In this document: piece by piece, positions 1 through 64,000 of the stretch | Position numbering within the stretch: the first letter of the stretch is position 1 | Layout: the number at the start of each line of letters is the position of its first letter | Source: an uncultured Schlesneria sp. | GTDB taxonomy: Bacteria > Planctomycetota > Planctomycetia > Planctomycetales > Planctomycetaceae | DNA: 64,000 nt | Assembly: GCA_903904835.1 (NCBI GenBank) | Contig: CAIVEI010000065.1 | Span: 1 to 64,000 of the forward strand | Reading direction: 5' to 3' | Translations under genes and position numbers: made by a program | The notes under the pieces: model-generated | Databases searched by the model: none | What the model was told of the DNA's origin: nothing | Seen by the model: only the letters and a program-made list of their open reading frames with translations

Positions 1-201
1 TGATCATCGTCAGTTTCCTTACCGCCCTGCACAAATCGACAACTGTTGAACTGTCTCACTTATTATTGGCACACAGGGATCCTTCCTTTGGCTCGCATGG
101 CAGGAAGGAGTGGGGCAACTTCGACTCGCGATGTTGACTCGTCCGCGTAACAATAACGACAATCGTAAAATCCTCCATACGGAAATCATGAAGATTGGAT
201 T
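1..201. other. left-edge intergenic sequence
   Basis: No coding sequence could be supported. A weak 6-bp inverted repeat (CCTTCC at 81-86, GGAAGG at 103-108) could be the end of a transcript from outside the window. No convincing -35/-10 pair was seen before the gene at 202. Confidence 0.4.
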
Positions 202-621
202 ATGAGTGACGTCGAATCAAAACCGATCGAACTGCGAGTTCATCAGACAGTCGACCCGGTCAGTCTAGCAAGTTTTCGGACCAGTCTGGCATTGGATCGA
301 ACGATGCTCGCGTGGATCAGAACGACACTTTCGATTGCCGGTTTCGGATTCGGGATGGTAGGGTTTTTCCGAGCACTTAAGCAGCAATCGCCGAGTGCGG
401 AAAGCATTCGGCTGCATACGGGTGCCATCCGATTTGGTACGACACTCGTCGTCTTAGGCATCGTATCGACCGTTCTTGCTGCTTTATCTCATTGGCGTTC
501 TTTACGCCGGCTTCAACGGGGCGAATCCCCCGTTTTGACGCATTGGCCCATGAGTATTACGTTGGCATTGATGCTTTCGGTCCTTGGCTTGGTGGGGATT
601 TGGTTTATGTTTGAGCAATGA
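202..621 (+). CDS. DUF202 family inner-membrane protein
   Basis: A 139-residue protein with the DUF202 (YidH-like) pattern: a short polar N-terminus, the signature LALDRTMLAWIRT at about residues 28-40, then three hydrophobic segments at about 43-62, 75-97 and 116-135. The family is small inner-membrane proteins of unknown biochemical role, so only location can be stated. The ATG at 202 gives the full family length; the upstream GGATT is a weak ribosome site. It is transcribed alone, with a GC-rich hairpin 27 nt past the stop and the porins further downstream on the same strand. Confidence 0.8.
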   Translation: MSDVESKPIELRVHQTVDPVSLASFRTSLALDRTMLAWIRTTLSIAGFGFGMVGFFRALKQQSPSAESIRLHTGAIRFGTTLVVLGIVSTVLAALSHWRSLRRLQRGESPVLTHWPMSITLALMLSVLGLVGIWFMFEQ

Positions 622-648
622 TGAACTTAAACGATCTTACCGCTTTTT

Positions 649-669
649 GCGGCGGCAAGATGCCGCCGC
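649..669. repeat. GC-rich hairpin, 9-bp perfect stem
   Basis: GCGGCGGCA pairs with TGCCGCCGC around a 3-nt loop. No T-run follows on either strand, so it is not a classical intrinsic terminator. Its position just after the DUF202 stop and its perfect symmetry suggest a short dispersed palindrome or a transcript-end stabiliser. No second copy was noticed in the window. Confidence 0.5.
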
Positions 670-901
670 TACGGGGTTGTTTGAACGTTGATCGTACCCG
701 CGAACGACCAATATATCCGGCATAATCGAATCGACCCGAAACATGCCGAGGTTGTAACCGATTTGCTCCCACGCTCGCGCTCACGTCGTAACAGGATATC
801 ACCCGATATCGAATGTCATTCTGTGCGCATATCGGGAGTCGATCTTGCGCTCGTCAATGTCGATGCGCTCAAAATCGGCAACAAAGCAGGGAGGCGTCAA
901 G

Positions 902-2362
902 ATGCCGTTAAGATTTCGGTTTACTCGCAGTGCGGTTCGTGCTCTTCTCGCAGGGATCACCGCGACAAGCCTTTCTCTCAATGCATCGGCCCAAGTGCCA
1001 TACGATGACGCGACGGCTCCGGCTTCTACGTCCGTTAGCGCACCAACATTGTTTGATTCCCAGCCAAACACGGCAGCTCAGCCGGTTGTACCGACCTTAA
1101 CGCCTTTGACGATGTCGCCGATTGCTCCGGCGGCTCAGGCTGCTCCTTCGGGGCCGCCGGCTCCGCCTCCTTTCGGAGGACCGCTGTTCGAACGAACGAA
1201 ATTGACAGGGGACTGGGGTGGTGCTCGTAACGATCTGAGGGATTCCGGGTACACCATCGATTTCAGCAATACCCAGTACTATCAAGGGGTCGCCTCGGGT
1301 GGAGTTAACCAGAACTTCCAGTACGGTGGACGAAATGACCTCTACTTGAATGTTGATGGCGAGAAGGCCGGTTTGTGGAAAGGCTTGTTCGTCACTCTGC
1401 ACGAGGAAAGTCGGTACGGGAATACGATCAATCAACAAACGGGCGCGTTAATGCCTGCGAACCTGATGATGTTGCTCCCCAAACCGGGTGGAACTGTCGA
1501 AGGCTTGACTGCTGTCAAAGTGACTCAGTTTCTTTCAGAAAACTTTCTGGTCTTCGGTGGACGCCTGAACCTGCTTGACGGATTTAGTCAACCACTGACG
1601 GGTGCGAATCAGAACACTGGTTTTATGAATACCTCGTTCATATTCCCACCGGTCGTTGCCCGTACGGCACCTTACTCGACCTACGGTGCGGGATTCGCCG
1701 TATTACATAACTTTGAACCGGTCCTTTCGGTTGGCATCCTGGATACGAACAACGTTCCAACCACGGTTGGAATCAAGGATTCGCTGTTCGCCAACGGAGC
1801 GACGATTCTTGGACAGTTAAACCTTCCAACGACGTTCTTCAATCTTCCCGGCCACCAGGGACTGATTGGAACGTACAGCACGGGAGCTTACACCAACCTT
1901 CAGCCAATTCCCTATTTTGATCCGGTCACGGGGTTGGGTATCAAAACGACAACTCAATCGAGCTCATGGTCCTTTAATTACAATTTTGACCAGGCGTTAT
2001 GGGTATCACCCACTAATCCGAAAAAGGTTTATGGGCTGTTTGGAAACATCGGAGTTTCGGATGGAAACCCCAACCCGATTCGAGGGTTCTACAGCGTCGG
2101 TCTCAGTGGAACGAGTCCCTTTGAGCGACGAACGCAAGACACCTTTGGTGTGGGTTACTATTACCTCGACGTCACGAATACGCTCAAAGATCTCGCTCCA
2201 AGATTGTTACCTCTGAAGAATGAACAGGGTGTCGAACTGTATTATAACTACGCTGTGACACCGTGGTTCCATGTCACACCGGACATTCAGGTCCTTGATC
2301 CGTTCCGTCAACGAGTCGACAACGCATTCGTGGCTGGCGTGCGAGCCAAGATCGATTTCTGA
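902..2362 (+). CDS. OprB-family carbohydrate porin (copy 1 of 3)
   Basis: A 486-residue exported outer-membrane protein. I start it at the ATG at 902, not at 845, because AGGGAGG lies 6 nt upstream and the protein then opens with a clean signal peptide (basic start, hydrophobic core, ASA-Q cleavage). A Pro/Ala-rich linker is followed by the OprB opening motif LTGDWGGAR at about residue 101 and the aromatic/Gly-rich strands of a beta-barrel, ending in a C-terminal Phe as many outer-membrane proteins do. OprB porins pass sugars across the outer membrane; the substrate cannot be read here. It is first of three tandem paralogues and very similar to the next, sharing TQYYQGVASGGV and PYSTYGAGF. 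Confidence 0.9.
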   Translation: MPLRFRFTRSAVRALLAGITATSLSLNASAQVPYDDATAPASTSVSAPTLFDSQPNTAAQPVVPTLTPLTMSPIAPAAQAAPSGPPAPPPFGGPLFERTKLTGDWGGARNDLRDSGYTIDFSNTQYYQGVASGGVNQNFQYGGRNDLYLNVDGEKAGLWKGLFVTLHEESRYGNTINQQTGALMPANLMMLLPKPGGTVEGLTAVKVTQFLSENFLVFGGRLNLLDGFSQPLTGANQNTGFMNTSFIFPPVVARTAPYSTYGAGFAVLHNFEPVLSVGILDTNNVPTTVGIKDSLFANGATILGQLNLPTTFFNLPGHQGLIGTYSTGAYTNLQPIPYFDPVTGLGIKTTTQSSSWSFNYNFDQALWVSPTNPKKVYGLFGNIGVSDGNPNPIRGFYSVGLSGTSPFERRTQDTFGVGYYYLDVTNTLKDLAPRLLPLKNEQGVELYYNYAVTPWFHVTPDIQVLDPFRQRVDNAFVAGVRAKIDF

Positions 2363-2401
2363 TCGCACCTGACGGAAATCAGTCAAAGCAGTCAACCGAA
2401 T

Positions 2402-2462
2402 CGAAACCCCACCGCCCCCGTGGCGGTGGTCAACGGGCCTTTGCCCTAGCGGCTGAAATCAG
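2402..2462 (+). repeat. 61-bp dispersed repeat, copy 1
   Basis: This element begins CGAAACCCCACC and ends GGCTGAAATCAG. It matches the reverse complement of 25137-25197 at 52 of 61 positions without gaps. It holds two hairpins: CCACCGCC/GGCGGTGG (2409-2416 with 2422-2429) and GGGC/GCCC (2435-2438 with 2443-2446). In the other copy one base pair of the first stem is swapped from G-C to C-G, which preserves pairing. It lies between two porin genes, 40 nt after a stop codon. Confidence 0.75.
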
Positions 2463-2636
2463 AATTGATGACAGCAGACAATCCTCGTGCAAAAGCCCAG
2501 TCACCAATCAGACTGAACAGTCGGGATTGAGTTGCCACGGGGACGTGATGAGAAAATCCTTCACGGCTTTACAGACGAATGGTGCGGGTGGACTCGCTTC
2601 TCTGCGAGACGCGGTTAAACAAGGGGACGTTTTGCC

Positions 2637-4076
2637 ATGCGATCGCAACGACTGCTATCGCAGTTCGCACTTCGACTGCAGCTTGCGGCAGTTCTCTTCT
2701 GCTTTTCTTCCGTGGTCACCGCTCAAGTCACTGAAAGCGGCTCGATTCCGTCTGCTCCGTCCGAATCCGCGACACTCGGGACGCCCGAAGTCTTACCCGT
2801 CAATTACATTGGATATCCGGACGCGATTGTCCCGACCCTGACACCGTTGCCAGCGCCGTCTCGCCCGATGCAGGCCGCGTCAGGTCAGGTTGCCCCAAGT
2901 CTCGCGGACCGAACGAAGCTCACCGGAGACTGGAGGGGTGCTCGTTCGGAACTGATCGAAAACGGAGTGAAGTTCGACGCGAGTACGACTCAGTACTATC
3001 AAGGCGTTGCGTCGGGTGGGGTGCAGCAGGGATTTCGCTACGGCGGACGCAACGACTACTTCCTTAATATCGACGGCAAAAAGGTAGGGTTGTGGGACGG
3101 GTTTTCAGTTTCACTTCACGGTGAAACCCGTTACGGACAAACGCCGGACTTGTTAACCGGTGCGTTGTTGCCAGTAAACCTGATGATGGTGTTTCCCCAA
3201 TATACAGGTACTGTCACCGCATTGACGGCTTTCAAAGTATCACAGTATCTGTCAGAAAACGTGCTCGTCTACGGCGGTCGACTGAACATGTTCGACACGT
3301 TTGTTCAGCCGCTCACGGAAGCGACAGGACTGAACGGATTTTTAAATACATCCATGATGTTTAACCCCGTTTATGGTCGCACAGTCCCTTATTCCACGTA
3401 CGGAGCAGGATTCGTTTATTACCAGAACCATCAACATGTTTTTTCCGTGTCGGTCATCGACACGAACAATACCCCAACCGTCAGCGGATTCGACACGTTG
3501 TTCAGTAACGGAGCAACGATTTTAGGCGCGTTAAACATTCCGACGCGGTTTTTCGACCGACCTGGGCACCAGGGGGTGGCAGGGAGCTACAGCACAGGAA
3601 GATATTCAGAGCTTCAGCCAACGCCATATAACGATCCCATCCTTGGACCGGGTTATTTGTTTCCGAAATCAACGGGCTCATGGTCGCTGACTTACAATTT
3701 TGACCAGGCGATTTGGGTGTCACCGGACGATCCGAAGAAGGTCTGGGGGGTGTTTGGCGACTTGGGATTATCCGATGGCAACCCGAATCCCGACCGCTTT
3801 TTTGCGACGCTGGGGATTGCCGGCACCAGTCCGATTCAAGGAAGGTCACTGGACACATTTGGAATCGGCTATTACTACCTCGCCGTCAGCAACGTCTTAA
3901 AGGATGCGGCGCCAGTTTTATCCCCTCTGAAAAACGAAGAGGGAGTCGAGTTCTTTTATAACATTGCCGTCAACCAATGGTTCCATATCACGCCTGACCT
4001 GCAGGTGATCGATCCCTATAAGCAACGAGCGGACACTTCGTTTGTGGCTGGCTTGCGAGCGAAGATTGACTTCTGA
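2637..4076 (+). CDS. OprB-family carbohydrate porin (copy 2 of 3)
   Basis: A 479-residue exported porin. The ATG at 2637 has AGGGGA upstream and begins a signal peptide that ends SSVVTAQ. After a short Pro/Ser linker comes LTGDWRGAR, then the same barrel motifs as copy 1 (TQYYQGVASGGV, LSENVLVYGGRLN, PYSTYGAGF), again ending KIDF with a terminal Phe. The near-collinear similarity to copy 1 points to tandem duplication. The 274-nt gap from copy 1 contains the 61-bp repeat. It probably passes sugars or oligosaccharides across the outer membrane; different loop sequences suggest different substrates, which is inference. Confidence 0.9.
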   Translation: MRSQRLLSQFALRLQLAAVLFCFSSVVTAQVTESGSIPSAPSESATLGTPEVLPVNYIGYPDAIVPTLTPLPAPSRPMQAASGQVAPSLADRTKLTGDWRGARSELIENGVKFDASTTQYYQGVASGGVQQGFRYGGRNDYFLNIDGKKVGLWDGFSVSLHGETRYGQTPDLLTGALLPVNLMMVFPQYTGTVTALTAFKVSQYLSENVLVYGGRLNMFDTFVQPLTEATGLNGFLNTSMMFNPVYGRTVPYSTYGAGFVYYQNHQHVFSVSVIDTNNTPTVSGFDTLFSNGATILGALNIPTRFFDRPGHQGVAGSYSTGRYSELQPTPYNDPILGPGYLFPKSTGSWSLTYNFDQAIWVSPDDPKKVWGVFGDLGLSDGNPNPDRFFATLGIAGTSPIQGRSLDTFGIGYYYLAVSNVLKDAAPVLSPLKNEEGVEFFYNIAVNQWFHITPDLQVIDPYKQRADTSFVAGLRAKIDF

Positions 4077-4332
4077 GATTTCGTCACTACTGGATGTTGA
4101 ATCTCGTCCAAATCATGACGCAATTACTGCCGAACAGGATCATACCAGTGTTTCAAGTTTTAATAGCTTGTGTGGATCGTAACAGATATACAAAGCCTCG
4201 ATTGTTTCGCCCCTGAAGCGATGCCAACCCTCGATCTTTGACGCAAACCTTTTTGACAATCAGACCGATGGATCTGTGAAGTGGAAGATCTTTTCACTTA
4301 AAAACTCATTCCACGGATCGGTGAGTGACCGA

Positions 4333-5754
4333 ATGCGAACGAACATCGGATTAGTTCTTCGATATTGGATGCTTGTCACAATTTTGTGCGCGTCGTCGCG
4401 GCATCTCCTGGCGCAGCCGATGATGCAACAAATCGATACGCCCAATACGATTAACGACGCGATGGGATACGGCTTTTCCCCGGGCGAAGGGACGGGAGTT
4501 CCCATTGGCAATTCTGACGATGATTTCTGGACACGTTCGACGCTGACGGGCGACTGGGGTGGCCTCAGGTCAAGTTTACAGAAATCCGGGATCACGTTCG
4601 CTGGACGATCGACCCAATTTGCATTCGGCATTGATGGTGGAATTAACACGCCACCACCGCCACCACTCGCCTTGGGGAACACATTTAAATATACCGGTCG
4701 CGGCGAATACGACATGCTGTTGGACCTCGAAAAATTCGGGGGAATGCCCAAAGGGACTTTGCTGGTCCGTGCAGAGAACTGGTATGGTCAGTACGCAAAC
4801 GTCAGTGCGAACAGTGGTGCGTTTGCACCGACAATCTTCCCGGCGGCACTACCACCGGCCAATCCTGACAACCCTGGCATCCCTTACTTGACCAACTTTC
4901 TGTACACCCAGCCCCTTTCTAAAAACCTGGTGGTCTTCGCGGGTAAGAAAGACGTCCTTGGGGCAGCCGACCAGGACATTTTTGCAGGAGGTGACGGGAC
5001 TAACCAATTCATCAATCAGGCCTTGATTGCAAACCCCTCGTTTCTGTTAGGTCTGCCCTATAGTTCCTACACAGCGGGATTTGTTTCGCCTCAGAAATGG
5101 GGCAATTTCAAGGGATACATCTGGGATCCGTCGGACTACACAAAACAGGGACTTCCGGTAAATAACCTCTTCTCGAAAGGGATCATCGTAGGTGGGGAAG
5201 TCAGCTTAAATACGAACTTCTTCGATATGAGGGGCGAACACCACATTGGTGGGATCTGGAAGCACAAACCCTTGGATAATCTGGCCTTTAACGAGCCGCC
5301 GCCAGGTGTTTACCCCGAGCCAACGACGCCTGGATCGCCGACGCTCAATAATTCCTACACGATTTACTACGGTTTTGACCAATACCTGGTTCAGTTCGCA
5401 AACACGAAAGACAAAGGCTGGGGCTTGTTCGGACGCGCTTCAATCAGCGATGGAAATCCGACTCCCGTCCGATATTTTTTGAGTGCGGGGATTGGCGGAG
5501 ACAGCCCCGTGCGACAAGGCAAAGGGGACAAATTCGGTGTGGGCTGGTACTACGTCGGTGCCAGCAATCAATTCGGCCCGATCCCTCGAGCCGTGTTCGG
5601 TCCGACCGATGGATCCGGACTGGAACTCTACTACAACATTCAGATTAATCCCTGGATGAACATCACGCCCGATATCCAGTTTATTCAGCCGGGAATGAAT
5701 CGAATCGCTGAGGACTCATTCGTGTACGGTATCAGGGCGAATTTGACTCTATAG
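4333..5754 (+). CDS. OprB-family porin, divergent (copy 3 of 3)
   Basis: A 473-residue porin with LTGDWGGLRSSLQKSGI at about residues 62-78, a Pro/Gly loop rich in PPPPP, a GRGEYD segment, barrel strands, and a C-terminus resembling copies 1 and 2 but ending in Leu. The ATG at 4333 is preferred over the GTG at 4276 because it gives a conventional signal peptide (MRTNIG... ending HLLAQ); no strong ribosome site marks either. It is clearly more diverged than the first two copies. The three genes probably extend uptake range on a shared scaffold. Confidence 0.85.
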   Translation: MRTNIGLVLRYWMLVTILCASSRHLLAQPMMQQIDTPNTINDAMGYGFSPGEGTGVPIGNSDDDFWTRSTLTGDWGGLRSSLQKSGITFAGRSTQFAFGIDGGINTPPPPPLALGNTFKYTGRGEYDMLLDLEKFGGMPKGTLLVRAENWYGQYANVSANSGAFAPTIFPAALPPANPDNPGIPYLTNFLYTQPLSKNLVVFAGKKDVLGAADQDIFAGGDGTNQFINQALIANPSFLLGLPYSSYTAGFVSPQKWGNFKGYIWDPSDYTKQGLPVNNLFSKGIIVGGEVSLNTNFFDMRGEHHIGGIWKHKPLDNLAFNEPPPGVYPEPTTPGSPTLNNSYTIYYGFDQYLVQFANTKDKGWGLFGRASISDGNPTPVRYFLSAGIGGDSPVRQGKGDKFGVGWYYVGASNQFGPIPRAVFGPTDGSGLELYYNIQINPWMNITPDIQFIQPGMNRIAEDSFVYGIRANLTL

Positions 5755-5781
5755 CGATTCGTGACTGTTCCACGAACGTTG

Positions 5782-6198
5782 TCAGTCTGTCGAAGCAGGG
5801 CGAAACCCGCAAACAGCGAAATAGCCAATCGTGTAAATCACGACCGTGGAATCAATTACCAACGGGACCCAGAACCCACTCACGAACGAACTGTGCGCGT
5901 TGGAAAGAACGAGCCAGACCATGAACGATTTTTCTAACGCGCTATAGAGCAGGATCGGCACACGCCATTGTGGAACTAATGCCGCCAGCATCATGGCGAT
6001 CCCCATCAGTCCTACCATGATCCCCCAATGCTGGATGATGATTGTGTAGTCCTGCAGGTAAGGTAACTTCGCCACGTTGGGCATGGCCCAGGATGGCAAG
6101 ACGGCATAAAGGCCAACCAAAGCGGTTCCCGCCCCGGTGAACAGAAAAAATGGCCGAACGGTTCGATCGAAAAAGTGTCTCAACGCTTCAAACCCCAT
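5782..6198 (-). CDS. small integral membrane protein
   Basis: A 138-residue protein with four predicted membrane spans at about 16-34, 57-75, 80-100 and 105-130 (PFFLFTGAGTALVGLYAVLP, GIMVGLMGIAMMLAALVP and later segments). I do not recognise the family. Its start overlaps the last 19 nt of the upstream HAD/2H gene in another frame, and no separate ribosome site is evident, so translation is probably coupled to that gene. The two products may act together at the inner membrane, but no function is visible. Confidence 0.7.
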   Translation of the reverse strand: MGFEALRHFFDRTVRPFFLFTGAGTALVGLYAVLPSWAMPNVAKLPYLQDYTIIIQHWGIMVGLMGIAMMLAALVPQWRVPILLYSALEKSFMVWLVLSNAHSSFVSGFWVPLVIDSTVVIYTIGYFAVCGFRPASTD

Positions 6199-7790
6199 TC
6201 TTTGAGGTTCTTCGCGGCCGTGCCGTACGGACCCAGTTGATAAACAGCCGCACCCCCGGGCGAGAAGGAGAAGTTCTCAAACGGCTCGGCGAGCATCCTG
6301 TCGAGGTACTCTTTCGGAGCGACGCCAGTACTCACGTGCGGATTGAAGTTTTCGCCCGCCTGTTTCGGAACGAATGTCGAAACGTAGTCAATCAGTGCCG
6401 TGTCCATCGTGGAATCGCCGTGAGGGGCGGTGAAGGCACCGATCGGGCCGGTATTCACCATGAAGGGCTTCGCGGCGGCAATGATTTCTGCTTGCAGCTT
6501 GAGGATGTCCGGTGTCGGCTTCGCGCAGATGCCTGCGACTCCCAGTGGGCCGCCGGGAGCATAGTAGAACTTGAACGCCTCCAGCTTCATCGCGTTCACG
6601 TTGGCGGCGGCAAGGACCTTTTCCTGGGCGGCATAGACTTTGTTGAGGTCCGCCGTGCGGACGAAACACTGCAGCATCGTGATGTGCGGAGTGTGCGCTG
6701 CATCCAGCGCGAAACCTTGGGGGAAGACTTTGAGCAGGCGGGCGTTGTTGGCAGCAGAATGCTTGAGCATTGTCGCGTCCGGCTGCAACAGGATGTCGAT
6801 GGCGGTGAACTCTGACGGCACGGTGGCGAAAATAGTCTTCCAGTCATTCTTCATACTGACGACGGTCCAGCCTTTGGTGACGGATTCGTCCAGACCTTCA
6901 TCGAGTTTTGCGAGATGGTCGGCGCGGTCGTAGGCGTATTCGCGTTCGGCGTCATCGTGGTGAACGTAAAGGCAGAATCGCGTGCCGCTGCCGGCGCCGA
7001 CATACTGCAACATCTGGAGGTCACCGTCCGAGTTGCCAAACGCCGCAATCGGGCGGCGACCGATATGCTGATGGATGCCGACGGGCTTGCCTCCCTTGTC
7101 CTGGACAAAATTCAACTCGGGCAGACGCACGATCACCGGCTGCCCATCGCGCAACTCGAATGTCGTCTTCACGCTGCTGCCGATTACCTGTTCCGGGGGG
7201 ACGCCATAGGCCGCTTCTGCCCACGGGCGCATGAACTCGATGCCACCAGCCGACACGACATAGTTCTTAAAGCCGTTCGCGCGCAGATAGGCCAGCAGCT
7301 CGAGCATCGGTTGGTAGGTCATTTCGGTGAAGCGTTTACCGGTGGTGGGATGTTTCGATGTGGCGATCCAGTCCTTCACAATCTGCTCGAACTCCGCCGT
7401 GGTCATCCCTGTGTGCGTGGCCATGAGGAGCTCCATGATCGCACGTTCGCCACCTGCGGCGGCGTTCTTGAGATCCCCCTTAAGTAACGAGGCGAACGGT
7501 TCCTTGTCCTTCCACTCCGGATGCTGCGGCGCAAGAGCCTTGACCCGGTCAAGGGCGAAGAAAAGCTGCACGGGCAGCGGCTTTTCGCACCAGAGTGTGC
7601 CGTCGTTGTCAAAGGTCGCGATACGCTCCGCCTCGGGGACGAAGTCCGGCGAGCCTTCCTTCGTCACCTTTTCGACAAAGGTGGTAATCGACCGTTTTGC
7701 AGCACCATCATTCCACGATGGCAGCGGATCAGCGGCGAACGCACCCGTGGCGAAGAGTAGCGCGACGATCGTCATCGAGAGCGGTTTCAT
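6180..7790 (-). CDS. exported HAD phosphatase fused to a 2H-phosphoesterase-like domain
   Basis: A 536-residue protein. The ATG at 7790 follows CGGAG and opens a signal peptide (MKPLSMTIVALLFATGAFA), so the longer frame to 7898 is rejected. Residues about 20-320 form a haloacid-dehalogenase phosphatase: motif I DNDGT with Asp 61 and Asp 63, SAGG near 180 as motif II, and GNSDGD near 252 as motif IV. Residues about 325-536 carry two H-x-[T/S] motifs, HITM at 369 and HVST at 485, the hallmark of 2H phosphoesterases (2'-5' RNA ligase/cyclic phosphodiesterase fold). HAD enzymes remove phosphate and 2H enzymes open cyclic phosphodiesters, so a two-step phosphate-scavenging role is possible but inferred. 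A strong hairpin lies just upstream. Confidence 0.8.
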   Translation of the reverse strand: MKPLSMTIVALLFATGAFAADPLPSWNDGAAKRSITTFVEKVTKEGSPDFVPEAERIATFDNDGTLWCEKPLPVQLFFALDRVKALAPQHPEWKDKEPFASLLKGDLKNAAAGGERAIMELLMATHTGMTTAEFEQIVKDWIATSKHPTTGKRFTEMTYQPMLELLAYLRANGFKNYVVSAGGIEFMRPWAEAAYGVPPEQVIGSSVKTTFELRDGQPVIVRLPELNFVQDKGGKPVGIHQHIGRRPIAAFGNSDGDLQMLQYVGAGSGTRFCLYVHHDDAEREYAYDRADHLAKLDEGLDESVTKGWTVVSMKNDWKTIFATVPSEFTAIDILLQPDATMLKHSAANNARLLKVFPQGFALDAAHTPHITMLQCFVRTADLNKVYAAQEKVLAAANVNAMKLEAFKFYYAPGGPLGVAGICAKPTPDILKLQAEIIAAAKPFMVNTGPIGAFTAPHGDSTMDTALIDYVSTFVPKQAGENFNPHVSTGVAPKEYLDRMLAEPFENFSFSPGGAAVYQLGPYGTAAKNLKEWGLKR

Positions 7791-7822
7791 GGTTTGGCTC
7801 CGGTTGAGAAGGTTCAAGAAAA

Positions 7823-7860
7823 AACGAGGAGTGCCGTCTTGACCAAGGGCACTCCTCGTT
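7823..7860 (-). terminator. Rho-independent terminator (minus strand)
   Basis: A perfect 13-bp stem (7823-7835 with 7848-7860, AACGAGGAGTGCC and complement) with a 12-nt loop is followed on the minus strand by six T residues. It lies downstream of the sulfatase and 33 nt before the HAD/2H start codon. It could end the sulfatase transcript or act as an attenuator for the HAD/2H gene. Confidence 0.75.
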
Positions 7861-7958
7861 GCGTGTTGCTGACTTCGCGTGAGCGTCAAAAGCCGCATTC
7901 ACGTCAGGGGCGTCTCATGACGAAACCCAAGATGGGACATCCCCGTGTCGGGTGACAA

Positions 7959-7980
7959 ACCGGCCGAGCACTCGGCCGGT
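7959..7980 (-). terminator. GC hairpin after the sulfatase
   Basis: ACCGGCCGAG pairs with CTCGGCCGGT, giving a 10-bp stem with a tiny loop, 18 nt past the sulfatase stop. Only a short TTTG follows on the minus strand, so it is a weak terminator. With the hairpin at 7823-7860 it may form a tandem stop. Confidence 0.5.
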
Positions 7981-7998
7981 CGCGCGAACAATCACACG

Positions 7999-9771
7999 TC
8001 AATTACCCGGAGCACCCAGCGTTTCGATCTCATTCAATCGCTTCAGCGCTTCTGCGGCCTTCAGTGATTGATAGTTGATCCCTGCGGCATTCAGAGTGCT
8101 TCCTTGCTGGAAGGGGAACTGAGGAATCGTCATGAGGAAGTTCTTGACCTGCGCCTGAACGGGGACGAACAACCAGATGTTGTCACCATACCAGCGCATA
8201 TACATGCTGGATTCGAGCGGCATTTTTTCGTAGGGGTCAGCCTTCAGGTTCACGATCAACGGCCAGCCGGTCACTTTGCGGGTTCCGGTTGCGATGTTTC
8301 CATCGACGACGGCGAAATTAACTTTCCAGTCTTTCCATCGCACAGCATTCAATTCACCACCTTGACCAAAGTAAAGAATCTCCTCACGAGGGCCTTTCTT
8401 CGTTTCACCTTTGAAATAAGGGAGGAAATTGTAACCGTCGGCGTGGATCTTGTAGGTTTTGCCGTTGGCTTTGTAGCCTTCCTTGAGCTTGTCGACGATG
8501 TTGGGTTCACCGGCGGCTGCGAGGAATGTCGGCAGCCAGTCTTCCTGTGAGAAGATTTCGTTGATGACGGTACCGGGCTTGATCACGCCTGGCCAGCGGA
8601 CGATCATGGGGACTCGCAGGCCACCTTCCCAGGTTGTTCCCTTTTCACCGTGGAATGGAGTGATACCACCGTCAGGCCATGTTGCCGTTTCCGCCCCGTT
8701 ATCGGTGCCGTACACCACGATCGTATTGTCAGCCAGGCCGAGATCGTCGAGTTTCTTCAGCACCTCGCCAATAAAACCGTCGTGCTCAACCATGCCGTCG
8801 GGATAAAGTCCGATACCGGTCTTCCCTTCGGACGCCTTCTTGAGGTGAGTCCAGACATGCATGCGGGTGCTGTTGTACCAGAGGAAGAACGGCTTCTTTT
8901 CCTTGGCATTGCGTTCAACGAAATCCATGGCGTTCGCGTGAACTTCTTCGTCGATGGTTTCCATCCGTTTCGCGGTCAACGGGCCGGTATCCTTGATGGT
9001 CTGGCCACCTTTACCGTCTGCCTTGCAGTGCAGCACACCTCGTGGGCCGAACTTCTTGCGGAATTCGGGGTCTTTTGGATAGTAATAGGTTTCTGGTTCT
9101 TCTTCAGCGTTCAAGTGGTAGAGGTTTCCGAAGAATTCATCAAAGCCGTGCAGCGTGGGAAGGTGCTTGTCCTGATCGCCCAGGTGGTTCTTGCCGAACT
9201 GACCTGTCGCATAACCTTGTTCCTTCAGCAGGTCGGCAATGGTTGGGGTCCAGTCTGGAATACCATGCGGACTGCCGGGCATCCCGATTGTCAGCAAGCC
9301 TGTGCGGAATGGATGCTGTCCGAGAATGAACGAAGCACGACCGGCGGTACAGCTTTGCTGAGCATACGAATCCGTGAACAGTGCACCCTCTTTGGCAATG
9401 CGGTCGATGTTCGGCGTGTGATATCCCATAATGCCGTGGTTATAGGCACTGATGTTGTGAACACCGATATCGTCACCCCAGAGGACAACAATATTCGGCT
9501 TTTTCCCAGTCTGAGCCAACGACGCAGCCACAAGCTGGTTGTGACTGACAAGTGCCACTTGATCGGCTTTACCGAGGTTACCGGCACAGCAGCCTGGTCG
9601 TTCGGACTTCAGTGGAGCAATTTCGACAGTCGTCGTTGTTTGAGCGGCTTGTGATTCGATGACGGCGGGTTGGGACTGAGGCTTTTGAAACGGAGCGTTC
9701 GCGGCACCGTAGCCGAGAATGGCGCCCATGGCCATCGTCATGAAAGATTTTGATAACCAGTTTGATAACAC
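7999..9771 (-). CDS. exported arylsulfatase family protein
   Basis: A 590-residue sulfatase. I start at the GTG at 9771 because AAGGAG lies 8 nt before it; the GTG at 9780 overlaps that site. A membrane/signal segment (SFMTMAMGAILGYGAANA) and a Gln/Thr-rich linker lead into the alkaline-phosphatase-like fold. Metal and catalytic landmarks are PNIVVLWGDD at about 90, the formylglycine motif CTAGR at about 140, FGKNHLGD, STRMHVWTH and TDNGAE. The active-site Cys is in C-x-A-x-R context, which suits radical-SAM anSME maturation better than the CxPxR-specific FGE. It hydrolyses sulfate esters, probably of algal-type polysaccharides, in the periplasm or at the surface. Substrate is unknown, and no polysaccharide locus adjoins it. 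Confidence 0.88.
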   Translation of the reverse strand: MLSNWLSKSFMTMAMGAILGYGAANAPFQKPQSQPAVIESQAAQTTTTVEIAPLKSERPGCCAGNLGKADQVALVSHNQLVAASLAQTGKKPNIVVLWGDDIGVHNISAYNHGIMGYHTPNIDRIAKEGALFTDSYAQQSCTAGRASFILGQHPFRTGLLTIGMPGSPHGIPDWTPTIADLLKEQGYATGQFGKNHLGDQDKHLPTLHGFDEFFGNLYHLNAEEEPETYYYPKDPEFRKKFGPRGVLHCKADGKGGQTIKDTGPLTAKRMETIDEEVHANAMDFVERNAKEKKPFFLWYNSTRMHVWTHLKKASEGKTGIGLYPDGMVEHDGFIGEVLKKLDDLGLADNTIVVYGTDNGAETATWPDGGITPFHGEKGTTWEGGLRVPMIVRWPGVIKPGTVINEIFSQEDWLPTFLAAAGEPNIVDKLKEGYKANGKTYKIHADGYNFLPYFKGETKKGPREEILYFGQGGELNAVRWKDWKVNFAVVDGNIATGTRKVTGWPLIVNLKADPYEKMPLESSMYMRWYGDNIWLFVPVQAQVKNFLMTIPQFPFQQGSTLNAAGINYQSLKAAEALKRLNEIETLGAPGN

Positions 9772-9914
9772 CGGAGACACTCCTTGAATTGAGTACAGGG
9801 GACATTGACTGATGGGAACATCACGTCAGACGAAGGTCAGATGTACGCTGAAATCAGCCTGTCTGATTTTGTGAATGGAGTAGGAGTTTACTGGTGACAT
9901 CGACGGATTACGAG

Positions 9915-10517
9915 TCAGCGACCCAAGTCCTTCACTTGAAGTTCACAATGCCGAAAGCAGGTAACGAGATGATCATTCACCATTCCGACAGCTTGCATGA
10001 ACGAGTAACAGATTGTCGTACCGACGAATCGGAAACCTCTTCGTTTCAAGTCTTTGCTCATTGCATCTGAAACAGGCGTTTGAGCAGGAACGTCCCCGAT
10101 CGTTTTCCATGTGTTGTGACGTTGCTGACCGTCGACAAAGCGCCAGATGAATTGATCGAAGCTTCCAAACTCATCCTGTACTTTCAGGAACGCAATCGCG
10201 TTGTCGACGGTCGACTGGATTTTGAGTCGGTTACGAACAATGCCTGCATTCGCCATCAGTCCCACTTGTTTCGCTTCGTCATAGCGGGCGACGATGTTTG
10301 GATCGAAGCCATCGAATGCTGCTCGATAGTTCTCTCGCTTCTTGAGAATTGTGATCCAGCTCAGGCCGGCTTGAGCACCCTCAAGGATCAGAAACTCGAA
10401 TAGCAGGCGATCATCATGAATGGGGACGCCCCACTCATGATCGTGGTACTCGACGTACTGATCGCCAATGGCCCAGGGACAACGGACCAAATCCGGCTTT
10501 TTGCGTTTGACAGTCAT
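9915..10517 (-). CDS. tag: DNA-3-methyladenine glycosylase I
   Basis: A 200-residue base-excision repair enzyme that removes 3-methyladenine from alkylated DNA. It shows the family signature RCPWA near the N-terminus, YHDHEWGVP, the catalytic-pocket stretch LEGAQAGLSWITIL at about 45-58, and the C-terminal zinc pair in NDHLVTCFRH; with the N-terminal Cys and His these form the usual zinc site. Length is normal. The start is 9 nt after the metG stop with GGTGAG just upstream, so tag is the second gene of a metG-tag operon. That is a housekeeping pairing, not a functional link. Confidence 0.93.
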   Translation of the reverse strand: MTVKRKKPDLVRCPWAIGDQYVEYHDHEWGVPIHDDRLLFEFLILEGAQAGLSWITILKKRENYRAAFDGFDPNIVARYDEAKQVGLMANAGIVRNRLKIQSTVDNAIAFLKVQDEFGSFDQFIWRFVDGQQRHNTWKTIGDVPAQTPVSDAMSKDLKRRGFRFVGTTICYSFMQAVGMVNDHLVTCFRHCELQVKDLGR

Positions 10518-10526
10518 GTCTCACCA

Positions 10527-12605
10527 TTAATGGACGCGTTGGCCTGGTTTGGCACCACTGTCGGGATTGAGCAGGTAAATCTCTTGTCCGCCTGCTCCGG
10601 CGGCAAGAACCATTCCTTCACTCATTCCAAACTTCATCTTGCGCGGAGCAAGATTGGCGCAGAAAATCACCAGTCGTCCGACCAGGTCTTCCGGTTTGTA
10701 AGCACTCTTGATACCAGCGAAGACGTTCCGCGTTCCCTCGCCACCCATGCTGAGTGTCAATTGCAGCAGTTTGTCGGCGCCAACGACAGCATTGGCCGCG
10801 AGAACTCGGGCTACTCGAAGATCGATCTTTGTGAAATCATCGATGGAACAGTGATCTGCAACGAGTGGTTCATGGGCAAGCGGTTCGGGTCCATCGTTCC
10901 AAGGGCTCGCTGGAGCGGCTGCGGCAGCGTCCGTTGCAGGAGCGGCGGTTTCGGGGGCGGATTGTTGACCTGCTTCAATCATGGCTTGGACCTGTGCGAG
11001 TTCAACTCGCTTCATGAGGTGTTCGAACTTGGAAACGCGCGTTCCCACGAGCGGCGTTTGGGATTCATTCCAATCGGAAATTGGCTTTTGAAATAACTCG
11101 CTCACTTGTAAAGCGAGTTTCGGTAGTACCGGCGAAAGGTAGACGATGATCTGCCGGAACAGATTCAACGTGACCGTACAAACGTCTTGCAGTTCGGCTG
11201 CTTTACTGGCGTCTTTTCGAAGAGTCCACGGAGCCGTCTGTTCCACATATTGGTTTGCCTTGTCGGCAAGACTCATGATGTTTCGCATGGCTCCGTTGAA
11301 GTCGCAGGCTTCGTACGCTGCCGCGATGGCGTCTGACTGCGCCGCGGCTTCGGCAAACAGTCCTCCGTCATCGGGATAGGCGGCGGACAAACCGACCCCT
11401 TCAACGAATCGAGCCGTGCGGCTGGCGAGATTCACGACTTTGCCTACCAGATCCGAATTGATCTTGTTGACAAATTCTTCCAGGTTCAGGTCGAGATCGT
11501 CGACCCCCGTACCAAGTTTCGATGCATAGTAATAGCGCAGATACGACGGGTCGAGGTGATGGCCGAGATACGTCGAAGCCTGGATGAAGGTTCCTTTTGA
11601 CTTTGACATCTTTTCGCCGTTCACGTTGAGAAATCCATGAATGTGGACTTTCTCCGGCAGGCTGAGTCCCGCCGTTTTCAACATGGCTGGCCAGAATAAC
11701 GTGTGAAAGTAAGTGATGTCCTTTCCAATGAAGTGGTGAATCTCTGTATTGGAGTTCTTCCACCAATCATCGAGCTTTTCGTGATTTCGTTCGCACCATT
11801 CCGCTGTCGATCCAATATAACCGATCGGTGCGTCGAACCAGACGTACCAATAATTTCCGGGGCTATCAGGAATTTCAAACCCGAAGTACGGAGCGGGTCG
11901 AGAGACGTCCCAATTCCGTAATGGATCGACAAGAAAATGGCCTTTTAAGTAGTTGGCAATCTCGCTCTGAAGATGTCCGCCAGACTGAGTCCATTCCGTA
12001 AGCCAATCGTGTAGCTGTTCGATCTCAACGAACAGATGCTTGGCGGTTCGCAGTTCGGGCGTTGCCCCCGAGAGGGTGCTGACCGGGTTAATGAGGTCTG
12101 CTGGACTGTACGTTGAACCACATTTTTCGCAGTTGTCACCGTATTGATCAGGGGCGTGGCAATCAGGCTTCGGACAGGTTCCTTTCACAAAACGGTCAGC
12201 GAGAAATGTTTTCGCGACGGGGTCGAAAAGTTGAGTCACATCCTTTTCAACGATCAGTCCCGCTTTGCGCAACGCGGCCCAGACCTCGTGACAGACTTTC
12301 CGCGTCTGTTCGCTGTTCGTACTTCCGTAGTTGTCGAAAGCAACGTCAAAGCCGTTGAAATCAAGAAGGTGCGATTCTCGCATATCTGCGATCAGCGATT
12401 CTTCGCTTCGTCCCTCCTGCCGGGCACGAATCATGATTGCCGTACCGTGCGTGTCGTCCGCACAGATATAGATGCAGCGGTGCCCGCGCAATTTTTGAAA
12501 TCGGACCCAGATATCGGTCTGGATGTACTCGACCATATGCCCCAGGTGGATGTGACCGTTGGCATACGGAAGTGCAGATGTTACGAGAATGCGTCGATCA
12601 GTCAT
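10527..12605 (-). CDS. metG: methionyl-tRNA synthetase with C-terminal tRNA-binding domain
   Basis: A 692-residue cytoplasmic class I synthetase that charges tRNA-Met. The HIGH motif appears as HLGH at about residue 20. A zinc knuckle (CPKPDC...CEKC) lies near 145-160, and the KMSKS loop reads KMSKSKGTF at about 335. An alpha-helical anticodon-binding domain follows, then an Ala/Pro-rich linker at about 555-585 and an EMAPII-like tRNA-binding domain (IDLRVARV ... [15 protein letters not shown]) to the end. It is the full-length bacterial form that dimerises through the C-terminal domain. It leads the metG-tag pair. Confidence 0.96.
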
Positions 12606-12767
12606 TCCAAACCCATGCGAGGAAAGTTATTCAGCGGTGTAGACACATGATTCTAAGTTCAGGTTCGAACAACGGGTAGCGACTGCGTCATGATACGGAA
12701 AAATTCCACGTAATGGCGAAAAGTCGATGCCCAAGGTTCGCGGCGAATGATCCGCCCAGTCGATTCT

Positions 12768-13910
12768 TTATGGCTTGTGAACCCGAATCCAGTGATCGGT
12801 GAACCGCAAATTCGTATCCGTTGCGATCGATGGCATATGGCACGACACGCAATTGCTTGTTTGTGGTTGCGACCGACAAGGTTGTCCGACTCCCTTTTCA
12901 TCGTAGTGGCACGAGCTGCAGACTTTTTGATAAACGCTTGTGTCCTTGGGCAGCGGACGGTGCAGATTATGACAACTGAGGCAATCGAGTCGCACAGGGG
13001 GGGAATTGGAATCTCCAGCACCTTGACTTTTGAAACAGCGACTTTGAGAAAGCCCGACCGGCGCGAAGCGGACGATACGTACTGACTCGCTATTCAAGTC
13101 TGACGGATCGGTTTCGTCAGCGCGACGGTGGCATTCACCGCAGCGATCAATCACCGCTTGCGGCGACATTTTCGACCAGTGTTCGCGAAATGCGGCGGGG
13201 TTCCCGTTCTGGGCAAGATGCCCGGCAGCATCAGGGTGACATCGCACGCATCCCACGGTTCCAATCAGTTGACTGGGCTGAATCTTTCCCGCGTGATCGA
13301 CAGGAACATAAGTTGAGTGACATCCGATACAAGCTTTCGCATTGGAATGTTCCTGCCACTGAGCGAGTGCGGCCATTCCTTCGGTGGCAAAATGCTTCAT
13401 GTCGTTCCCTAATGCGGGAGCGAGGCCGACCGACGGATACCACGCAAGCAAATGTTCTAACATCTCGGTCTCACCCTCAGGATTGGTGATCAACTGAACG
13501 AGTCCCTGTGACTTTCCCCCGGAACCCATGACCAGGTCGACGTGCAGTCGCAAGGGTGAATCCTCTTGAGTCAGCCAAAGTCCATCGTCCTCCGCGACGT
13601 AGCGAAACAATGGACCATCCGAGGTCCAGCGATACTCAAGGTTGGCGAAGCGAGCAATCACCTTCGGATCATTGCCGGGCCACAACGATTGAGCGTGGCC
13701 GGTTTTCGCAAATTCATCGCAGATCTCACGATGACAGCTCGCACATTGTGCGGTTGTTGGTGGAACCCTGTCGTCGTTGACGAGTGGCGTGAGTTGTCTT
13801 TCCAGCCTGTTCTGAGGCCACTTGGAAACGTTGAGGCCAGTGATCAGCACCAATACTGCCAGCAACGGTAAAAGCGATAATCGACTATTTAGAATTTGGC
13901 GCAACGACAT
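12768..13910 (-). CDS. heptaheme c-type cytochrome
   Basis: A 380-residue exported or membrane-anchored cytochrome with an N-terminal hydrophobic segment (LLPLLAVLVLITGLNV) and seven CxxCH sites: CASCH, CIGCH, CVRCH, CGECH, CLSCH, CSSCH and CVSCH. It ends with a CVSCHMP...DHWIRVH motif that the cytochrome at 32358-33518 also has. It resembles the cytochrome c554-type multiheme group and would carry electrons in the periplasm. The ATG at 13910 is chosen over a TTG at 13916; it lies inside the end of the upstream membrane/TPR gene, a 26-nt overlap that implies coupling. Redox partner and substrate are not visible. Confidence 0.88.
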   Translation of the reverse strand: MSLRQILNSRLSLLPLLAVLVLITGLNVSKWPQNRLERQLTPLVNDDRVPPTTAQCASCHREICDEFAKTGHAQSLWPGNDPKVIARFANLEYRWTSDGPLFRYVAEDDGLWLTQEDSPLRLHVDLVMGSGGKSQGLVQLITNPEGETEMLEHLLAWYPSVGLAPALGNDMKHFATEGMAALAQWQEHSNAKACIGCHSTYVPVDHAGKIQPSQLIGTVGCVRCHPDAAGHLAQNGNPAAFREHWSKMSPQAVIDRCGECHRRADETDPSDLNSESVRIVRFAPVGLSQSRCFKSQGAGDSNSPPVRLDCLSCHNLHRPLPKDTSVYQKVCSSCHYDEKGVGQPCRSQPQTSNCVSCHMPSIATDTNLRFTDHWIRVHKP

Positions 13911-16071
13911 TAACAATAGCCTTGGATTCAGTGGAGTCGGGAAATCTCTGGATCAATTCTTTTGACCACCGCTCCGCCTGTTGTGGATTGCCCTCTTCTA
14001 ATGAAATCTGCGATAAGGCGAAAAGAGACGCGGGATTCGACGCAGAAAGCCCATTCTTCGCAGATTCAAAATCGTGTTTAATATATGCCGACGCCGCCAT
14101 TTTATAGCCGTCCGGTAACGAAACAAACGCTGATTCTCCGGCTGGATTCACGCGGCTGAGAAGAAATGGATCGCCGCCACTTTCAAGGTACGCACACATT
14201 CGCCAGCAAGTCGCCTGCCCATTGGCCAGGAATTCACGATAAGCGAGGGACAATTGAATCGCGGTGAACTCGCGTTGAGCGTCATCGTCTCGCTTCTGCA
14301 AACCGTACTTCAACACTTTAAGAGCCGCAACAGGCCGTTTCATCGCGACGAGAGTTCGGGCCAGTCTGAGATCTATTTGCCGGTCGTGCAGCCCGGTCAA
14401 CCATCCCCAGAGATCGAAGTGACTACCAGTTCCCGAAGCAGGTGGTTTGGGGTATGTCCATTCACCTGATTCAATGACATCGAATGTTGACTGAACGTCA
14501 ATCAGGCGCCGACTGATCGAAGGGTCACCGACAAGACCGTAGGGTAATGAGGGAGTATCGATCGCAAGCGCTTTCCAGAGACTCGAGTCGAGCGCGCGGA
14601 TAATGGAGTACTCGTCGGACGAGACAAGAAGTAATCGCGTGCGGCGTTCACGAAGTCGGTTTAACCACCCTCCGAAACTTCCGTCAGATCGTCGATGCTG
14701 GTCACGTCGGCTGTGAGCGAGATCCCATCCAATCCGAACATGCTCTTGAAGGCGTCCGGATAAAAGTGCTCGGGACGGAAAATCTGCCGGGCGAATCAAG
14801 CCCGGGCGCAACCATGCCAGCAGCCCCGCCTCGCGGGCTCCACTACAATAGCCGGACCCGTCCAGTTTGAACTCGGCCATGATGTCCTCAATGAGAACTG
14901 GCTCTAATTGTGGTGCCAATCCCCATCCGAGTCTGGTTTGGCTACTGGGCCAGGCCCCCCCACCCACGCTCAAGGCGAACGCCGTCAAAACGAGCGGTGA
15001 CAAATAGCGAGTCCATTCCGGACGACGCATCGCTAATTCCGTTTCGGTCGTCGTTTCACGAGGTCGTTCGGTATGGCAAAGTTCGATTGACCAAAGCATC
15101 AGAAACAACCCGGAAATCCCGAGGTTCGCCGTGGAGGACGCGACCATCAGGATGACCAGTGTAAGGCATCCAAAGTCTTGCCAGCCTGCTAAAATTCCTG
15201 CTGAAGATTTCCTGATGAGCAGAATAAGATTGACGACACAAAGAATCACAAACGCCGAGAGCTCAGCCGAAGGTGGCCAATTGAATCGTGGCAGAATTCC
15301 GGCAGCGGCAAGTGTCCCGAGATCGATACAGGTCCACGGTAGAAGAATTCTCAAGGAGTCGAAAAACGTAAGGAATCCACGAGGCGTTGCCGATCCGGCG
15401 AGTAGCATGCACGCGAAGAGTCCGAATTGATATCGCGTTCCAACTGGCGGAAAGCGATTTCGATCCGCGAGATTGAGTCGTGCAAATGTGACGACCAATC
15501 CAACGAGTGGTAACGTTGCAAAATTTGCCCAAATCAATTCGCACAAACAAAGCACAAGGATTCCTTGAGTAACGATTCGTCCGCCTCGTCGGCGAATTTT
15601 TCCAGCAAGAAACCAAGTTGCGATTACGCCAAACGCATCGAACAAAGCTGGTGTTGGCGACCATGTGTTTCGAGCTGCCGCGAAACCCAGAATCAATAAT
15701 CCGATACGAGTTCGACTGAATTGGCGTTGTGCATCGCCGGGTTTTGAAATGGAATTCGCCATAATCACGGCTGTAATCGCCAGTCCAAAACAGATGACCG
15801 AAGGGCCAACGTTCATGAACAGCAGATACCACGGAAGTCCACCAAGCCAATCAGCGTCGGAGTTCGCTTCAAAAGCGAGCAACGATTGGGACGGGTTTAT
15901 TTGCCCGGTCCAGACTGCCCGACCACGTGAGACGTGCCACCAGAAATCCGGCGCAATAATTGGATGAAGGGTCAGGAGTAACACCAACCCGGCCAGTTCC
16001 CAAGACCAGGCAGAATTCGTGGCCCTTCTTTCCGAACTTTGATTCGCAGCATTGTTGTCACGAGTCGACAT
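13885..16071 (-). CDS. polytopic membrane protein with C-terminal TPR-like region
   Basis: A 728-residue protein with about ten hydrophobic segments in its first 400 residues (opening at AWSWELAGLVLLLTLHPII, with a DFWWHVSRG loop) and a soluble C-terminal part with TPR-like helices (LVAMKRPVAALKVLKYG, SQISLEEGNPQQAERWSKEL). The layout recalls bacterial membrane glycosyltransferases or polymerases, but I see no decisive catalytic motif, so that remains a possibility only. Start is uncertain: ATG at 16071, or a GTG at 16077 better spaced from GGAG. It overlaps the heptaheme cytochrome downstream, suggesting a shared complex or process. Confidence 0.75.
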   Translation of the reverse strand: MSTRDNNAANQSSERRATNSAWSWELAGLVLLLTLHPIIAPDFWWHVSRGRAVWTGQINPSQSLLAFEANSDADWLGGLPWYLLFMNVGPSVICFGLAITAVIMANSISKPGDAQRQFSRTRIGLLILGFAAARNTWSPTPALFDAFGVIATWFLAGKIRRRGGRIVTQGILVLCLCELIWANFATLPLVGLVVTFARLNLADRNRFPPVGTRYQFGLFACMLLAGSATPRGFLTFFDSLRILLPWTCIDLGTLAAAGILPRFNWPPSAELSAFVILCVVNLILLIRKSSAGILAGWQDFGCLTLVILMVASSTANLGISGLFLMLWSIELCHTERPRETTTETELAMRRPEWTRYLSPLVLTAFALSVGGGAWPSSQTRLGWGLAPQLEPVLIEDIMAEFKLDGSGYCSGAREAGLLAWLRPGLIRPADFPSRALLSGRLQEHVRIGWDLAHSRRDQHRRSDGSFGGWLNRLRERRTRLLLVSSDEYSIIRALDSSLWKALAIDTPSLPYGLVGDPSISRRLIDVQSTFDVIESGEWTYPKPPASGTGSHFDLWGWLTGLHDRQIDLRLARTLVAMKRPVAALKVLKYGLQKRDDDAQREFTAIQLSLAYREFLANGQATCWRMCAYLESGGDPFLLSRVNPAGESAFVSLPDGYKMAASAYIKHDFESAKNGLSASNPASLFALSQISLEEGNPQQAERWSKELIQRFPDSTESKAIVNVVAPNSK

Positions 16072-16393
16072 GGACACTGCAACATGCTCCCTGATTTTAC
16101 AGCGATGGTTTTTGAATGGTCGCCAATATTTCTGCCGACAGCCAGGCAACGTGGCGCCACGCTTCAATGATGGGCTTTTGTGAGAAGTCGAGGGGTGTTC
16201 ACGAGGCAATCATGAATGATTTTCAACGGGTTTTCCAGTGAGTGTTGACGTTTTCGTAATTCTGTTTTCGATGGAAGGAATCCCGTTTTGATTGTTGAAG
16301 ACCGAATCAATTCTTCGAAATTGGTTGCAATTTCGTGACGGGCCGAGTGAACTACGGTTTTATTTCACGAGAACATTCTGGAAAGGCGGATGG

Positions 16394-16828
16394 ATGCGCG
16401 GGCCTGGATATAAATTGTCGGGTGATGTTCGTCGAACGTGGCGCTGCCCTGCCTGTGGGCGCGAACGAAAGCTGTCGGGCGAGATCACGACGTTGCTTTG
16501 CGGCTGTCAGGAACAGACCTGGATGCAAATTTCCGCCGAGCGAACGATGGTTCCCCGCCCTTTACAGCGGCCTAGTGATGTTGAGCGACATCCGATCGAC
16601 TTTGGAATTGAGCCGAACGCGCCCGCTCCTGCACGCCCTGAAGCGACGATCATTAAGTCCGCGATTTCTCAAGAAACCGAACTGATCATAGAAACGACGG
16701 ACATTGAGTCTTCGCCGACGCCAATGAAATCGACTCTGAACCCTGCAGTGACGAGCGATGAGCCCACCAACGTGGAAGAGAAAAAAGTTGAAGAGAAAGA
16801 AGAAGAATGGGGTGAAGGGATTCTTTAG
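16394..16828 (+). CDS. small zinc-ribbon protein with acidic tail
   Basis: A 144-residue protein of unknown function. A ribosome site (AAGGCGG) precedes the ATG at 16394, which I prefer over 16292. Near residues 17-40 are CPAC and CGC motifs typical of a four-cysteine zinc ribbon. The remainder is low-complexity and Pro/Ser/Thr/Glu-rich, ending in a run of Lys and Glu (VEEKKVEEKEEEW). No export signal is seen, so it is probably cytoplasmic. It converges on the inositol-phosphatase gene with a 32-nt gap. Confidence 0.65.
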   Translation: MRGPGYKLSGDVRRTWRCPACGRERKLSGEITTLLCGCQEQTWMQISAERTMVPRPLQRPSDVERHPIDFGIEPNAPAPARPEATIIKSAISQETELIIETTDIESSPTPMKSTLNPAVTSDEPTNVEEKKVEEKEEEWGEGIL

Positions 16829-16860
16829 ACATCGTTGAATCCAATACCCCTTCCCGGTAC

Positions 16861-17628
16861 TCAAACCAGCAGCGTTAGCAATTGTTCGTGAATATCAGAG
16901 CCGTTTGTTGCGAGCAGATCGGGTTCCTCAAGGCGAAAATGCGATCCGTCAATTTTCGAAATTCGGCCGCCGGCTTCCTCGACCAGCAAGATGCCTGCAG
17001 CCATGTCCCACGGCTTGAGACTGGTCGACCAGAATCCTTCCACCCGTCCCGCCGCGACATTTGCCAGATTCAATGCTGCTGAACCCGTCCTTTGGACGGA
17101 TTGAGCAACGGGAAGCACGGTGAGAAACCGGCTGACCGCTTTTTCATGTGCGCTCGTGGCCACGGGGAGACTGGCAATCACGAGCGATTGTGAAAGTTCG
17201 TTAATGCCAGAACATTTTAACGGACGCCGATTCAAGCTCGCTCCCTGGCCACGGACGGCCAGAAACATCTCGTCGTGAACTGGATCAAAAACGGCACCGA
17301 CAATCATCTCGCCGCGACATTCCAGTCCGATAGAGACACAATAGTAAGGAAAAGCGTGAACGTAGTTGGTTGTTCCGTCGAGCGGATCAATGACCCAGCG
17401 ATATGGCGAATCGGTTTCGTTGATCGAAAGACCTTCTTCACCGCAAAAACCGTGGCTCGGATAACGGCCGTGAATAAATTCAAAAATCGCCGCCTGAGAA
17501 GCTTCATCCGCCTCAGTCACGAGATTTGATCGACTTTTTTCTCGGACCGTAAATTTTGACGACCAGGCACGTAGGATCTGTCCTGCTCGCCTTGCCGCTT
17601 CTTCTGCCGTTTGAACAAAATCAAGCAT
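16861..17628 (-). CDS. inositol monophosphatase family protein
   Basis: A 255-residue Mg-dependent phosphatase. It has the family's metal-binding motifs: GEEG at about 68, DPLDGTTNY at about 87-95 and WDMAAG at about 208. Length is standard for SuhB/IMPase enzymes, which dephosphorylate inositol-1-phosphate or related sugar phosphates; 3'-phosphoadenosine phosphatases and histidinol phosphatases share the motifs, so the substrate is not certain. The ATG at 17628 has an excellent GGGGGA ribosome site 4 nt upstream. It stands alone between convergent and tandem neighbours. Confidence 0.9.
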   Translation of the reverse strand: MLDFVQTAEEAARRAGQILRAWSSKFTVREKSRSNLVTEADEASQAAIFEFIHGRYPSHGFCGEEGLSINETDSPYRWVIDPLDGTTNYVHAFPYYCVSIGLECRGEMIVGAVFDPVHDEMFLAVRGQGASLNRRPLKCSGINELSQSLVIASLPVATSAHEKAVSRFLTVLPVAQSVQRTGSAALNLANVAAGRVEGFWSTSLKPWDMAAGILLVEEAGGRISKIDGSHFRLEEPDLLATNGSDIHEQLLTLLV

Positions 17629-17723
17629 TAATCCCCCATCGATATCACGATCAGGTCACAAGACGCATCGTTGACAGTGTCATGAATCAACGACGTTTAT
17701 ATGGCCTGACTTCGAAAAACAAA

Positions 17724-17756
17724 AAGGGTTCGCACTGAAAATCAGTACGAACCCTT
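17724..17756 (-). terminator. Rho-independent terminator of the Cys-rich protein gene
   Basis: A 15-bp stem with one mismatch (17724-17738 with 17742-17756) and a 3-nt loop is followed on the minus strand by TTTTTG. It begins 30 nt past the stop of the Cys-rich gene and precedes the inositol-phosphatase gene, so it separates the two. Confidence 0.8.
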
Positions 17757-17785
17757 CAAATTCAAACCAATCGACGAACCAACAA

Positions 17786-18220
17786 TCACTTAGCTTCGGC
17801 TGGCTTTGGAGCTTCTGCTGGCGCTGGAGCTTCAGCTGGTGGAGCTGGAGCGTTCTGCACTGGAGCAGCATAGGTTGGAGCCGACGAGGTGACCATTGGA
17901 GCAGGCGAGGCGCTGCAACCGCTGGTGCATCCGGTCGAAACGGTTGAGGTTCCGCATGAGCTGCAACCGGTTGAAACGGTGCTGCAACCGCTGGTGCAGG
18001 TGCTGCAAGGAGCTGGAGCTGGTGCTGAGCAGCAAGGAGCTGGAGCAGCACAGCAAGGAGCTGCACAGCTTGGAGCTGGTGTTGCACAGCAACGTGCATG
18101 GTGATGGTGAACTCGTGCTGGCTTGCAATGAGCTGGTCGGCAGCAGTTGCGAGCTTCTGCTGACGAGATCGAGGTGAACAGGACAACTGCTGCGGCGACA
18201 AATCCAAAGGCGCGACTCAT
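17786..18220 (-). CDS. exported Cys/Pro/Ala-rich low-complexity protein
   Basis: A 144-residue protein with a perfect AAGGAG ribosome site 6 nt before the ATG at 18220. A signal peptide (MSRAFGFVAAAVVLFTSISSAEA) precedes a mature part with 17 cysteines, an HHHH run, repeats of PAPCC and STGCS type, and a Pro/Ala/Glu tail. The DNA is correspondingly repetitive. No domain is recognised. Planctomycete cell walls have been described as rich in cysteine and proline, so a disulfide-linked wall component is plausible; metal binding through the Cys/His cluster is the alternative. Strong translation and termination signals suggest high expression. Confidence 0.75.
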   Translation of the reverse strand: MSRAFGFVAAAVVLFTSISSAEARNCCRPAHCKPARVHHHHARCCATPAPSCAAPCCAAPAPCCSAPAPAPCSTCTSGCSTVSTGCSSCGTSTVSTGCTSGCSASPAPMVTSSAPTYAAPVQNAPAPPAEAPAPAEAPKPAEAK

Positions 18221-18429
18221 AGAAAACTCCTTCAAAACTGACACGGGTGCCTGAACATGGAAGAGCCGACCTTCGGCTTTCCACCCTTCAGCTCGAGTTC
18301 GCTACAAGGAACTGTTCTGAAGAGTCAATGTCAGACTGGAGAAACTTCTCCGACTTTCCCGTCTGGGTCAGATGCAGAATATCAGGGAGAAAAAAGATGT
18401 CAAACGACCCGACCAGATTTGTTTCCGGT

Positions 18430-19311
18430 TCATTTTGTTTTGTGAAGTGCTTCACGCAATGGTTGCAACATCTGGCCCATGGTTGGCCAACGGTCTTGTG
18501 GCTGTAAGGCGAGGCCACGCATAATAGTTTTGGCAACCAAGGGGTCGATATCGGGAACGAGTTTGCGAAGCTCTTTGGGCGGAAGGTTGATGTGCTGCAC
18601 GACCGCTTCGAGCGTCTCACCGCCAGGCCAGGGAAGTTCTTTTGTATACATTTCGAAGCACGTGACAGCATAGGCAAAGATGTCGATTCGCTGATCGGTC
18701 TTCTGCCGCTTGATGAGTTCCGGTGCCATGTAGGTTGCAGTCCCGGTTCGATTTCCAGGTGCCTGATATTCGGCAATATTCGGTACAACAAGCCCAAAAT
18801 CGATCAGTTTTGTCGAAAGCTTCGTGTCGACCATCACATTTCGAGGACAGATATCTCGATGGATCCAGTTCTGTCGATGGAAATATTCGATAGCCTCACC
18901 AAGCTCCACAATGATTCGAAGACGATTCTTTTTCATGACGTCGTTCTGGACATCGATCAAATACGCGAGCGACATTCCTTCGACAAATTCCATGACCAGG
19001 AACTGCTCGTCCTTCGTTGTGATCCCGTGCTCAAACGTCTCGACGATGTGCGGGTGTTTGAGCTTGATCGCGATCTCACCCTCACTCGGCTTCTTTGATT
19101 TCATATGGGTGAAACGGGAATCAAGTCGCTTCGTTTTCTCAAAATCAAGAACCTTGAGCGCAACGGTTTTATCCAAGCGACGATCGTGCGCACGCCAGAC
19201 TTTCGACATGCTTCCCTGGCCGACGCGACTGATGAGCTGAAACCGGGATTCGATGTCGACTTTGTTAATCTTCGGTTTGCGTTTGAATAGTGCCTTGAAA
19301 AATTTCAACAT
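18430..19311 (-). CDS. Hanks-type serine/threonine protein kinase
   Basis: A 293-residue kinase with a complete catalytic domain and no membrane span or sensor domain. The glycine loop reads GQGSMSKV at about 30, the ATP lysine is in VALKVL, the catalytic loop is HRDICPRN at about 155, then DFGL and APEL. The usual Lys two residues after the catalytic Asp in Ser/Thr kinases is Cys here, while Asp and Asn remain, so activity is likely but not certain. The start at 19311 (MLKFF) is preferred; it lies 26 nt past the accD stop, suggesting co-transcription with fatty-acid synthesis. Targets are unknown. Confidence 0.88.
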   Translation of the reverse strand: MLKFFKALFKRKPKINKVDIESRFQLISRVGQGSMSKVWRAHDRRLDKTVALKVLDFEKTKRLDSRFTHMKSKKPSEGEIAIKLKHPHIVETFEHGITTKDEQFLVMEFVEGMSLAYLIDVQNDVMKKNRLRIIVELGEAIEYFHRQNWIHRDICPRNVMVDTKLSTKLIDFGLVVPNIAEYQAPGNRTGTATYMAPELIKRQKTDQRIDIFAYAVTCFEMYTKELPWPGGETLEAVVQHINLPPKELRKLVPDIDPLVAKTIMRGLALQPQDRWPTMGQMLQPLREALHKTK

Positions 19312-19337
19312 CGGATTTCCTGCTCCAAGCAGTGGAA

Positions 19338-20195
19338 TTACACGCCGCAATAGTCGATCAAACGGGAAATCTCCGTTCGCAATTCCGGACGGGGAACGAT
19401 CCGATCAACGAAACCATGCTCGAGCAAAAATTCACTCGTTTGAAAACCTGCCGGAAGTGCAATTTTACAGGTAGCGCGAACAACACGCGGCCCTGCGAAT
19501 CCAACGAGCGCCTTCGGTTCAGCGAGTGTGATATCACCGAGCGACGCGAAACTCGCCGCAACACCACCCATTGTCGGATTGGTCAGAACCGAGATAAACA
19601 AGCCACCGGCCGATTGATACCGTCCTAACGCAGCACTCACCTTACCCATCTGCATCAGGGAAAGAATCCCTTCATGCATTCGAGCACCCCCGCCGGAACC
19701 GCTGACGATCACGAGAGGGAGTTTAAGTCGCGTGGCTTCTTCAACGGATCGAGTCAGCATTTCACCAACCACTGATCCCATGCTACCCATGATAAAGGAC
19801 GAATCGGTCAGTGCGAACACAAGGGGACGACCTCGCATGTAGCCTCGCCCGGCGATACAGGCGTCTTTCAATCCCGTTTTCTTTTGTTCTGCAACCAGCC
19901 GATCTTTGTAGGGCTTGGAATCAACGAACCCGAGCGGATCTTTGGATGTCAGATTGTCGAACCATTCTTCAAAACTGTCTTCATCCAGCAGTTGTTGAAT
20001 CCGAACCCGACCAGGAACGATGAAATGATGACTGCAGTCTGGACAAAGGTACAAATTCTGTTCGACTTGTTTTCGATAGACCGTACTTTTGCACGATTCG
20101 CATTGAATCCAAAGTCCTTCGGGGACTCCTCGCTTTTTACGCGGCGTTTCGCCGTTATCGAAGCCACGTTGCTGCGGTGGAGGATCTGAAGTCAT
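19338..20195 (-). CDS. accD: acetyl-CoA carboxylase carboxyltransferase subunit beta
   Basis: A 285-residue cytoplasmic subunit that, with AccA, transfers the carboxyl group from biotin carrier protein to acetyl-CoA, forming malonyl-CoA for fatty-acid synthesis. It has the N-terminal four-Cys zinc ribbon (CESC ... CPDC at about 32-54), then the crotonase-like core with [12 protein letters not shown] and [12 protein letters not shown]. Length is normal. Two starts are close (20210 and 20195); GGAAG lies at good distance from 20195. It is followed by the protein kinase gene. Confidence 0.95.
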
Positions 20196-20480
20196 CCGTG
20201 ATGCTTCCATTCTTGCCAAGGCCTCTAAGATCAAGAACAAATTACGCTAAAATGGAACGTGTTTACGCGAAACTCGCCCAACGAAAAATCTGGTGAGTCG
20301 AAAGATACCGACCCGGAAATAGCCCGTTAATACACCGGACCATACGTCTTTTTTCCAAAGTTGATGAACCGCGTTGATTCTATAGGAACTCGACGGGAAT
20401 GGCCAATTCTTTCAGAATTTTCTCCATGACCACATTCGAACGCATGAATCAAATGGCGGAATCGGAATTGAGAACCAATT

Positions 20481-22301
20481 TCATTTTCCGTTCAATGAAG
20501 GGGATTCGGCCTTTTGAGAGGAGGGACCGGAAGTCCGCATTAACACAGATCGAGCCATCGCCGCATCTTGGTCATCCGGCTGACGCTTAAGTATCTCGTC
20601 GAATTGCTCGATCGCCTGTGAGTTTTCACCATCATCCGCGAGTGCCATTCCGAGCGCCATTCGAGCCTCGTCATTCTCGGGATTCAGTGAAACGGCTTCG
20701 CGAAAGTCCAGAATTCCCTTCGGTCGCCGTTGCTGGCGAATTTCTGCGTTTCCCAGCATCAAATAAATTTCGCTCCACCGTCGGCGATATTCTTTTTGGG
20801 TCGTCTTGTGGCTCCCCCCAGCGTAGGCCTGACGAGCCTCCCAACGTCGCCGTTCCCATTCGACGGCTGTTTGAACGTGATTGAGGCCTTCAACGAAGTC
20901 CCGGGCTTCAAACGCCTGCCAACCAATTGCGAATTGAGCATTTTCGTTCGTGGGATCAACCGCCAATGCATGTTGATACAGCGTATTGGAATCCTTCCAG
21001 ACGGTCACTTGCTGTACCGATCGGAACGTCAGTAGCGCTAAGCAGACTCCCACTATCGAAGATAAACGAATCATGCCGACGCGAGTTCGTGGCGTCGGCA
21101 TTGACCAGCCGGTGACGATGGCCAGTCCAATCAAAGGGAGATACATGTACCGATCGGCCAAAGATTGCTTTCCAATCTGAATCACACCACTGACAGGAGT
21201 CAGCGTCGTTAAAAACCATAGCCAGCCCACCAGGAGCGCAGGCTTGCTCCGTCGCTCGAACCAGAGGAACAACGTGAGTCCAACCAAGCCGATGACGCAA
21301 CAAAACACCAGCGCGAGAGACGATGGTGGGTCGAATGGATATTGGACGGATAACCCGATCGGAAAAAAGGCCTTCGAAAGATATCGAAAAACACTGATGG
21401 AGGCGTTAGAAAGTCGTAGTGAAAGTGGCCATTCGCTTTGCACCTCTTGTGCGGTTTGTTGAGCGTTGATTGCGATGAAGCACGCCCCTAGACTCAGTCC
21501 AAACCAGGGGAGTTTTTCCCAGATCAGTCCTCTCACACGCGTCGCTGTCATGTGACCGGTTCGTGGATCGAAGACTCGCCTCAACGGCCAGAAGTCCAAT
21601 AAAAGAAAGACACACGGAAGTGTGACAACAATTTGTTTGGTCATCAGGCCGAGAACGACGCACGCCGTCACCGCGACCCACCCCCGTCGAGATTGTGCAT
21701 GACGCACCCATCGGGAATAAGACCAAATCCCGAGCATCCAGAAGAAGCCGCTGAGTACGTCCTTTCGTTCAGTGATCCACGCCACGGACTCAACATGCAG
21801 CGGGTGGATGCCGAATATCGCGGCGACCCAGGCGCTTCGCCAACGATCGTTCGTCATTTCCCGGAAAACAACGAATAAGATGGCAACATTTGCCAGATGC
21901 CACGCCATGTTTTCCAGATGAAATGCCCCCGGGTTGAGACCGAATAGCTGAAAGTCCAACATCAGGCTCAACCAGACCAGCGGATGCCAATTGTCCGCGT
22001 GGAACTCGACAAACGCATCCCAGATCGCGAATGGTGCTAATCCTTGTTGGACAAGCGGAGATTCCGTCACATATTGGCGATCGTCGAGCGAGACAAAATC
22101 AAACCAAGCCGTCTGAACATACGGGACGACGGTTAAAAGAAGTAACGCTGCAATCAACCAGCGATCCGTGTGGGTTATTCGTAGCGGAGGCATCCAGCCT
22201 CCGAAGTCTTGAAATAATGCCGCCATGGTCGAGCGATTCGAGTGAGGCAAAGCCTCGGCATGGTCCCGTTCAGGTCGATTATCAATTGGCTCAGCGATCA
22301 A
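20481..22301 (-). CDS. TMTC-like membrane glycosyltransferase with C-terminal TPRs
   Basis: A 606-residue polytopic protein. From about residue 45 it has some ten membrane spans, an acidic pair in a first loop (SLDDRQYV) and the stretch HPLHVESVAWITERKD at about 165-180, both typical of TMTC/PMT-type (GT-C) O-mannosyltransferases. The last ~150 residues form TPR repeats (DFREAVSLNPENDEARMALG and a following unit). Animal TMTC proteins O-mannosylate extracellular proteins using a lipid-linked sugar; the bacterial substrate is unknown. The TTG at 22301 is chosen because GGAG sits 7 nt upstream. It is third in an operon after the CRTAC1-like and TPR genes, with a 47-nt gap. Confidence 0.82.
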   Translation of the reverse strand: MIAEPIDNRPERDHAEALPHSNRSTMAALFQDFGGWMPPLRITHTDRWLIAALLLLTVVPYVQTAWFDFVSLDDRQYVTESPLVQQGLAPFAIWDAFVEFHADNWHPLVWLSLMLDFQLFGLNPGAFHLENMAWHLANVAILFVVFREMTNDRWRSAWVAAIFGIHPLHVESVAWITERKDVLSGFFWMLGIWSYSRWVRHAQSRRGWVAVTACVVLGLMTKQIVVTLPCVFLLLDFWPLRRVFDPRTGHMTATRVRGLIWEKLPWFGLSLGACFIAINAQQTAQEVQSEWPLSLRLSNASISVFRYLSKAFFPIGLSVQYPFDPPSSLALVFCCVIGLVGLTLFLWFERRSKPALLVGWLWFLTTLTPVSGVIQIGKQSLADRYMYLPLIGLAIVTGWSMPTPRTRVGMIRLSSIVGVCLALLTFRSVQQVTVWKDSNTLYQHALAVDPTNENAQFAIGWQAFEARDFVEGLNHVQTAVEWERRRWEARQAYAGGSHKTTQKEYRRRWSEIYLMLGNAEIRQQRRPKGILDFREAVSLNPENDEARMALGMALADDGENSQAIEQFDEILKRQPDDQDAAMARSVLMRTSGPSSQKAESPSLNGK

Positions 22302-22348
22302 TTCGTTGCTCCATTACGACCGTAACGCTCTAAACAGAACTTTCCCCG

Positions 22349-23413
22349 TCATTCCTTCCCTTCAATCTGCCGAAGGACCGTTTGAAGCTGTTGAACGCGT
22401 TCGGATTTGCGACATAACACTGCGGCACGCAACAAAGGGGTCAAGACGCGAGGTTCTCTCGGCCAATCGACGGCCAGTTTATCAAGCTTGTCGTAGGCTT
22501 CTTGATAGCGGCGGTGGTAAAGTAACATGTCCGCGACAAGAATTGCACAATCGAGATTCGCAGGGCCAAGTTCCGATGCTTTTTGAGCGGCGGCCAGGGC
22601 TTCATCATCGTGATCTCGACTTCGCTCGACCAGGGCCAAAATCCGATTACCGGCGACACTGGAAGGATACCGATCAACGAACCAGCGCACATGCGGAAAT
22701 GCTTCTTCTGAACGTCCCACAGATTGAAGTGCAAACGCCAGGTTCAGATGGGCATGAGGAATTTCCGGGTCCAGATGGAGTGCCCATTCGAGTGGCTCAA
22801 TCATGGCTTCCATTTGACCGAGACTATCGCTTGATTCCGCAATCAGAAGACACGCTTCGACGCTGTCAGGCTTCAGCGTCCGAAATCGCCGGGCATGTTC
22901 CAGTGATTTTTCGTATTCGCGCTGACGAAAGAAGATCTCTGCCAGCGCCTGTTGGATTCCGGCTTCATTGGGAAACTTTTCCTCTAACGATGCGAGCGGC
23001 GCAATCGCGTCGTAGTCCCGTTCCAAAGTCATCGAGAGGCCGGCAACAGCTCGTGCCGCGGAAGTGAATTCCGCCGCCGATGGGGGAATCTGGCGGAACT
23101 CCCGCAACGCTTCAAGAGGTTTCCTCCGCTGCAAAAGCTGAGCAAGTTCCAGCCTCGCCGCGAAATCGTCTGACGAATGTGACAAATGACGCTGTAGCGC
23201 GGTAATCGCGGCATCCGTCGCACCTTCGTCCGCAAGAATGCGAGCCTTGGTCCGATCGTCTGCTCGCTGCCAATCTGAAAAGAGCCGACCTGCGAGAAAA
23301 CCGCCGAAAGTCGTCAGCACAATCGACAAAAACCAGATTACCTTCCGAAACAATCTTTGACGTCGGTTCAGAGTTGACTCAATGACAGCTAAAGAATCAC
23401 TTTCGGCATTCAT
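22349..23413 (-). CDS. membrane-anchored TPR protein
   Basis: A 354-residue protein with one N-terminal membrane span (VIWFLSIVLTTFGGFLAGRLF, about 25-45) and then TPR-type helical repeats across the rest (for example AALQRHLSHSSDDFAARLEL and WALHLDPEIPHAHLNLAFAL). It probably scaffolds protein contacts on the outer face of the inner membrane. AGGA lies 7 nt before the ATG. It starts 9 nt after the CRTAC1-like gene and is followed by the TMTC-like gene, so the three are almost certainly one transcript. Confidence 0.85.
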   Translation of the reverse strand: MNAESDSLAVIESTLNRRQRLFRKVIWFLSIVLTTFGGFLAGRLFSDWQRADDRTKARILADEGATDAAITALQRHLSHSSDDFAARLELAQLLQRRKPLEALREFRQIPPSAAEFTSAARAVAGLSMTLERDYDAIAPLASLEEKFPNEAGIQQALAEIFFRQREYEKSLEHARRFRTLKPDSVEACLLIAESSDSLGQMEAMIEPLEWALHLDPEIPHAHLNLAFALQSVGRSEEAFPHVRWFVDRYPSSVAGNRILALVERSRDHDDEALAAAQKASELGPANLDCAILVADMLLYHRRYQEAYDKLDKLAVDWPREPRVLTPLLRAAVLCRKSERVQQLQTVLRQIEGKE

Positions 23414-23422
23414 GAAACGGTC

Positions 23423-25150
23423 CTAATTCTTCCGACCTGTTCCTTCAACCAACCGAGTCAATCGATCCGAGTGAACCTCAACAAAGATCTCGGATTCGCC
23501 GCTGGGCCACCCCACCTGGACAGAATCGACTTTCGTCTTGCCGCCAATTCCAAAGTGTAATCGCGGACTGTCGCAAGACAAATAGCTGGCCGATGACATT
23601 CGATCGCGCCGCCAGGCTGACTGGCCCGATCGAATGACGACGGTGGCCCCGATCGCATCACGATTGGATTGTGTCCCCTGAAGTTCAAGCGATAACCAAT
23701 GGCCAATATTCTGGTTCGTATTGCGTAAAAGAGCCGCACGATCATTCAAGCGCAGGACGGCCAGGTCGACCTTACCGTCTCCATCGAAGTCCGCCGCTGC
23801 TGATCCTCGCGCCACCCAGGGTTGCTGAAAGAATGGACCGGCGCGACGACTGACATCTTCGAAACGCCGTCCCTTTCGGTTTGTGAATACTTGCGAAAGC
23901 TGTGCAAATGGTTCATCGGTGATCCCAATCAAATGTTTGTGATCCTCCACGTGTCCGTTCGCGACAAAGAGGTCAAGCCATCCGTCATTATCAAAGTCTT
24001 GGAAATTTGTCCCAAATCCCAGTCGTTTTCGGCTCGGGCCGGCAATCCCGAATTCCTCGGTAACGTCCAGAAATAGCAGATCCCCTTCGTTCCGATAGAG
24101 CGTGTTTGTTTCATCGAAGTAGTTTGTGACGAACAATTCGGGTTTTAAGTCGCCATCAACGTCACCAACGGCGATTCCCATACCCGCTTCTGCCGCGCCA
24201 AACCGGTTCACAGCCACGCCCGATAGCATCCCTCGTTCTTCGAATTTCATACCGCCGATATTTTTCCAAAGATCATTCGGCATGCCGTCATTTGCCACGT
24301 AGAGTTCAACGTGACCGTCATCGTCGAGGTCGACAGCGACGCAACCCAGTCCATGACGCGGTGTGACACCGCCGAAGCCTGACGTCACCGTCACGTCATG
24401 AAATTCTCCGTTACCCTTGCTGAGATAAACACTGTCATGTTCGCCAGCAAAACGCTTTGGTCCACAACCCATCGCGATTTCGCGACCTTTATAGAACGTG
24501 GTACATAACGGATATTGTTTAGGATCGATTTTGATGTAACGTACGTACAACAAGTCTAAGTTTCCATCGCGATCAAGATCGGTCCAGCAACAGCCTGTTC
24601 CGAATCCCGTCGGCGCAATCTTCGCACTTGCAGTTTGATCGCTAAAAGTTCCGTCACCGTTGTTTCGGTAGAGCGCAGCCGAGAAAAAACCTGTGACGAA
24701 CAGATCGGCGAACCCGTCGTTGTCGTAATCGGCCACGGAAAGACCGTTTGAATATCCTGTTCCGTTAAAACCCGAACCGGCGGAAACGTTATGGTAATCA
24801 CCCGTCTCTGCAGAGAGACCTCGCCACAGGTCAACGGCGGGAGTTTCGCCGGGTTGAACCGTGGGATTCGCTGAACCCTGACAGAACAACAGGTCCAGCA
24901 CGCCGTCACGATCAAAGTCCGTCCACGCCAACCCCGATCCCATAAATAAATGCATGTGCCGCTCGGGGGACGGGGGCGAATTGTGCACGAACCCAAGATG
25001 AGCTGTCTGAGCAAAATCTACGAACAGGTCGGGTTCGGCAAGTGCAGCATGCGTCAGCATTGACGCGATGAGTAGACACACCGAATAACACAACCGGTGG
25101 TAAAGCGGGCGAATTTCGAGTCGGTCGTGAGTGAGTCTGATTTCAGCCAC
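23423..25150 (-). CDS. CRTAC1-like protein: FG-GAP/VCBS propeller with ASPIC/UnbV domain
   Basis: A 575-residue exported protein. After a hydrophobic leader (SVCLLIASMLTHAALA) come many FG-GAP/VCBS units with calcium-loop motifs DxDxDG (DFDRDGVLDLLF, DYDNDGFADLFV, DLDRDGNLDLLY), forming an integrin-alpha-like beta-propeller, then a C-terminal ASPIC/UnbV domain ending in VQVGWPSGE. Unlike the three larger homologues in the window it has no N-terminal TPR part. The only evident start is a GTG at 25150 inside a dispersed repeat, with AGGGG upstream also in the repeat. It heads the operon with the TPR and TMTC-like genes and may be their glycosylation or assembly client (inference). Confidence 0.85.
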   Translation of the reverse strand: MAEIRLTHDRLEIRPLYHRLCYSVCLLIASMLTHAALAEPDLFVDFAQTAHLGFVHNSPPSPERHMHLFMGSGLAWTDFDRDGVLDLLFCQGSANPTVQPGETPAVDLWRGLSAETGDYHNVSAGSGFNGTGYSNGLSVADYDNDGFADLFVTGFFSAALYRNNGDGTFSDQTASAKIAPTGFGTGCCWTDLDRDGNLDLLYVRYIKIDPKQYPLCTTFYKGREIAMGCGPKRFAGEHDSVYLSKGNGEFHDVTVTSGFGGVTPRHGLGCVAVDLDDDGHVELYVANDGMPNDLWKNIGGMKFEERGMLSGVAVNRFGAAEAGMGIAVGDVDGDLKPELFVTNYFDETNTLYRNEGDLLFLDVTEEFGIAGPSRKRLGFGTNFQDFDNDGWLDLFVANGHVEDHKHLIGITDEPFAQLSQVFTNRKGRRFEDVSRRAGPFFQQPWVARGSAAADFDGDGKVDLAVLRLNDRAALLRNTNQNIGHWLSLELQGTQSNRDAIGATVVIRSGQSAWRRDRMSSASYLSCDSPRLHFGIGGKTKVDSVQVGWPSGESEIFVEVHSDRLTRLVEGTGRKN

Positions 25151-25197
25151 CAGGGCAAAGGCCCCTTAACCACCCCCAAAGAGGGGGTGGGGTTTCG
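25137..25197 (-). repeat. 61-bp dispersed repeat, copy 2 (inverted)
   Basis: This is the reverse-complement partner of 2402-2462, with 52 of 61 identical positions and no gaps. The main hairpin is CCACCCCC/GGGGGTGG; the G-C pair of copy 1 is C-G here, so the stem is conserved by compensatory change. The element runs 14 nt into the predicted start of the CRTAC1-like gene and supplies the candidate GTG start and AGGGG site. Confidence 0.75.
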
Positions 25198-25243
25198 TTT
25201 GGATTGCGTACTTGCTCTTATTGTTCCCTGGAAAGATTCTTTT

Positions 25244-25669
25244 TCATTTCAATTCGGGATCTGACAGTTCATTCATCGCATCCTGAACCGATTTTGCGGC
25301 TTCTTTAAGCTCCTTGGGCGAGCTAGCCCCCTTGGCTTTCGAAATCAGAAACTTGTAAGCAGACACGACTTTGTCTTTGGCTTTATCGCGTGACGGTGAC
25401 GCAAACGCAGGCGGAATTTTTGTTGATTCCAGTTTACCGATCGCTTCTTCGAGTTTGGGATCCAATACCGACTTTTTCAAAGTCGGAATGTCACCACGTT
25501 GAGCGCTCAGAAAGATTCCCATTCCAAACTCAGGCGATTTTAATGCGGTCAACTCTGGCCATGCGACGACTTTACTTTTTTTCGTTAGGTCTTTCGTCGC
25601 TTGATCCGTGCAACCGAGGAAAACAAACATAGAGACCAAGCAAAGGCACGATACTCGACGAATTAGCAC
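25244..25669 (-). CDS. small exported lipoprotein
   Basis: A 141-residue predicted lipoprotein. A GTG at 25669 with GGAGAG 6 nt upstream starts a short basic region, then a hydrophobic core and a lipobox ending FLGC, which would be lipidated. The mature part is Lys-rich and helical (KDKVVSAYKFLISKAKGA, KELKEAAKSVQDAMNEL) and matches no family I recognise. It lies downstream of a DUF1559 gene on the same strand, the same order as the lipoprotein/DUF1559 pair at 42540-44259, so a joint envelope role is possible. Confidence 0.75.
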   Translation of the reverse strand: MLIRRVSCLCLVSMFVFLGCTDQATKDLTKKSKVVAWPELTALKSPEFGMGIFLSAQRGDIPTLKKSVLDPKLEEAIGKLESTKIPPAFASPSRDKAKDKVVSAYKFLISKAKGASSPKELKEAAKSVQDAMNELSDPELK

Positions 25670-25727
25670 TTTAAACTCTCCAACAGCTCGGCGAAACGAG
25701 CTGGAATTAATAATGTTTAACGAGAAG

Positions 25728-25754
25728 GGCACGGGAAGTTTTGCTTCCCGTGCC
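25728..25754 (-). terminator. hairpin downstream of the DUF1559 gene
   Basis: A perfect 11-bp stem (GGCACGGGAAG with CTTCCCGTGCC) around TTTTG lies between the DUF1559 stop and the lipoprotein start. No long T-run follows on the minus strand, so it may attenuate or stabilise the transcript, giving more DUF1559 than lipoprotein message. Confidence 0.55.
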
Positions 25755-25818
25755 ACGTGAAATATCTCTGCGTCATCGCAATAGAAAACGCATAGGCGAA
25801 CTAAATCGATGGGTGAAT

Positions 25819-26802
25819 TTAGAAATCAACGCCCGGTTCGCCACCGTTAGTACTACCAGCGGCCTTCCAAATGTTGATATCGACGTTTTCTGAGGCAAAT
25901 CTCACCGAACCGTCGGCCAAGAGAACCTGAGCACCACCAACGTGCTTACTTGAAACAGGGCGCGAACCGGTTTGTCCTGAAGTGTTTTCGTCCTGCCAGT
26001 CAACTTCATCACGGATCTTATTATTTGGTGGACGACCGGTATCGGCACCACATGATCCAGATTCTTCGTACCATTTGTAACATCTTTGGCCGGTCAGATC
26101 TGAGGAAGCGCAAAGATTGTAGAAGGACTTACCACGAAAGACTTCACCGACCAACAGTGTGTTGCTTGTGCCGTCAACGAATTGAGCAAGCTTATTTCCC
26201 CGGTAAGCCAATCCGCCGGAGTTATCGCCGTGCCAAGGTGCATTCGTCGCACCGCCGCAGGTCTGTTGCGCAGGAGGATTTACGGTCGCTTTTCCGTCGG
26301 CAACCATTCCTGCATAGTTGGAACCGGCGTAACCATTCAGTAATGGTTCAGTAGGATCTGTTGGACAAATAAAAGCTGGGAGCACCTTTCCACGAACAGC
26401 AAAAATGGTTCCTGTTCCTGTTCGCTGCTCGATCCATTCGCTCATGTTGATCGTATTGTAGAGTGGCGCTTGATCGCAATAAGGCAGAATCATCACGCGC
26501 CAGCTTAAGCTGTTGCCAAGAATCCAAGCTTGACCTTGCGTGTTGTTTGGATCAAAAATCTTAGCATTAGGAAAACGGTTATAGGTTGAATTGTAATTGT
26601 GCAATGCCAGTCCAATCTGCTTGAGATTGTTTTTGCACTGGGTCCGGCGAGCCGCTTCACGGGCTTGCTGCACTGCTGGTAGTAACAGAGCAATCAGAAC
26701 CGCAATGATTGCGATAACAACCAGGAGCTCAATCAGCGTGAACCCCAAATACCGCGAACGAATTCGCGCGCCGCTGTGTTGTAACTTTGGCCTCTGCAAC
26801 AT
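25819..26802 (-). CDS. DUF1559 prepilin-like protein
   Basis: A 327-residue member of the expanded planctomycete DUF1559 family. A GGAGG site 8 nt before the ATG at 26802 fixes the start. The short basic leader ends at a type IV prepilin cleavage motif ([14 protein letters not shown]), followed by one hydrophobic helix and [18 protein letters not shown]. The C-terminal signature ends HVGGAQVLLADGSVRF. The family probably makes pilin-like or pseudopilin-like surface proteins; individual roles are unknown. It precedes a small lipoprotein gene. Confidence 0.92.
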   Translation of the reverse strand: MLQRPKLQHSGARIRSRYLGFTLIELLVVIAIIAVLIALLLPAVQQAREAARRTQCKNNLKQIGLALHNYNSTYNRFPNAKIFDPNNTQGQAWILGNSLSWRVMILPYCDQAPLYNTINMSEWIEQRTGTGTIFAVRGKVLPAFICPTDPTEPLLNGYAGSNYAGMVADGKATVNPPAQQTCGGATNAPWHGDNSGGLAYRGNKLAQFVDGTSNTLLVGEVFRGKSFYNLCASSDLTGQRCYKWYEESGSCGADTGRPPNNKIRDEVDWQDENTSGQTGSRPVSSKHVGGAQVLLADGSVRFASENVDINIWKAAGSTNGGEPGVDF

Positions 26803-27250
26803 TGAAAACCTCCAGATTCGATAACAAGAAATGAAATGGAAAGGGCGGATCGCAAACAAAAGAATATCGTTACAGCGGTCGCCAAGATGAATTTTGCATG
26901 AATTCAACCTCCCAGTCAATTCCTTAAATGTGGGAATCCGAAATTTTCTGCAAATTGTTCATGTGCGATCATTATTGAAGAAATACCGATTCATTTCGCG
27001 TCGGAAACGTCCTTTTTACACCTGACATTTGGATATACTCATTTGAATGATTCGTGAGAAAACTAAACACTGGCGATTCCTGTAATCTAATGGGAGCCGC
27101 GACGTCGACGCTTGTACCTGATTCAGGGCTCGGCGGTCACGGTTCGGTGGTGACCTCGCCCTCCCGATGGATCATCTTCCCGGCTTACAATGAAATCAAA
27201 CGTCATAACGACCGGACTCACAAGAAGTCTGCCGAATCTGGAGACGCTCA
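26803..27250. other. intergenic region between divergent genes
   Basis: This 448-nt region separates the DUF1559 gene (minus) from the TPR/CRTAC1 gene (plus) and must hold both promoters. A TATACT at 27034-27039 is the best -10 candidate for the plus-strand gene, but no good -35 is spaced from it. No gene or repeat was recognised. Confidence 0.4.
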
Positions 27251-30200
27251 TTGCCTCAATTGAAGCCAACACCCAGGCGAACCAGGAACCTCTTTCCGAC
27301 GGCATTGGCCTTGCTGTTGCTTAGCGTGGCGGCTGTGACTGTTTGCAGGCACTATCTGACTCCGTCTCGTGAAGTGTTAGAACAGCAAGTCATTACTGCG
27401 ATGGCTGCAAACGATTTCACAAAAGCGGACGCCGCACTGCGACAAATCGTTCCTCGTGATACCGACGTGTTGGAATTGCTGGCCGATGTCGCCTTCCGTC
27501 AGGGAAGAAAGCAAGATTGCCTGAAATGGTTGGAACAACTGGCCGATGTATCATCACGGCCGCAAGGCGCATTGTGTGCAGCGGGTTCTCGCGCATTCGA
27601 GTTTGCTCGCCCGTTGGATGCCGAACGGCTTTTTCGTCGCGCGATTCAGATTTCACCCAACTCACTGGAACCTTACAGCCGGCTTGCAAGACTGTACCTT
27701 GCCTGCCAGCGCGGCTTTGAACTACGTCAATTGATCGCTCAGGCAGATGCGGCAGAAGTTCCACTTTCTGATGATCCCACCTTGATCTGGCTGTGGGTGG
27801 TGGGGGATCGCGTCGACTGGCAAGGAGACGATTCTCAGAAGTGGCTTGAATCCGTCGGTGTCGAGCAACCGGAAGATTCTTTTTCGGCGGCTGCACTGAT
27901 TACGCTAAAACTCCAGTCTAAAGCCAGACTTTCCAGCGAATTATTACGCGAAATCGATACAAAGCGCCAGGCGAAGCGATCGCTTTTTTTCGACTGGCCC
28001 TTGGCACTGGCGCAGGCGACTATTGAACTCGAATCAAATCAAATCGAACCGGCACTTCTCACACTGAGTCAAATCACCGGAGATGGCGAACAACAGGCAG
28101 AGACCTGGTTATTACGAGGTCGAGCTGCCGAGGCGATGGGCGACTTTGACGCCGGACTGGTTGCGTACGATCAGGCGAGCCGACTCGAACCGCTTTCGGT
28201 AACATCCCACTATCGACTTGGGCATTTATTGGCAAAAGTCAACCGGCGTGACGAATCTGAGGCGGAGCTACGCACGGCGGTTCGCCTGGACGAACTCGTT
28301 CGACGTTGTATGCAAATCTTGCAATCAACCGCCATCGCTCCGGACAATCTCCTTTCCGTTGCATCGCAATCAATCGAAGCGGGCGAGGAGCGTTGGACCC
28401 AACTCGTATGCGAGTTTGCTGACCGAAGTCTCGGAAATTCGATTGAGTGGCCGGCCACGGTTGACGCTGTTCGCCGAAAATCCGTCCCTCGACTCACCGT
28501 GAATAAACCAAAAGCGGCGCCGCCTAAGTTCATGGTCAATCGAACGCGAATCCGCAATCAACAACCTTCAGCCCCGACCGACGTCCGTGAATCGAATCAG
28601 ATATCGATTCGATTCACGGAAACGACTCAGCAACTTGGATTGCAATTCCAATTTGAGTACGGCCACAGCCGGGAACGATGGCTGATGGAGACCCTCGGCG
28701 GCGGTGTCGCGGTGATAGATTTCGACCTTGATGCCTGGCCTGATCTGTTCTTTGCGGAGGGAGGTCCGCTCTCTTCCACCGGGGGAATGCCGCCTGGACG
28801 GGGTCAACTACGGCGAAACATACGTGGCACGGCTCTTCAAGATGTCACGGATGTTGCACAAGCCAACGTCGTCGGGTACTCGCATGGTTGCGCTGTCGGC
28901 GACATCAATTCCGATGGATTTCCTGACCTGCTTGTCTGTCGGTACGGTGGACTGACTCTGCTGACAAACCAGGGTGACGGGACATGGGCGGACACAACAA
29001 CGACAGCCGTCGAACATGACGACTCTGTGTCGCACCCCGATTCGAGTGATGGCTCCATTGTTTCGCGAGGAATGGCCGAGAATCTTTGGAACACGAGCGC
29101 CGCATTCGTCGATATCGATCGCGATGGGAACCTCGATCTCTATGTCGACGGGTATTGCCACGCACCCTTGTCAAGCAATCTCAAAACGTGTCGTGAACGA
29201 AATCAGTATTCGCCGTGCCGACCAAACGCCTATCCTCCCGAACCCGATACATTGTTGATGAATTCGGGAACCGGCCACTTCTGGAACCGTTCGGATTCGT
29301 ACGGAATTCATGGCGAAGGAGGTTACGGCCTGGGGGTCATCGCCGCCGACTTCGATGGCGATGGAATCGCTGAGATTTTCGTCGGCAACGATACAACCAA
29401 TAATTTTCTGTGGCATCAATCCAAAGGTTTGGAGCCGCGTGCCGATCTTCGATTTGAGGAGATCGGTTTAGTCTCGGGTGTTGCTGTCGACGGCAGCGGG
29501 CGAGCTGAAGCTTGCATGGGAATCGCGTGTGGTGATGTCGATGGTGACCAGCGACTCGATCTTTTCGTAACAAACTTCTTCGACGAAACCTGCACGTTCT
29601 ATCAAAACCTTGGTGAATTACAGTTTGAAGATCGAACTCAGCAAATTGGGCTTTCCAATGAAGGTCGACGACTGATGGGTTGGGGGTGCCAGTTCTTCGA
29701 CGCGGATAACGATGGCTGGCTCGACCTGGCCATCGTCAACGGTCACCTGCACGACACGCCACAATTGCCACAGTTCTATTGCAATCGAAATGGACGATTC
29801 AGCGAGACATCCTCCAGCGTGGGACCTTATTTCCGCGAACCAAAACTTGGGCGATCCTTGGCAACATGGGATTACAACAGGGATGGTCGCATCGATCTGG
29901 TCGTCAGCCATCAAACGGAACTTGCCAGCGTCTTGCGAAATGACAGCGACGTTGGAAAATCGCTGACCCTGAAACTTGTCGGAACCAAATCGGTCCGAGA
30001 TGCCACCGGAGCGATTGTCCGTGCCCGAGTTGGCGACCGCCATCTTGTTCGGCTGGTCTCATCGCAAGGTGGTTATCTCTCAGCCTGTTCCTCAGAAGTC
30101 ATCATCGGCCTGGGCGAAGCCGAAGCAGTCGACGAGCTGGAAATCGATTGGCCCAGCGGCATCAAAGAGACGCACGGACGCATTCAGGCAGGTCAAAGTC

Positions 30201-30256
30201 TCGTCATTCGCGAAGGAATTCGTGACCTGATTCGACGATCCCGCGACGACGAGTGA
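27251..30256 (+). CDS. large TPR + FG-GAP/VCBS + ASPIC/UnbV protein
   Basis: A 1,001-residue protein. The TTG at 27251 has GGAG 7 nt upstream. A membrane span at about 15-33 (ALALLLLSVAAVTVC) anchors or exports it; residues ~40-350 are TPR-like repeats; ~450-900 are FG-GAP/VCBS units with calcium loops (DFDLDAWPDLFF, DIDRDGNLDLYV, DADNDGWLDLAI); the end is an ASPIC/UnbV domain (IDWPSGIKE). It is built like the proteins at 36235 and 39531. The family has no settled biochemical role; the parts suggest a surface or periplasmic binding scaffold. It is the only one of the four on the plus strand. Confidence 0.87.
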   Translation: MPQLKPTPRRTRNLFPTALALLLLSVAAVTVCRHYLTPSREVLEQQVITAMAANDFTKADAALRQIVPRDTDVLELLADVAFRQGRKQDCLKWLEQLADVSSRPQGALCAAGSRAFEFARPLDAERLFRRAIQISPNSLEPYSRLARLYLACQRGFELRQLIAQADAAEVPLSDDPTLIWLWVVGDRVDWQGDDSQKWLESVGVEQPEDSFSAAALITLKLQSKARLSSELLREIDTKRQAKRSLFFDWPLALAQATIELESNQIEPALLTLSQITGDGEQQAETWLLRGRAAEAMGDFDAGLVAYDQASRLEPLSVTSHYRLGHLLAKVNRRDESEAELRTAVRLDELVRRCMQILQSTAIAPDNLLSVASQSIEAGEERWTQLVCEFADRSLGNSIEWPATVDAVRRKSVPRLTVNKPKAAPPKFMVNRTRIRNQQPSAPTDVRESNQISIRFTETTQQLGLQFQFEYGHSRERWLMETLGGGVAVIDFDLDAWPDLFFAEGGPLSSTGGMPPGRGQLRRNIRGTALQDVTDVAQANVVGYSHGCAVGDINSDGFPDLLVCRYGGLTLLTNQGDGTWADTTTTAVEHDDSVSHPDSSDGSIVSRGMAENLWNTSAAFVDIDRDGNLDLYVDGYCHAPLSSNLKTCRERNQYSPCRPNAYPPEPDTLLMNSGTGHFWNRSDSYGIHGEGGYGLGVIAADFDGDGIAEIFVGNDTTNNFLWHQSKGLEPRADLRFEEIGLVSGVAVDGSGRAEACMGIACGDVDGDQRLDLFVTNFFDETCTFYQNLGELQFEDRTQQIGLSNEGRRLMGWGCQFFDADNDGWLDLAIVNGHLHDTPQLPQFYCNRNGRFSETSSSVGPYFREPKLGRSLATWDYNRDGRIDLVVSHQTELASVLRNDSDVGKSLTLKLVGTKSVRDATGAIVRARVGDRHLVRLVSSQGGYLSACSSEVIIGLGEAEAVDELEIDWPSGIKETHGRIQAGQSLVIREGIRDLIRRSRDDE

Positions 30257-30351
30257 ATGTGCATGGCCATCGCGTTTTTTGTGGCCACACGGAATGCCGT
30301 GAAGCGAAATCAGCATAGCTTCACATTGTTTCGATTAATCGTGGAATAATG

Positions 30352-30476
30352 GTCGAAACTCGGGAGTGGCACGGTCTTGGAGTCTTCGACAAAGCCGTGC
30401 CTTCTTGGTTCGACAACGTGATCGAAGAGCACGGCCTTACCGAAGACGGTAAAACCGTGAAACCCATTTTCGCAAC
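30352..30476. repeat. ~125-bp palindromic repeat, copy A
   Basis: This element lies in the 317-nt gap between convergent genes. About three quarters of its positions match 39362-39490 with two single-base gaps, including the shared block CCGAAGACGGTAAAACCGTG. The outer inverted repeat is degraded here, but an inner one (GGCACGG at 30368-30374 with CCGTGCC at 30395-30401) remains. No open frame is supported. It may act as a bidirectional transcription end or be a small mobile palindrome. Confidence 0.65.
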
Positions 30477-30573
30477 TTTCTGTTCCCAAAGCATAACGTC
30501 CCCTGCAACGCAAACATCCCGTCTTCAGGTCGATCCATCAGGCCACGATCGCCCCATGTTTCGCACAGAATTT

Positions 30574-32361
30574 TCACGGCGTTGGCCCACACGGAGAAGG
30601 CGCTCTTTCCTTTTGCCGTCGATCGGCCTCATCGGATTTGCCGTGTGCGCGAAGCCAATTGGCGAGTTCATATGCCGCTTTGCAGTTCCACGGCTGTCGG
30701 GTGACGCGGGCCTTCAACCATTGTTCATTAAGCTCTTCCTTTCCTGCCGAATGACTTGCTCGGATCAATGACCCTAACAGATCCTCGGACATGTCCTGAG
30801 GAGTCTGTTGTTCAAAGAGAGTCTGTCTTTCGGCAGAAAGTCTTCGGAAGATTTTCATCGAATCGTCGATCAAGTCTTTTGCGAGATCTGCCGCATCCAC
30901 TCCGTCACGAAATGGCAGTTTTTGGTAGATCATCATGGCGAGGGCGTGGGCTGCGAGATGATCCTCATCTTGAACCGCCATTTGCTCATTCGCCGATTGT
31001 TCGTCGAGCGCCCGACTCGAAGACCACTCCCGCGACCAGGTATGTTGCCAGATCCGTTTGGCGATTTCTTCCCCAGCAATTCGATTTCCTTCCCACGTGA
31101 AGTGAACGTGTTCCAGGAAGTGAGTTCTCCCAGGGACACCGTTTAAATCCGCGCGGCAGACGGCAGTGTGAAGGTCCAGAAAATCAGCCCCGTTCGCAGC
31201 ATGGTTCAGGGCGACTTGCTCCATTGTGATGCGAAACGCCGACGGAGCGCGAAACCTGCAACCGTCCAGATCCATCGCTCGTTGAAATTGCGCGATTGCA
31301 AGTGGATGTTGTTCTGTCCGCTCATAGGCTAGCGCAAGTCGAAACGCAACCAACGGATCTTGATCGCGTTCCAGTCGGACTGCTTCCAGGATTTCGAGCC
31401 CCTTCAATGGATCGCCCCAACGAAGTTCTCGTTCCGCCGCCGCCATCTTGACTCGCCACGCTTCGGCAGGTGCCGAAGTATTGTTCGGGTTCAATTTTTC
31501 AATCGGCGGTTGATCATGTTCGTTGGCAACAGGACTGACAAAGATGATGGGAATCCCCGCACGTCCGGCCAGCGACGCCATTGCTGACAAGTTTGCTTCA
31601 AATCTTGCTATCCCCTGTTGAAAGGTGTCTCCGTTGAATTCGATGTGCAAGTTGCCCGGCAAAGACTCGATCAGATCCCTGGATGACGCGCGAGGCTTTG
31701 TCAGTCTTCGAATGTTCTGTGCGAGATAGCAGCGACGCCAGATCGCGGCAGTTCGATACCACCGGGGGCTGAGCCAACTGGCCGAAGATGCCACACCGCC
31801 CGGTCCATAGAATTCGTTGTGGCCGGTATAGACGACGATCACATCGGGGTTTGCCTTGAGACCTTCATGGACGACGGCAACTTCGGTCGATGTATTCATC
31901 GCCGTGATCCCGGCGTTCAGAACCTCGATCGTCTCACCCTCGGCAGCTTGAGCTTGAAGAGCGACTTCCATGTGACGAGGAAACGCAAGCTCGGAGGGAT
32001 AGGGAAAACCCACAACCGTCGAACCGCCCACAACCAGAATCCGCCGAGTTCCCTTCGGCTTTGGCAACTGAAACGGTCGTGGTTCAGGCCCGGACAAATC
32101 GGCCTGTCCGTAGAAAGGCTCGTCGAACTTCGGATTCAACTGATACCAGCCCGGCGACTGGGAAAGCGGAACGATCAGGGAAAGATCACGACCGATTCCG
32201 AACAGGCGCAGACCACCTTCCAGTATGAGAAGAGGGACGATTCCAAACGAGATCGCGGCGAGACGCAGCAACCAGACGCGACCTCGCGATCTGGTGCGGT
32301 TCGTTCTCCCGTTCTTTTGATCGAGTGAATCGGACTTGGGTTTATCCATCGTCAAGATCAT
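30574..32361 (-). CDS. membrane-anchored SGNH-type hydrolase
   Basis: A 595-residue protein. The ATG at 32361 overlaps the stop of the upstream cytochrome gene (ATGA), which decides the start. After an N-terminal membrane span (LAAISFGIVPLLILEGGL) comes an SGNH/GDSL-like hydrolase domain: the nucleophile Ser is in VVGGSTVVG at about 115, block III reads YTGHNEFYG, and the catalytic His region is FLEHVHFTWEGN at about 420. The last ~150 residues are helical and may be TPR-like. SGNH enzymes next to sugar-modifying genes often act as O-acyl esterases or transferases on glycans, a plausible periplasmic role here. It ends the carbamoyltransferase cluster. Confidence 0.82.
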   Translation of the reverse strand: MILTMDKPKSDSLDQKNGRTNRTRSRGRVWLLRLAAISFGIVPLLILEGGLRLFGIGRDLSLIVPLSQSPGWYQLNPKFDEPFYGQADLSGPEPRPFQLPKPKGTRRILVVGGSTVVGFPYPSELAFPRHMEVALQAQAAEGETIEVLNAGITAMNTSTEVAVVHEGLKANPDVIVVYTGHNEFYGPGGVASSASWLSPRWYRTAAIWRRCYLAQNIRRLTKPRASSRDLIESLPGNLHIEFNGDTFQQGIARFEANLSAMASLAGRAGIPIIFVSPVANEHDQPPIEKLNPNNTSAPAEAWRVKMAAAERELRWGDPLKGLEILEAVRLERDQDPLVAFRLALAYERTEQHPLAIAQFQRAMDLDGCRFRAPSAFRITMEQVALNHAANGADFLDLHTAVCRADLNGVPGRTHFLEHVHFTWEGNRIAGEEIAKRIWQHTWSREWSSSRALDEQSANEQMAVQDEDHLAAHALAMMIYQKLPFRDGVDAADLAKDLIDDSMKIFRRLSAERQTLFEQQTPQDMSEDLLGSLIRASHSAGKEELNEQWLKARVTRQPWNCKAAYELANWLRAHGKSDEADRRQKERAPSPCGPTP

Positions 32362-33518
32362 TCCGGTTTCACGGGATTGGGGTGGATTCGAATCCAATGG
32401 TCATGAAATGAGATTCCCGGATGGACCTCGACTGCGGGCATGTGGCACGAGACGCAATTTTCGAGGGGAGATTGCGGGCAGATTTTGTTCCCCTCATCAA
32501 CATTCGAGTGGCACTTCCGGCATTTTTCTGTGTAGTTTTCAGCAACAGCATCGACGGTGTGATGTGGATCGTGACAGGTTGTGCACCGCAACCGGTCCGT
32601 TGACCTTCGAAAGCAATTCGAGTTCAGCAACCCGACCGGCTGAAACCGGGCCAGTTTTGGGTCACTTTTCGACACAGGCGACGACATCATTTCGGGGGTT
32701 CGATGACACCTTCCACACATTTGGATTTCTTGCATTGGCGTGTCTCCACCTTTCGCGAATTGAATTGCGATCTCGTTTTGACTCGTCTGCATCGCTGCCG
32801 CATGGCTTCGTCCTGGACCGTGACAGCTCTCGCAACTGACGTTGGCTCGAAGATCGTCAAGCTCTTGGCCATGAATTCGTCCCGTCGTCGTATGGCAACC
32901 GATGCAATTGACTGCGTCCTTTCCCTGATGTGTTCGCCCCAGGCAATCCAGCGGATCGCGAACGGCAACACCCGCGTGACTTGGTGTCAGGTCAAGCCGT
33001 TGTCCGTTGTCGAACAAAGTCAGTCGGTGTTCCAGCAACCTGGGCTGACCGCGTGCCTCATCCAGCAAAGTCACAAAGGTCGTTGCGTGCGTTCCCGATC
33101 CGACCGCGAATTGAACCGGTTGCCGCTGGCGGCGGCTTCCATCGTCGAATTCAGCAATCAGACGAGATCCTTCAATCGTAAATTTCAGGATGCCACTTCG
33201 TTCCGGGTCATTCCATTCGCGACCGTTCAGCATTGTAAATCGCTCGGCAAGATCGTCGGTATAAAAAGTTCGACCATGGCCGCTGCTCTTAAATGCGGTT
33301 GCTTGATCAGCATGGCATTCGGCACACGCATTGGAGCCAATGTAAGCGGGCTGAAGCGGGTTAGACCAGTTGTTGGAATTCTTCGATTCGGCCTCGTGCG
33401 TCGTGACTGAATTCGTGGAGGACTTCCAACCAGGGATCGAGCCGATACCGAACACGACTATCAGCACAATACCGCGATGCCACCAGTTCCAATTGTTGAT
33501 CTTCATCAGCTTCGACAC
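32358..33518 (-). CDS. heptaheme c-type cytochrome
   Basis: A 386-residue cytochrome with an N-terminal membrane/signal segment (IVLIVVFGIGSIPGW) and seven CxxCH motifs: CAECH, CIGCH, CESCH, CGRCH, CTTCH, CRKCH and CVSCH. The end, CVSCHMP...HDHWIRIH, is nearly the same as in the cytochrome at 12768-13910, so they are paralogues or share a partner. The frame opens with a GTG at 33518; an ATG at 33506 is an alternative and neither has a good ribosome site. It overlaps the SGNH gene by 4 nt and follows the DUF5989 gene by 13 nt, so it belongs to the same operon. Confidence 0.87.
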   Translation of the reverse strand: MSKLMKINNWNWWHRGIVLIVVFGIGSIPGWKSSTNSVTTHEAESKNSNNWSNPLQPAYIGSNACAECHADQATAFKSSGHGRTFYTDDLAERFTMLNGREWNDPERSGILKFTIEGSRLIAEFDDGSRRQRQPVQFAVGSGTHATTFVTLLDEARGQPRLLEHRLTLFDNGQRLDLTPSHAGVAVRDPLDCLGRTHQGKDAVNCIGCHTTTGRIHGQELDDLRANVSCESCHGPGRSHAAAMQTSQNEIAIQFAKGGDTPMQEIQMCGRCHRTPEMMSSPVSKSDPKLARFQPVGLLNSNCFRRSTDRLRCTTCHDPHHTVDAVAENYTEKCRKCHSNVDEGNKICPQSPLENCVSCHMPAVEVHPGISFHDHWIRIHPNPVKPE

Positions 33519-33531
33519 TTTCGCACGGGCA

Positions 33532-33825
33532 TCACCAAATGGGATAAATCAACGGTCCGAGCGCAGTCCCGCCAAGGAAAACCAGTCCTGCGAGCAAAAG
33601 AAGCACTATGACAATGGGAGTCAGCCACCACGCTCGATATTCACGAAGGAAATCCGTGAATTCCCGCACCAAACCTGGTGTGCGCTCGTTTGCTTGTTTT
33701 GCAAAGTCGATGACTTGCCCGTTGGCACTCGTCGGCTCCGAATTCGCGGCCGAGGTCGATTTCGACGTGTCGCTTTGGGGAATTGAGTGAGATATCTGTG
33801 ACGGTGGAGTACGAGGTTCGGTCAT
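33532..33825 (-). CDS. DUF5989-family (SxtK-like) small membrane protein
   Basis: A 97-residue protein. AGGGAG lies 3 nt before the ATG at 33825, so the longer open frame to 34098 is rejected. A Ser/Thr/Pro-rich N-terminal half is followed by FLREYRAWWLTPIV and one strong membrane span (VIVLLLLAGLVFLGGTALGPLIY). This C-terminal pattern matches DUF5989 proteins, which sit beside SxtJ and carbamoyltransferase genes; the saxitoxin cluster equivalent is SxtK. Function is unknown. Confidence 0.7.
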   Translation of the reverse strand: MTEPRTPPSQISHSIPQSDTSKSTSAANSEPTSANGQVIDFAKQANERTPGLVREFTDFLREYRAWWLTPIVIVLLLLAGLVFLGGTALGPLIYPIW

Positions 33826-33875
33826 GACTCCCTGACTTGCCGACTGAGTTTTACAGAAACATTGTTTGATACGGA

Positions 33876-34286
33876 TTAGAACTGACGAAAGTAACGGCTG
33901 GCCGGAGGCATCGGGTCGCGACGCACCCAATAGGTCGAACGGGTCGGCTCGAATTGACGAGCCAGCGGGTCGACGCCGCAACATCTTAACAGAATTCCGA
34001 CAGGAAAAACGAGCAGCCAGAACACGCTGGCGAGCAAGAGATACGAGACACACAAACCGATCGGAAAGACGGCGATCATCCAGCCAATGTAGCACCACCG
34101 AATAAGCGTTGGCCAGATCACTCCCATTACGCCGATCAGAAGTGATACCCCCATGAGTATCGCAGCCAGGTCCTGAGAGCCGCCTCGCCTTGCGATTCCG
34201 GAAGCAAGCAGCGCTATGAGCACGACCTGGCCCACGGCGAAGATTCGCAACTCATTCGGCGTCGGATTCCAGTTGATTCGGATCAT
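33876..34286 (-). CDS. SxtJ-like membrane protein
   Basis: A 136-residue protein with three hydrophobic segments (AVGQVVLIALLASGIA, LAAILMGVSLLIGVMGVIWP and the YIGWMIAVFPIGLCVSYLLL to VFWLLVFPVGILL region). It ends with a soluble tail containing DPLARQFEPTRSTYWVRRD, a pattern I associate with SxtJ proteins. It starts 7 nt after the carbamoyltransferase stop and precedes the DUF5989 gene, the same order as sxtI-sxtJ-sxtK in saxitoxin clusters. Its role is unknown; presenting the substrate to the carbamoyltransferase or exporting the product are guesses. Confidence 0.72.
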   Translation of the reverse strand: MIRINWNPTPNELRIFAVGQVVLIALLASGIARRGGSQDLAAILMGVSLLIGVMGVIWPTLIRWCYIGWMIAVFPIGLCVSYLLLASVFWLLVFPVGILLRCCGVDPLARQFEPTRSTYWVRRDPMPPASRYFRQF

Positions 34287-34293
34287 CGAAACC

Positions 34294-36129
34294 TCAATCG
34301 AGCGCAAACTTTGGAGAAGTTGTCGCGGTGACGTCCTGGGCGATGTTGGTTTGTTCTGGTCGCAAAAGCACGAAACGTTCGATCACAAGGGCGTCGATAT
34401 TCGTGTTGGCAAAACAATCATAAGCCTCTTCGGGGGTGCAGACGATTGGTTCGCCACGCACGTTGAAACTCGTATTGATCAACATGGGCGAACCGGTGAG
34501 AGACTCGAATTCCTTCAGCAAATGATGGAATCGACCGTGTCGCTCGGCGTTGACGGTCTGCACTCGAGCAGAATAGTCAACGTGCGTCACAGCAGGAATT
34601 GTTGACCGGGGTGTGTTGATGGCCGGAAGTCCACGGGATGGCGCATCGGCCGAAACGGGAAGGCGATGTTGCTGTCGCACGTTTGCAACGGTGAGCATAT
34701 AGGGACCAAGGACTTTCGGCTCCGCATCAAAGTATTCTGACGCGCATTCTTCGAGAACCGCTGGGGCGAAAGGACGGAACGATTCACGAAACTTGATCTT
34801 CAAATTCATGACTGATTGCAGTCGAGGACTACGCGCGTCACCAAGGATACTTCGCGAACCCAAGGCTCGCGGACCGAACTCCATCCGACCGGCAAACCAG
34901 CCAACGACCTGTTCCTTGGCTAGTAAACCCGCTACGTACTGACACAATTCTGTTTCGTCGGAAATGTATCGATACTTGGCTCCTCGTGCATCGAGCATCG
35001 CACGTATGGCAGATTCATCGTAATTCGGACCTAACAGTGACCCACGCAAAATATCATGGGGATTTGGCTGTCTTGGATTTTGAAGCAACTGATACCAGAT
35101 CATCAAAGCGACGCCGAGCGCCCCGCCTGCGTCTCCCGCTGCGGGTTGAATCCAGATTCGTTCAAACGGACCTTCACGCGCAAGACGTCCGTTCGCAACA
35201 CAGTTTAAAGCGACTCCGCCTGCCATGCACAGGTTGTTCATCCGGGTCATTTCGTGGAGGTGCTTCGCCATTCTCAAGATGATCTCTTCTGTCACCACCT
35301 GGATTGATGCAGCGAGATCAAGTTCGCGCTGAGTCAGCGGTGACTCGGGCGTTCGGGGCGGACCACCGAACAGTTGATCAAACTTTCGCGAGGTCATCGT
35401 AAGGCCGTGCCAAAAGTCAAAATAGGCCAGGTTCAGTCGAAACGACCCGTCGGGCTTCAAATCGAGAAGATGTCGATAGATCGCCTCAACAAATTGAGGT
35501 TCACCATACGGGGCCAGTCCCATGAGCTTGTACTCACCCGAGTTCACGCGAAAACCACAGAAATGGGTGAACGCCGAATATAACAGGCCCAGCGAATGAG
35601 GAAATCTTAGTTCGCCGGTTAACTCAATTCGATTTCCGTGACCAACGCCATAGCTTGTGGTGGCCCATTCTCCCACGCCATCAAGTGTTAAGATTGCGGC
35701 ATCTTCAAAGGGAGATGGGAAGAATGCGCTGGCCGCGTGCGATTCATGATGTTCGCAAAAAACGAAACGCTTCTTGTAGTGATGACCGAGTTGCGATCGC
35801 AGGTCGCGATCGAGGAACAGTTTCTCTTTCAACCAGACTGGCATCGCCGAAATGAAAGAACGAAACCCAAACGGGACTGCGGCGACATACATCTCCAGCA
35901 ACCGGCCAAACTTGAGTAATGGCTTCTCATAGTAGCCGACGTAGTCGATTTGGCTGACGGACAATCCTGCCTCGGCCAGACAGAATTCAACGGCCCTGGC
36001 AGGAAATGCCGCGTCATGTTTTTTTCTCGAAAACCGTTCTTCCTGGGCGGCAGCAACGATCTTGCCGTCAACGATTAACGCTGCCGCAGAGTCGTGGTAA
36101 TAAGCCGAAATTCCAAGTATCGCGGTCAT
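34294..36129 (-). CDS. NodU/CmcH-family O-carbamoyltransferase
   Basis: A 611-residue enzyme that transfers a carbamoyl group from carbamoyl phosphate via carbamoyl-AMP to a hydroxyl. The N-terminal Kae1-like domain begins ILGISAYYHDSAAALIVDG and carries HHESHAAS and LTLDGVGEW near 120-150. The metal/adenylate region is MAGGVALNCVANG, and the C-terminal YrdC-like part includes GRMEFGPRALGSRSIL, INTPRSTIPAVTHVD and LINTSFNVRGEPIV. Length is normal; the ATG at 36129 is chosen because the family start immediately follows. Acceptors in the family include Nod factors, antibiotics, saxitoxin and surface glycans. The neighbours here favour an envelope molecule. Confidence 0.93.
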   Translation of the reverse strand: MTAILGISAYYHDSAAALIVDGKIVAAAQEERFSRKKHDAAFPARAVEFCLAEAGLSVSQIDYVGYYEKPLLKFGRLLEMYVAAVPFGFRSFISAMPVWLKEKLFLDRDLRSQLGHHYKKRFVFCEHHESHAASAFFPSPFEDAAILTLDGVGEWATTSYGVGHGNRIELTGELRFPHSLGLLYSAFTHFCGFRVNSGEYKLMGLAPYGEPQFVEAIYRHLLDLKPDGSFRLNLAYFDFWHGLTMTSRKFDQLFGGPPRTPESPLTQRELDLAASIQVVTEEIILRMAKHLHEMTRMNNLCMAGGVALNCVANGRLAREGPFERIWIQPAAGDAGGALGVALMIWYQLLQNPRQPNPHDILRGSLLGPNYDESAIRAMLDARGAKYRYISDETELCQYVAGLLAKEQVVGWFAGRMEFGPRALGSRSILGDARSPRLQSVMNLKIKFRESFRPFAPAVLEECASEYFDAEPKVLGPYMLTVANVRQQHRLPVSADAPSRGLPAINTPRSTIPAVTHVDYSARVQTVNAERHGRFHHLLKEFESLTGSPMLINTSFNVRGEPIVCTPEEAYDCFANTNIDALVIERFVLLRPEQTNIAQDVTATTSPKFALD

Positions 36130-36186
36130 GAGGTTTTGTTTCGGAGTGGAATTTGAAGTTGTTGGCAATTGAGAATGTTGTTTCAT

Positions 36187-36206
36187 GCAGCCGAAATCGA
36201 GGCTGC
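36187..36206 (-). terminator. weak hairpin before the carbamoyltransferase
   Basis: GCAGCC pairs with GGCTGC around 8 nt, between the TPR/CRTAC1 stop at 36235 and the carbamoyltransferase start. There is no T-run. It could partly separate the two genes' transcripts. Confidence 0.3.
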
Positions 36207-36234
36207 GTGTGGTTCGATGTTGCCCGTCCAGACC

Positions 36235-39200
36235 CTAGCGTTCTAACGCACGATCGAAAACCGGAGCACTTCCTTCGCGGAGCAATATCTCGACTGGAAC
36301 AGCGACATCGGCCAGACGTTGGACAAGTCCGGACGGCCAGCGAATGATCAGTTCATCGATCTGAACGGCCGACCCAGTTCCAAAAACGAGTTGGCGTTCG
36401 TTACTGCATTGATATCCGTCCCCCGCTGTCAACTGACGAACGATCGATCGTGATCCGATACGTGCCTGAACCGTCGTACTGATGGCGTCGCGATTGGAAT
36501 TGACGCCAAAAAGACGTAATGAAAGATGACCACCCACGGCCGATGTCGTGTTGCTCAGGATCGCGACGGGATCGCGTAGATGGCCCACCGCCAGATCGTC
36601 GCGTCCATCACGATTCCAATCGATGCGGGCAACAGTACGTCCCAGCCAATTCTGTTCAAAATAGGGGCCCAATTGGTTCTTCGGTAGATCGGCGAAGCGT
36701 CCGTTTCCGTCCAAACCGAATAATTGCGGCGGCATTCGGTAGGGGCGGTTGAACCGGCTGAGGTCATCGACGTGTCCATTCGACACAAACAGCTCCAGTC
36801 GACCATCCAGGTCCGCGTCGAGAAATTGCGTCCCGAAACCAAGCATGTTCAACGACGGGGCTTCCAAACCGAAGCGACGAGTCTGATCTTCGAAGTATCC
36901 AGGCGCTGTATTGATGAAAAGCGTATTCGGTTCGGCGTAGAAATTGGTGATCAGCAAGTCCATTCGACCATTGTCATCGACATCACCGACAGCAATCCCC
37001 ATGCTCCCGGTGGCCTTACCGGCACCATTGAAAGCAACCCCGCTTTCGACGGCGCGGTCGCGAAGTTGGCCCCTTTTCCCGTCGGTCATATCGGGTCGAA
37101 AAAAGAAACAGGGAGTGGTGTCGTTGGCCACAAACAGGCTTAATCGCCCCTGGCCGTCCGCATCCCATGCGGCGACTCCCAATCCCATTCCAAGCGGGAC
37201 TTCACCCAGCAATTCGGCGGTCGCCTCTTGAAAACTGCCGTCCCCCTGATTCCGCCATAATCGATCGGCTTGCCCATGGAAATCAGACGGCATACAGAGT
37301 GTTGGCGATCCATCGGGATGATGACAGATGCGGTCGAACGTATCGGCATCTGCCGCGTAATTCACGTCGTAAATATCGGGCAAACCGTCGCCAGTCAGGT
37401 CCACCATAATGCAACTGGTGGTCCAGTCTGCTGCGGTCAGGCCCGCCAAATTCGTCACATCGTCAAACGTGCCGTCCCCCTGATTTTGCCAGAGTTGATT
37501 GCGGCCGATGTTGGCAACGTAAATATCAGGGAAGCCATCGGAGTTAAAGTCGCCGATCGTCACACCCTGTCCGAATCCCTTTTCGAGGATTCCGGCGGAA
37601 ACTGTCACATCGTCAAATGAGACACCCGCGTGATTTCGGTAGATCCGATCGACGTGGCCAACGTCGGGCGAACCAGGCGGCCAGGCATGGCCTTGCGTGA
37701 AGAACAAATCGGGAAACGCATCGAGATCAAAATCGAGTACGCCAATCCCTCCCCCGGTAAACTCGAACATGCGATGCGTCGGCGATCCTTTGACTCCGTT
37801 AAAATATTCAAATCGGATACCGATGGCGTGAGCGTCATCTCGAAATGTCGGAGAGACTTGAGCACCGGCGACATCAGTTCCTGAAGCTTTCGATTTCACG
37901 CGAAGATCGGGAAACGGGTAACGAGAAAGGTCAACTGCCAGCGCAACATTCGCGTTGTCTATCACCAGTTTCAGTGGTTGATTCCGAACCGCTTGTCGCA
38001 ACCGATCGAAGTGCGCCGGCAAATCCTTTGTGTTCGCACCCACGCTGATCGCAAATTGACACCATCCGTAAGCTTCCCACAATCGTCCCGCAGATTCATA
38101 GGCGTCTGCTAATGGCCATAACAGTTCGGGCTGACCGCGATCAGCAGCGAATAGGACCCGATTTTGCATTTCTTCCAGTGCTTGCATTACCGACAAACGA
38201 CCCCGAAATTCTTCGGCGATAAGGGTGTCGCCTGCGGCAGCGAGACAATGGACCAGCCGAAAGGTAGACGTTTTTGATTCGGGACTCCGTCGGATCGATT
38301 CCCAGTAGCAGCGAATCGCTCCTCGAACGTCGTCGACAGCTTCGGCCATCTGACCTCGGATTGACCAGACGTCGGCAAAGTCTTCAGCCCCCGCTGGCAA
38401 TGATCGGTTCCATTCTGCGAATTCCGCGGATCGGCTGGTCGACAAGAGAAGTCGGCCCAACAGGACATAAGCGGCAATGTGCTGCGGATCAATCCGTAGC
38501 GAAGTCCTGAGAAGTTGTTCTGCTTCCGGATATCCTTCGCGTTGGAACGCGTGCCACGCAAGCCCCACGAGCGGATTCGGATCATGGGGATCGGCCTCAT
38601 TCGCCTGGGTCAGTAATTCAAGGTCATCGACGAAAGTATCCGTGCGAGCGAGCAACAGCAGCATATCGGTTTCGGCGTTTTGTCGGATCAAACGCAACAC
38701 GAGGGGTGTTGCTTCTCGCTTACGACCGCACAGACAAAGCAATTGAACCAGCCCGGTGTTCGCGATGACGTTATCGGCGTCCAGTTCAAGGACGTCGCGG
38801 TACGCTCGTTCTGCCTTGCCAAGCTGGCATAAATGCCGATGCAGAATGTTCGCTTCTCGCAGTCGATTCGATATTCTGACGCGGAAATCGCGTGACTTGA
38901 TTTGACCAAAGTACCCGAGTGCCCGAGACCAGTTGTGTTGAGCTGCGGCACACTCCCCGGCCAGAACTAACGCTTCAATCAATTCTGGATCGAGTTCGTG
39001 CGCCTTCATCGCCAACTTTTCTGCTTCGGCAATATGCCCAAGCCGCCGTTCGCGACGTGCCTTACTCAGGATTTCGTCGGGTGAAAGCGTTGCCCCCCAT
39101 CCGAACCAGAAATAGAGGCTGCCGACGCAGACAATCACCCCGATCATGAGTCCGATCGCGACGAACAGTCGAGAAGATCGTTGAGGGGGAGAATGATCTG

Positions 39201-39252
39201 GTTGAGCCACGTGGAGGTTGTTCGTTTTTGTAGTGTGGGCTTCAGCCCGCAC
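36235..39252 (-). CDS. large TPR + FG-GAP/VCBS + ASPIC/UnbV protein
   Basis: A 1,005-residue protein: one membrane span at about 30-50 (LFVAIGLMIGVIVCVGSLYFWFG), TPR-like repeats to ~400, then FG-GAP/VCBS units with calcium loops (DFDLDAFPDLFF, DFNSDGFPDIYV, DADLDGRLELFV) and a C-terminal ASPIC/UnbV domain (IIRWPSGLVQ). The frame opens with a GTG at 39252 inside a palindromic repeat; the true start could be the GTG at 39210. It is very similar in design and wording (GQGVTIGDFNSDGFPD; GQGAAVGDFDSDGFPD) to the next gene, so they are tandem paralogues. It lies just upstream of the carbamoyltransferase set. Confidence 0.87.
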   Translation of the reverse strand: MRAEAHTTKTNNLHVAQPDHSPPQRSSRLFVAIGLMIGVIVCVGSLYFWFGWGATLSPDEILSKARRERRLGHIAEAEKLAMKAHELDPELIEALVLAGECAAAQHNWSRALGYFGQIKSRDFRVRISNRLREANILHRHLCQLGKAERAYRDVLELDADNVIANTGLVQLLCLCGRKREATPLVLRLIRQNAETDMLLLLARTDTFVDDLELLTQANEADPHDPNPLVGLAWHAFQREGYPEAEQLLRTSLRIDPQHIAAYVLLGRLLLSTSRSAEFAEWNRSLPAGAEDFADVWSIRGQMAEAVDDVRGAIRCYWESIRRSPESKTSTFRLVHCLAAAGDTLIAEEFRGRLSVMQALEEMQNRVLFAADRGQPELLWPLADAYESAGRLWEAYGWCQFAISVGANTKDLPAHFDRLRQAVRNQPLKLVIDNANVALAVDLSRYPFPDLRVKSKASGTDVAGAQVSPTFRDDAHAIGIRFEYFNGVKGSPTHRMFEFTGGGIGVLDFDLDAFPDLFFTQGHAWPPGSPDVGHVDRIYRNHAGVSFDDVTVSAGILEKGFGQGVTIGDFNSDGFPDIYVANIGRNQLWQNQGDGTFDDVTNLAGLTAADWTTSCIMVDLTGDGLPDIYDVNYAADADTFDRICHHPDGSPTLCMPSDFHGQADRLWRNQGDGSFQEATAELLGEVPLGMGLGVAAWDADGQGRLSLFVANDTTPCFFFRPDMTDGKRGQLRDRAVESGVAFNGAGKATGSMGIAVGDVDDNGRMDLLITNFYAEPNTLFINTAPGYFEDQTRRFGLEAPSLNMLGFGTQFLDADLDGRLELFVSNGHVDDLSRFNRPYRMPPQLFGLDGNGRFADLPKNQLGPYFEQNWLGRTVARIDWNRDGRDDLAVGHLRDPVAILSNTTSAVGGHLSLRLFGVNSNRDAISTTVQARIGSRSIVRQLTAGDGYQCSNERQLVFGTGSAVQIDELIIRWPSGLVQRLADVAVPVEILLREGSAPVFDRALER
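39233..39252. repeat. short palindrome at a gene start
   Basis: GTGTGGGCT and AGCCCGCAC form a 9-bp stem (one G-T pair) with a 2-nt loop. It overlaps the apparent GTG start of the TPR/CRTAC1 gene. Its sequence looks like a short intergenic palindrome that has inserted at or drifted into the gene's 5' end. Confidence 0.5.
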
Positions 39253-39361
39253 GTGATGTTGATTCGCACGGGCTAAACCCCATGCGACGGCCCGAGTCTG
39301 GTCTGATGAAATCGCTAAGCGGGTGTAGGGTCGAAATGTTGTGCCTTATGAACGGAATTGC

Positions 39362-39490
39362 GTCGAAACACGGGGTGGCACGGGTTTACCGTTTTCGGTA
39401 AGGCCGTGTCTTCATGATTCGAAAACTTCGTCGAAGAGCACTGCTTAACCGAAGACGGTAAAACCGTGCCACCCGTTATCGCAGTCATCT
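39362..39490. repeat. ~125-bp palindromic repeat, copy B
   Basis: Two 28-nt arms (39373-39400 and 39447-39474) are inverted copies matching at 25 of 28 positions, with a 46-nt spacer holding an imperfect inner inverted repeat. About three quarters of the element matches 30352-30476. It lies in the 278-nt gap between two tandem TPR/CRTAC1 genes. Such a long hairpin could block transcription or be the footprint of a miniature transposable element. Confidence 0.7.
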
Positions 39491-39530
39491 GAATTAAAGA
39501 AAGACTGTAATCCGTGGAAGGTCGCCACGT

Positions 39531-42518
39531 CTAATCATCACGACCGGTGATGACATCGACGACTTCTGATTCCTCTGGCCCACGTCGCACGATGCCGCGC
39601 GATGTCGATTCGATCAGTTCGATTGTCACGTCAGCGGGTAAGTCACGCACCGTTGTCGTCATTCCTTGCGGCCAATGAACGATCAATTCGTTAATCGTCG
39701 TTGTGGCACCCAAACCAAATTGGACCAACCGCTCGTTGCTTGCCATGTAACCATCGCCAGCGACGAGCTGTTTCTTCCAAACGCGATCAGCGGCATGGAC
39801 CTCAATCAAACTCCCGATCGCATCGCGTCCGCCCAGACGCGCGGTGAGACGTACCGAGATGAAGTGACCAGCCCCTTGCGTGACATTCATCACCAGTGAT
39901 GCCCGGTCCCCCACGTTCGAAACGGCAAAATCCATCAGCCCATCCCGATTCCAATCTAACCGAGACAACCCACGACCAAGCCGTTTTTGTGCGAAGAACG
40001 AACCGATCTCATTGGCCATCAGTTCAGAAAATCGACCCGTTCCCAAGTTGCGAAAAAACTGGGGTCGCATGTGAAATTCGCCCCCTTCGTCGCGGTAATC
40101 GTCGATGTGTCCGTTCACACCGACGATATCCGGGAACCCATCGCAATCAGCATCCAGACATTGTGTCCCCCAGCCGACAAATGGCATCGTTGCGGACCGG
40201 AATCCTGCGGTCGTGGCGTTATCGACGAATAACCCGGGGGAATCTTGCAGGAATAACATGCTCGATTCGTCCTTGTAGGTTGTGATATAGAAATCAATCC
40301 GGCCATCACCGTCGAGATCGTCTGCTGCGATCCCCATCGATGCCATCGCCAATCCGTCCTGATTGTAGGCCACCCCGCGAATGAATGCTTCGTCTTCCAG
40401 TCGAATATTGAGAGGCTCTGCGGTGGCCTGGTTGTGCAGCAAGAAATTCGGCACCTGGTCATTAGAGATCAATAAACTTGGGCGACCTCGCTCAAGCAGT
40501 TCAAACGCGACAATCCCTAACCCCTTTCCTTTCGGCTCGCGGGCATCCGGGGAGATCAGTTCGAAAGTGCCGTCGCCGTGACTGAGCAGCAGCCGATCGG
40601 GAGCTCCATCGAACGCTTTTGGAGAACACGCCCGGCCTTGACAGATCATCTCGTAAACATGGGGGCCGGTCACATAATTCACGTCGTAAAGATCAGGATG
40701 GCCGTCGGCGTTCAGGTCGACAACAACACAACTGGTGGTCCAATCCGTCGATGCCAATCCGGCCCGGTCTGTCACGTCTGAGAATGTTCCGTCGCCGTTA
40801 TTATGCAAGAGCTGATTACGTCCGACGTTGGCGACATAAAGGTCAGGAAAACCGTCGCTGTCGAAGTCACCAACGGCAGCTCCCTGACCATATCCCCGAT
40901 CAACCAATCCCGAGGATTGAGTGACGTCAAGCGCCTCGCGTCCAACAAGATTTCGAAACAGGCGGTCAGTCAGGGATAAGGATGGCTCGGGTTCAGACTG
41001 ACCGGTGCGCCAGACCGACCCTTGTGGTAAGAACAGATCGGGCCAGTTGTCGCGGTCGTAGTCGAGCACAGCGACCCCTCCGCCGGTCTGTTCGAACATC
41101 CGTTGGCCTGGCGTTGCAGGGTCAATGGAATTGAAATACGTAAAGTCGGGTCCGCTTTCCGATTCCTCAAAACGAATCTGGGAATTCTTATTGGCTTCGA
41201 GTTCCATGAAGGATTCTGTGTGGGGAATTGAAGACAGATTAAATTGAGGAAATGCTGACAGGTCGAATTGCAGCGCCAGATTTTCATGATCAACGACCAG
41301 TGGCAGCTTTTCGTCAAGTTGTCCTGCCACTCGCGCAAACAATTCACGTGGCCATGTCGCGTCGGGAAATTGCCGTTCAGCAACGATGCCCCATGCTGCC
41401 GCTTCCCAAAGTCGACCCATCTGCTCTAACAATAGAGCGACATCCCTGATCGGCTCGACTCGCTGTGAATGCGTAGTCAACACCTGGTCGATCAATTGCG
41501 TCAGCTCAGTCTGTTGCTTCGAGCGGTTTTCAATGACTTCGACGTTCTTAGTTTGAAGTAAGCGCAACTGCTGTCCCAATTGTGCTGTCGCCCGGCGGGA
41601 TGTCGACAGGTCCCGTAGCGAATTCCAGAAACACCGAGCTGCCATTTGAGTCTGATGATGCTTACGAGACCAGAGGCCAAACACGTATTGGATGTCGGGG
41701 TCGCGATTCGCGGTGCTCGGAAGATCTCGATACCATTTGACGAACTGATCGTCGGAATGATTGATAAGTAACTCACCCAGCATGGCCAGCCCGGCGATGA
41801 AATGAGGGGAAACGGACAGACTCTTTTTCAAGCGGACCATCGCTTCGTCCGTTCGCCCGTCCCACAACGCATCAGCCGCCAATCCGAATTGAACGAGTTG
41901 GTCACCGGGCGATTTTTTTTCGCAGTCGTTCAGAAATTGAAGCTGCTCGTTCGGTCGGTCAAGATCGGCAAACAGGACGAGCTCGTGAACATCGGCTTTC
42001 CCGCTACGCACGAGAGAAAAGAAATGGGGGACAGACTCACGACGACGGCCTGACACGTTCATCAGAAAAGCCAGTCGCTCGTGCGTCAGCACATGGTTGG
42101 GCGAGAATTTTAGAAATCGTTGATACAACGCCTGGGCGTCATTTAATCGACCGGCATCCCGACACGTTTCGGCTGCATAATAAAGACCGAGCGGGGGTTC
42201 TTTGAACTGTCTCTGCCGCTCAGCCAACATCTCGTAATGCTGCACAGCCGCGTCGATACGCCCCGCCTTGGCGGCGGCCTCGCCCGCAACGGAAAGGGCT
42301 TGGATCTGGGGCGAACCCAACGCGACAATCTCGATCGCTAGCCGTTCTGCACGGTCGTAATCGCCTTGTTTTAACGCCGCCTTGGCATCCGACAGCTCCG
42401 GCGGCGGGAGGAGGGTCACGCCACGTCTCATCGCGAGGATAAAACCAGCGCCAATGACGACGAACGCCAAGACAAGAAAGATCCAACGTCGTCGAAGCAA
42501 GTTTTGACTACCCGTCAT
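39531..42518 (-). CDS. large TPR + FG-GAP/VCBS + ASPIC/UnbV protein
   Basis: A 995-residue protein with an N-terminal membrane span (IFLVLAFVVIGAGFILAM, about 13-30), TPR-like repeats to ~400, FG-GAP/VCBS units (DYDRDNWPDLFL, DFDSDGFPDLYV, DADCDGFPDIVG) and an ASPIC/UnbV domain (IVHWPQGMTT). It is the closest relative of the gene at 36235, implying duplication. It starts 22 nt after the stop of a DUF1559-associated lipoprotein gene, so transcription may run on from there. A ribosome site is weak. A surface or periplasmic scaffold role is inferred from architecture only. Confidence 0.87.
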   Translation of the reverse strand: MTGSQNLLRRRWIFLVLAFVVIGAGFILAMRRGVTLLPPPELSDAKAALKQGDYDRAERLAIEIVALGSPQIQALSVAGEAAAKAGRIDAAVQHYEMLAERQRQFKEPPLGLYYAAETCRDAGRLNDAQALYQRFLKFSPNHVLTHERLAFLMNVSGRRRESVPHFFSLVRSGKADVHELVLFADLDRPNEQLQFLNDCEKKSPGDQLVQFGLAADALWDGRTDEAMVRLKKSLSVSPHFIAGLAMLGELLINHSDDQFVKWYRDLPSTANRDPDIQYVFGLWSRKHHQTQMAARCFWNSLRDLSTSRRATAQLGQQLRLLQTKNVEVIENRSKQQTELTQLIDQVLTTHSQRVEPIRDVALLLEQMGRLWEAAAWGIVAERQFPDATWPRELFARVAGQLDEKLPLVVDHENLALQFDLSAFPQFNLSSIPHTESFMELEANKNSQIRFEESESGPDFTYFNSIDPATPGQRMFEQTGGGVAVLDYDRDNWPDLFLPQGSVWRTGQSEPEPSLSLTDRLFRNLVGREALDVTQSSGLVDRGYGQGAAVGDFDSDGFPDLYVANVGRNQLLHNNGDGTFSDVTDRAGLASTDWTTSCVVVDLNADGHPDLYDVNYVTGPHVYEMICQGRACSPKAFDGAPDRLLLSHGDGTFELISPDAREPKGKGLGIVAFELLERGRPSLLISNDQVPNFLLHNQATAEPLNIRLEDEAFIRGVAYNQDGLAMASMGIAADDLDGDGRIDFYITTYKDESSMLFLQDSPGLFVDNATTAGFRSATMPFVGWGTQCLDADCDGFPDIVGVNGHIDDYRDEGGEFHMRPQFFRNLGTGRFSELMANEIGSFFAQKRLGRGLSRLDWNRDGLMDFAVSNVGDRASLVMNVTQGAGHFISVRLTARLGGRDAIGSLIEVHAADRVWKKQLVAGDGYMASNERLVQFGLGATTTINELIVHWPQGMTTTVRDLPADVTIELIESTSRGIVRRGPEESEVVDVITGRDD

Positions 42519-42539
42519 GGCATGGCCGAAGAAGTCCCT

Positions 42540-43034
42540 CTACTTGAGGTCGAAGACAAAGTTGTTGTCTTTGCCCGCCTCAACCTTCGCGGTCAACGTC
42601 GACGTTTTCGGGTCAGCATATTTCGCGGGCAAGACATTTGCGCTCCCCTTTTTGGCTTTTTTCGCATTGTGAGTGTCTACTGGCGTAAAGTTCGCTTTCG
42701 TCGAATGCGCGTCTTCTGGCGTTTTTTCGGTTTCACCAGCATCAAGCAGCATCACCATGACAGTAAAATCACCTGCGGCCGCACCGTCACCAGCGGCGTA
42801 GGTCGTCAGTGTGTACTCACCCGAGTCGTTTGTCCGTCCGATCGCCGCTGGCTGATCACCTTTCGGCGAAAATGAGACGATTGCTCCAATCACAGGACTA
42901 CCCAGAAAGGTGACCTTCCCTTTCGTCTTAAAGACTTTCGCGCGAGGCTTGCCTTTACCTGTGTCACCATTACAGCCAGAGAGCATGATCCCCAAAATGA
43001 CTAAACAGCATAACGGTTTGAATTGAAATCGCAT
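42540..43034 (-). CDS. lipoprotein with transthyretin-like (carboxypeptidase regulatory) domain
   Basis: A 164-residue predicted lipoprotein. The ATG at 43034 gives a clean signal ending in the lipobox LSGC; the frame to 43100 would run into a terminator hairpin. The mature part begins with the pattern KGKVTFLGSPVIGAIVSFSPKG and SGEYTLTTY, typical of the beta-sandwich carboxypeptidase-regulatory-like fold common in planctomycete lipoproteins. Such genes regularly sit downstream of a DUF1559 gene, as here. Probably an envelope protein; function unknown. Confidence 0.82.
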   Translation of the reverse strand: MRFQFKPLCCLVILGIMLSGCNGDTGKGKPRAKVFKTKGKVTFLGSPVIGAIVSFSPKGDQPAAIGRTNDSGEYTLTTYAAGDGAAAGDFTVMVMLLDAGETEKTPEDAHSTKANFTPVDTHNAKKAKKGSANVLPAKYADPKTSTLTAKVEAGKDNNFVFDLK

Positions 43035-43086
43035 CGACAGAATCCTTTGCGAAAATCGCATTGGTAATAAAAAGAGAGAAACGACA

Positions 43087-43116
43087 GTGAGGGCTGCCAA
43101 ATCTGGCAGCCCTCAC
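43087..43116 (-). terminator. hairpin between DUF1559 and lipoprotein genes
   Basis: A perfect 13-bp stem (GTGAGGGCTGCCA and complement) with loop AATC lies 40 nt past the DUF1559 stop. There is no T-run on the minus strand, so it probably attenuates or stabilises a shared transcript, matching the hairpin at 25728-25754 after another DUF1559 gene. Confidence 0.6.
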
Positions 43117-43155
43117 TTGGATCAGATCAATTCGAAACGGTAAGACTTCGTTGTG

Positions 43156-44259
43156 TTAGAAGTCACCAACATTTTCGCTGCCGCTGATTGATCCCAACGC
43201 GCCCCAGACACCGTAGACACTTTGGCCGAAGGGGGTTGCACTGGTACCACCAGGAGGATTCGTCAGAGTCGGGTTTCCTGTATTGATGTTTTCGCTGATG
43301 AAACGAACAGTCCCGTCACCCATCAGCACCTGAACGCCGCCTGTGTGCAGGCTCGAAGGTTCATAAATCCCGTCTCTGTCATCACCACCATTTGAAGGAC
43401 AACTGATCTTGTTTGGACCAAGAATCGTTGTAATACCGGTATACGCGGGGGCTCCATCGGCCCAGCGGAGTCCACGCCACAGGGCTGGCGTATTGACCGT
43501 GCCTGGACCAAAAGCCGTCCCCTGGTCCGTGAAGCAGATCGCCGGATTTGCTGTCAAACTTCCTTGAGCGAATGCTTGGGAGATCGCGCCGTTCTTGATC
43601 GTGACGGCACCCGCTTTGGCTTTAATCATCTCGGCCATCGCAATCGTGTTACTCAAGCCGTCCGTGACGTCCCGAGTCGAATGGGTACCAGCGACGCTGT
43701 TGTTACCGCCGATGAACATGCCTCTCAAACCACGTCCGCCATTGCCATTCCATTGTGGTGTATGATCCCACACGGTATCGCCACGGACTGTGCCATAGTT
43801 TGTCCCTTTCAAAGTTCCCTGGACGCTGGAATCGCCATCGCTTGGGCACAGGTAGGCCGGAATTTTTGTCGTGGGAACAACGTGGGCGGTGTCCCAGGGG
43901 ACCCAATTGTTGGCGGAGTAGTTCGTTCCATTAACAGAAGCAGCAGTACCCCCGGATTGGCCCAGATTCCACAACGGGGCTTGATCGATGTAAGGAAGAA
44001 TTTGAACGTAGGTACTCTGACGGCGCCCACCAGGTCCGGCAGCCAGAAGTGATGACATGGGGAACACGCCAAACGTGTCGTGGTAGTTGAAGATCGCAAG
44101 ACCGAACTGCTTCAAGTTGTTCTTGCATTGTGTTCGGCGAGCCGCTTCTCGCGCCTGTTGAACTGCAGGCAGCAGCAATGCGATCAGAACTGCAATGATG
44201 GCGATGACCACCAGCAATTCAATCAAGGTAAACCCGCGCTTTCGACTTTGTTGACGCAT
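43156..44259 (-). CDS. DUF1559 prepilin-like protein
   Basis: A 367-residue DUF1559 protein. GGAGG lies 5 nt before the ATG at 44259. A very short basic leader (MRQQSRKR) is followed by the prepilin motif [17 protein letters not shown] and [18 protein letters not shown]. The C-terminal signature is [19 protein letters not shown]. It is presumably processed by a prepilin peptidase and assembled at or secreted to the surface. It precedes the transthyretin-like lipoprotein, a recurrent planctomycete pair. Confidence 0.93.
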
Positions 44260-44707
44260 CTGACCTCCAAAACATGTAAAGAAAATGTGAATTCATTCCC
44301 GAAACTTCGGGAAACGAAACTTTATTTGTATCGCGTCGAATGAAGGTATGCAAACTAATTCAATATACTTTTCCGAAAGGAGTGAAGGTTGTTTAAAAAA
44401 AGTCCTTTCATTTTGTCATTTTGTCGGTAAGAAAACTGCACTCTCGAAATCTTGAGATACTGATTGCGGTCGTGTTATTCTCGAGAAAAAGGGATGGAAC
44501 GTATTGAATCTGTATCGAATCGCAACCGATTCCGTCGCAATCATCGGGGTTGAATCAAAACGATACGCAAATGTGCTAGTGCTTCGTTACAAAAAGTTGG
44601 TATTCGTGAAGATCGCGGTACGGGCCTCGCTCGCAACCAAACGGAAAGGTAAGGCTGCCGTGTTGAAGCGGGTGGAAAGATGGGATGTTTTGGTTGCTGG
44701 GGACGAT
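44260..44707. other. intergenic region between divergent genes
   Basis: This 448-nt region holds the promoters of the DUF1559 gene (minus) and the membrane protein at 44708 (plus). A frame open from 44504 lacks a ribosome site and resembles nothing, so I leave it non-coding. A/T-rich stretches lie near 44330-44480. Confidence 0.4.
44452..44481 (+). promoter_or_regulatory. possible sigma-70 promoter
   Basis: TTGAGA (44452-44457) and TATTCT (44476-44481) are separated by 18 nt. They face the membrane protein gene at 44708 and would give a leader of about 220 nt. Confidence 0.4.
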
Positions 44708-45199
44708 ATGATCGGAGAATTGCTCATTCGCTGGACGGCCAGATTGGCGGTTGCGTGTTATGTCGCCAGATTGGCTTTCGATGTCGAGCAGAAAGCGGAT
44801 GCCAATTGGCAGCAGTCAGCTCGCACGTGGTGGACGATCGGATGCTTTTTCTTTCTATCACATGTGATTGCTGCATTTCACTTTGAACATCACTGGAACC
44901 ATGCTGCCGCCTACGAAGCGACCGCAAAAAGAACGGCCGAAGTGACCGGCTGGAACTCGGGATTCGGCTTGTATATCAACGAGTCGTTTCTGGTCCTCTG
45001 GTTGACGGACACGCTTTACTGGTGGCAAGACCTTTCCTGGCCGCAGCATCGCCGAATTTACTGGACCGTCCAATCGGTTTTTGCATTCTTAATGCTTCAG
45101 GCAACCGCGATCTTCGGTCCGCCGTTTTGGATTCCTGTCGTGGTTCTGGTCATGGCATTCCTGTGGCTTCGGCCGTGGACAGGATGGTCCACGAGTTAA
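44708..45199 (+). CDS. small polytopic membrane protein
   Basis: A 163-residue protein of unknown family. The ATG at 44708, with GGGGA upstream, begins a protein with about four hydrophobic spans (ARLAVACYVARLAF, TIGCFFFLSHVIAAF, LYINESFLVLWLTDTLYWW, VFAFLMLQATAIFGPPFWIPVVVLVMAFLWL). His residues cluster near the second span (HVIAAFHFEHHWNHAAAYE), which could bind metal or heme. A longer frame from 44504 exists but its extra part lacks features. Confidence 0.6.
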   Translation: MIGELLIRWTARLAVACYVARLAFDVEQKADANWQQSARTWWTIGCFFFLSHVIAAFHFEHHWNHAAAYEATAKRTAEVTGWNSGFGLYINESFLVLWLTDTLYWWQDLSWPQHRRIYWTVQSVFAFLMLQATAIFGPPFWIPVVVLVMAFLWLRPWTGWSTS

Positions 45200-45309
45200 C
45201 GAAAACGTTTCCCGGCCCAGGTGATTGGTGGAACTCGAAAGCTTCAAATTCCACGGCGCGATCGCAAGGATCTGTCGATGACCACGGGTCGCCGTCAAAT
45301 CTCTGATCG

Positions 45310-46020
45310 TTAGTTTTTTGTTTCATTGGACCGGCCCTGTTCGTTCTCAGGTTCGTCAGGACGCCCGAAACGTAAGGGGAGCATTTGTTCGTAAAGTTTG
45401 AGAAGACGGCTCGCAAATTCTTTGTCTTCATCATCATCATCGGTGACCATTTCGATTGCAGCTTGATAATCGTTTTTTTGAGTCATGACCAAACCGCGGT
45501 TGAAGTAAGCTGCAGCCAACTTCGGATTGATTCGAATGGCCTCTGTGAAATTCCTTTGTGCCGTGTCGAAATTTCCATTCTTGAGCGCGAGGTTTCCTTC
45601 GTTGAATACTGTTTTCAGTTTGGCATACTCGTCATTCACTCGCTCCTGGGGAATTTCGCCGAACAGGACAATAAGAAGAAAGAACGAAACACAAACAAGT
45701 CCGGCAATGAGCGTTGCGATCGACCATTGTCGCTGGACGTGGTTAAAATGCTCGACACTTTTCCATCGTTTGTTTTGCCAAGCCAATTCGCGGCCGGTTA
45801 AACCAAGATAAATTGATAAGCAGAATCCGATACCAGGCAGTAAACTTAATAGTCCGATGTAGGTGTTGTTAAATACGGACCAGATCGGCGTGAGAAGTAA
45901 TCCGCCCCAACTCCAGCCAGCCACTCCCGGAGGAATTTTGCCATACTTCCTGCCGGATGTGTTCTTATCATCGTTTGCAGAGTCTATTTCGAGATTTAAT
46001 ACTTCCTTCGGCTGGCTCAT
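45310..46020 (-). CDS. membrane protein with C-terminal TPR repeats
   Basis: A 236-residue protein. The start at 46020 (MSQPKE) has AGAGGA upstream. The middle contains three hydrophobic stretches in a GGLLLTPIWSVFNNTYIGLLSLLPGIG context, then ATLIAGLVCVSFFLLIVLF, similar to small membrane proteins of the DUF2628 type. Residues ~135-200 form two TPRs (GNFDTAQRNFTEAIRINPKL, AAYFNRGLVMTQKNDYQAAI). The tail is acidic with a DDDDED run. Function unknown; probably an inner-membrane scaffold. Confidence 0.72.
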   Translation of the reverse strand: MSQPKEVLNLEIDSANDDKNTSGRKYGKIPPGVAGWSWGGLLLTPIWSVFNNTYIGLLSLLPGIGFCLSIYLGLTGRELAWQNKRWKSVEHFNHVQRQWSIATLIAGLVCVSFFLLIVLFGEIPQERVNDEYAKLKTVFNEGNLALKNGNFDTAQRNFTEAIRINPKLAAAYFNRGLVMTQKNDYQAAIEMVTDDDDEDKEFASRLLKLYEQMLPLRFGRPDEPENEQGRSNETKN

Positions 46021-46221
46021 CGTATGACGTCCTCTTCTTCTTTTGCACACTTTTCGCTAAGGGAAGGACAGCGCGCGAGTCTGCGCAGCTCAAGGAAAAC
46101 TCTAGGAAGGGCAAATTTTTCAACGCTCTCAGGTTTGCTTGGGAATCGAAAATCGCGTGGATGAGTCTCCGAAAGCCCTCGACCACTCGGATGGCGATTT
46201 CAACTTACAAGCTCGAAAGCA

Positions 46222-49095
46222 CTATAAAGATTCAAGGTCCAGCCAGTTATCGCCAACGGCAACGTCGACGACAAGTGGTACGTCCAATGACATCGCATGC
46301 TCCATCTCGTCTCGCACCACTTCGATCAGCGGCGTTAATTCCTGTGGAGGAACTTCGAAGACGAGTTCGTCGTGAATTTGTAGCAGCATTCTTGCCTGAT
46401 ACCCATGTCGTCTGAGGCTGGCGCGAAGGTTGATCATGGCCTGCTTGATCAGGTCGGCGGCAGACCCTTGAATGACCGTATTGATCGCCGTTCGTTCGGG
46501 CATATTCAGGTTCGGGCCGCGCTGCGGACGAATCCCCTCGATCGCTCGACGGCGACCGAGAATCGTCTTCGCAAACCCCGTTGAGCGGCATTCTGCCAGC
46601 GTGTCGTCGATGAATTGGTTGACGCCTGAATATTTCGCGAAATAGTCACTGATAAACTTCGTCGCGACGTCTTTATCGATGCCAAGCGCGGCAGCCAGCC
46701 CAAACGGGCTTTGGCCGTAAATCACCCCAAAGTTCACCGCTTTCGCCACCCGGCGCTGATCGGAACTGACTGCATCCAACGCAACACCAAAAACGTCGGC
46801 GGCAACGGCCGCATGAATATCAATTCCTCGCTCAAACGCCGCTTTCAGCGCTGCATCGGAACTGAAGTGTGCCAGGATTCGAAGTTCAATCTGCGAATAA
46901 TCGGCACAGACCAGCTTCCACCCGGGTTCACCCGGCACGAAGGCTCGACGGATCTGCCTTCCTTCGCTCGTCCGGATTGGAATGTTCTGAAGGTTTGGAT
47001 CACTGGAACTGAGTCGTCCGGTTGCCGCCACAACCTGGTTGAAGGAACAATGAATCCGGCTTGTTTCAGGATGGATTAGTTCTGGAAGTGCATCGAGATA
47101 AGTTCCCTTTAATTTCGATAACTGACGGTGTTCTGTGATCTTCGCGGGGAGCGGATGAATCAACGCCAGTTCTTCCAGCACTTCTTGATCGGTACTGGGA
47201 CCGGTTTGAGTCTTTCGGCGAACGGGAAGCATTTGTTCTTCGAATAAGACTTTGCGAAGCTGAATCGGCGAATCAATGTTGAACTCGTGCCCCGCCATCG
47301 AATAGATCTCGGCAATGGTCTGATTCAGACGATCGGTCACCGCGACGCTCTGTCGCTGCAATTCGTCCGCATCAACGCGAATCCCTGTTTGTTCCATCTC
47401 CGCCAGGATCGGGATCAACGGACGTTCCAGATTCCAATAGAGCTCGAATAAACCTTCCGACTTGAGTCGCTCTTCGAGCAGGTCCGCCAGTCGAAGCGAT
47501 AGGTCGGCATCTTCTGTGGCATACTCTGCCACTTTTTCGACCGGAATATCGACCATGTTCTTTTGTTGTTTACCTGTCCCGATTAAGGCAGAGATCGGGA
47601 TCGACTCGATTCCCAGATATTTTCCGATCAATACGTCCAGGCTGTGGGATCTCGCGCCGGCATCGAGCAGGTAATCGGCCACCATGGGGTCGAGGCCTAA
47701 TTGATCTCCGTCAAGCTGCAATTGAGCTCGACTCAAGACCGTCAGATCGTACTTGATGTTTTGATTGACGATCTGAACGGACGGGCTTTCGAGAATTGGA
47801 CGAAGGGTGTCAATGACTTTTTGTGGATCAAGAAGAGCGCTTCCCGCAGGCCCCCTGACAGGCAGGTAATAACCCATTCCCGCCAGCCAACTGAAGGCCC
47901 AACCGACGATGTCGGCTCGCATCGAATCGACATGGGTCGTCTCAAGATCAAGGCAAATTCGGGTCTGCCCCCGAAGCGATTCCATGAAGCCCGCGAATTT
48001 TTCTGGTGTGTCGACGATCTCCCAGACGCGATGGATTCGAGGTGGAAATTTTCCACTTGGTTCATCTTCTGGTATCGCTGCGGCGTCGCTCTGATCGCCG
48101 GTTGCAGTTTCTGCGGATTGGAGCGGAGGTTCCTCGGGAAGAGTCTCGTCGTCGTCGAACAGTGAAAGCTGCCCCTTTGACGCTGGTTTCGCTTTTTTTG
48201 CGGGAGGTTTCACTGTTGCAGTGGCCGCCGGAATCACAGGCGCAAACTGTCGCACATCTTCGATCAGACGGCGAAATCCAAATTTGCGAAACAATTCTTG
48301 CAGCGTTGTTACGTCGGGTTGCTGTCGGCGATGTCCTTCCCAATCGAATTCGATCGGAAGCTGCTGGTTCAGGCGGACAAGCTGACGGCTTAGATAGGCC
48401 TGATCGCTGAAATTCTTCAGGTTTTCCCGCAGCTTGGCTCCGCTTGCCTTATCGGAATTTGCCAGCACATTTTCCAGCGTCTCGAACGCCTGAAGCATTG
48501 CGGCGGCTTTCTTCGGTCCGACCAGCGGAACCCCCGGGACATTATCAACTGCGTCTCCGACCAATGACTGGAAATCGACGACTTGATCGGGTCGAATGCC
48601 CCAATCCAGCAACAGCCCTGCTTCATCGAGATACGTGTTTTTTCGGATGTTATAAATTTGGACCTGCGGGCCTAACAGTTGCCGGGCGTCCTTGTCACTG
48701 GTGACAATCCTGACGTGAAATCCCCGTTCGACCGCCTGCCGGGTGAGCGTCGCGATGACGTCGTCCGCTTCCCAGCCTGCCGATTCGATCAGCGGGATAT
48801 CGAATGCCTGAATCACTTCTTTTAGCAAGGAGATCTGTGGACGCAGGTCATCGGGCATCTCGGATCGATTGGCCTTGTACTCAGGGTAGATCGCGTCTCG
48901 TGTGCCGGGGCCAGGCGACTCCATCGCGCAGACCAGCCAGGTCGGTTTGTGGTCTTTGAGCAGTCCGATCAGATCACGGCTGAAGCCGAAAACAGCATTC
49001 GTCGGCAAACCTGCCGGACTGGTCATAGGGGGAATGCCGTGAAATACCTGAAACATCAACGAAAACGTGTCGATCAGGTAGACTGTGTCCGTCAT
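46222..49095 (-). CDS. polA: DNA polymerase I
   Basis: A 957-residue repair and Okazaki-processing polymerase. The N-terminal ~300 residues are the 5'-3' exonuclease ([42 protein letters not shown]). After an Ala/Lys/Pro linker at ~300-370 the 3'-5' proofreading domain retains its acidic residues ([23 protein letters not shown]). The polymerase domain has motif [10 protein letters not shown]-helix [16 protein letters not shown] and motif [11 protein letters not shown]. The O-helix keeps Phe, as in E. coli Pol I. Its ATG overlaps the stop of the upstream dehydratase gene (ATGA), so translation is coupled to a metabolic gene. Confidence 0.97.
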
Positions 49096-51143
49096 GTCAG
49101 TTTCGCCAATCCTGCTTCGAGCGCTTCTGCGATCTTATCAACGTCATAAACGCAACCGGCCCAGGTTCCGCCCCCAGCCCGTTGCAGCAAAGCCCACAGA
49201 CGAGTTTCCGGCGGCAGATTGGGGTCGCAATGAAGTGGCTGCGCAGGTTGACGATCCGCAAGAATCTTGGCACCTTGCTCCGGCGTAACTTCGTGACCGG
49301 GTGTTCCAATAAAATTCAAAGATCCTGTCAGGTTTCGCGTATCGATTTCGATCTGGATCAAATCGCCATCTCGCAGTTTTCCGATCGGGCCACCGTCAAG
49401 TGCCTCGGGCCCAACATGTCCAATACAGGCCCCCGTCGAAACACCCGAAAATCTGGCGTCAGTGATCAGGGCGACATGTTTTCCAAACGGCAGATACCGT
49501 AATGCCGATGTGATCTGGTAGGTTTCTTCCATGCCGCAGCCGAGAGGGCCACGACACATCAGCACAATGATGTCCCCTTCTTTGATCGGCGTCAGGTGAG
49601 CGGTGTCGGCACTTGCCGACGCGGCATCGACTTTCGCCGCAGGACTCGACTCTTTCGGCTGTCGCAGGGGGCGACCTTTGACCGCAGCAATGGCCGCCCG
49701 CTCAGACGTGAAAACGCGAGCAGGCCCTGTCTTCCGATATACGCCATCCGGATCAACGACACTTTTGTCGATCGCCGTGCTCTTAATGACAGATCCTTCA
49801 GGCGCAATGTTACCAATCGGGAATGTGACCGTACTTGTCAGCCCACGATCCCGAGCTGCCTTCGGGGACATGACGACCGTATCAGGGTCAACTCCGTCAC
49901 GAGCCAAAAGCAACTCACGCAACCGAGTTCGTCGTTCGGATCGTTCCCACCATTCGAGAACGTCACCCACGGAACGACCTGCAACAGTCATTGCGTCGAG
50001 CTTCAGCAGGCCCAGGGTCCGCAAATGAAGCATCAATTCGGGAACACCGCCCGCCAGGAAGAAGCGGACGGTTGGATGCCCGACAGGGCCGTTTGGCAAG
50101 CAATCGACCAGCCGAGGGACCTGACGGTTCAGCCGAATCCAATCTTCGACGGTCGGTCGAGTGAGGTTGGCTTCGAAGGCAATGGCGGGAATGTGCAGCA
50201 GCAGATTCGTTGAACCACCACAAGCGGCATGGACGACCATCGCATTGTGCAGCGCGTCTGGCGTCAGGACATCTCGAATGGTCTTGCCGAGACGTTCCAT
50301 CTCGACCACGGCGCGGGCCGAACGTCGGGCAATATCCAGCCAGATCGGCTGACCTGACGGCGAAAGGGCCGAATGGGGTAATGCCATCCCCAATGCTTCT
50401 GCCACGACCTGGGATGTTGCGGCTGTCCCCAGAAACTGGCAACCACCGCCAGGCGAACCACAGGCACGGCATCCCGCTTCGGCGGCTTCCTCAAGCGAGA
50501 TCTCACCATGAGAAAACCTCGCGCCGATGGTCTGGACCTTTCCGGCGTCTTCACCCGTTGCGGGTGGCAAAGTGACTCCGCCAGGAACAATGACACACGG
50601 AAGATTTTTTTGTGCGGCCAGAGCCAGCATCATCGCCGGTAAACCCTTATCGCACGTCGCGACACCGATGACTCCGCGTCGTGTTGGCAATGACCGGATT
50701 AATCGCTTCAGGACGACAGCGGCGTCGTTACGATAGGCCAGGCTATCCATCATCCCGACCGTCCCCTGCGTCCGGCCATCACAGGGGTCACTGACATAAG
50801 CTGCAAACGGAAGTGCTTCCAGTCGATCTAATTCTTCGGCAGCCGCTCGCATTAACAAGCCGACTTCGTAGTGACCTGTATGGTATCCCAGGGCAATCGG
50901 CTTGCCGTCTTCACCCCGAATTCCCCCTTGAGTACTGAGGATCAGAAACTGCTTGCGAAGAAGTTGCGAAGGGTTCCAGCCCATTCCCGCGTTTTGTGTC
51001 AGCCCAAATAAATCGCCGCTAGGGGCATTCAGCAGCATCTCTTCCGTCAGAGGAAGTGCTCCTTCCGGGCCGGCACCATTGGTGGTGACTTCCCACAACG
51101 TTGCATCGGAAGAATCAAGCAGTGAGTCGAGTGAACTGGTCAT
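49092..51143 (-). CDS. IlvD/Edd-family dehydratase, YjhG/YagF type
   Basis: A 683-residue iron-sulfur dehydratase. It resembles the YjhG/YagF branch (D-xylonate and related aldonate dehydratases), for example the opening [29 protein letters not shown]. Candidate cluster cysteines are in [21 protein letters not shown] and [12 protein letters not shown]; the C-terminal half contains [11 protein letters not shown] and TDARFSG. It would dehydrate a sugar acid to a 2-keto-3-deoxy acid in the cytoplasm. It is probably not the branched-chain IlvD, which is shorter. The ATG at 51143 gives full length. The stop overlaps the polA start by 4 nt. Confidence 0.85.
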
Positions 51144-51188
51144 GGATTATCCAGCGTCCTATGGAAAATCGGGCCGTCAAAACAAACA

Positions 51189-51214
51189 GCCCGGCGGTGA
51201 TCGAGCCGTCGGGC
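51189..51214 (-). terminator. Rho-independent terminator
   Basis: GCCCGGCGG pairs with CCGTCGGGC (one mismatch) around 8 nt, and the minus strand continues TGTTTGTTTT. It sits 43 nt past the stop of the 128-residue gene and before the dehydratase start, so it isolates the dehydratase-polA pair. Confidence 0.65.
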
Positions 51215-51257
51215 CATCAGATTCATATCAATGTTTCACGATACGTCGCAAGCGAAC

Positions 51258-51644
51258 TTACGCAACAATCGGTGTTTCCCACTTGAAGAGCGTCTCATCA
51301 AGTGTGACCACTTTGACCATGTCTTTCTTGCCTTCGGCCGGGGTCATTTCGTAGCCGCCGGAACTCAGTTCTTTCGCGTGATCTGATTCTTTCGCCACCA
51401 TGGCGTCATCGGGAATCGCTCGCCACCAATGCAAATGCGGCCAATCGCGCTGCACGGCGGCGAGACACGTCATGAGCGTACGTCCTCCCGCTCCCGGTTT
51501 AAAACCTGCTCGTGTCGCAACTTCAGTGAATGTTGCCAGTTTATTGAGACGCTTTAGTTCAAACAGCGCTTCGGCAACACCTTCAGCTCGTACTGATGCC
51601 ACAATCTTCTCCTCATTCTCTTTGCTGTCCAGACGCTGTGTCAT
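51258..51644 (-). CDS. small protein, possibly alkyltransferase-like winged-helix fold
   Basis: A 128-residue protein. Its centre (FTEVATRAGFKPGAGGRTLMTCLAA, then LHWWRAIPDD) resembles the DNA-binding half of O6-alkylguanine alkyltransferases and ATL proteins, in which a helix-turn-helix is followed by a PWHRV-like segment. The Cys-containing PCHR motif is absent, so if the match is real it would be a non-catalytic ATL-like sensor of alkylated bases. I am unsure of the match. A start at 51644 or a TTG at 51668 is possible; no clear ribosome site is present. Confidence 0.6.
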   Translation of the reverse strand: MTQRLDSKENEEKIVASVRAEGVAEALFELKRLNKLATFTEVATRAGFKPGAGGRTLMTCLAAVQRDWPHLHWWRAIPDDAMVAKESDHAKELSSGGYEMTPAEGKKDMVKVVTLDETLFKWETPIVA

Positions 51645-51847
51645 TTCCGGCGTTGGGATGCGACCCAAGTTGGTTCAAGCGTCTGCAGCAAGCCCCTCGA
51701 ACTTGCTCCAGGCGAGTAGCGCATTCTCTCATGAGTCCGCTTGCCGCCTGACAATCTCATCATTAGTGTGATTCAAAGGTACTCGAATCGAGAAGTCGGA
51801 ACAACCCTTGATTCGCACCAGTACTTCCGACCCGTTAAACGACGAAA

Positions 51848-52396
51848 ATGGAGAACCCCCCATTGTCCCAGTCACATCACCACCATGATCACGATCATGA
51901 TGCCGACGGAATGTGTCAACCACGTTTAGATCCATCTTCGTTGACTGATTACAGCAGCGACGGAATCCGATTTCGTTTTCCATCAACCTGGGAGCTGAGT
52001 GAAGAATCGAGCGGCGACGAAACGACGATCTCTGTGCAGAGTGACGGAACTTCGTTTTGGACGATCGTTTTGTTCAAGTCACGCCCCGATCCCGAAGCGG
52101 TCCTGGACACGGTCGTCGCGGCGTTCGAACAAGACTATGAAGAGGTTGATGTTTTGACCGCCGTCAGCAGCCTGTGCGGTTTGCCGTCGCTCGGTCGGGA
52201 TCTGGATTTCGTGTGCTACGACCTGTTGAACTCGGCAACCCTGCGTGCCTTCCAGACGAGCAACCAGACAGTGCTGGTCATGTTTCAGGGAACCGATCAC
52301 GAACTGGAGACGACAAGAATTCAATTGGAATCCATTTCGGCCAGCCTCGAATGTGACGATGAAAACGACGAGGGGTGGATTGACGACGAAGAGTGA
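51848..52396 (+). CDS. small protein with His/Asp-rich N-terminus
   Basis: A 182-residue protein of unknown function. The first 20 residues contain SHHHHDHDHDADG, a probable metal-binding tail. The remainder (IRFRFPSTWELSEE, TSFWTIVLFKSRPDPEAVLDTVV, LRAFQTSNQTVLVMFQG) resembles the PsbP-like/DUF1795 fold of small alpha-beta proteins, which I offer tentatively. The C-terminus is very acidic (DDENDEGWIDDEE). No signal peptide is present, so it is probably cytoplasmic. A start at 51908 would remove the His-rich tail. Confidence 0.6.
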   Translation: MENPPLSQSHHHHDHDHDADGMCQPRLDPSSLTDYSSDGIRFRFPSTWELSEESSGDETTISVQSDGTSFWTIVLFKSRPDPEAVLDTVVAAFEQDYEEVDVLTAVSSLCGLPSLGRDLDFVCYDLLNSATLRAFQTSNQTVLVMFQGTDHELETTRIQLESISASLECDDENDEGWIDDEE

Positions 52397-52437
52397 TGAC
52401 AATCGATTGTGGAATGCAAACAATTATCAAACCCGTT

Positions 52438-52467
52438 TTGACGAAGCATCACGTTTGCCTCTATAAT
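52438..52467 (+). promoter_or_regulatory. strong sigma-70-type promoter
   Basis: TTGACG (52438-52443), an 18-nt spacer and a perfect TATAAT (52462-52467) face the TPR-mog operon. Transcription would start near 52474, giving a leader of about 140 nt before the ATG at 52613. Confidence 0.75.
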
Positions 52468-52612
52468 TGCCCGCTCGCAAAGACGACCGGGGCGACAACC
52501 CTGGTATCCAGGCAAGTCGCTGAATATGTCGCGAAGATCAGCTTTTGAAGTCGCGTTCAAAGTTGCGGTAATTTCCGAACGCCAGGGATCGGATGACACG
52601 AGGTGCTTCAAG

Positions 52613-53572
52613 ATGAGCAAAGCCAACGTTGATGCCCTTTGCAAGCTCGCGAGTAGTTGCCTGGAAATGGATCAGGTGAAGCAGGCCAAAGAGCTTTACG
52701 AAAAAGCGATTGAGGCCGAGATTGATTGTGCGGATGCCCATCAGGGTTTGGCCACAATTGCGTATCTCGATGCTGACTATCCGACTGCCGCATCCCATTA
52801 CCTGAAACTGACGTTGTTACAGCCGATGGAGGCACGCCACCTCACCAATCTTGGTGCAATTCACAATTTCATGGGCGATTACGCACACGCTGCAGAAGTA
52901 TTGCGCAAGGCGATTACCAAAGACAAACGAAGTGCTGAAGCCTATTACAATCTGGGAATCGCTCAGCGGAAACTCAAACAATCACAGATGGCCATGTCGG
53001 CCTACCGCGAAGCGATTCGGCTGAATCCCAAAATGGCAGAAGCCTACCAGAATCTGGCCAATCTTTACGTCGAATCGGCCAACATGCCAATGGCAATCCT
53101 GAACTTTAAGAAGGCGATCGAATCGCAACCCGATCTCGAAAAGGCTCATGTTGGACTACAAAAGGCCGAGGCGGCTTCAAATCAATCCAAAAAGGTTTTC
53201 AACCCGTTTGGGCCACTTGTCCAGTCACAGTCCCAGCAAGTGAACTCGCCCGTCACGATGGTAAGAGAATTGTCCGACGCCGAACGATATGACGATCGGC
53301 AAGAGGTTAAGCATCTCGCTGACGAAATCGAACGGCTTTCGAAGGAGGGTCTTGAATTCCTCAAAAAGACACTTGAACCTGCGATTCTCGAGTTACAGAG
53401 AACAATGGCAGAAGGCTCAAAGGCTCAGGTGCCGCTCGTCGATGTTGCCGAGGTCTACCAATCCGCCGCGAACCAGTGGGTCGAACACCGCAAGACTGTG
53501 AGACGTAAGGTTCTTGAACTGCGTGCCCATGAAGAACTGATCAACGCACCCGAAGTGAATCTCGAATCATGA
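52613..53572 (+). CDS. TPR repeat protein
   Basis: A 319-residue cytoplasmic protein made of about five TPR units in its first 190 residues (QAKELYEKAIEAEIDCADAH, AEVLRKAITKDKRSAEAYYN, AMSAYREAIRLNPKMAEAYQ, AILNFKKAIESQPDLEKAHV). A helical, probably coiled-coil C-terminus follows. The ATG at 52613 has GAGG upstream; one at 52526 is in frame but lacks a site. It probably mediates protein contacts. Its stop overlaps the mog start by 4 nt (ATGA), tying it to molybdenum-cofactor synthesis. Confidence 0.85.
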   Translation: MSKANVDALCKLASSCLEMDQVKQAKELYEKAIEAEIDCADAHQGLATIAYLDADYPTAASHYLKLTLLQPMEARHLTNLGAIHNFMGDYAHAAEVLRKAITKDKRSAEAYYNLGIAQRKLKQSQMAMSAYREAIRLNPKMAEAYQNLANLYVESANMPMAILNFKKAIESQPDLEKAHVGLQKAEAASNQSKKVFNPFGPLVQSQSQQVNSPVTMVRELSDAERYDDRQEVKHLADEIERLSKEGLEFLKKTLEPAILELQRTMAEGSKAQVPLVDVAEVYQSAANQWVEHRKTVRRKVLELRAHEELINAPEVNLES

Positions 53573-54096
53573 TCGCACGAATTGGGATTGTCACCGTGTC
53601 CGACCGTGCTAGCCGCGGCGAATACGAAGACCGAGGGGGACCGGCAATTCGTGACTACCTGAAGCAGGTGTTGACGAGTCCGTTCGAGTCCGTTTCTCGT
53701 GTGATCCCCGATGAACGTCAAGTAATCGAACAAACATTGCTGGAATTGTGTGGTGCCGAAGACTGTTGTTTCGTCATTACGACAGGCGGAACGGGTCCCG
53801 CCTTGCGCGACGTCACGCCAGAGGCAACCGAAGCGGTCTGTCAGAAAATGATGCCCGGTTTCGGTGAATTGATGCGAAAGGTCTCACTGGAAAAAGTGCC
53901 GACCGCAATCCTCTCGCGTCAAACGGCAGGAATTTGCCGGAGGTCACTGATCGTCAACCTGCCTGGGCAGCCACGAGCGATTCAGGAATGCCTGGATGCC
54001 GTGTTCCCGGCAATTCCATATTGTATTGACCTGCTTGAGGGCCCGTTTCTGACGACCGACGAAACGAGAATCAAGGCGTTTCGCCCGAAGAAATGA
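53569..54096 (+). CDS. mog: molybdopterin adenylyltransferase / MogA-MoaB family protein
   Basis: A 175-residue protein of the MogA/MoaB family, which adenylates molybdopterin before molybdenum insertion. It shows the N-terminal IGIVTVSDRASRGEYED and the nucleotide-binding signature TTGGTGPALRDVTPEA at about 70-85, then LPGQP near 140. Length is standard for the single-domain enzymes. MogA and MoaB are not separable by eye. It is coupled to the TPR gene upstream and followed 6 nt later by a lipoyl-fold gene. Confidence 0.92.
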   Translation: MIARIGIVTVSDRASRGEYEDRGGPAIRDYLKQVLTSPFESVSRVIPDERQVIEQTLLELCGAEDCCFVITTGGTGPALRDVTPEATEAVCQKMMPGFGELMRKVSLEKVPTAILSRQTAGICRRSLIVNLPGQPRAIQECLDAVFPAIPYCIDLLEGPFLTTDETRIKAFRPKK

Positions 54097-54102
54097 GTCC
54101 CA

Positions 54103-54354
54103 ATGCGAGTCCCCATCACCGTCCCCGACTTGCGCTCCGGCGACGAAATAATTCGCATCAGTGGCTGGTTGATCGATGAAGGTGATCTGGTTCTCGCCGG
54201 AGAATTGTTCGTCGAACTACTGATTCCCGGTCTCACGATCGATATCATTGCCTCTTCAACCGGTCGGCTGGTTGAGATCGTCAAGCCGGTCGATAGTCAT
54301 GTACAGGTCGGTGATGTGATTGGCTGGCTGGATCAGACCGACGAAGATCAGTGA
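54103..54354 (+). CDS. lipoyl/biotinyl-fold protein lacking the modified lysine
   Basis: An 83-residue single domain that follows the lipoyl-carrier fold: VPITVPDLRSGDEIIRISGWLIDEGDLVLAGE, then a hairpin and IIASSTGRLVEIVKPVDSHVQVGDVIGWL. In lipoyl domains the hairpin reads E-T-D-K-A and the Lys carries lipoate; here the aligned stretch is ELLIPGLTID, with no Lys. It therefore cannot be lipoylated or biotinylated at the usual place and may bind a partner or be a degenerate carrier. It is last in the TPR-mog operon and 7 nt from a convergent gene. Confidence 0.75.
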   Translation: MRVPITVPDLRSGDEIIRISGWLIDEGDLVLAGELFVELLIPGLTIDIIASSTGRLVEIVKPVDSHVQVGDVIGWLDQTDEDQ

Positions 54355-54361
54355 GATTTCG

Positions 54362-55444
54362 TTAGTTCGACCAATCTTCATCTTCGTCTTCCGATGACAG
54401 GCGTGTCCGGCCCGGGGCCGCGCTGATCGGCAATTCATATTCCTCATCCGACGAGGGCCGTTGATCGACATCCTCGCGCAGGAAATTATGTTCATCGTGC
54501 GATCGAACGGTTTCAATCTCGTCGTTTGGCTCCGACGAATCGGGCCTGATTCCCATGCTGATGGTTTTTGGCTTGATGCCAGAATCGAGATGGACAACCT
54601 GAGAATTCGACGATTCCGGCATTTCCCAAAGTCGCGACGCGATGGCCCCTGAATTAATGCGAACTTCGCCTAACGTCAGCGTCAAAGACATTTTGTTTTG
54701 CGGCCAGTCAAGCACCACTTTATGTGGCAATACCACGCCCGAGGTCTTATCGAGACGGTGGTCTGTCAGCTTTGCACGAGCAATTCGGACACCGTCATAA
54801 TTATAAAGACTATGCTCAAGCACGATTCCTCGCTTGAGGTCAATCAGAATATCACGCCTTAACGGAAGTCCGTGCGCTGAAATGACTTTTTCTTCGAGTC
54901 GTGCCTGTTCGTTTGACGGATCTGTTTCCATCGTCACGCCGGATGTCGGAAGGGGCTCGACACCCAGTGCCTGCATCAGCCAGTCAGGTTCAAACGGGAT
55001 CCCCATTTGTTGCCTTGCTGCATCCATGTTTTCATGTTTACACGTGACAAATGAAGGATCCATGTCGCGACACCAGACCCAGAATCGCTCGTCGTTTGAA
55101 CCAAGGTCGACTTCGTTCCCACGAAGTGAATTCACAACCAGGCGCAGATGGCGTCCTTTTTCGACGGCGATCATGCCGGTGAAAGTCCATTTGTCGTATT
55201 TGACTCCGACTCGGTTCGCCTGCCAGCACTGAAGCCGATCTGTATTGCGATTCAGGTGTGAGACGACTTCTTCTAAAGGAGGATTTCGCACGTTTTGCAG
55301 GGAGGGGGCACCCGCCATCGGATCGGGATGTCGCCTCGCCAGCATGCCTCGAGTTGCCGTGCAACCGGGCAAAATACAACCTGCCATTAGCGCTACCAGA
55401 AGCAGCGATCGATGACAGGATAATCCTGCGATCTTCGTAGTCAT
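54362..55444 (-). CDS. outer-membrane-type lipoprotein
   Basis: A 360-residue predicted lipoprotein. The ATG at 55444 overlaps the upstream stop (ATGA). A signal with lipobox LPGC is followed by a LolA/LolB-like beta-rich region (NRVGVKYDKWTFTGMIAVEKGRHLRLVVNS and later VLPHKVVLDWPQNKMSLTLTLGEVRIN). The C-terminal ~80 residues are acidic and disordered-looking, ending EDEDEDW. It probably works in lipoprotein or lipid handling at the outer membrane, an inference from fold impression. It is co-transcribed with the 163-residue gene before it. Confidence 0.75.
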   Translation of the reverse strand: MTTKIAGLSCHRSLLLVALMAGCILPGCTATRGMLARRHPDPMAGAPSLQNVRNPPLEEVVSHLNRNTDRLQCWQANRVGVKYDKWTFTGMIAVEKGRHLRLVVNSLRGNEVDLGSNDERFWVWCRDMDPSFVTCKHENMDAARQQMGIPFEPDWLMQALGVEPLPTSGVTMETDPSNEQARLEEKVISAHGLPLRRDILIDLKRGIVLEHSLYNYDGVRIARAKLTDHRLDKTSGVVLPHKVVLDWPQNKMSLTLTLGEVRINSGAIASRLWEMPESSNSQVVHLDSGIKPKTISMGIRPDSSEPNDEIETVRSHDEHNFLREDVDQRPSSDEEYELPISAAPGRTRLSSEDEDEDWSN

Positions 55445-55932
55445 CCCTGCCACTCCGTCGCGAGTTGTATTTTCAGTTCGGCCTGGAGCTGCTGAGTTTC
55501 CGCGTCGTCCAGGCGATAATTGAAGACTTCGAAGTTCCCTTCACCGTGAACACCGCTAAGTTCCAGTATTTCGGTCTCATCTTCAAACCGAACGTTTTCC
55601 AGCTTCAATTTTCGTTGCTGAAGCAACACCAGCGCCAGGGCGTATCGAGTTCGCTCATGGACGGGACTCGCTTCTTCACTCAGTTGTTCGAAGTATCTGA
55701 GAGCAACTTCTGGATCGATTCTTGTCGTTTTTGGATCGGCAGCCGGAGGGACCTCAACGGTCCAATGACCAAAATGACCCGATGGCGGTCCCGTCCATCC
55801 GTCGGTCGAAAAATCGAGTCGCACCAGTCCCCCGTCACGTTCGACGAGGACCGAATGACACACCGATCCCGGAGCGAGCGGTTTTCCCGTCGCCGCACAG
55901 GTCTTACCCAGCGGTTTGAGGTGATAGTCCAT
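55441..55932 (-). CDS. hypothetical protein coupled to lipoprotein gene
   Basis: A 163-residue protein starting at the ATG at 55932. The N-terminus (LGKTCAATGKPLAPGSVCHSVLVE) has two Cys spaced like a small metal-binding treble clef or zinc finger. The middle contains RYFEQLSEEASPVHERTRYALALVLLQ, a helical segment. No signal or membrane span is seen. I do not recognise the family. It overlaps the following lipoprotein gene by 4 nt, so the two are made together. Confidence 0.7.
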   Translation of the reverse strand: MDYHLKPLGKTCAATGKPLAPGSVCHSVLVERDGGLVRLDFSTDGWTGPPSGHFGHWTVEVPPAADPKTTRIDPEVALRYFEQLSEEASPVHERTRYALALVLLQQRKLKLENVRFEDETEILELSGVHGEGNFEVFNYRLDDAETQQLQAELKIQLATEWQG

Positions 55933-56565
55933 GCGGTCAGTTTTTGTCCGACAAATGGTCAATACGATATGTAGTTTGAATCGACGTGAACGAAGGGATG
56001 GCTGAATGGACCGAAGGACACGGCCGTAAACCTTGCCCTGACGGCGGCGGGGTTTTAGTTCATCGGCGACTTTTGCCGCAATATGAATCTGATGGCAATG
56101 GCCCGAAGCGGGGTCGAATCCAGGCTCTTGAGTTCCGCGAACAGATGCGGTTTTTTAACGTTGAGGCGGCCCGAGCAACGCCGTTGATTCCCCATCCCGA
56201 TGCGTGCGATCTTCATTGCAAATCAAACGTTGGTGCTGGATAGCAGTGACCGTGATCCCCGAATAAAAAATTCGAAAAATCCGACTCCTGTGAAACAATA
56301 CTCACCAGATTCATAAATATTAACGAAGTGGCGTGAACTCAGAATCAGGTTCGCGATACGCATAAACATTCGTTTTTTTTACAATTTCGCGATTTTTCAA
56401 GATTTCATCACGACCCGCCATTGAATCACCGATCTAATTGGTGGTATATTAGCAGGCTCGGAGGCTTGGCTTGGGTGTGACTCTTCGAATTTATCGTGAT
56501 CGTTGTTGATCGCGGGGCACCGGTTGAAGCGTTTCCTGGATTCTTGTTTGGTGGAGGATTTTAAG
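55933..56565. other. intergenic region between divergent genes
   Basis: This 633-nt stretch contains no recognised gene. A frame at 55986-56243 is open but has no ribosome site, conserved pattern or family match. From about 56255 the sequence becomes A/T-rich and holds a promoter at 56421-56450 for the DUF1559 gene. A tRNA-like GGTCGAATCC near 56111 does not extend to a tRNA. Confidence 0.5.
56421..56450 (+). promoter_or_regulatory. sigma-70-type promoter of the DUF1559 gene
   Basis: TTGAAT (56421-56426), an 18-nt spacer and TATATT (56445-56450) lie about 115 nt before the DUF1559 start at 56566, in A/T-rich surroundings. Confidence 0.6.
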
Positions 56566-57618
56566 ATGGATCGTCATTTGGTTTCCGTTCGTCGGTCACG
56601 TGGATTTACGCTGATCGAACTTCTGGTCGTGATTGCAATTATCGCCGTCTTGATCGCCCTTCTGCTTCCAGCGGTGCAACAAGCACGGGAAGCAGCAAGA
56701 CGCACACAGTGCAAAAACAACATGAAGCAACTGGGGCTGGCCGCATTCAATTATGAATCGACCTACAGCCGATTCCCTGCCGCAGGTAAGGGAATTGATT
56801 TTGGGAAAATCAACCTGTTTGCCTTTCCGACATCCACGTTCACCCAGCTTCTTCCCTATACGGATCAGGCACCGTTGTACAATACGTTCAACTTCGCCTG
56901 GCACTATTCCAACAGCGCTAACAGCAACAACGCCACCGCCGCGAAGACGAAGATTCCAGCGTTCTTGTGCCCCAGTAACGCCATCACGTCGGCTGACACT
57001 AAAGGATATGGTCAAGCCGACTACATGCCAGTCGCCTTCGTTGATATTGATCCGGTCACGGGTGCTCGAAATGGCCAGAATGGTACTGCTGGCGGAGCGA
57101 ACGGAACGTCGCTGGGGGCCACCAAGGATTCGGTTTACGGCCTGTATGGTAACCGAGCTGGCGATACAACAGACGGACTTTCCAACACGGTAGCGATTGT
57201 TGAACAATCGGGCCGTCCATCAAACCTGGTTGGTAAGTATACTCAAGGCGTTTACATCGGTGGAGCTCCCGGATGGGATACGACCCAGATGACGGGCGCA
57301 AGCGGCCTCAACACCGCTCCGAATCGTTGGGCTGACTCTGATTCAGGAGCCGGCGTGTCTGGCCAGAATAACTCCCCTTATCTTGGTTCGTTGCTGCCAG
57401 TAATCAATGGAAACAAGATTCCGGTTGGTGGTCCGACCCAATGCCCCTGGACCCAGAATAATTGCGGTCCGAACAACGAACCGTTCAGCCTGCACGTCGG
57501 TGGGGTTCATGCCGCTCTTGGTGACGGCTCGGTTCGGTTTATTTCGGAAAACGTCGATATCAACACCGCTCGTCGACTGTTCGGTCGAAACGACGGAGAA
57601 GTGATCGGAGACTTCTAA
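56566..57618 (+). CDS. DUF1559 prepilin-like protein
   Basis: A 350-residue DUF1559 protein. GGAGG lies shortly before the ATG at 56566, which is preferred to 56503. The leader [12 protein letters not shown] is followed by [17 protein letters not shown] and [18 protein letters not shown]. The middle is rich in Asn, Gly and Thr, and the C-terminal signature is [19 protein letters not shown]. As in the other two copies, the prepilin helix is almost invariant while the middle differs, consistent with surface variation. It is monocistronic, with its own promoter and a strong terminator. Confidence 0.93.
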
Positions 57619-57682
57619 ACGCTCTAACATCGTCTTTCTTGCTGAATCGGGAACATCAGCGAGCGAAGCGTCACAACGAGAC

Positions 57683-57717
57683 CCCGGAACTGACTCTGCT
57701 CAGTTCCGGGTTTTTTT
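57683..57717 (+). terminator. Rho-independent terminator of the DUF1559 gene
   Basis: A perfect 11-bp stem (CCCGGAACTGA with TCAGTTCCGGG), a 6-nt loop and seven T residues. It lies 64 nt past the DUF1559 stop and is a textbook intrinsic terminator. Confidence 0.9.
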
Positions 57718-57857
57718 CGTGAACGTTAGCCCGACGCGCAAGCGAGTGATCTAATGCCCCCTCTAAACCAGGAGAAGATCCTTCGGTTCGTCGCGCAAGA
57801 GATAATTCGAGGTCATTCATGACTGGTATTCACGAACGAGATCGAAGAAACGTCGTT

Positions 57858-60800
57858 TCAGTCCTCAGAAACGTCAGCGTTGAGCGACCACAAGTATTGC
57901 TTGATAGCTTCAAACTGCTTTTTTGCATTTCCCCCTTCGATTTTCTTGACGGCTGTTGTTTGCAGGTCAGGTGCAAATCGAGGCATTCTCGAACCGACGT
58001 CATATCGTGGGGGATCGAGCATCTGTCGCAACGCAAATTCCGGTCGAATCCGGTCGCGGGTGAACGCGAAATTGACTCCCAGAGCAATCTGAGTCGCCGC
58101 ATCACCACGAGGCTTTTCGTTCCCAACCGCATGACATTGACGGCAGTCCAAACCTCCATCACGTAGCGTCAGTTGCCGTCCCGCCTCGACTAACTTGTCG
58201 TCGAATGTTCTCGGAATCGATTCTTCAAACTCCAGACCGTGTTCCCCAGGCATTAAGGGTATTAAGAAGTCCGCATAGGCAGGAAAGCTGGGCATTCTCG
58301 CTGTCATCCAGGGCCTGGGTTTGTGACGGATCTCTCCTTTCAATAATTTGGTGATCCAGGGCCCCTGAAGCTTTTCACCGACCCAGGTCAGATGCGGGAC
58401 CGAATCGGGAAGTTTTCCTGATCCTTCTTCGGCAACAATTTCGGGCCAGCGAGCCGATTCGCCGTCTCGCGCATGGCACGCTGTACAACGCAGCACCTTA
58501 AATTCATGCTTGATTCTGGAACTGATCCCTGCATGTGGCAACTTGGCATCATCTGAATATCTTGCCAGATAGTACGTCAGAGCCTGTCGATCGACATCGG
58601 ACAACGCAAACTTCGGAGCCTTCTGAGATCTCGCCGTAACGTCAGCAAGGCATCCGCCTCGCGGCTCAGGAAGAACGGGTAGTGGGACGTCGGGCTTCGC
58701 AAGCCCACCCTTTTCAGCAAGCTGATGACAGTGATCACATCGCAATTCCGTGAACAGTTTCTGACCACGCTGAACGTCACCTGAACCTGATCCAACAACT
58801 TGCTCAACAGCCCCCTTAGCGTTTTCGTTCAGATAATCTGCAATCGCCCCCGCTTCTTCTTCGCTTAATCGAAAATCGGGCATGCGACTTCCATGATGAT
58901 GCCCGTACGGTTCGCGAAGAAATCGCGTCAGTTGTCCGGGTTGGAATTTGCTCTTCACAAAAAACAGCGACAGACGATTCCATTCTGAATGTGTTTCTTT
59001 CGCAGCCAATGTGTGGCAAGCGATGCAACCCAGCCGCTCAAAAAGCTCAGCTCCCTTTTCCAATCGAACTTCACGTGCGTCAGCAGAATTTTCCGGAACG
59101 ACATCGGAGCTGCGCAGCGATCCCAGGTACGCCACCAGATCGTTCAACGCACTATTGTTACGCGATTCAAGCAGGCTCGGCATGGTTGCTTCCGCTCGTA
59201 AATGAGTCGGATCACGTAACCAGCTTGCCAACCAATTGGGCTGAAGCCGAGATCCAATCCCATCAAGACGAGGTGCGAGTCGAAGGTGCTCGATTTGACC
59301 TTCGCTTCGTATCAACTCGGTCGCATCCGACGGACGCAAGGGATGCTGGCGAGTGTGGCATCGAGCGCATTGGTGATTGCTGAACAGTGCATGACCTGCA
59401 AAATACTTCTCGCCAACTTCAGAATTGTCGTCTGTCTTCGCATCGTGAAATAGCATGGTCGCTGGGACCAACTCACGTGGGAATCGATCCGTTTCCCACA
59501 TTAAGCGAAAGCGGTTGTTGTCGAGCGTTGACGAATGTCGGACTCGGATAGGAGTGATTCCTTTACGAAGACGTACCACGACATCGTCATCACGCGTGTG
59601 TTTGTTTGTGGATACAGAAGATCCTTCGCTTGCGCGTCGGGCTGACGTGCCAATAAGAGTGTATTTAACCTCGTTGATTTCAAGTATGGCGTCGGATTCT
59701 GCGGACGCACTGAACCGGTATTCCCCGGAGAACGGGACTTTCAAAAAACCCGTCGCAATGACTTCCTCGGGTCTTTCTTTCCCCACCCAATAACTCGTCC
59801 AGGCCATTAACCGAGTTGTCATTGGATGATCAAAAAATGGCGCGGTCAATGTGACACCAGGGGCCAGTCGGGCGAGGAGCGCAGACCGTTCTGGGTCCCG
59901 CTTGGGCCGATGTAACTGGTCTTCGGACATGACATCGATCGGGATCGCGTTCAGAGTCAAGTAGGCTGTCTGCTCAATCACAGAACCCTGTGCTGATCGC
60001 AGGGTATAAGTGATCCCTAGCTGATCGACAGGCTTAAGGTCGGGAAGTTCCAGGAAGACTGTCCGATGATCCGGCAGAAGCGTTACTGACTTTGGTTCGA
60101 CCGAGTCTCTACCGATTTGTCCCGGTGCCGAGGGGCGCAAATCGGGTGAACCATATTGAGCTGACCATCGGTAGTTCCATGCTTCCAATTCATAGTTATC
60201 AGGATTTTCCGCTTCGTCACGATCCAACGGGCGAGTGAACGTCAATGCGATCCCATTCTGATACGTCTTCATCTTGACCGCCAGGTCGATTCCCTGGCCC
60301 GTATAACGGACTCGTTGGAAACAGCCATCGTTCACGGCACTGGTCACCCAGCCTTTCAATCCTGTCACATACAACTGTCCGTCATTTGCACGAAATCGAC
60401 CTCGATGTGCACCTGAAGCAAATCGAAGTGGAAACTCGCTCGAGCCTCCGTTCATTGTTGGACCGAACTTCGTCTGAGCACTCTTAGCAGTCGCGCCTGC
60501 CTGTTTCCCCTCGGGAATTTCCTCCTGTAAGAGAAGACGCAGTTTGCATTGACCGTAGGACAAGTGCAGCAGTTGCGTGGACAGTGGACCCCAGCGGTCG
60601 CTTTCGACCCAGATCTGCCCGCCACAACTGTTGTCGGCTAAACGCGGAAACCAGCAAAAGGGTCGTTCAAAATCGGTGGGTGGCGTTGTGCGATGATGTG
60701 ACGGAAAATAGCCGTAAAAGCCACCTTGATGAACATCAAAGACTGCTGAACCTGGTGTCCATTCCCCTTCCTGCGGAGCGACGGTGATCTCGTCATTCGG

Positions 60801-63800
60801 CCCGATGCTCATGCCATTCGGATTGCGAAAGCCAGTGGCAAACACATCCAATTTGGACCCATCTGCCGAGACTCGTAACAACGATCCGTCATGCTGAATG
60901 GCCGAATCGCAGTTTCCTTTGACATAGTAAAAATTCCCGGCGCGATCGGTCTCAAGGCACGTGACATATTCGTGCCCATTCAACGACACCTCGGCATCGT
61001 TATTAAAATTCTCGTAGAAATCAGCTTCCCCATCGTTGTCAAAATCGTGCAGGCGAGTGATCTGGTCGCGACCGACGACAAACAACTGACTTCGATTTGT
61101 CAGCTTACCGGATTCATCACGTTCTGGCAGGACTTTGACGCCAAGCGGTTGAAAAAGCCCTGTCGCGAATCGTCGCCAGGTGATTTTTTCGAGTTTCTCA
61201 TCAATGCCGTTCACGATCCAGACATCACCGTGCAGCGTGCTGATGAAGGCATTGCCATCGGGAAGAAAGTCATGACCGCCGCAGAACATCAGCGCACGAA
61301 ACGGGTTTTCGAACGGCAGATTAATCGTATCGATAACGTAAGGCGCGTTGTTTTTTGCCACTTCCCCGGTCGTGACGAGCGGTTCACCCCAGATTTTTGG
61401 GCCTGGTTTCATCAGCGATGTCAAGTCTTCTGCTGCACGTGAAGCGGCCACAAGTTTTTCGAAGGCCGTTTCGTCAGTAGCAGGCGGGGCGATCAAGAGT
61501 TTAACAGTCACCGGTTCAGCATGAGCCGGCACAACTAGCGTGTGGGACTTTTCCGGCCCCTGTTGCAGCGTCGCCGTGCCAGGTTTTGCAACCAGTCGGA
61601 CATGAGCCTTGGCATCCGCGACCAGCATCGACAGTGCTGTCGTTGACGGCTCGACAACGATCGTGCGACTTAATGCTGTCACACCATTTGATTCTTCGGT
61701 CCAGGGCGACTCAAGCACGACGGTCGGTGGCTGCGGTTTGGCATCAGCGGGATCAGATGAACCGACGGTAAACTTGAGCACGACTCGCTGGCCATGACGG
61801 TAGAGGCCTTTATAATGTGCGACGCTTTTCGGCAACGAGCCAAAACGATGCGATTCCCGATGATTGATAAACTGATCATTGCGGGACCAGCCAGCAAGAA
61901 TCGGTGTGGTAAATGTCACATCCCCCTCAATTCGCGGGGGAACGATGATCCCAAACCGAGCGGCGTCGAACTTGAGAAAGCCGGTCCAACCTGCCGATGC
62001 TCGCATCTGTTCGGTGTCATAACAGATGGCATGAGTTCGACCGGGACCCGTCCGTACGACAATCCCTTTGTAGATGGTCCCTCCAGGTCCGACGATTGAT
62101 CCGCTGAAGAAGGGGCCCGTATCCATCTGAGCCAATCGGTTGTCGCGAGAATCTTCCTCCGTCCAGCGAAAACCCAGGGCGTCTTCACCCCAGTGCCCCT
62201 CGATTCTCGATGGTTTCTGCGCAATGGAATTCGCGTTCGCCGCAACCTGACTGAACTGAGCGTCATTCTTTCCTGCCGCGTCCTTAAATCGATTCTGCTC
62301 GATCACTTCATCAAGGTGCCACAGACCGACAGTGCTGTCATCAACGTCAAATGGCTTTGACAAACTCGAATCGAATTCGCGGATTCCTTTCGAAATTCGA
62401 ACTTCGTCAAACAGTCCCGTATAACCCATCGCTTTATCGACAAGACTGGCAATCGCCAGATCCCCGGGGACGGTCTTCATCTCGGTCCGTTGACATGCCT
62501 GGTTGGCCACAGGCTGGCCATCGACATATAGCCGAATCCGGTTTGGCTCCAAAACCATCCCGACATGATGCCAGCGGCCATCGCAAATCATCGCCGTCGA
62601 ATGGCAATGATCCGGAGAGAATCCCGGTGTATAGACTGTGAAATTACCAGTCCCCGCCATCGTGAACATCTCCCAATGAGTTCCCGATGATTTCAGTTCA
62701 TTGGCAACCAGGATGTTGTACGGGGCTTTATCAGCCAGCTTCGTCCAGCACTCAACCGTAATCGGAAATTGGCGGAATTCTTCACGCCCGGTGATAAATG
62801 CGCCTCCCGCACGTCCATCGATGGCTTGACCAAATTTTCCAGCCGCCAATCGCGGGACATTCGCAGTCGGGACAGCAGCAGCGGTCGCGACCTGTGCGAC
62901 AGGAACAGGAGTCCTCGTTGTCGGTTTGGTCGTCGCAGGTTTTCCATTCAATTGCGGTAACAGCCAGTCGAGACCATCCAGGTTGTCGTGCAACCTTTCT
63001 TCGGCATCGTCGGACGTGTGACCGAGAATTCCGATCGGGCCGGTATAACCGCTGTCGCGTACAACCTTCAGCAGTTTCAGGTCGAGGTCACCCTGACCTA
63101 TCTGAAGGATCTTCTGACCTTTCCGGTCACCCTGGTTCACCATACCGTTCAGGTTCAGAGTGTAGAGGTACGGTTTCATCGTTTTCAGCAGTTCGGCAAA
63201 TCGATCAATGTGATCGTGGCCGTGATGCTGGTTGTAAACGATGCCGACATCGGAGCGATTCAGTTCCTTAATGATCGCGATCTGATTTTCCGGTTCACCG
63301 AACCAGCCGCCGTGGTTGTACAAGGCCACCTTGCAGCCGACTTTGGAGGCTGCTTCCGCAATCGGGCGAATGCGAGCCGCCTCGGCGATCACTCGCTGCT
63401 TCTGGTCCTGTTCTGACTTCGTCGGTTCACCGCCACCCGTGACCCAAAGCTGCGGAGTCACCCTGTGCTTTTCAAACACAGCAAGCGTCGCTTTGGCTTC
63501 ATCGTTGAGAACCGTCGGGAACCACCAGGCGGTCAACTCGATATGATGCCGCTTTAAAGCTTCGATCTCGGCATCAAACGTCGGGATATGTTCGGCTCGA
63601 TAATCATAAGCAAACCTGGAAAAGCCCAGCTTCTCCAGCATCGCGGCTCGTTCTTCCGGGCCACGTTTCTTCGAGTCGAAGGGAACAATGCACCAGGCAA
63701 CCAGATTCTTGCGTTCGAACAAGCCAGAAGAATCGGGTTCCGCTGCAGGAAGCCATATTCCCAGGCCAGCCAGAATCGTCGCGCACAAAGTCCCTAACAA

Positions 63801-63815
63801 GACGCGTTTGGTCAT
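57858..63815 (-). CDS. giant secreted multidomain pentaheme protein (TIM barrel, LamG, propeller, PA14, cytochrome c)
   Basis: A 1,985-residue exported protein. The ATG at 63815 has GGAG upstream and starts a signal peptide (MTKRVLLGTLCATILAGLGI). Domains in order: a sugar-isomerase-like TIM barrel (~30-290, with LYNHGGWFG and HHGHDHIDRF), a Pro/Thr linker, a LamG-like beta-sandwich (~325-500, WHHVGMVLEPNRIRLYVDG), a middle region of DUF6797 type, a glucose/sorbosone-dehydrogenase-like propeller (~820-1190, FRNPNGMSIGPNDEITV), a PA14-like domain (~1350-1480), then five heme sites: CARCH ~1482, CIACH ~1599, CDHCH ~1693, CTACH ~1778 and CRQCH ~1892. The last parts are the PVC-type cytochrome modules. 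It probably oxidises an external sugar and passes electrons to the hemes; the isomerase-like front is an unusual addition. Confidence 0.85.
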   Translation of the reverse strand: MTKRVLLGTLCATILAGLGIWLPAAEPDSSGLFERKNLVAWCIVPFDSKKRGPEERAAMLEKLGFSRFAYDYRAEHIPTFDAEIEALKRHHIELTAWWFPTVLNDEAKATLAVFEKHRVTPQLWVTGGGEPTKSEQDQKQRVIAEAARIRPIAEAASKVGCKVALYNHGGWFGEPENQIAIIKELNRSDVGIVYNQHHGHDHIDRFAELLKTMKPYLYTLNLNGMVNQGDRKGQKILQIGQGDLDLKLLKVVRDSGYTGPIGILGHTSDDAEERLHDNLDGLDWLLPQLNGKPATTKPTTRTPVPVAQVATAAAVPTANVPRLAAGKFGQAIDGRAGGAFITGREEFRQFPITVECWTKLADKAPYNILVANELKSSGTHWEMFTMAGTGNFTVYTPGFSPDHCHSTAMICDGRWHHVGMVLEPNRIRLYVDGQPVANQACQRTEMKTVPGDLAIASLVDKAMGYTGLFDEVRISKGIREFDSSLSKPFDVDDSTVGLWHLDEVIEQNRFKDAAGKNDAQFSQVAANANSIAQKPSRIEGHWGEDALGFRWTEEDSRDNRLAQMDTGPFFSGSIVGPGGTIYKGIVVRTGPGRTHAICYDTEQMRASAGWTGFLKFDAARFGIIVPPRIEGDVTFTTPILAGWSRNDQFINHRESHRFGSLPKSVAHYKGLYRHGQRVVLKFTVGSSDPADAKPQPPTVVLESPWTEESNGVTALSRTIVVEPSTTALSMLVADAKAHVRLVAKPGTATLQQGPEKSHTLVVPAHAEPVTVKLLIAPPATDETAFEKLVAASRAAEDLTSLMKPGPKIWGEPLVTTGEVAKNNAPYVIDTINLPFENPFRALMFCGGHDFLPDGNAFISTLHGDVWIVNGIDEKLEKITWRRFATGLFQPLGVKVLPERDESGKLTNRSQLFVVGRDQITRLHDFDNDGEADFYENFNNDAEVSLNGHEYVTCLETDRAGNFYYVKGNCDSAIQHDGSLLRVSADGSKLDVFATGFRNPNGMSIGPNDEITVAPQEGEWTPGSAVFDVHQGGFYGYFPSHHRTTPPTDFERPFCWFPRLADNSCGGQIWVESDRWGPLSTQLLHLSYGQCKLRLLLQEEIPEGKQAGATAKSAQTKFGPTMNGGSSEFPLRFASGAHRGRFRANDGQLYVTGLKGWVTSAVNDGCFQRVRYTGQGIDLAVKMKTYQNGIALTFTRPLDRDEAENPDNYELEAWNYRWSAQYGSPDLRPSAPGQIGRDSVEPKSVTLLPDHRTVFLELPDLKPVDQLGITYTLRSAQGSVIEQTAYLTLNAIPIDVMSEDQLHRPKRDPERSALLARLAPGVTLTAPFFDHPMTTRLMAWTSYWVGKERPEEVIATGFLKVPFSGEYRFSASAESDAILEINEVKYTLIGTSARRASEGSSVSTNKHTRDDDVVVRLRKGITPIRVRHSSTLDNNRFRLMWETDRFPRELVPATMLFHDAKTDDNSEVGEKYFAGHALFSNHQCARCHTRQHPLRPSDATELIRSEGQIEHLRLAPRLDGIGSRLQPNWLASWLRDPTHLRAEATMPSLLESRNNSALNDLVAYLGSLRSSDVVPENSADAREVRLEKGAELFERLGCIACHTLAAKETHSEWNRLSLFFVKSKFQPGQLTRFLREPYGHHHGSRMPDFRLSEEEAGAIADYLNENAKGAVEQVVGSGSGDVQRGQKLFTELRCDHCHQLAEKGGLAKPDVPLPVLPEPRGGCLADVTARSQKAPKFALSDVDRQALTYYLARYSDDAKLPHAGISSRIKHEFKVLRCTACHARDGESARWPEIVAEEGSGKLPDSVPHLTWVGEKLQGPWITKLLKGEIRHKPRPWMTARMPSFPAYADFLIPLMPGEHGLEFEESIPRTFDDKLVEAGRQLTLRDGGLDCRQCHAVGNEKPRGDAATQIALGVNFAFTRDRIRPEFALRQMLDPPRYDVGSRMPRFAPDLQTTAVKKIEGGNAKKQFEAIKQYLWSLNADVSED

Positions 63816-63916
63816 CGTCAAATTCTCCGCAAGTGTCGTTCGATGAATAACGCAATGTTACAGATCGAAGACCCTGCCGCCAAAGGCACGGAGAACTTGA
63901 AATCAAGAAACTGGGA

Positions 63917-64000
63917 TCATTTGGCTTCAGGCACAGGAGGAATCACGACTTCTTCGTCCACGGATTCGTTTGGCATATACAGAATTTCTTGTGGAGGTGC
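63917..64000 (-). CDS. C-terminal fragment of a protein running off the window
   Basis: The last 84 nt of the window on the minus strand read as 27 codons and a TGA, encoding an acidic, Pro-rich end (MPNESVDEEVVIPPVPEAK). It is 101 nt upstream of the giant pentaheme gene on the same strand. Too short to identify; it could also be chance, but the spacing suits a preceding gene. Confidence 0.45.
   Translation of the reverse strand, partial: APPQEILYMPNESVDEEVVIPPVPEAK

Follow-up and report, generated by a model that had tools for sequence, protein, structure and literature searches.

Five consecutive genes, for an O-carbamoyltransferase, an SxtJ-like protein, a DUF5989 protein, a heptaheme cytochrome and an SGNH hydrolase-like protein, lie at positions 30574..36129 of the window, as we call the whole 64,000-nt stretch analyzed. 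A sequence-only reading had taken them for an undescribed five-gene system. Do they form one system, or have separate units been joined here? We consider it likely that a common membrane-linked O-carbamoylation module was placed beside a Planctomycetaceae cytochrome-SGNH pair, in a region of CRTAC1, TPR and DUF1559 genes, so that two modules lie end to end.

The five genes and their surroundings

All five genes are on the minus strand, in the order carbamoyltransferase, SxtJ, DUF5989, cytochrome and SGNH, and the genes, order and spacing of the sequence-only reading were borne out. The first two gaps are of 7 nt (carbamoyltransferase-SxtJ) and 50 nt (SxtJ-DUF5989); the DUF5989-cytochrome gap is 13 nt, as read earlier, from the GTG start of the cytochrome, or 25 nt from its ATG; and the cytochrome and SGNH genes overlap by 4 nt (ATGA). 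Because of this spacing, the trio of the first three genes is probably on the same transcript as the cytochrome-SGNH pair. In a terminator scan, the minus-strand matches between 30574 and 36129 were all inside genes, and the total was 14 vs. 15.3 in shuffles.

The family assignments also proved right, with PF02543, PF16861, PF19588 and PF19451 over cut-off and seven CXXCH motifs in the cytochrome. Pfam cut-offs were passed by four of the five genes, the SGNH protein being sub-threshold with conserved catalytic motifs. The O-carbamoyltransferase (34294..36129, 611 aa, or 630 aa from an in-frame upstream ATG at 36186) is of the NodU/TobZ/GdmN type; its N- and C-terminal domains scored 341.7 bits (PF02543) and 233.3 bits (PF16861), both over cut-off. 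It matched the solved structures 9s2t (novobiocin-type), 7vyj (GdmN) and 3ven (TobZ), and alignment to 9s2t showed that the metal- and nucleotide-site motifs HHxxHA, DGxGE, GGVAxN and EFGPRALGxRSIL, which presumably hold the catalytic residues, are retained. When the two small proteins were put to a profile search, both matched the models that the earlier reading had named: the SxtJ-family membrane protein (33876..34286, 136 aa, three hydrophobic segments by hydropathy) at 29.2 bits against a PF19588 cut-off of 24.4, and the DUF5989 protein (33532..33825, 97 aa, one C-terminal hydrophobic segment by hydropathy) at 51.1 bits against a PF19451 cut-off of 27. This third gene is a putative counterpart of SxtK; no mention of DUF5989 was found in the literature searched.

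The heptaheme c-type cytochrome (32358..33506, 382 aa, or 386 aa from the GTG at 33518) matched PF13435 at 37 bits, and no NCBIfam model scored over its cut-off. Across 30 sequences, hand-chosen from 76 labelled open frames, the seven CXXCH motifs, H77, H235, H315, H370 and a non-heme Cys298 are invariant. The profile of these relatives matched 4rkm, 6i5b, 6r2q, 6qvm and 1bvb over parts of the sequence only. Another heptaheme cytochrome of this family, absent from the earlier reading, is encoded elsewhere in the window (12768..13916, minus strand, seven CXXCH motifs); it is 29% identical to the first (115.6 bits) and falls in the M7-linked clade of the tree.

The SGNH hydrolase-like protein (30574..32361, 595 aa) carries an N-terminal membrane anchor and a TPR-like insert, and reached 21.8 bits against GDSL_2 (PF13472), below the cut-off of 32.9. 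All 10 aligned sequences retain Ser114 (GGST), Asn182 (GHNE) and Glu417/His420 (EHVH). Asp is the usual catalytic acid in SGNH hydrolases, and the window protein appears to have Glu (EHVH) at that position. SGNH and TPR glycosyltransferase-like labels were assigned with repeat-free queries, to avoid drift through TPR repeats, and the counts below rest on these.

The same-strand run extends upstream of the trio into two genes that the earlier reading did not mention, each for a TPR, FG-GAP and ASPIC/UnbV (CRTAC1-like) protein of ~1000 aa. One (36235..39252; PF13517, PF14559, PF07593) lies directly upstream of the trio, 105 nt before the carbamoyltransferase ATG at 36129, and the other (39531..42518; PF13517, PF07593) a further 278 nt upstream. 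A terminator-like stem of 14 pairs (43117-43086, minus strand) is found upstream of the latter, such sites being no commoner than in shuffles. A Pfam scan of 14 window proteins did not suggest a saxitoxin-like pathway.

Conservation of the trio and of the cytochrome-SGNH pair

As a module, the trio is genuinely conserved. We anchored 80 planctomycete regions on DUF5989, a set that is free of cytochrome-anchored selection bias and whose sample beyond the class consists of 20 hand-picked regions; all three families were labelled in 57 of them, and the order carbamoyltransferase-SxtJ-DUF5989 was found in 23 of 38 named loci. In 4 of the 80 planctomycete regions a cytochrome relative lay no more than 8 kb from the trio, leaving 76 with none, and the complete five-gene order was seen in the window only (1/80). 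None of the 38 named carbamoyltransferase loci, which represent several phyla, had a labelled cytochrome relative in the same 8-kb range. The reverse search agreed: a trio was within 8 kb of the cytochrome in 1 of 56 other cytochrome-bearing regions and in none of the remaining 55. A few of these 56 (e.g., L212 and L226) were retrieved through an SGNH or CRTAC1-like match, and two (L168 and L226) belong to the genome of the window.

Among the exceptions, genome G383 holds all five families within ~8.5 kb on one strand in a different order, and in G186 a cytochrome relative lies directly upstream of the trio, co-directional and 9 nt away. The G186 cytochrome is fused to TPR repeats and belongs to another clade than that of the window, and no SGNH protein of the window type was found in G186 by an SGNH-anchored search that scored at most three candidates per genome. 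DUF5989 was present in 11 of 14 genus-mate genomes, and a cytochrome was within 8 kb of it in 0 of 13 regions, some of them cut short by contig ends. In the genus mate G398 the cytochrome, SGNH and DUF5989 genes are on separate contigs with other neighbours. Close cytochromes numbered two in 60 regions vs. 0.18 expected by chance (P = 0.015), and one when the index case was left out (P = 0.16). The expectation is based on gene copy number and on genome size in round figures, with random scatter assumed and contig ends ignored; a looser version assumed five copies per genome. Trio-cytochrome proximity is significantly above chance only with the index case counted.

We then followed the SGNH protein. 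The window type (at least 290 bits) was found in 7 of 391 genomes by the SGNH-anchored search, which is likewise free of cytochrome-anchored selection bias, and a cytochrome was within ~7 kb of it in all seven. The two genes are adjacent on the same strand in five (the window genome, G383, G234, G208 and G328), with spacings of -4 (window and G383), -8, -8 and +14 nt; G121 and G167 have the cytochrome on the opposite strand. A trio was near in two of the seven, though DUF5989 is present in all of them. Most cytochrome-SGNH neighbourhoods were first met in regions fetched around cytochromes; a further search across genomes scored at most four candidates in each. Smaller relatives searches, in which all or nearly all candidates were scored, showed a looser link, which counts against the two-module reading: among the best six matches were two adjacent pairs, one convergent pair, two without the partner and one unknown.

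These data show that (i) the cytochrome and the window-type SGNH form their own unit, to which the trio is facultative; and (ii) the trio is conserved, as is cytochrome-SGNH adjacency in other genomes, whereas their combination mostly is not. The sequence-only reading had singled out the cytochrome as the new element. This stands in so far as no description of a cytochrome-SGNH pair was found in the literature searched, though one may exist; its attachment to the trio is the part that is mostly not conserved.

Gene histories and rival explanations

The cytochrome and SGNH genes share one history and the carbamoyltransferase has another. The window groups with G398 and then G383 in both the SGNH tree (98, 100) and the cytochrome tree (94, 100), and in the carbamoyltransferase tree it is sister to G404 (100), which has no cytochrome there. 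All three trees are quick ones made without bootstrap, with many long branches in the SGNH tree; the carbamoyltransferase tree comprises 65 rows from the named and family- or class-level regions, with the 20 phylum-wide regions left out and L003 omitted as a copy of L113. Could a true five-gene system, in which the cytochrome oxidizes or senses the carbamoyl-tailored product and the SGNH trims acyl or carbamoyl esters, look like this if an old link was often broken by rearrangement? Tight spacing and a shared strand in the window, the one-strand cluster of G383 and the 9-nt neighbour in G186 would fit, and so would a trio nearby in one of the six non-index genomes with the window-type SGNH, against ~0.02 expected by hand arithmetic. 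The carbamoyltransferase tree shows trio-cytochrome proximity at three distinct positions (window, G383 and G186), and this, with the co-directional genes in G383 and G186, is what recurrent functional coupling would predict and counts against the two-module reading. Yet the five families are rarely together, as the 76 and 55 regions lacking the partner attest, the G186 cytochrome is of another kind, the G398 genes are scattered and the gene trees disagree, so that we find the undescribed five-gene system proposed earlier unlikely.

Scarcely different in likelihood, and also doubtful, is that the SGNH is the bridge: the trio would commonly work with some SGNH esterase, and here a cytochrome-linked one was recruited, bringing the cytochrome along as operon partner. 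Of the 80 planctomycete regions, 21 (window included) carry an SGNH-family protein no more than 3 kb from the trio, and so do 15 of the 38 named loci, against ~1.4 to 4.6 of 80 expected given 12 to 40 SGNH proteins per genome, an expectation that is rough because the count uses an iterated profile reaching beyond PF13472. In the second trio of the window's own genome, the SGNH gene overlaps the carbamoyltransferase by 4 nt. However, the window SGNH is of another clade than 33 of the 36 trio-linked SGNHs in the tree, for which we rejected it as the usual trio-linked type, and its putative catalytic Glu also sets it apart. The enrichment of other-clade SGNHs suggests that an SGNH near the trio may matter functionally; an esterase as partner would point to an exported ester-bearing molecule as what the carbamoylation module modifies, and the enrichment beside SxtJ/DUF5989-type modules in several phyla is worth following. 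That the genes are mere chance neighbours with operon-like spacing and no shared transcript agrees with an exact order seen only in the window among the regions examined, and with pairs elsewhere mostly without a trio; the shared strand and intergenic distances of 7-50 nt make it highly improbable. A bolder reading, to which we give little credence, is that the undescribed pair is a redox-linked surface esterase, repeatedly recruited beside O-carbamoylation modules, with the carbamoyl or acyl groups of an exported glycan set and trimmed by periplasmic redox state.

A two-module reading and known systems

Behind the two-module reading that we prefer, the genes, their families and their separate histories and conservation are observed; activities, substrates and any cooperation are inferred. 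The trio would transfer a carbamoyl group onto a hydroxyl of an export-bound molecule, with SxtJ and DUF5989 perhaps docking the carbamoyltransferase to the membrane or exporter. The second module, the cytochrome overlapping a membrane-anchored SGNH, is a Planctomycetaceae pair set among many CRTAC1-like, TPR and DUF1559 pilin-like genes. It would act outside the inner membrane, where the cytochrome may move electrons and the SGNH may add acyl groups to, or remove them from, a glycan or protein that is exported. The trio would have come to lie upstream of this pair in the window genome, and a functional link between the two is possible. Telling the conserved units, trio and pair, from their local joining allows experiments to be aimed at the right unit, and the cytochrome-SGNH pair is one part worth following.

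As in saxitoxin sxtI-sxtJ-sxtK, a carbamoyltransferase is followed by SxtJ and then a very small protein, but the surroundings here are CRTAC1/TPR/DUF1559 and cytochrome genes. TobZ, GdmN and the novobiocin carbamoyltransferase match nearly full-length, with motifs kept relative to the novobiocin enzyme, although those enzymes act on antibiotics and are not known to have SxtJ or DUF5989 partners. C554-type multiheme cytochromes (MccA, OcwA and cytochrome c554) resemble the window protein over parts of the sequence, whereas the latter has seven hemes in ~390 aa, the invariant non-heme Cys298 and a C-terminal DHWIR-type motif. According to one published account (PMC12758564), some clades encode an FG-GAP protein, assigned by annotation to the CRTAC1 family, between genes for redox-enzyme subunit homologues, those of hydrazine synthase. 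The redox proteins described there are different, and the CRTAC1-like genes of the window adjoin the trio and the cytochrome-SGNH pair instead.

Gene content of the locus

The five genes lie on the minus strand in the order and spacing assigned by the sequence-only reading, as confirmed by rechecking coordinates and gaps: the first, at 34294-36129, encodes a carbamoyltransferase; genes for SxtJ (33876-34286) and DUF5989 (33532-33825) proteins follow, then one for a heptaheme cytochrome carrying seven CXXCH motifs (32358-33506, with an alternative GTG start at 33518) and, last, one for an SGNH-like product (30574-32361). The gaps between them are 7, 50 and 13 (or 25) nt, and the last two genes overlap by 4 nt. 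Pfam models over their cut-offs supported the first four family calls. The SGNH call stood only in part: the Pfam match fell below the cut-off, although the Ser, Asn and His blocks are conserved among relatives. The window protein and its relatives carry Glu where the usual SGNH pattern has Asp.

Upstream, the same-strand run extends into two genes for TPR, FG-GAP and ASPIC/UnbV proteins of ~1000 aa (36235-39252 and 39531-42518). A further TPR/FG-GAP/ASPIC-UnbV protein, also assigned with Pfam, is encoded on the opposite strand downstream of the SGNH gene (27251-30256), and a shorter protein has an ASPIC/UnbV match (23423-25150), making four such (CRTAC1-like) proteins in the window. ASPIC/UnbV matches number 22 in the window's genome and 0 to 22 across the 59 genomes compared.

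Elsewhere in the window, the 20481-22301 product and its relative in genome G383 (L169:7430-9145) share a long N-terminal part and a C-terminal TPR; because the relative gives a weak PMT_2 match, the window protein is perhaps a protein or lipid glycosyltransferase. Three successive genes (845-2362, 2637-4076 and 4276-5754) give the impression of candidate paralogous outer-membrane porins, and a 1987-aa open frame (57858-63821) carries five CXXCH motifs.

The trio and its neighbors

DUF5989 was present in 37 of 59 relatives and, in a phylum-wide sample of 391 planctomycete genomes, in 169. Many DUF5989 matches (family f35 and others) fall within open frames of at least 500 aa, perhaps fusions or another DUF5989 context. 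We collected 80 DUF5989-anchored regions, each at most 20 kb long: 60 came from the window's own genome, genus, family or class and 20 were picked elsewhere in the phylum. All three trio families, carbamoyltransferase, SxtJ and DUF5989, received labels in 57 of the 80, some regions being shortened by contig ends. They stood in this order in 23 of the 38 named carbamoyltransferase loci, which were drawn from several phyla. The trio is thus an ordinary, widespread module.

The trio had an SGNH-type protein, mostly from clades other than the window's, no more than 3 kb away in 21/80 planctomycete regions (window included) and 15/38 named loci. PF13472 matched at E < 0.01 in all eight trio-near proteins picked for a Pfam scan, and over the cut-off in four. 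The 21 genomes scanned yielded 252 PF13472 matches (12 each); at that density, ∼1.4 of 80 regions would be expected to have a trio-near SGNH gene (2.9 or 4.6 at 25 or 40 copies per genome), the observed/expected ratio being rough because the profile used for counting extends past PF13472. The enrichment looks real, suggesting that O-carbamoylation modules may often work with an esterase. In the second trio of the window's genome (L101; G000:C105:35300-55200) the SGNH gene overlaps the carbamoyltransferase gene by 4 nt, an arrangement common to genus-mates G391, G392, G393 and G395.

Labelling by iterated profile put a cytochrome relative no more than 8 kb from the trio in 4/80 regions, namely the window (L100), G383 (L152), G186 (L155) and G328 (L145); the G328 protein has four motifs and is on the opposite strand, and that of G186 is a TPR-fused relative from elsewhere in the cytochrome tree. 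A protein with at least five heme motifs was near the trio in 3/80 regions, and no cytochrome relative was found within 8 kb in the 38 named loci. Conversely, a trio lay within 8 kb in 1 of 56 cytochrome-bearing regions (L169, G383), a set that omits the window's trio-linked copy and includes its second copy and another from the same genome. DUF5989 was present in 11 of 14 genus-mate genomes, and in none of the 13 fetched genus-mate regions was a cytochrome within 8 kb of it. In G398, the genus-mate with the nearest cytochrome (57%; SGNH 59%), the cytochrome, SGNH and DUF5989 genes are on separate contigs with different neighbors.

A close cytochrome within 8 kb was seen in 2/60 regions vs. 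0.18 expected by chance (P = 0.015), and in 1 when the index case, the window's own locus, was removed (P = 0.16). A looser count, assuming five cytochrome copies per genome, gave 4 vs. 0.88 expected (P = 0.013), falling to 3 once that case was left out (P = 0.06). Recurrence is therefore no more than a hint, and the cytochrome is not generally part of the trio system.

The cytochrome and its SGNH partner

The real partner of the cytochrome is the SGNH protein. In an SGNH-anchored search of the 391 genomes (up to three candidates scored per genome), the window's SGNH type reached 290 bits in seven: the window's, G383, G121, G234, G167, G208 and G328. A cytochrome lay within ∼7 kb in 7/7 and was the direct same-strand neighbor in five, with overlaps of 4, 4, 8 and 8 nt and one 14-nt separation; in sister genomes G121 and G167 the two genes were 5 to 7 kb apart and on opposite strands. 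All seven genomes have DUF5989, near the pair in just two; it is distant in G234 and on another contig in four. Among the six best SGNH matches of a smaller search of relatives, the cytochrome was adjacent in two (window and G208), convergent in G403 and not adjacent in G398 and G417, and in G406 the SGNH gene was at a contig edge.

Quick trees, the SGNH set having long branches, placed the window with G398 and then G383 for both SGNH (98, 100) and cytochrome (94, 100). The window's 15-row SGNH set (99) contained 6/6 cytochrome-near rows and 3/36 rows labelled trio-linked only. The carbamoyltransferase joined that of G404 (100; 75.45% match), whose trio has no cytochrome nearby, and the cytochrome-near trios of the window, G383 and G186 fell at three separate places. 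From these groupings, cytochrome and SGNH share a history different from that of the carbamoyltransferase.

Within 3 kb of the cytochrome, the 56 regions showed DUF1559 pilin-like genes (32), a membrane and TPR protein termed M7 (21), CRTAC1-like (12), TPR (9) and SGNH (5) genes. DUF1559 genes abound in planctomycetes, making that association weak evidence. In the window, the end of a 774-aa M7 gene (13885-16209) overlaps the start of the gene for the window's other heptaheme cytochrome, a member of the same family as the first (12768-13916). The window's two cytochromes belong to two large clades and lie ∼20 kb apart, CRTAC1-like, TPR and DUF1559 genes filling the space between. A similar locus in four genomes (G186, G284, G340 and G344; regions L171, L172, L175 and L178) has two heptaheme cytochromes from these different clades flanking CRTAC1-like and TPR genes at a distance of ∼7 kb.

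Proposed mechanism and comparison with known systems

The sequence-only reading had suggested that the five genes may form an undescribed system in which carbamoyl or acyl tailoring is linked to periplasmic electron transfer, or in which the cytochrome senses or oxidizes the product. Genes and layout are real, but given how seldom cytochrome and trio meet, a single system is only partly supported. We consider it fairly probable, and the likeliest mechanism, that two modules, the trio and the cytochrome-SGNH pair, are placed end to end. A carbamoyl group would be transferred in the cytoplasm onto a molecule that is to be exported, and SxtJ and DUF5989 would sit at the membrane; their hydrophobic segments by hydropathy (three and one, respectively) would fit membrane docking, and the table of one published study lists both small proteins as of unknown function. 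The cytochrome-SGNH pair would act beyond the membrane for its own purpose, being located here downstream of the trio.

Across 30 aligned cytochromes, the seven heme motifs, four further histidines and one extra cysteine are invariant. Invariant candidate ligands are thus fewer than hemes, which leaves room for an open heme, and hence for catalysis beyond wiring alone. By profile, the family resembles MccA, 6i5b, 6r2q, OcwA (6qvm) and cytochrome c554 as its nearest solved proteins, over part of its length. The carbamoyltransferase, in turn, can be aligned over most of its length with three enzymes of solved structure, the novobiocin-type enzyme, GdmN and TobZ, and it keeps the main motifs in the alignment to the novobiocin-type enzyme.
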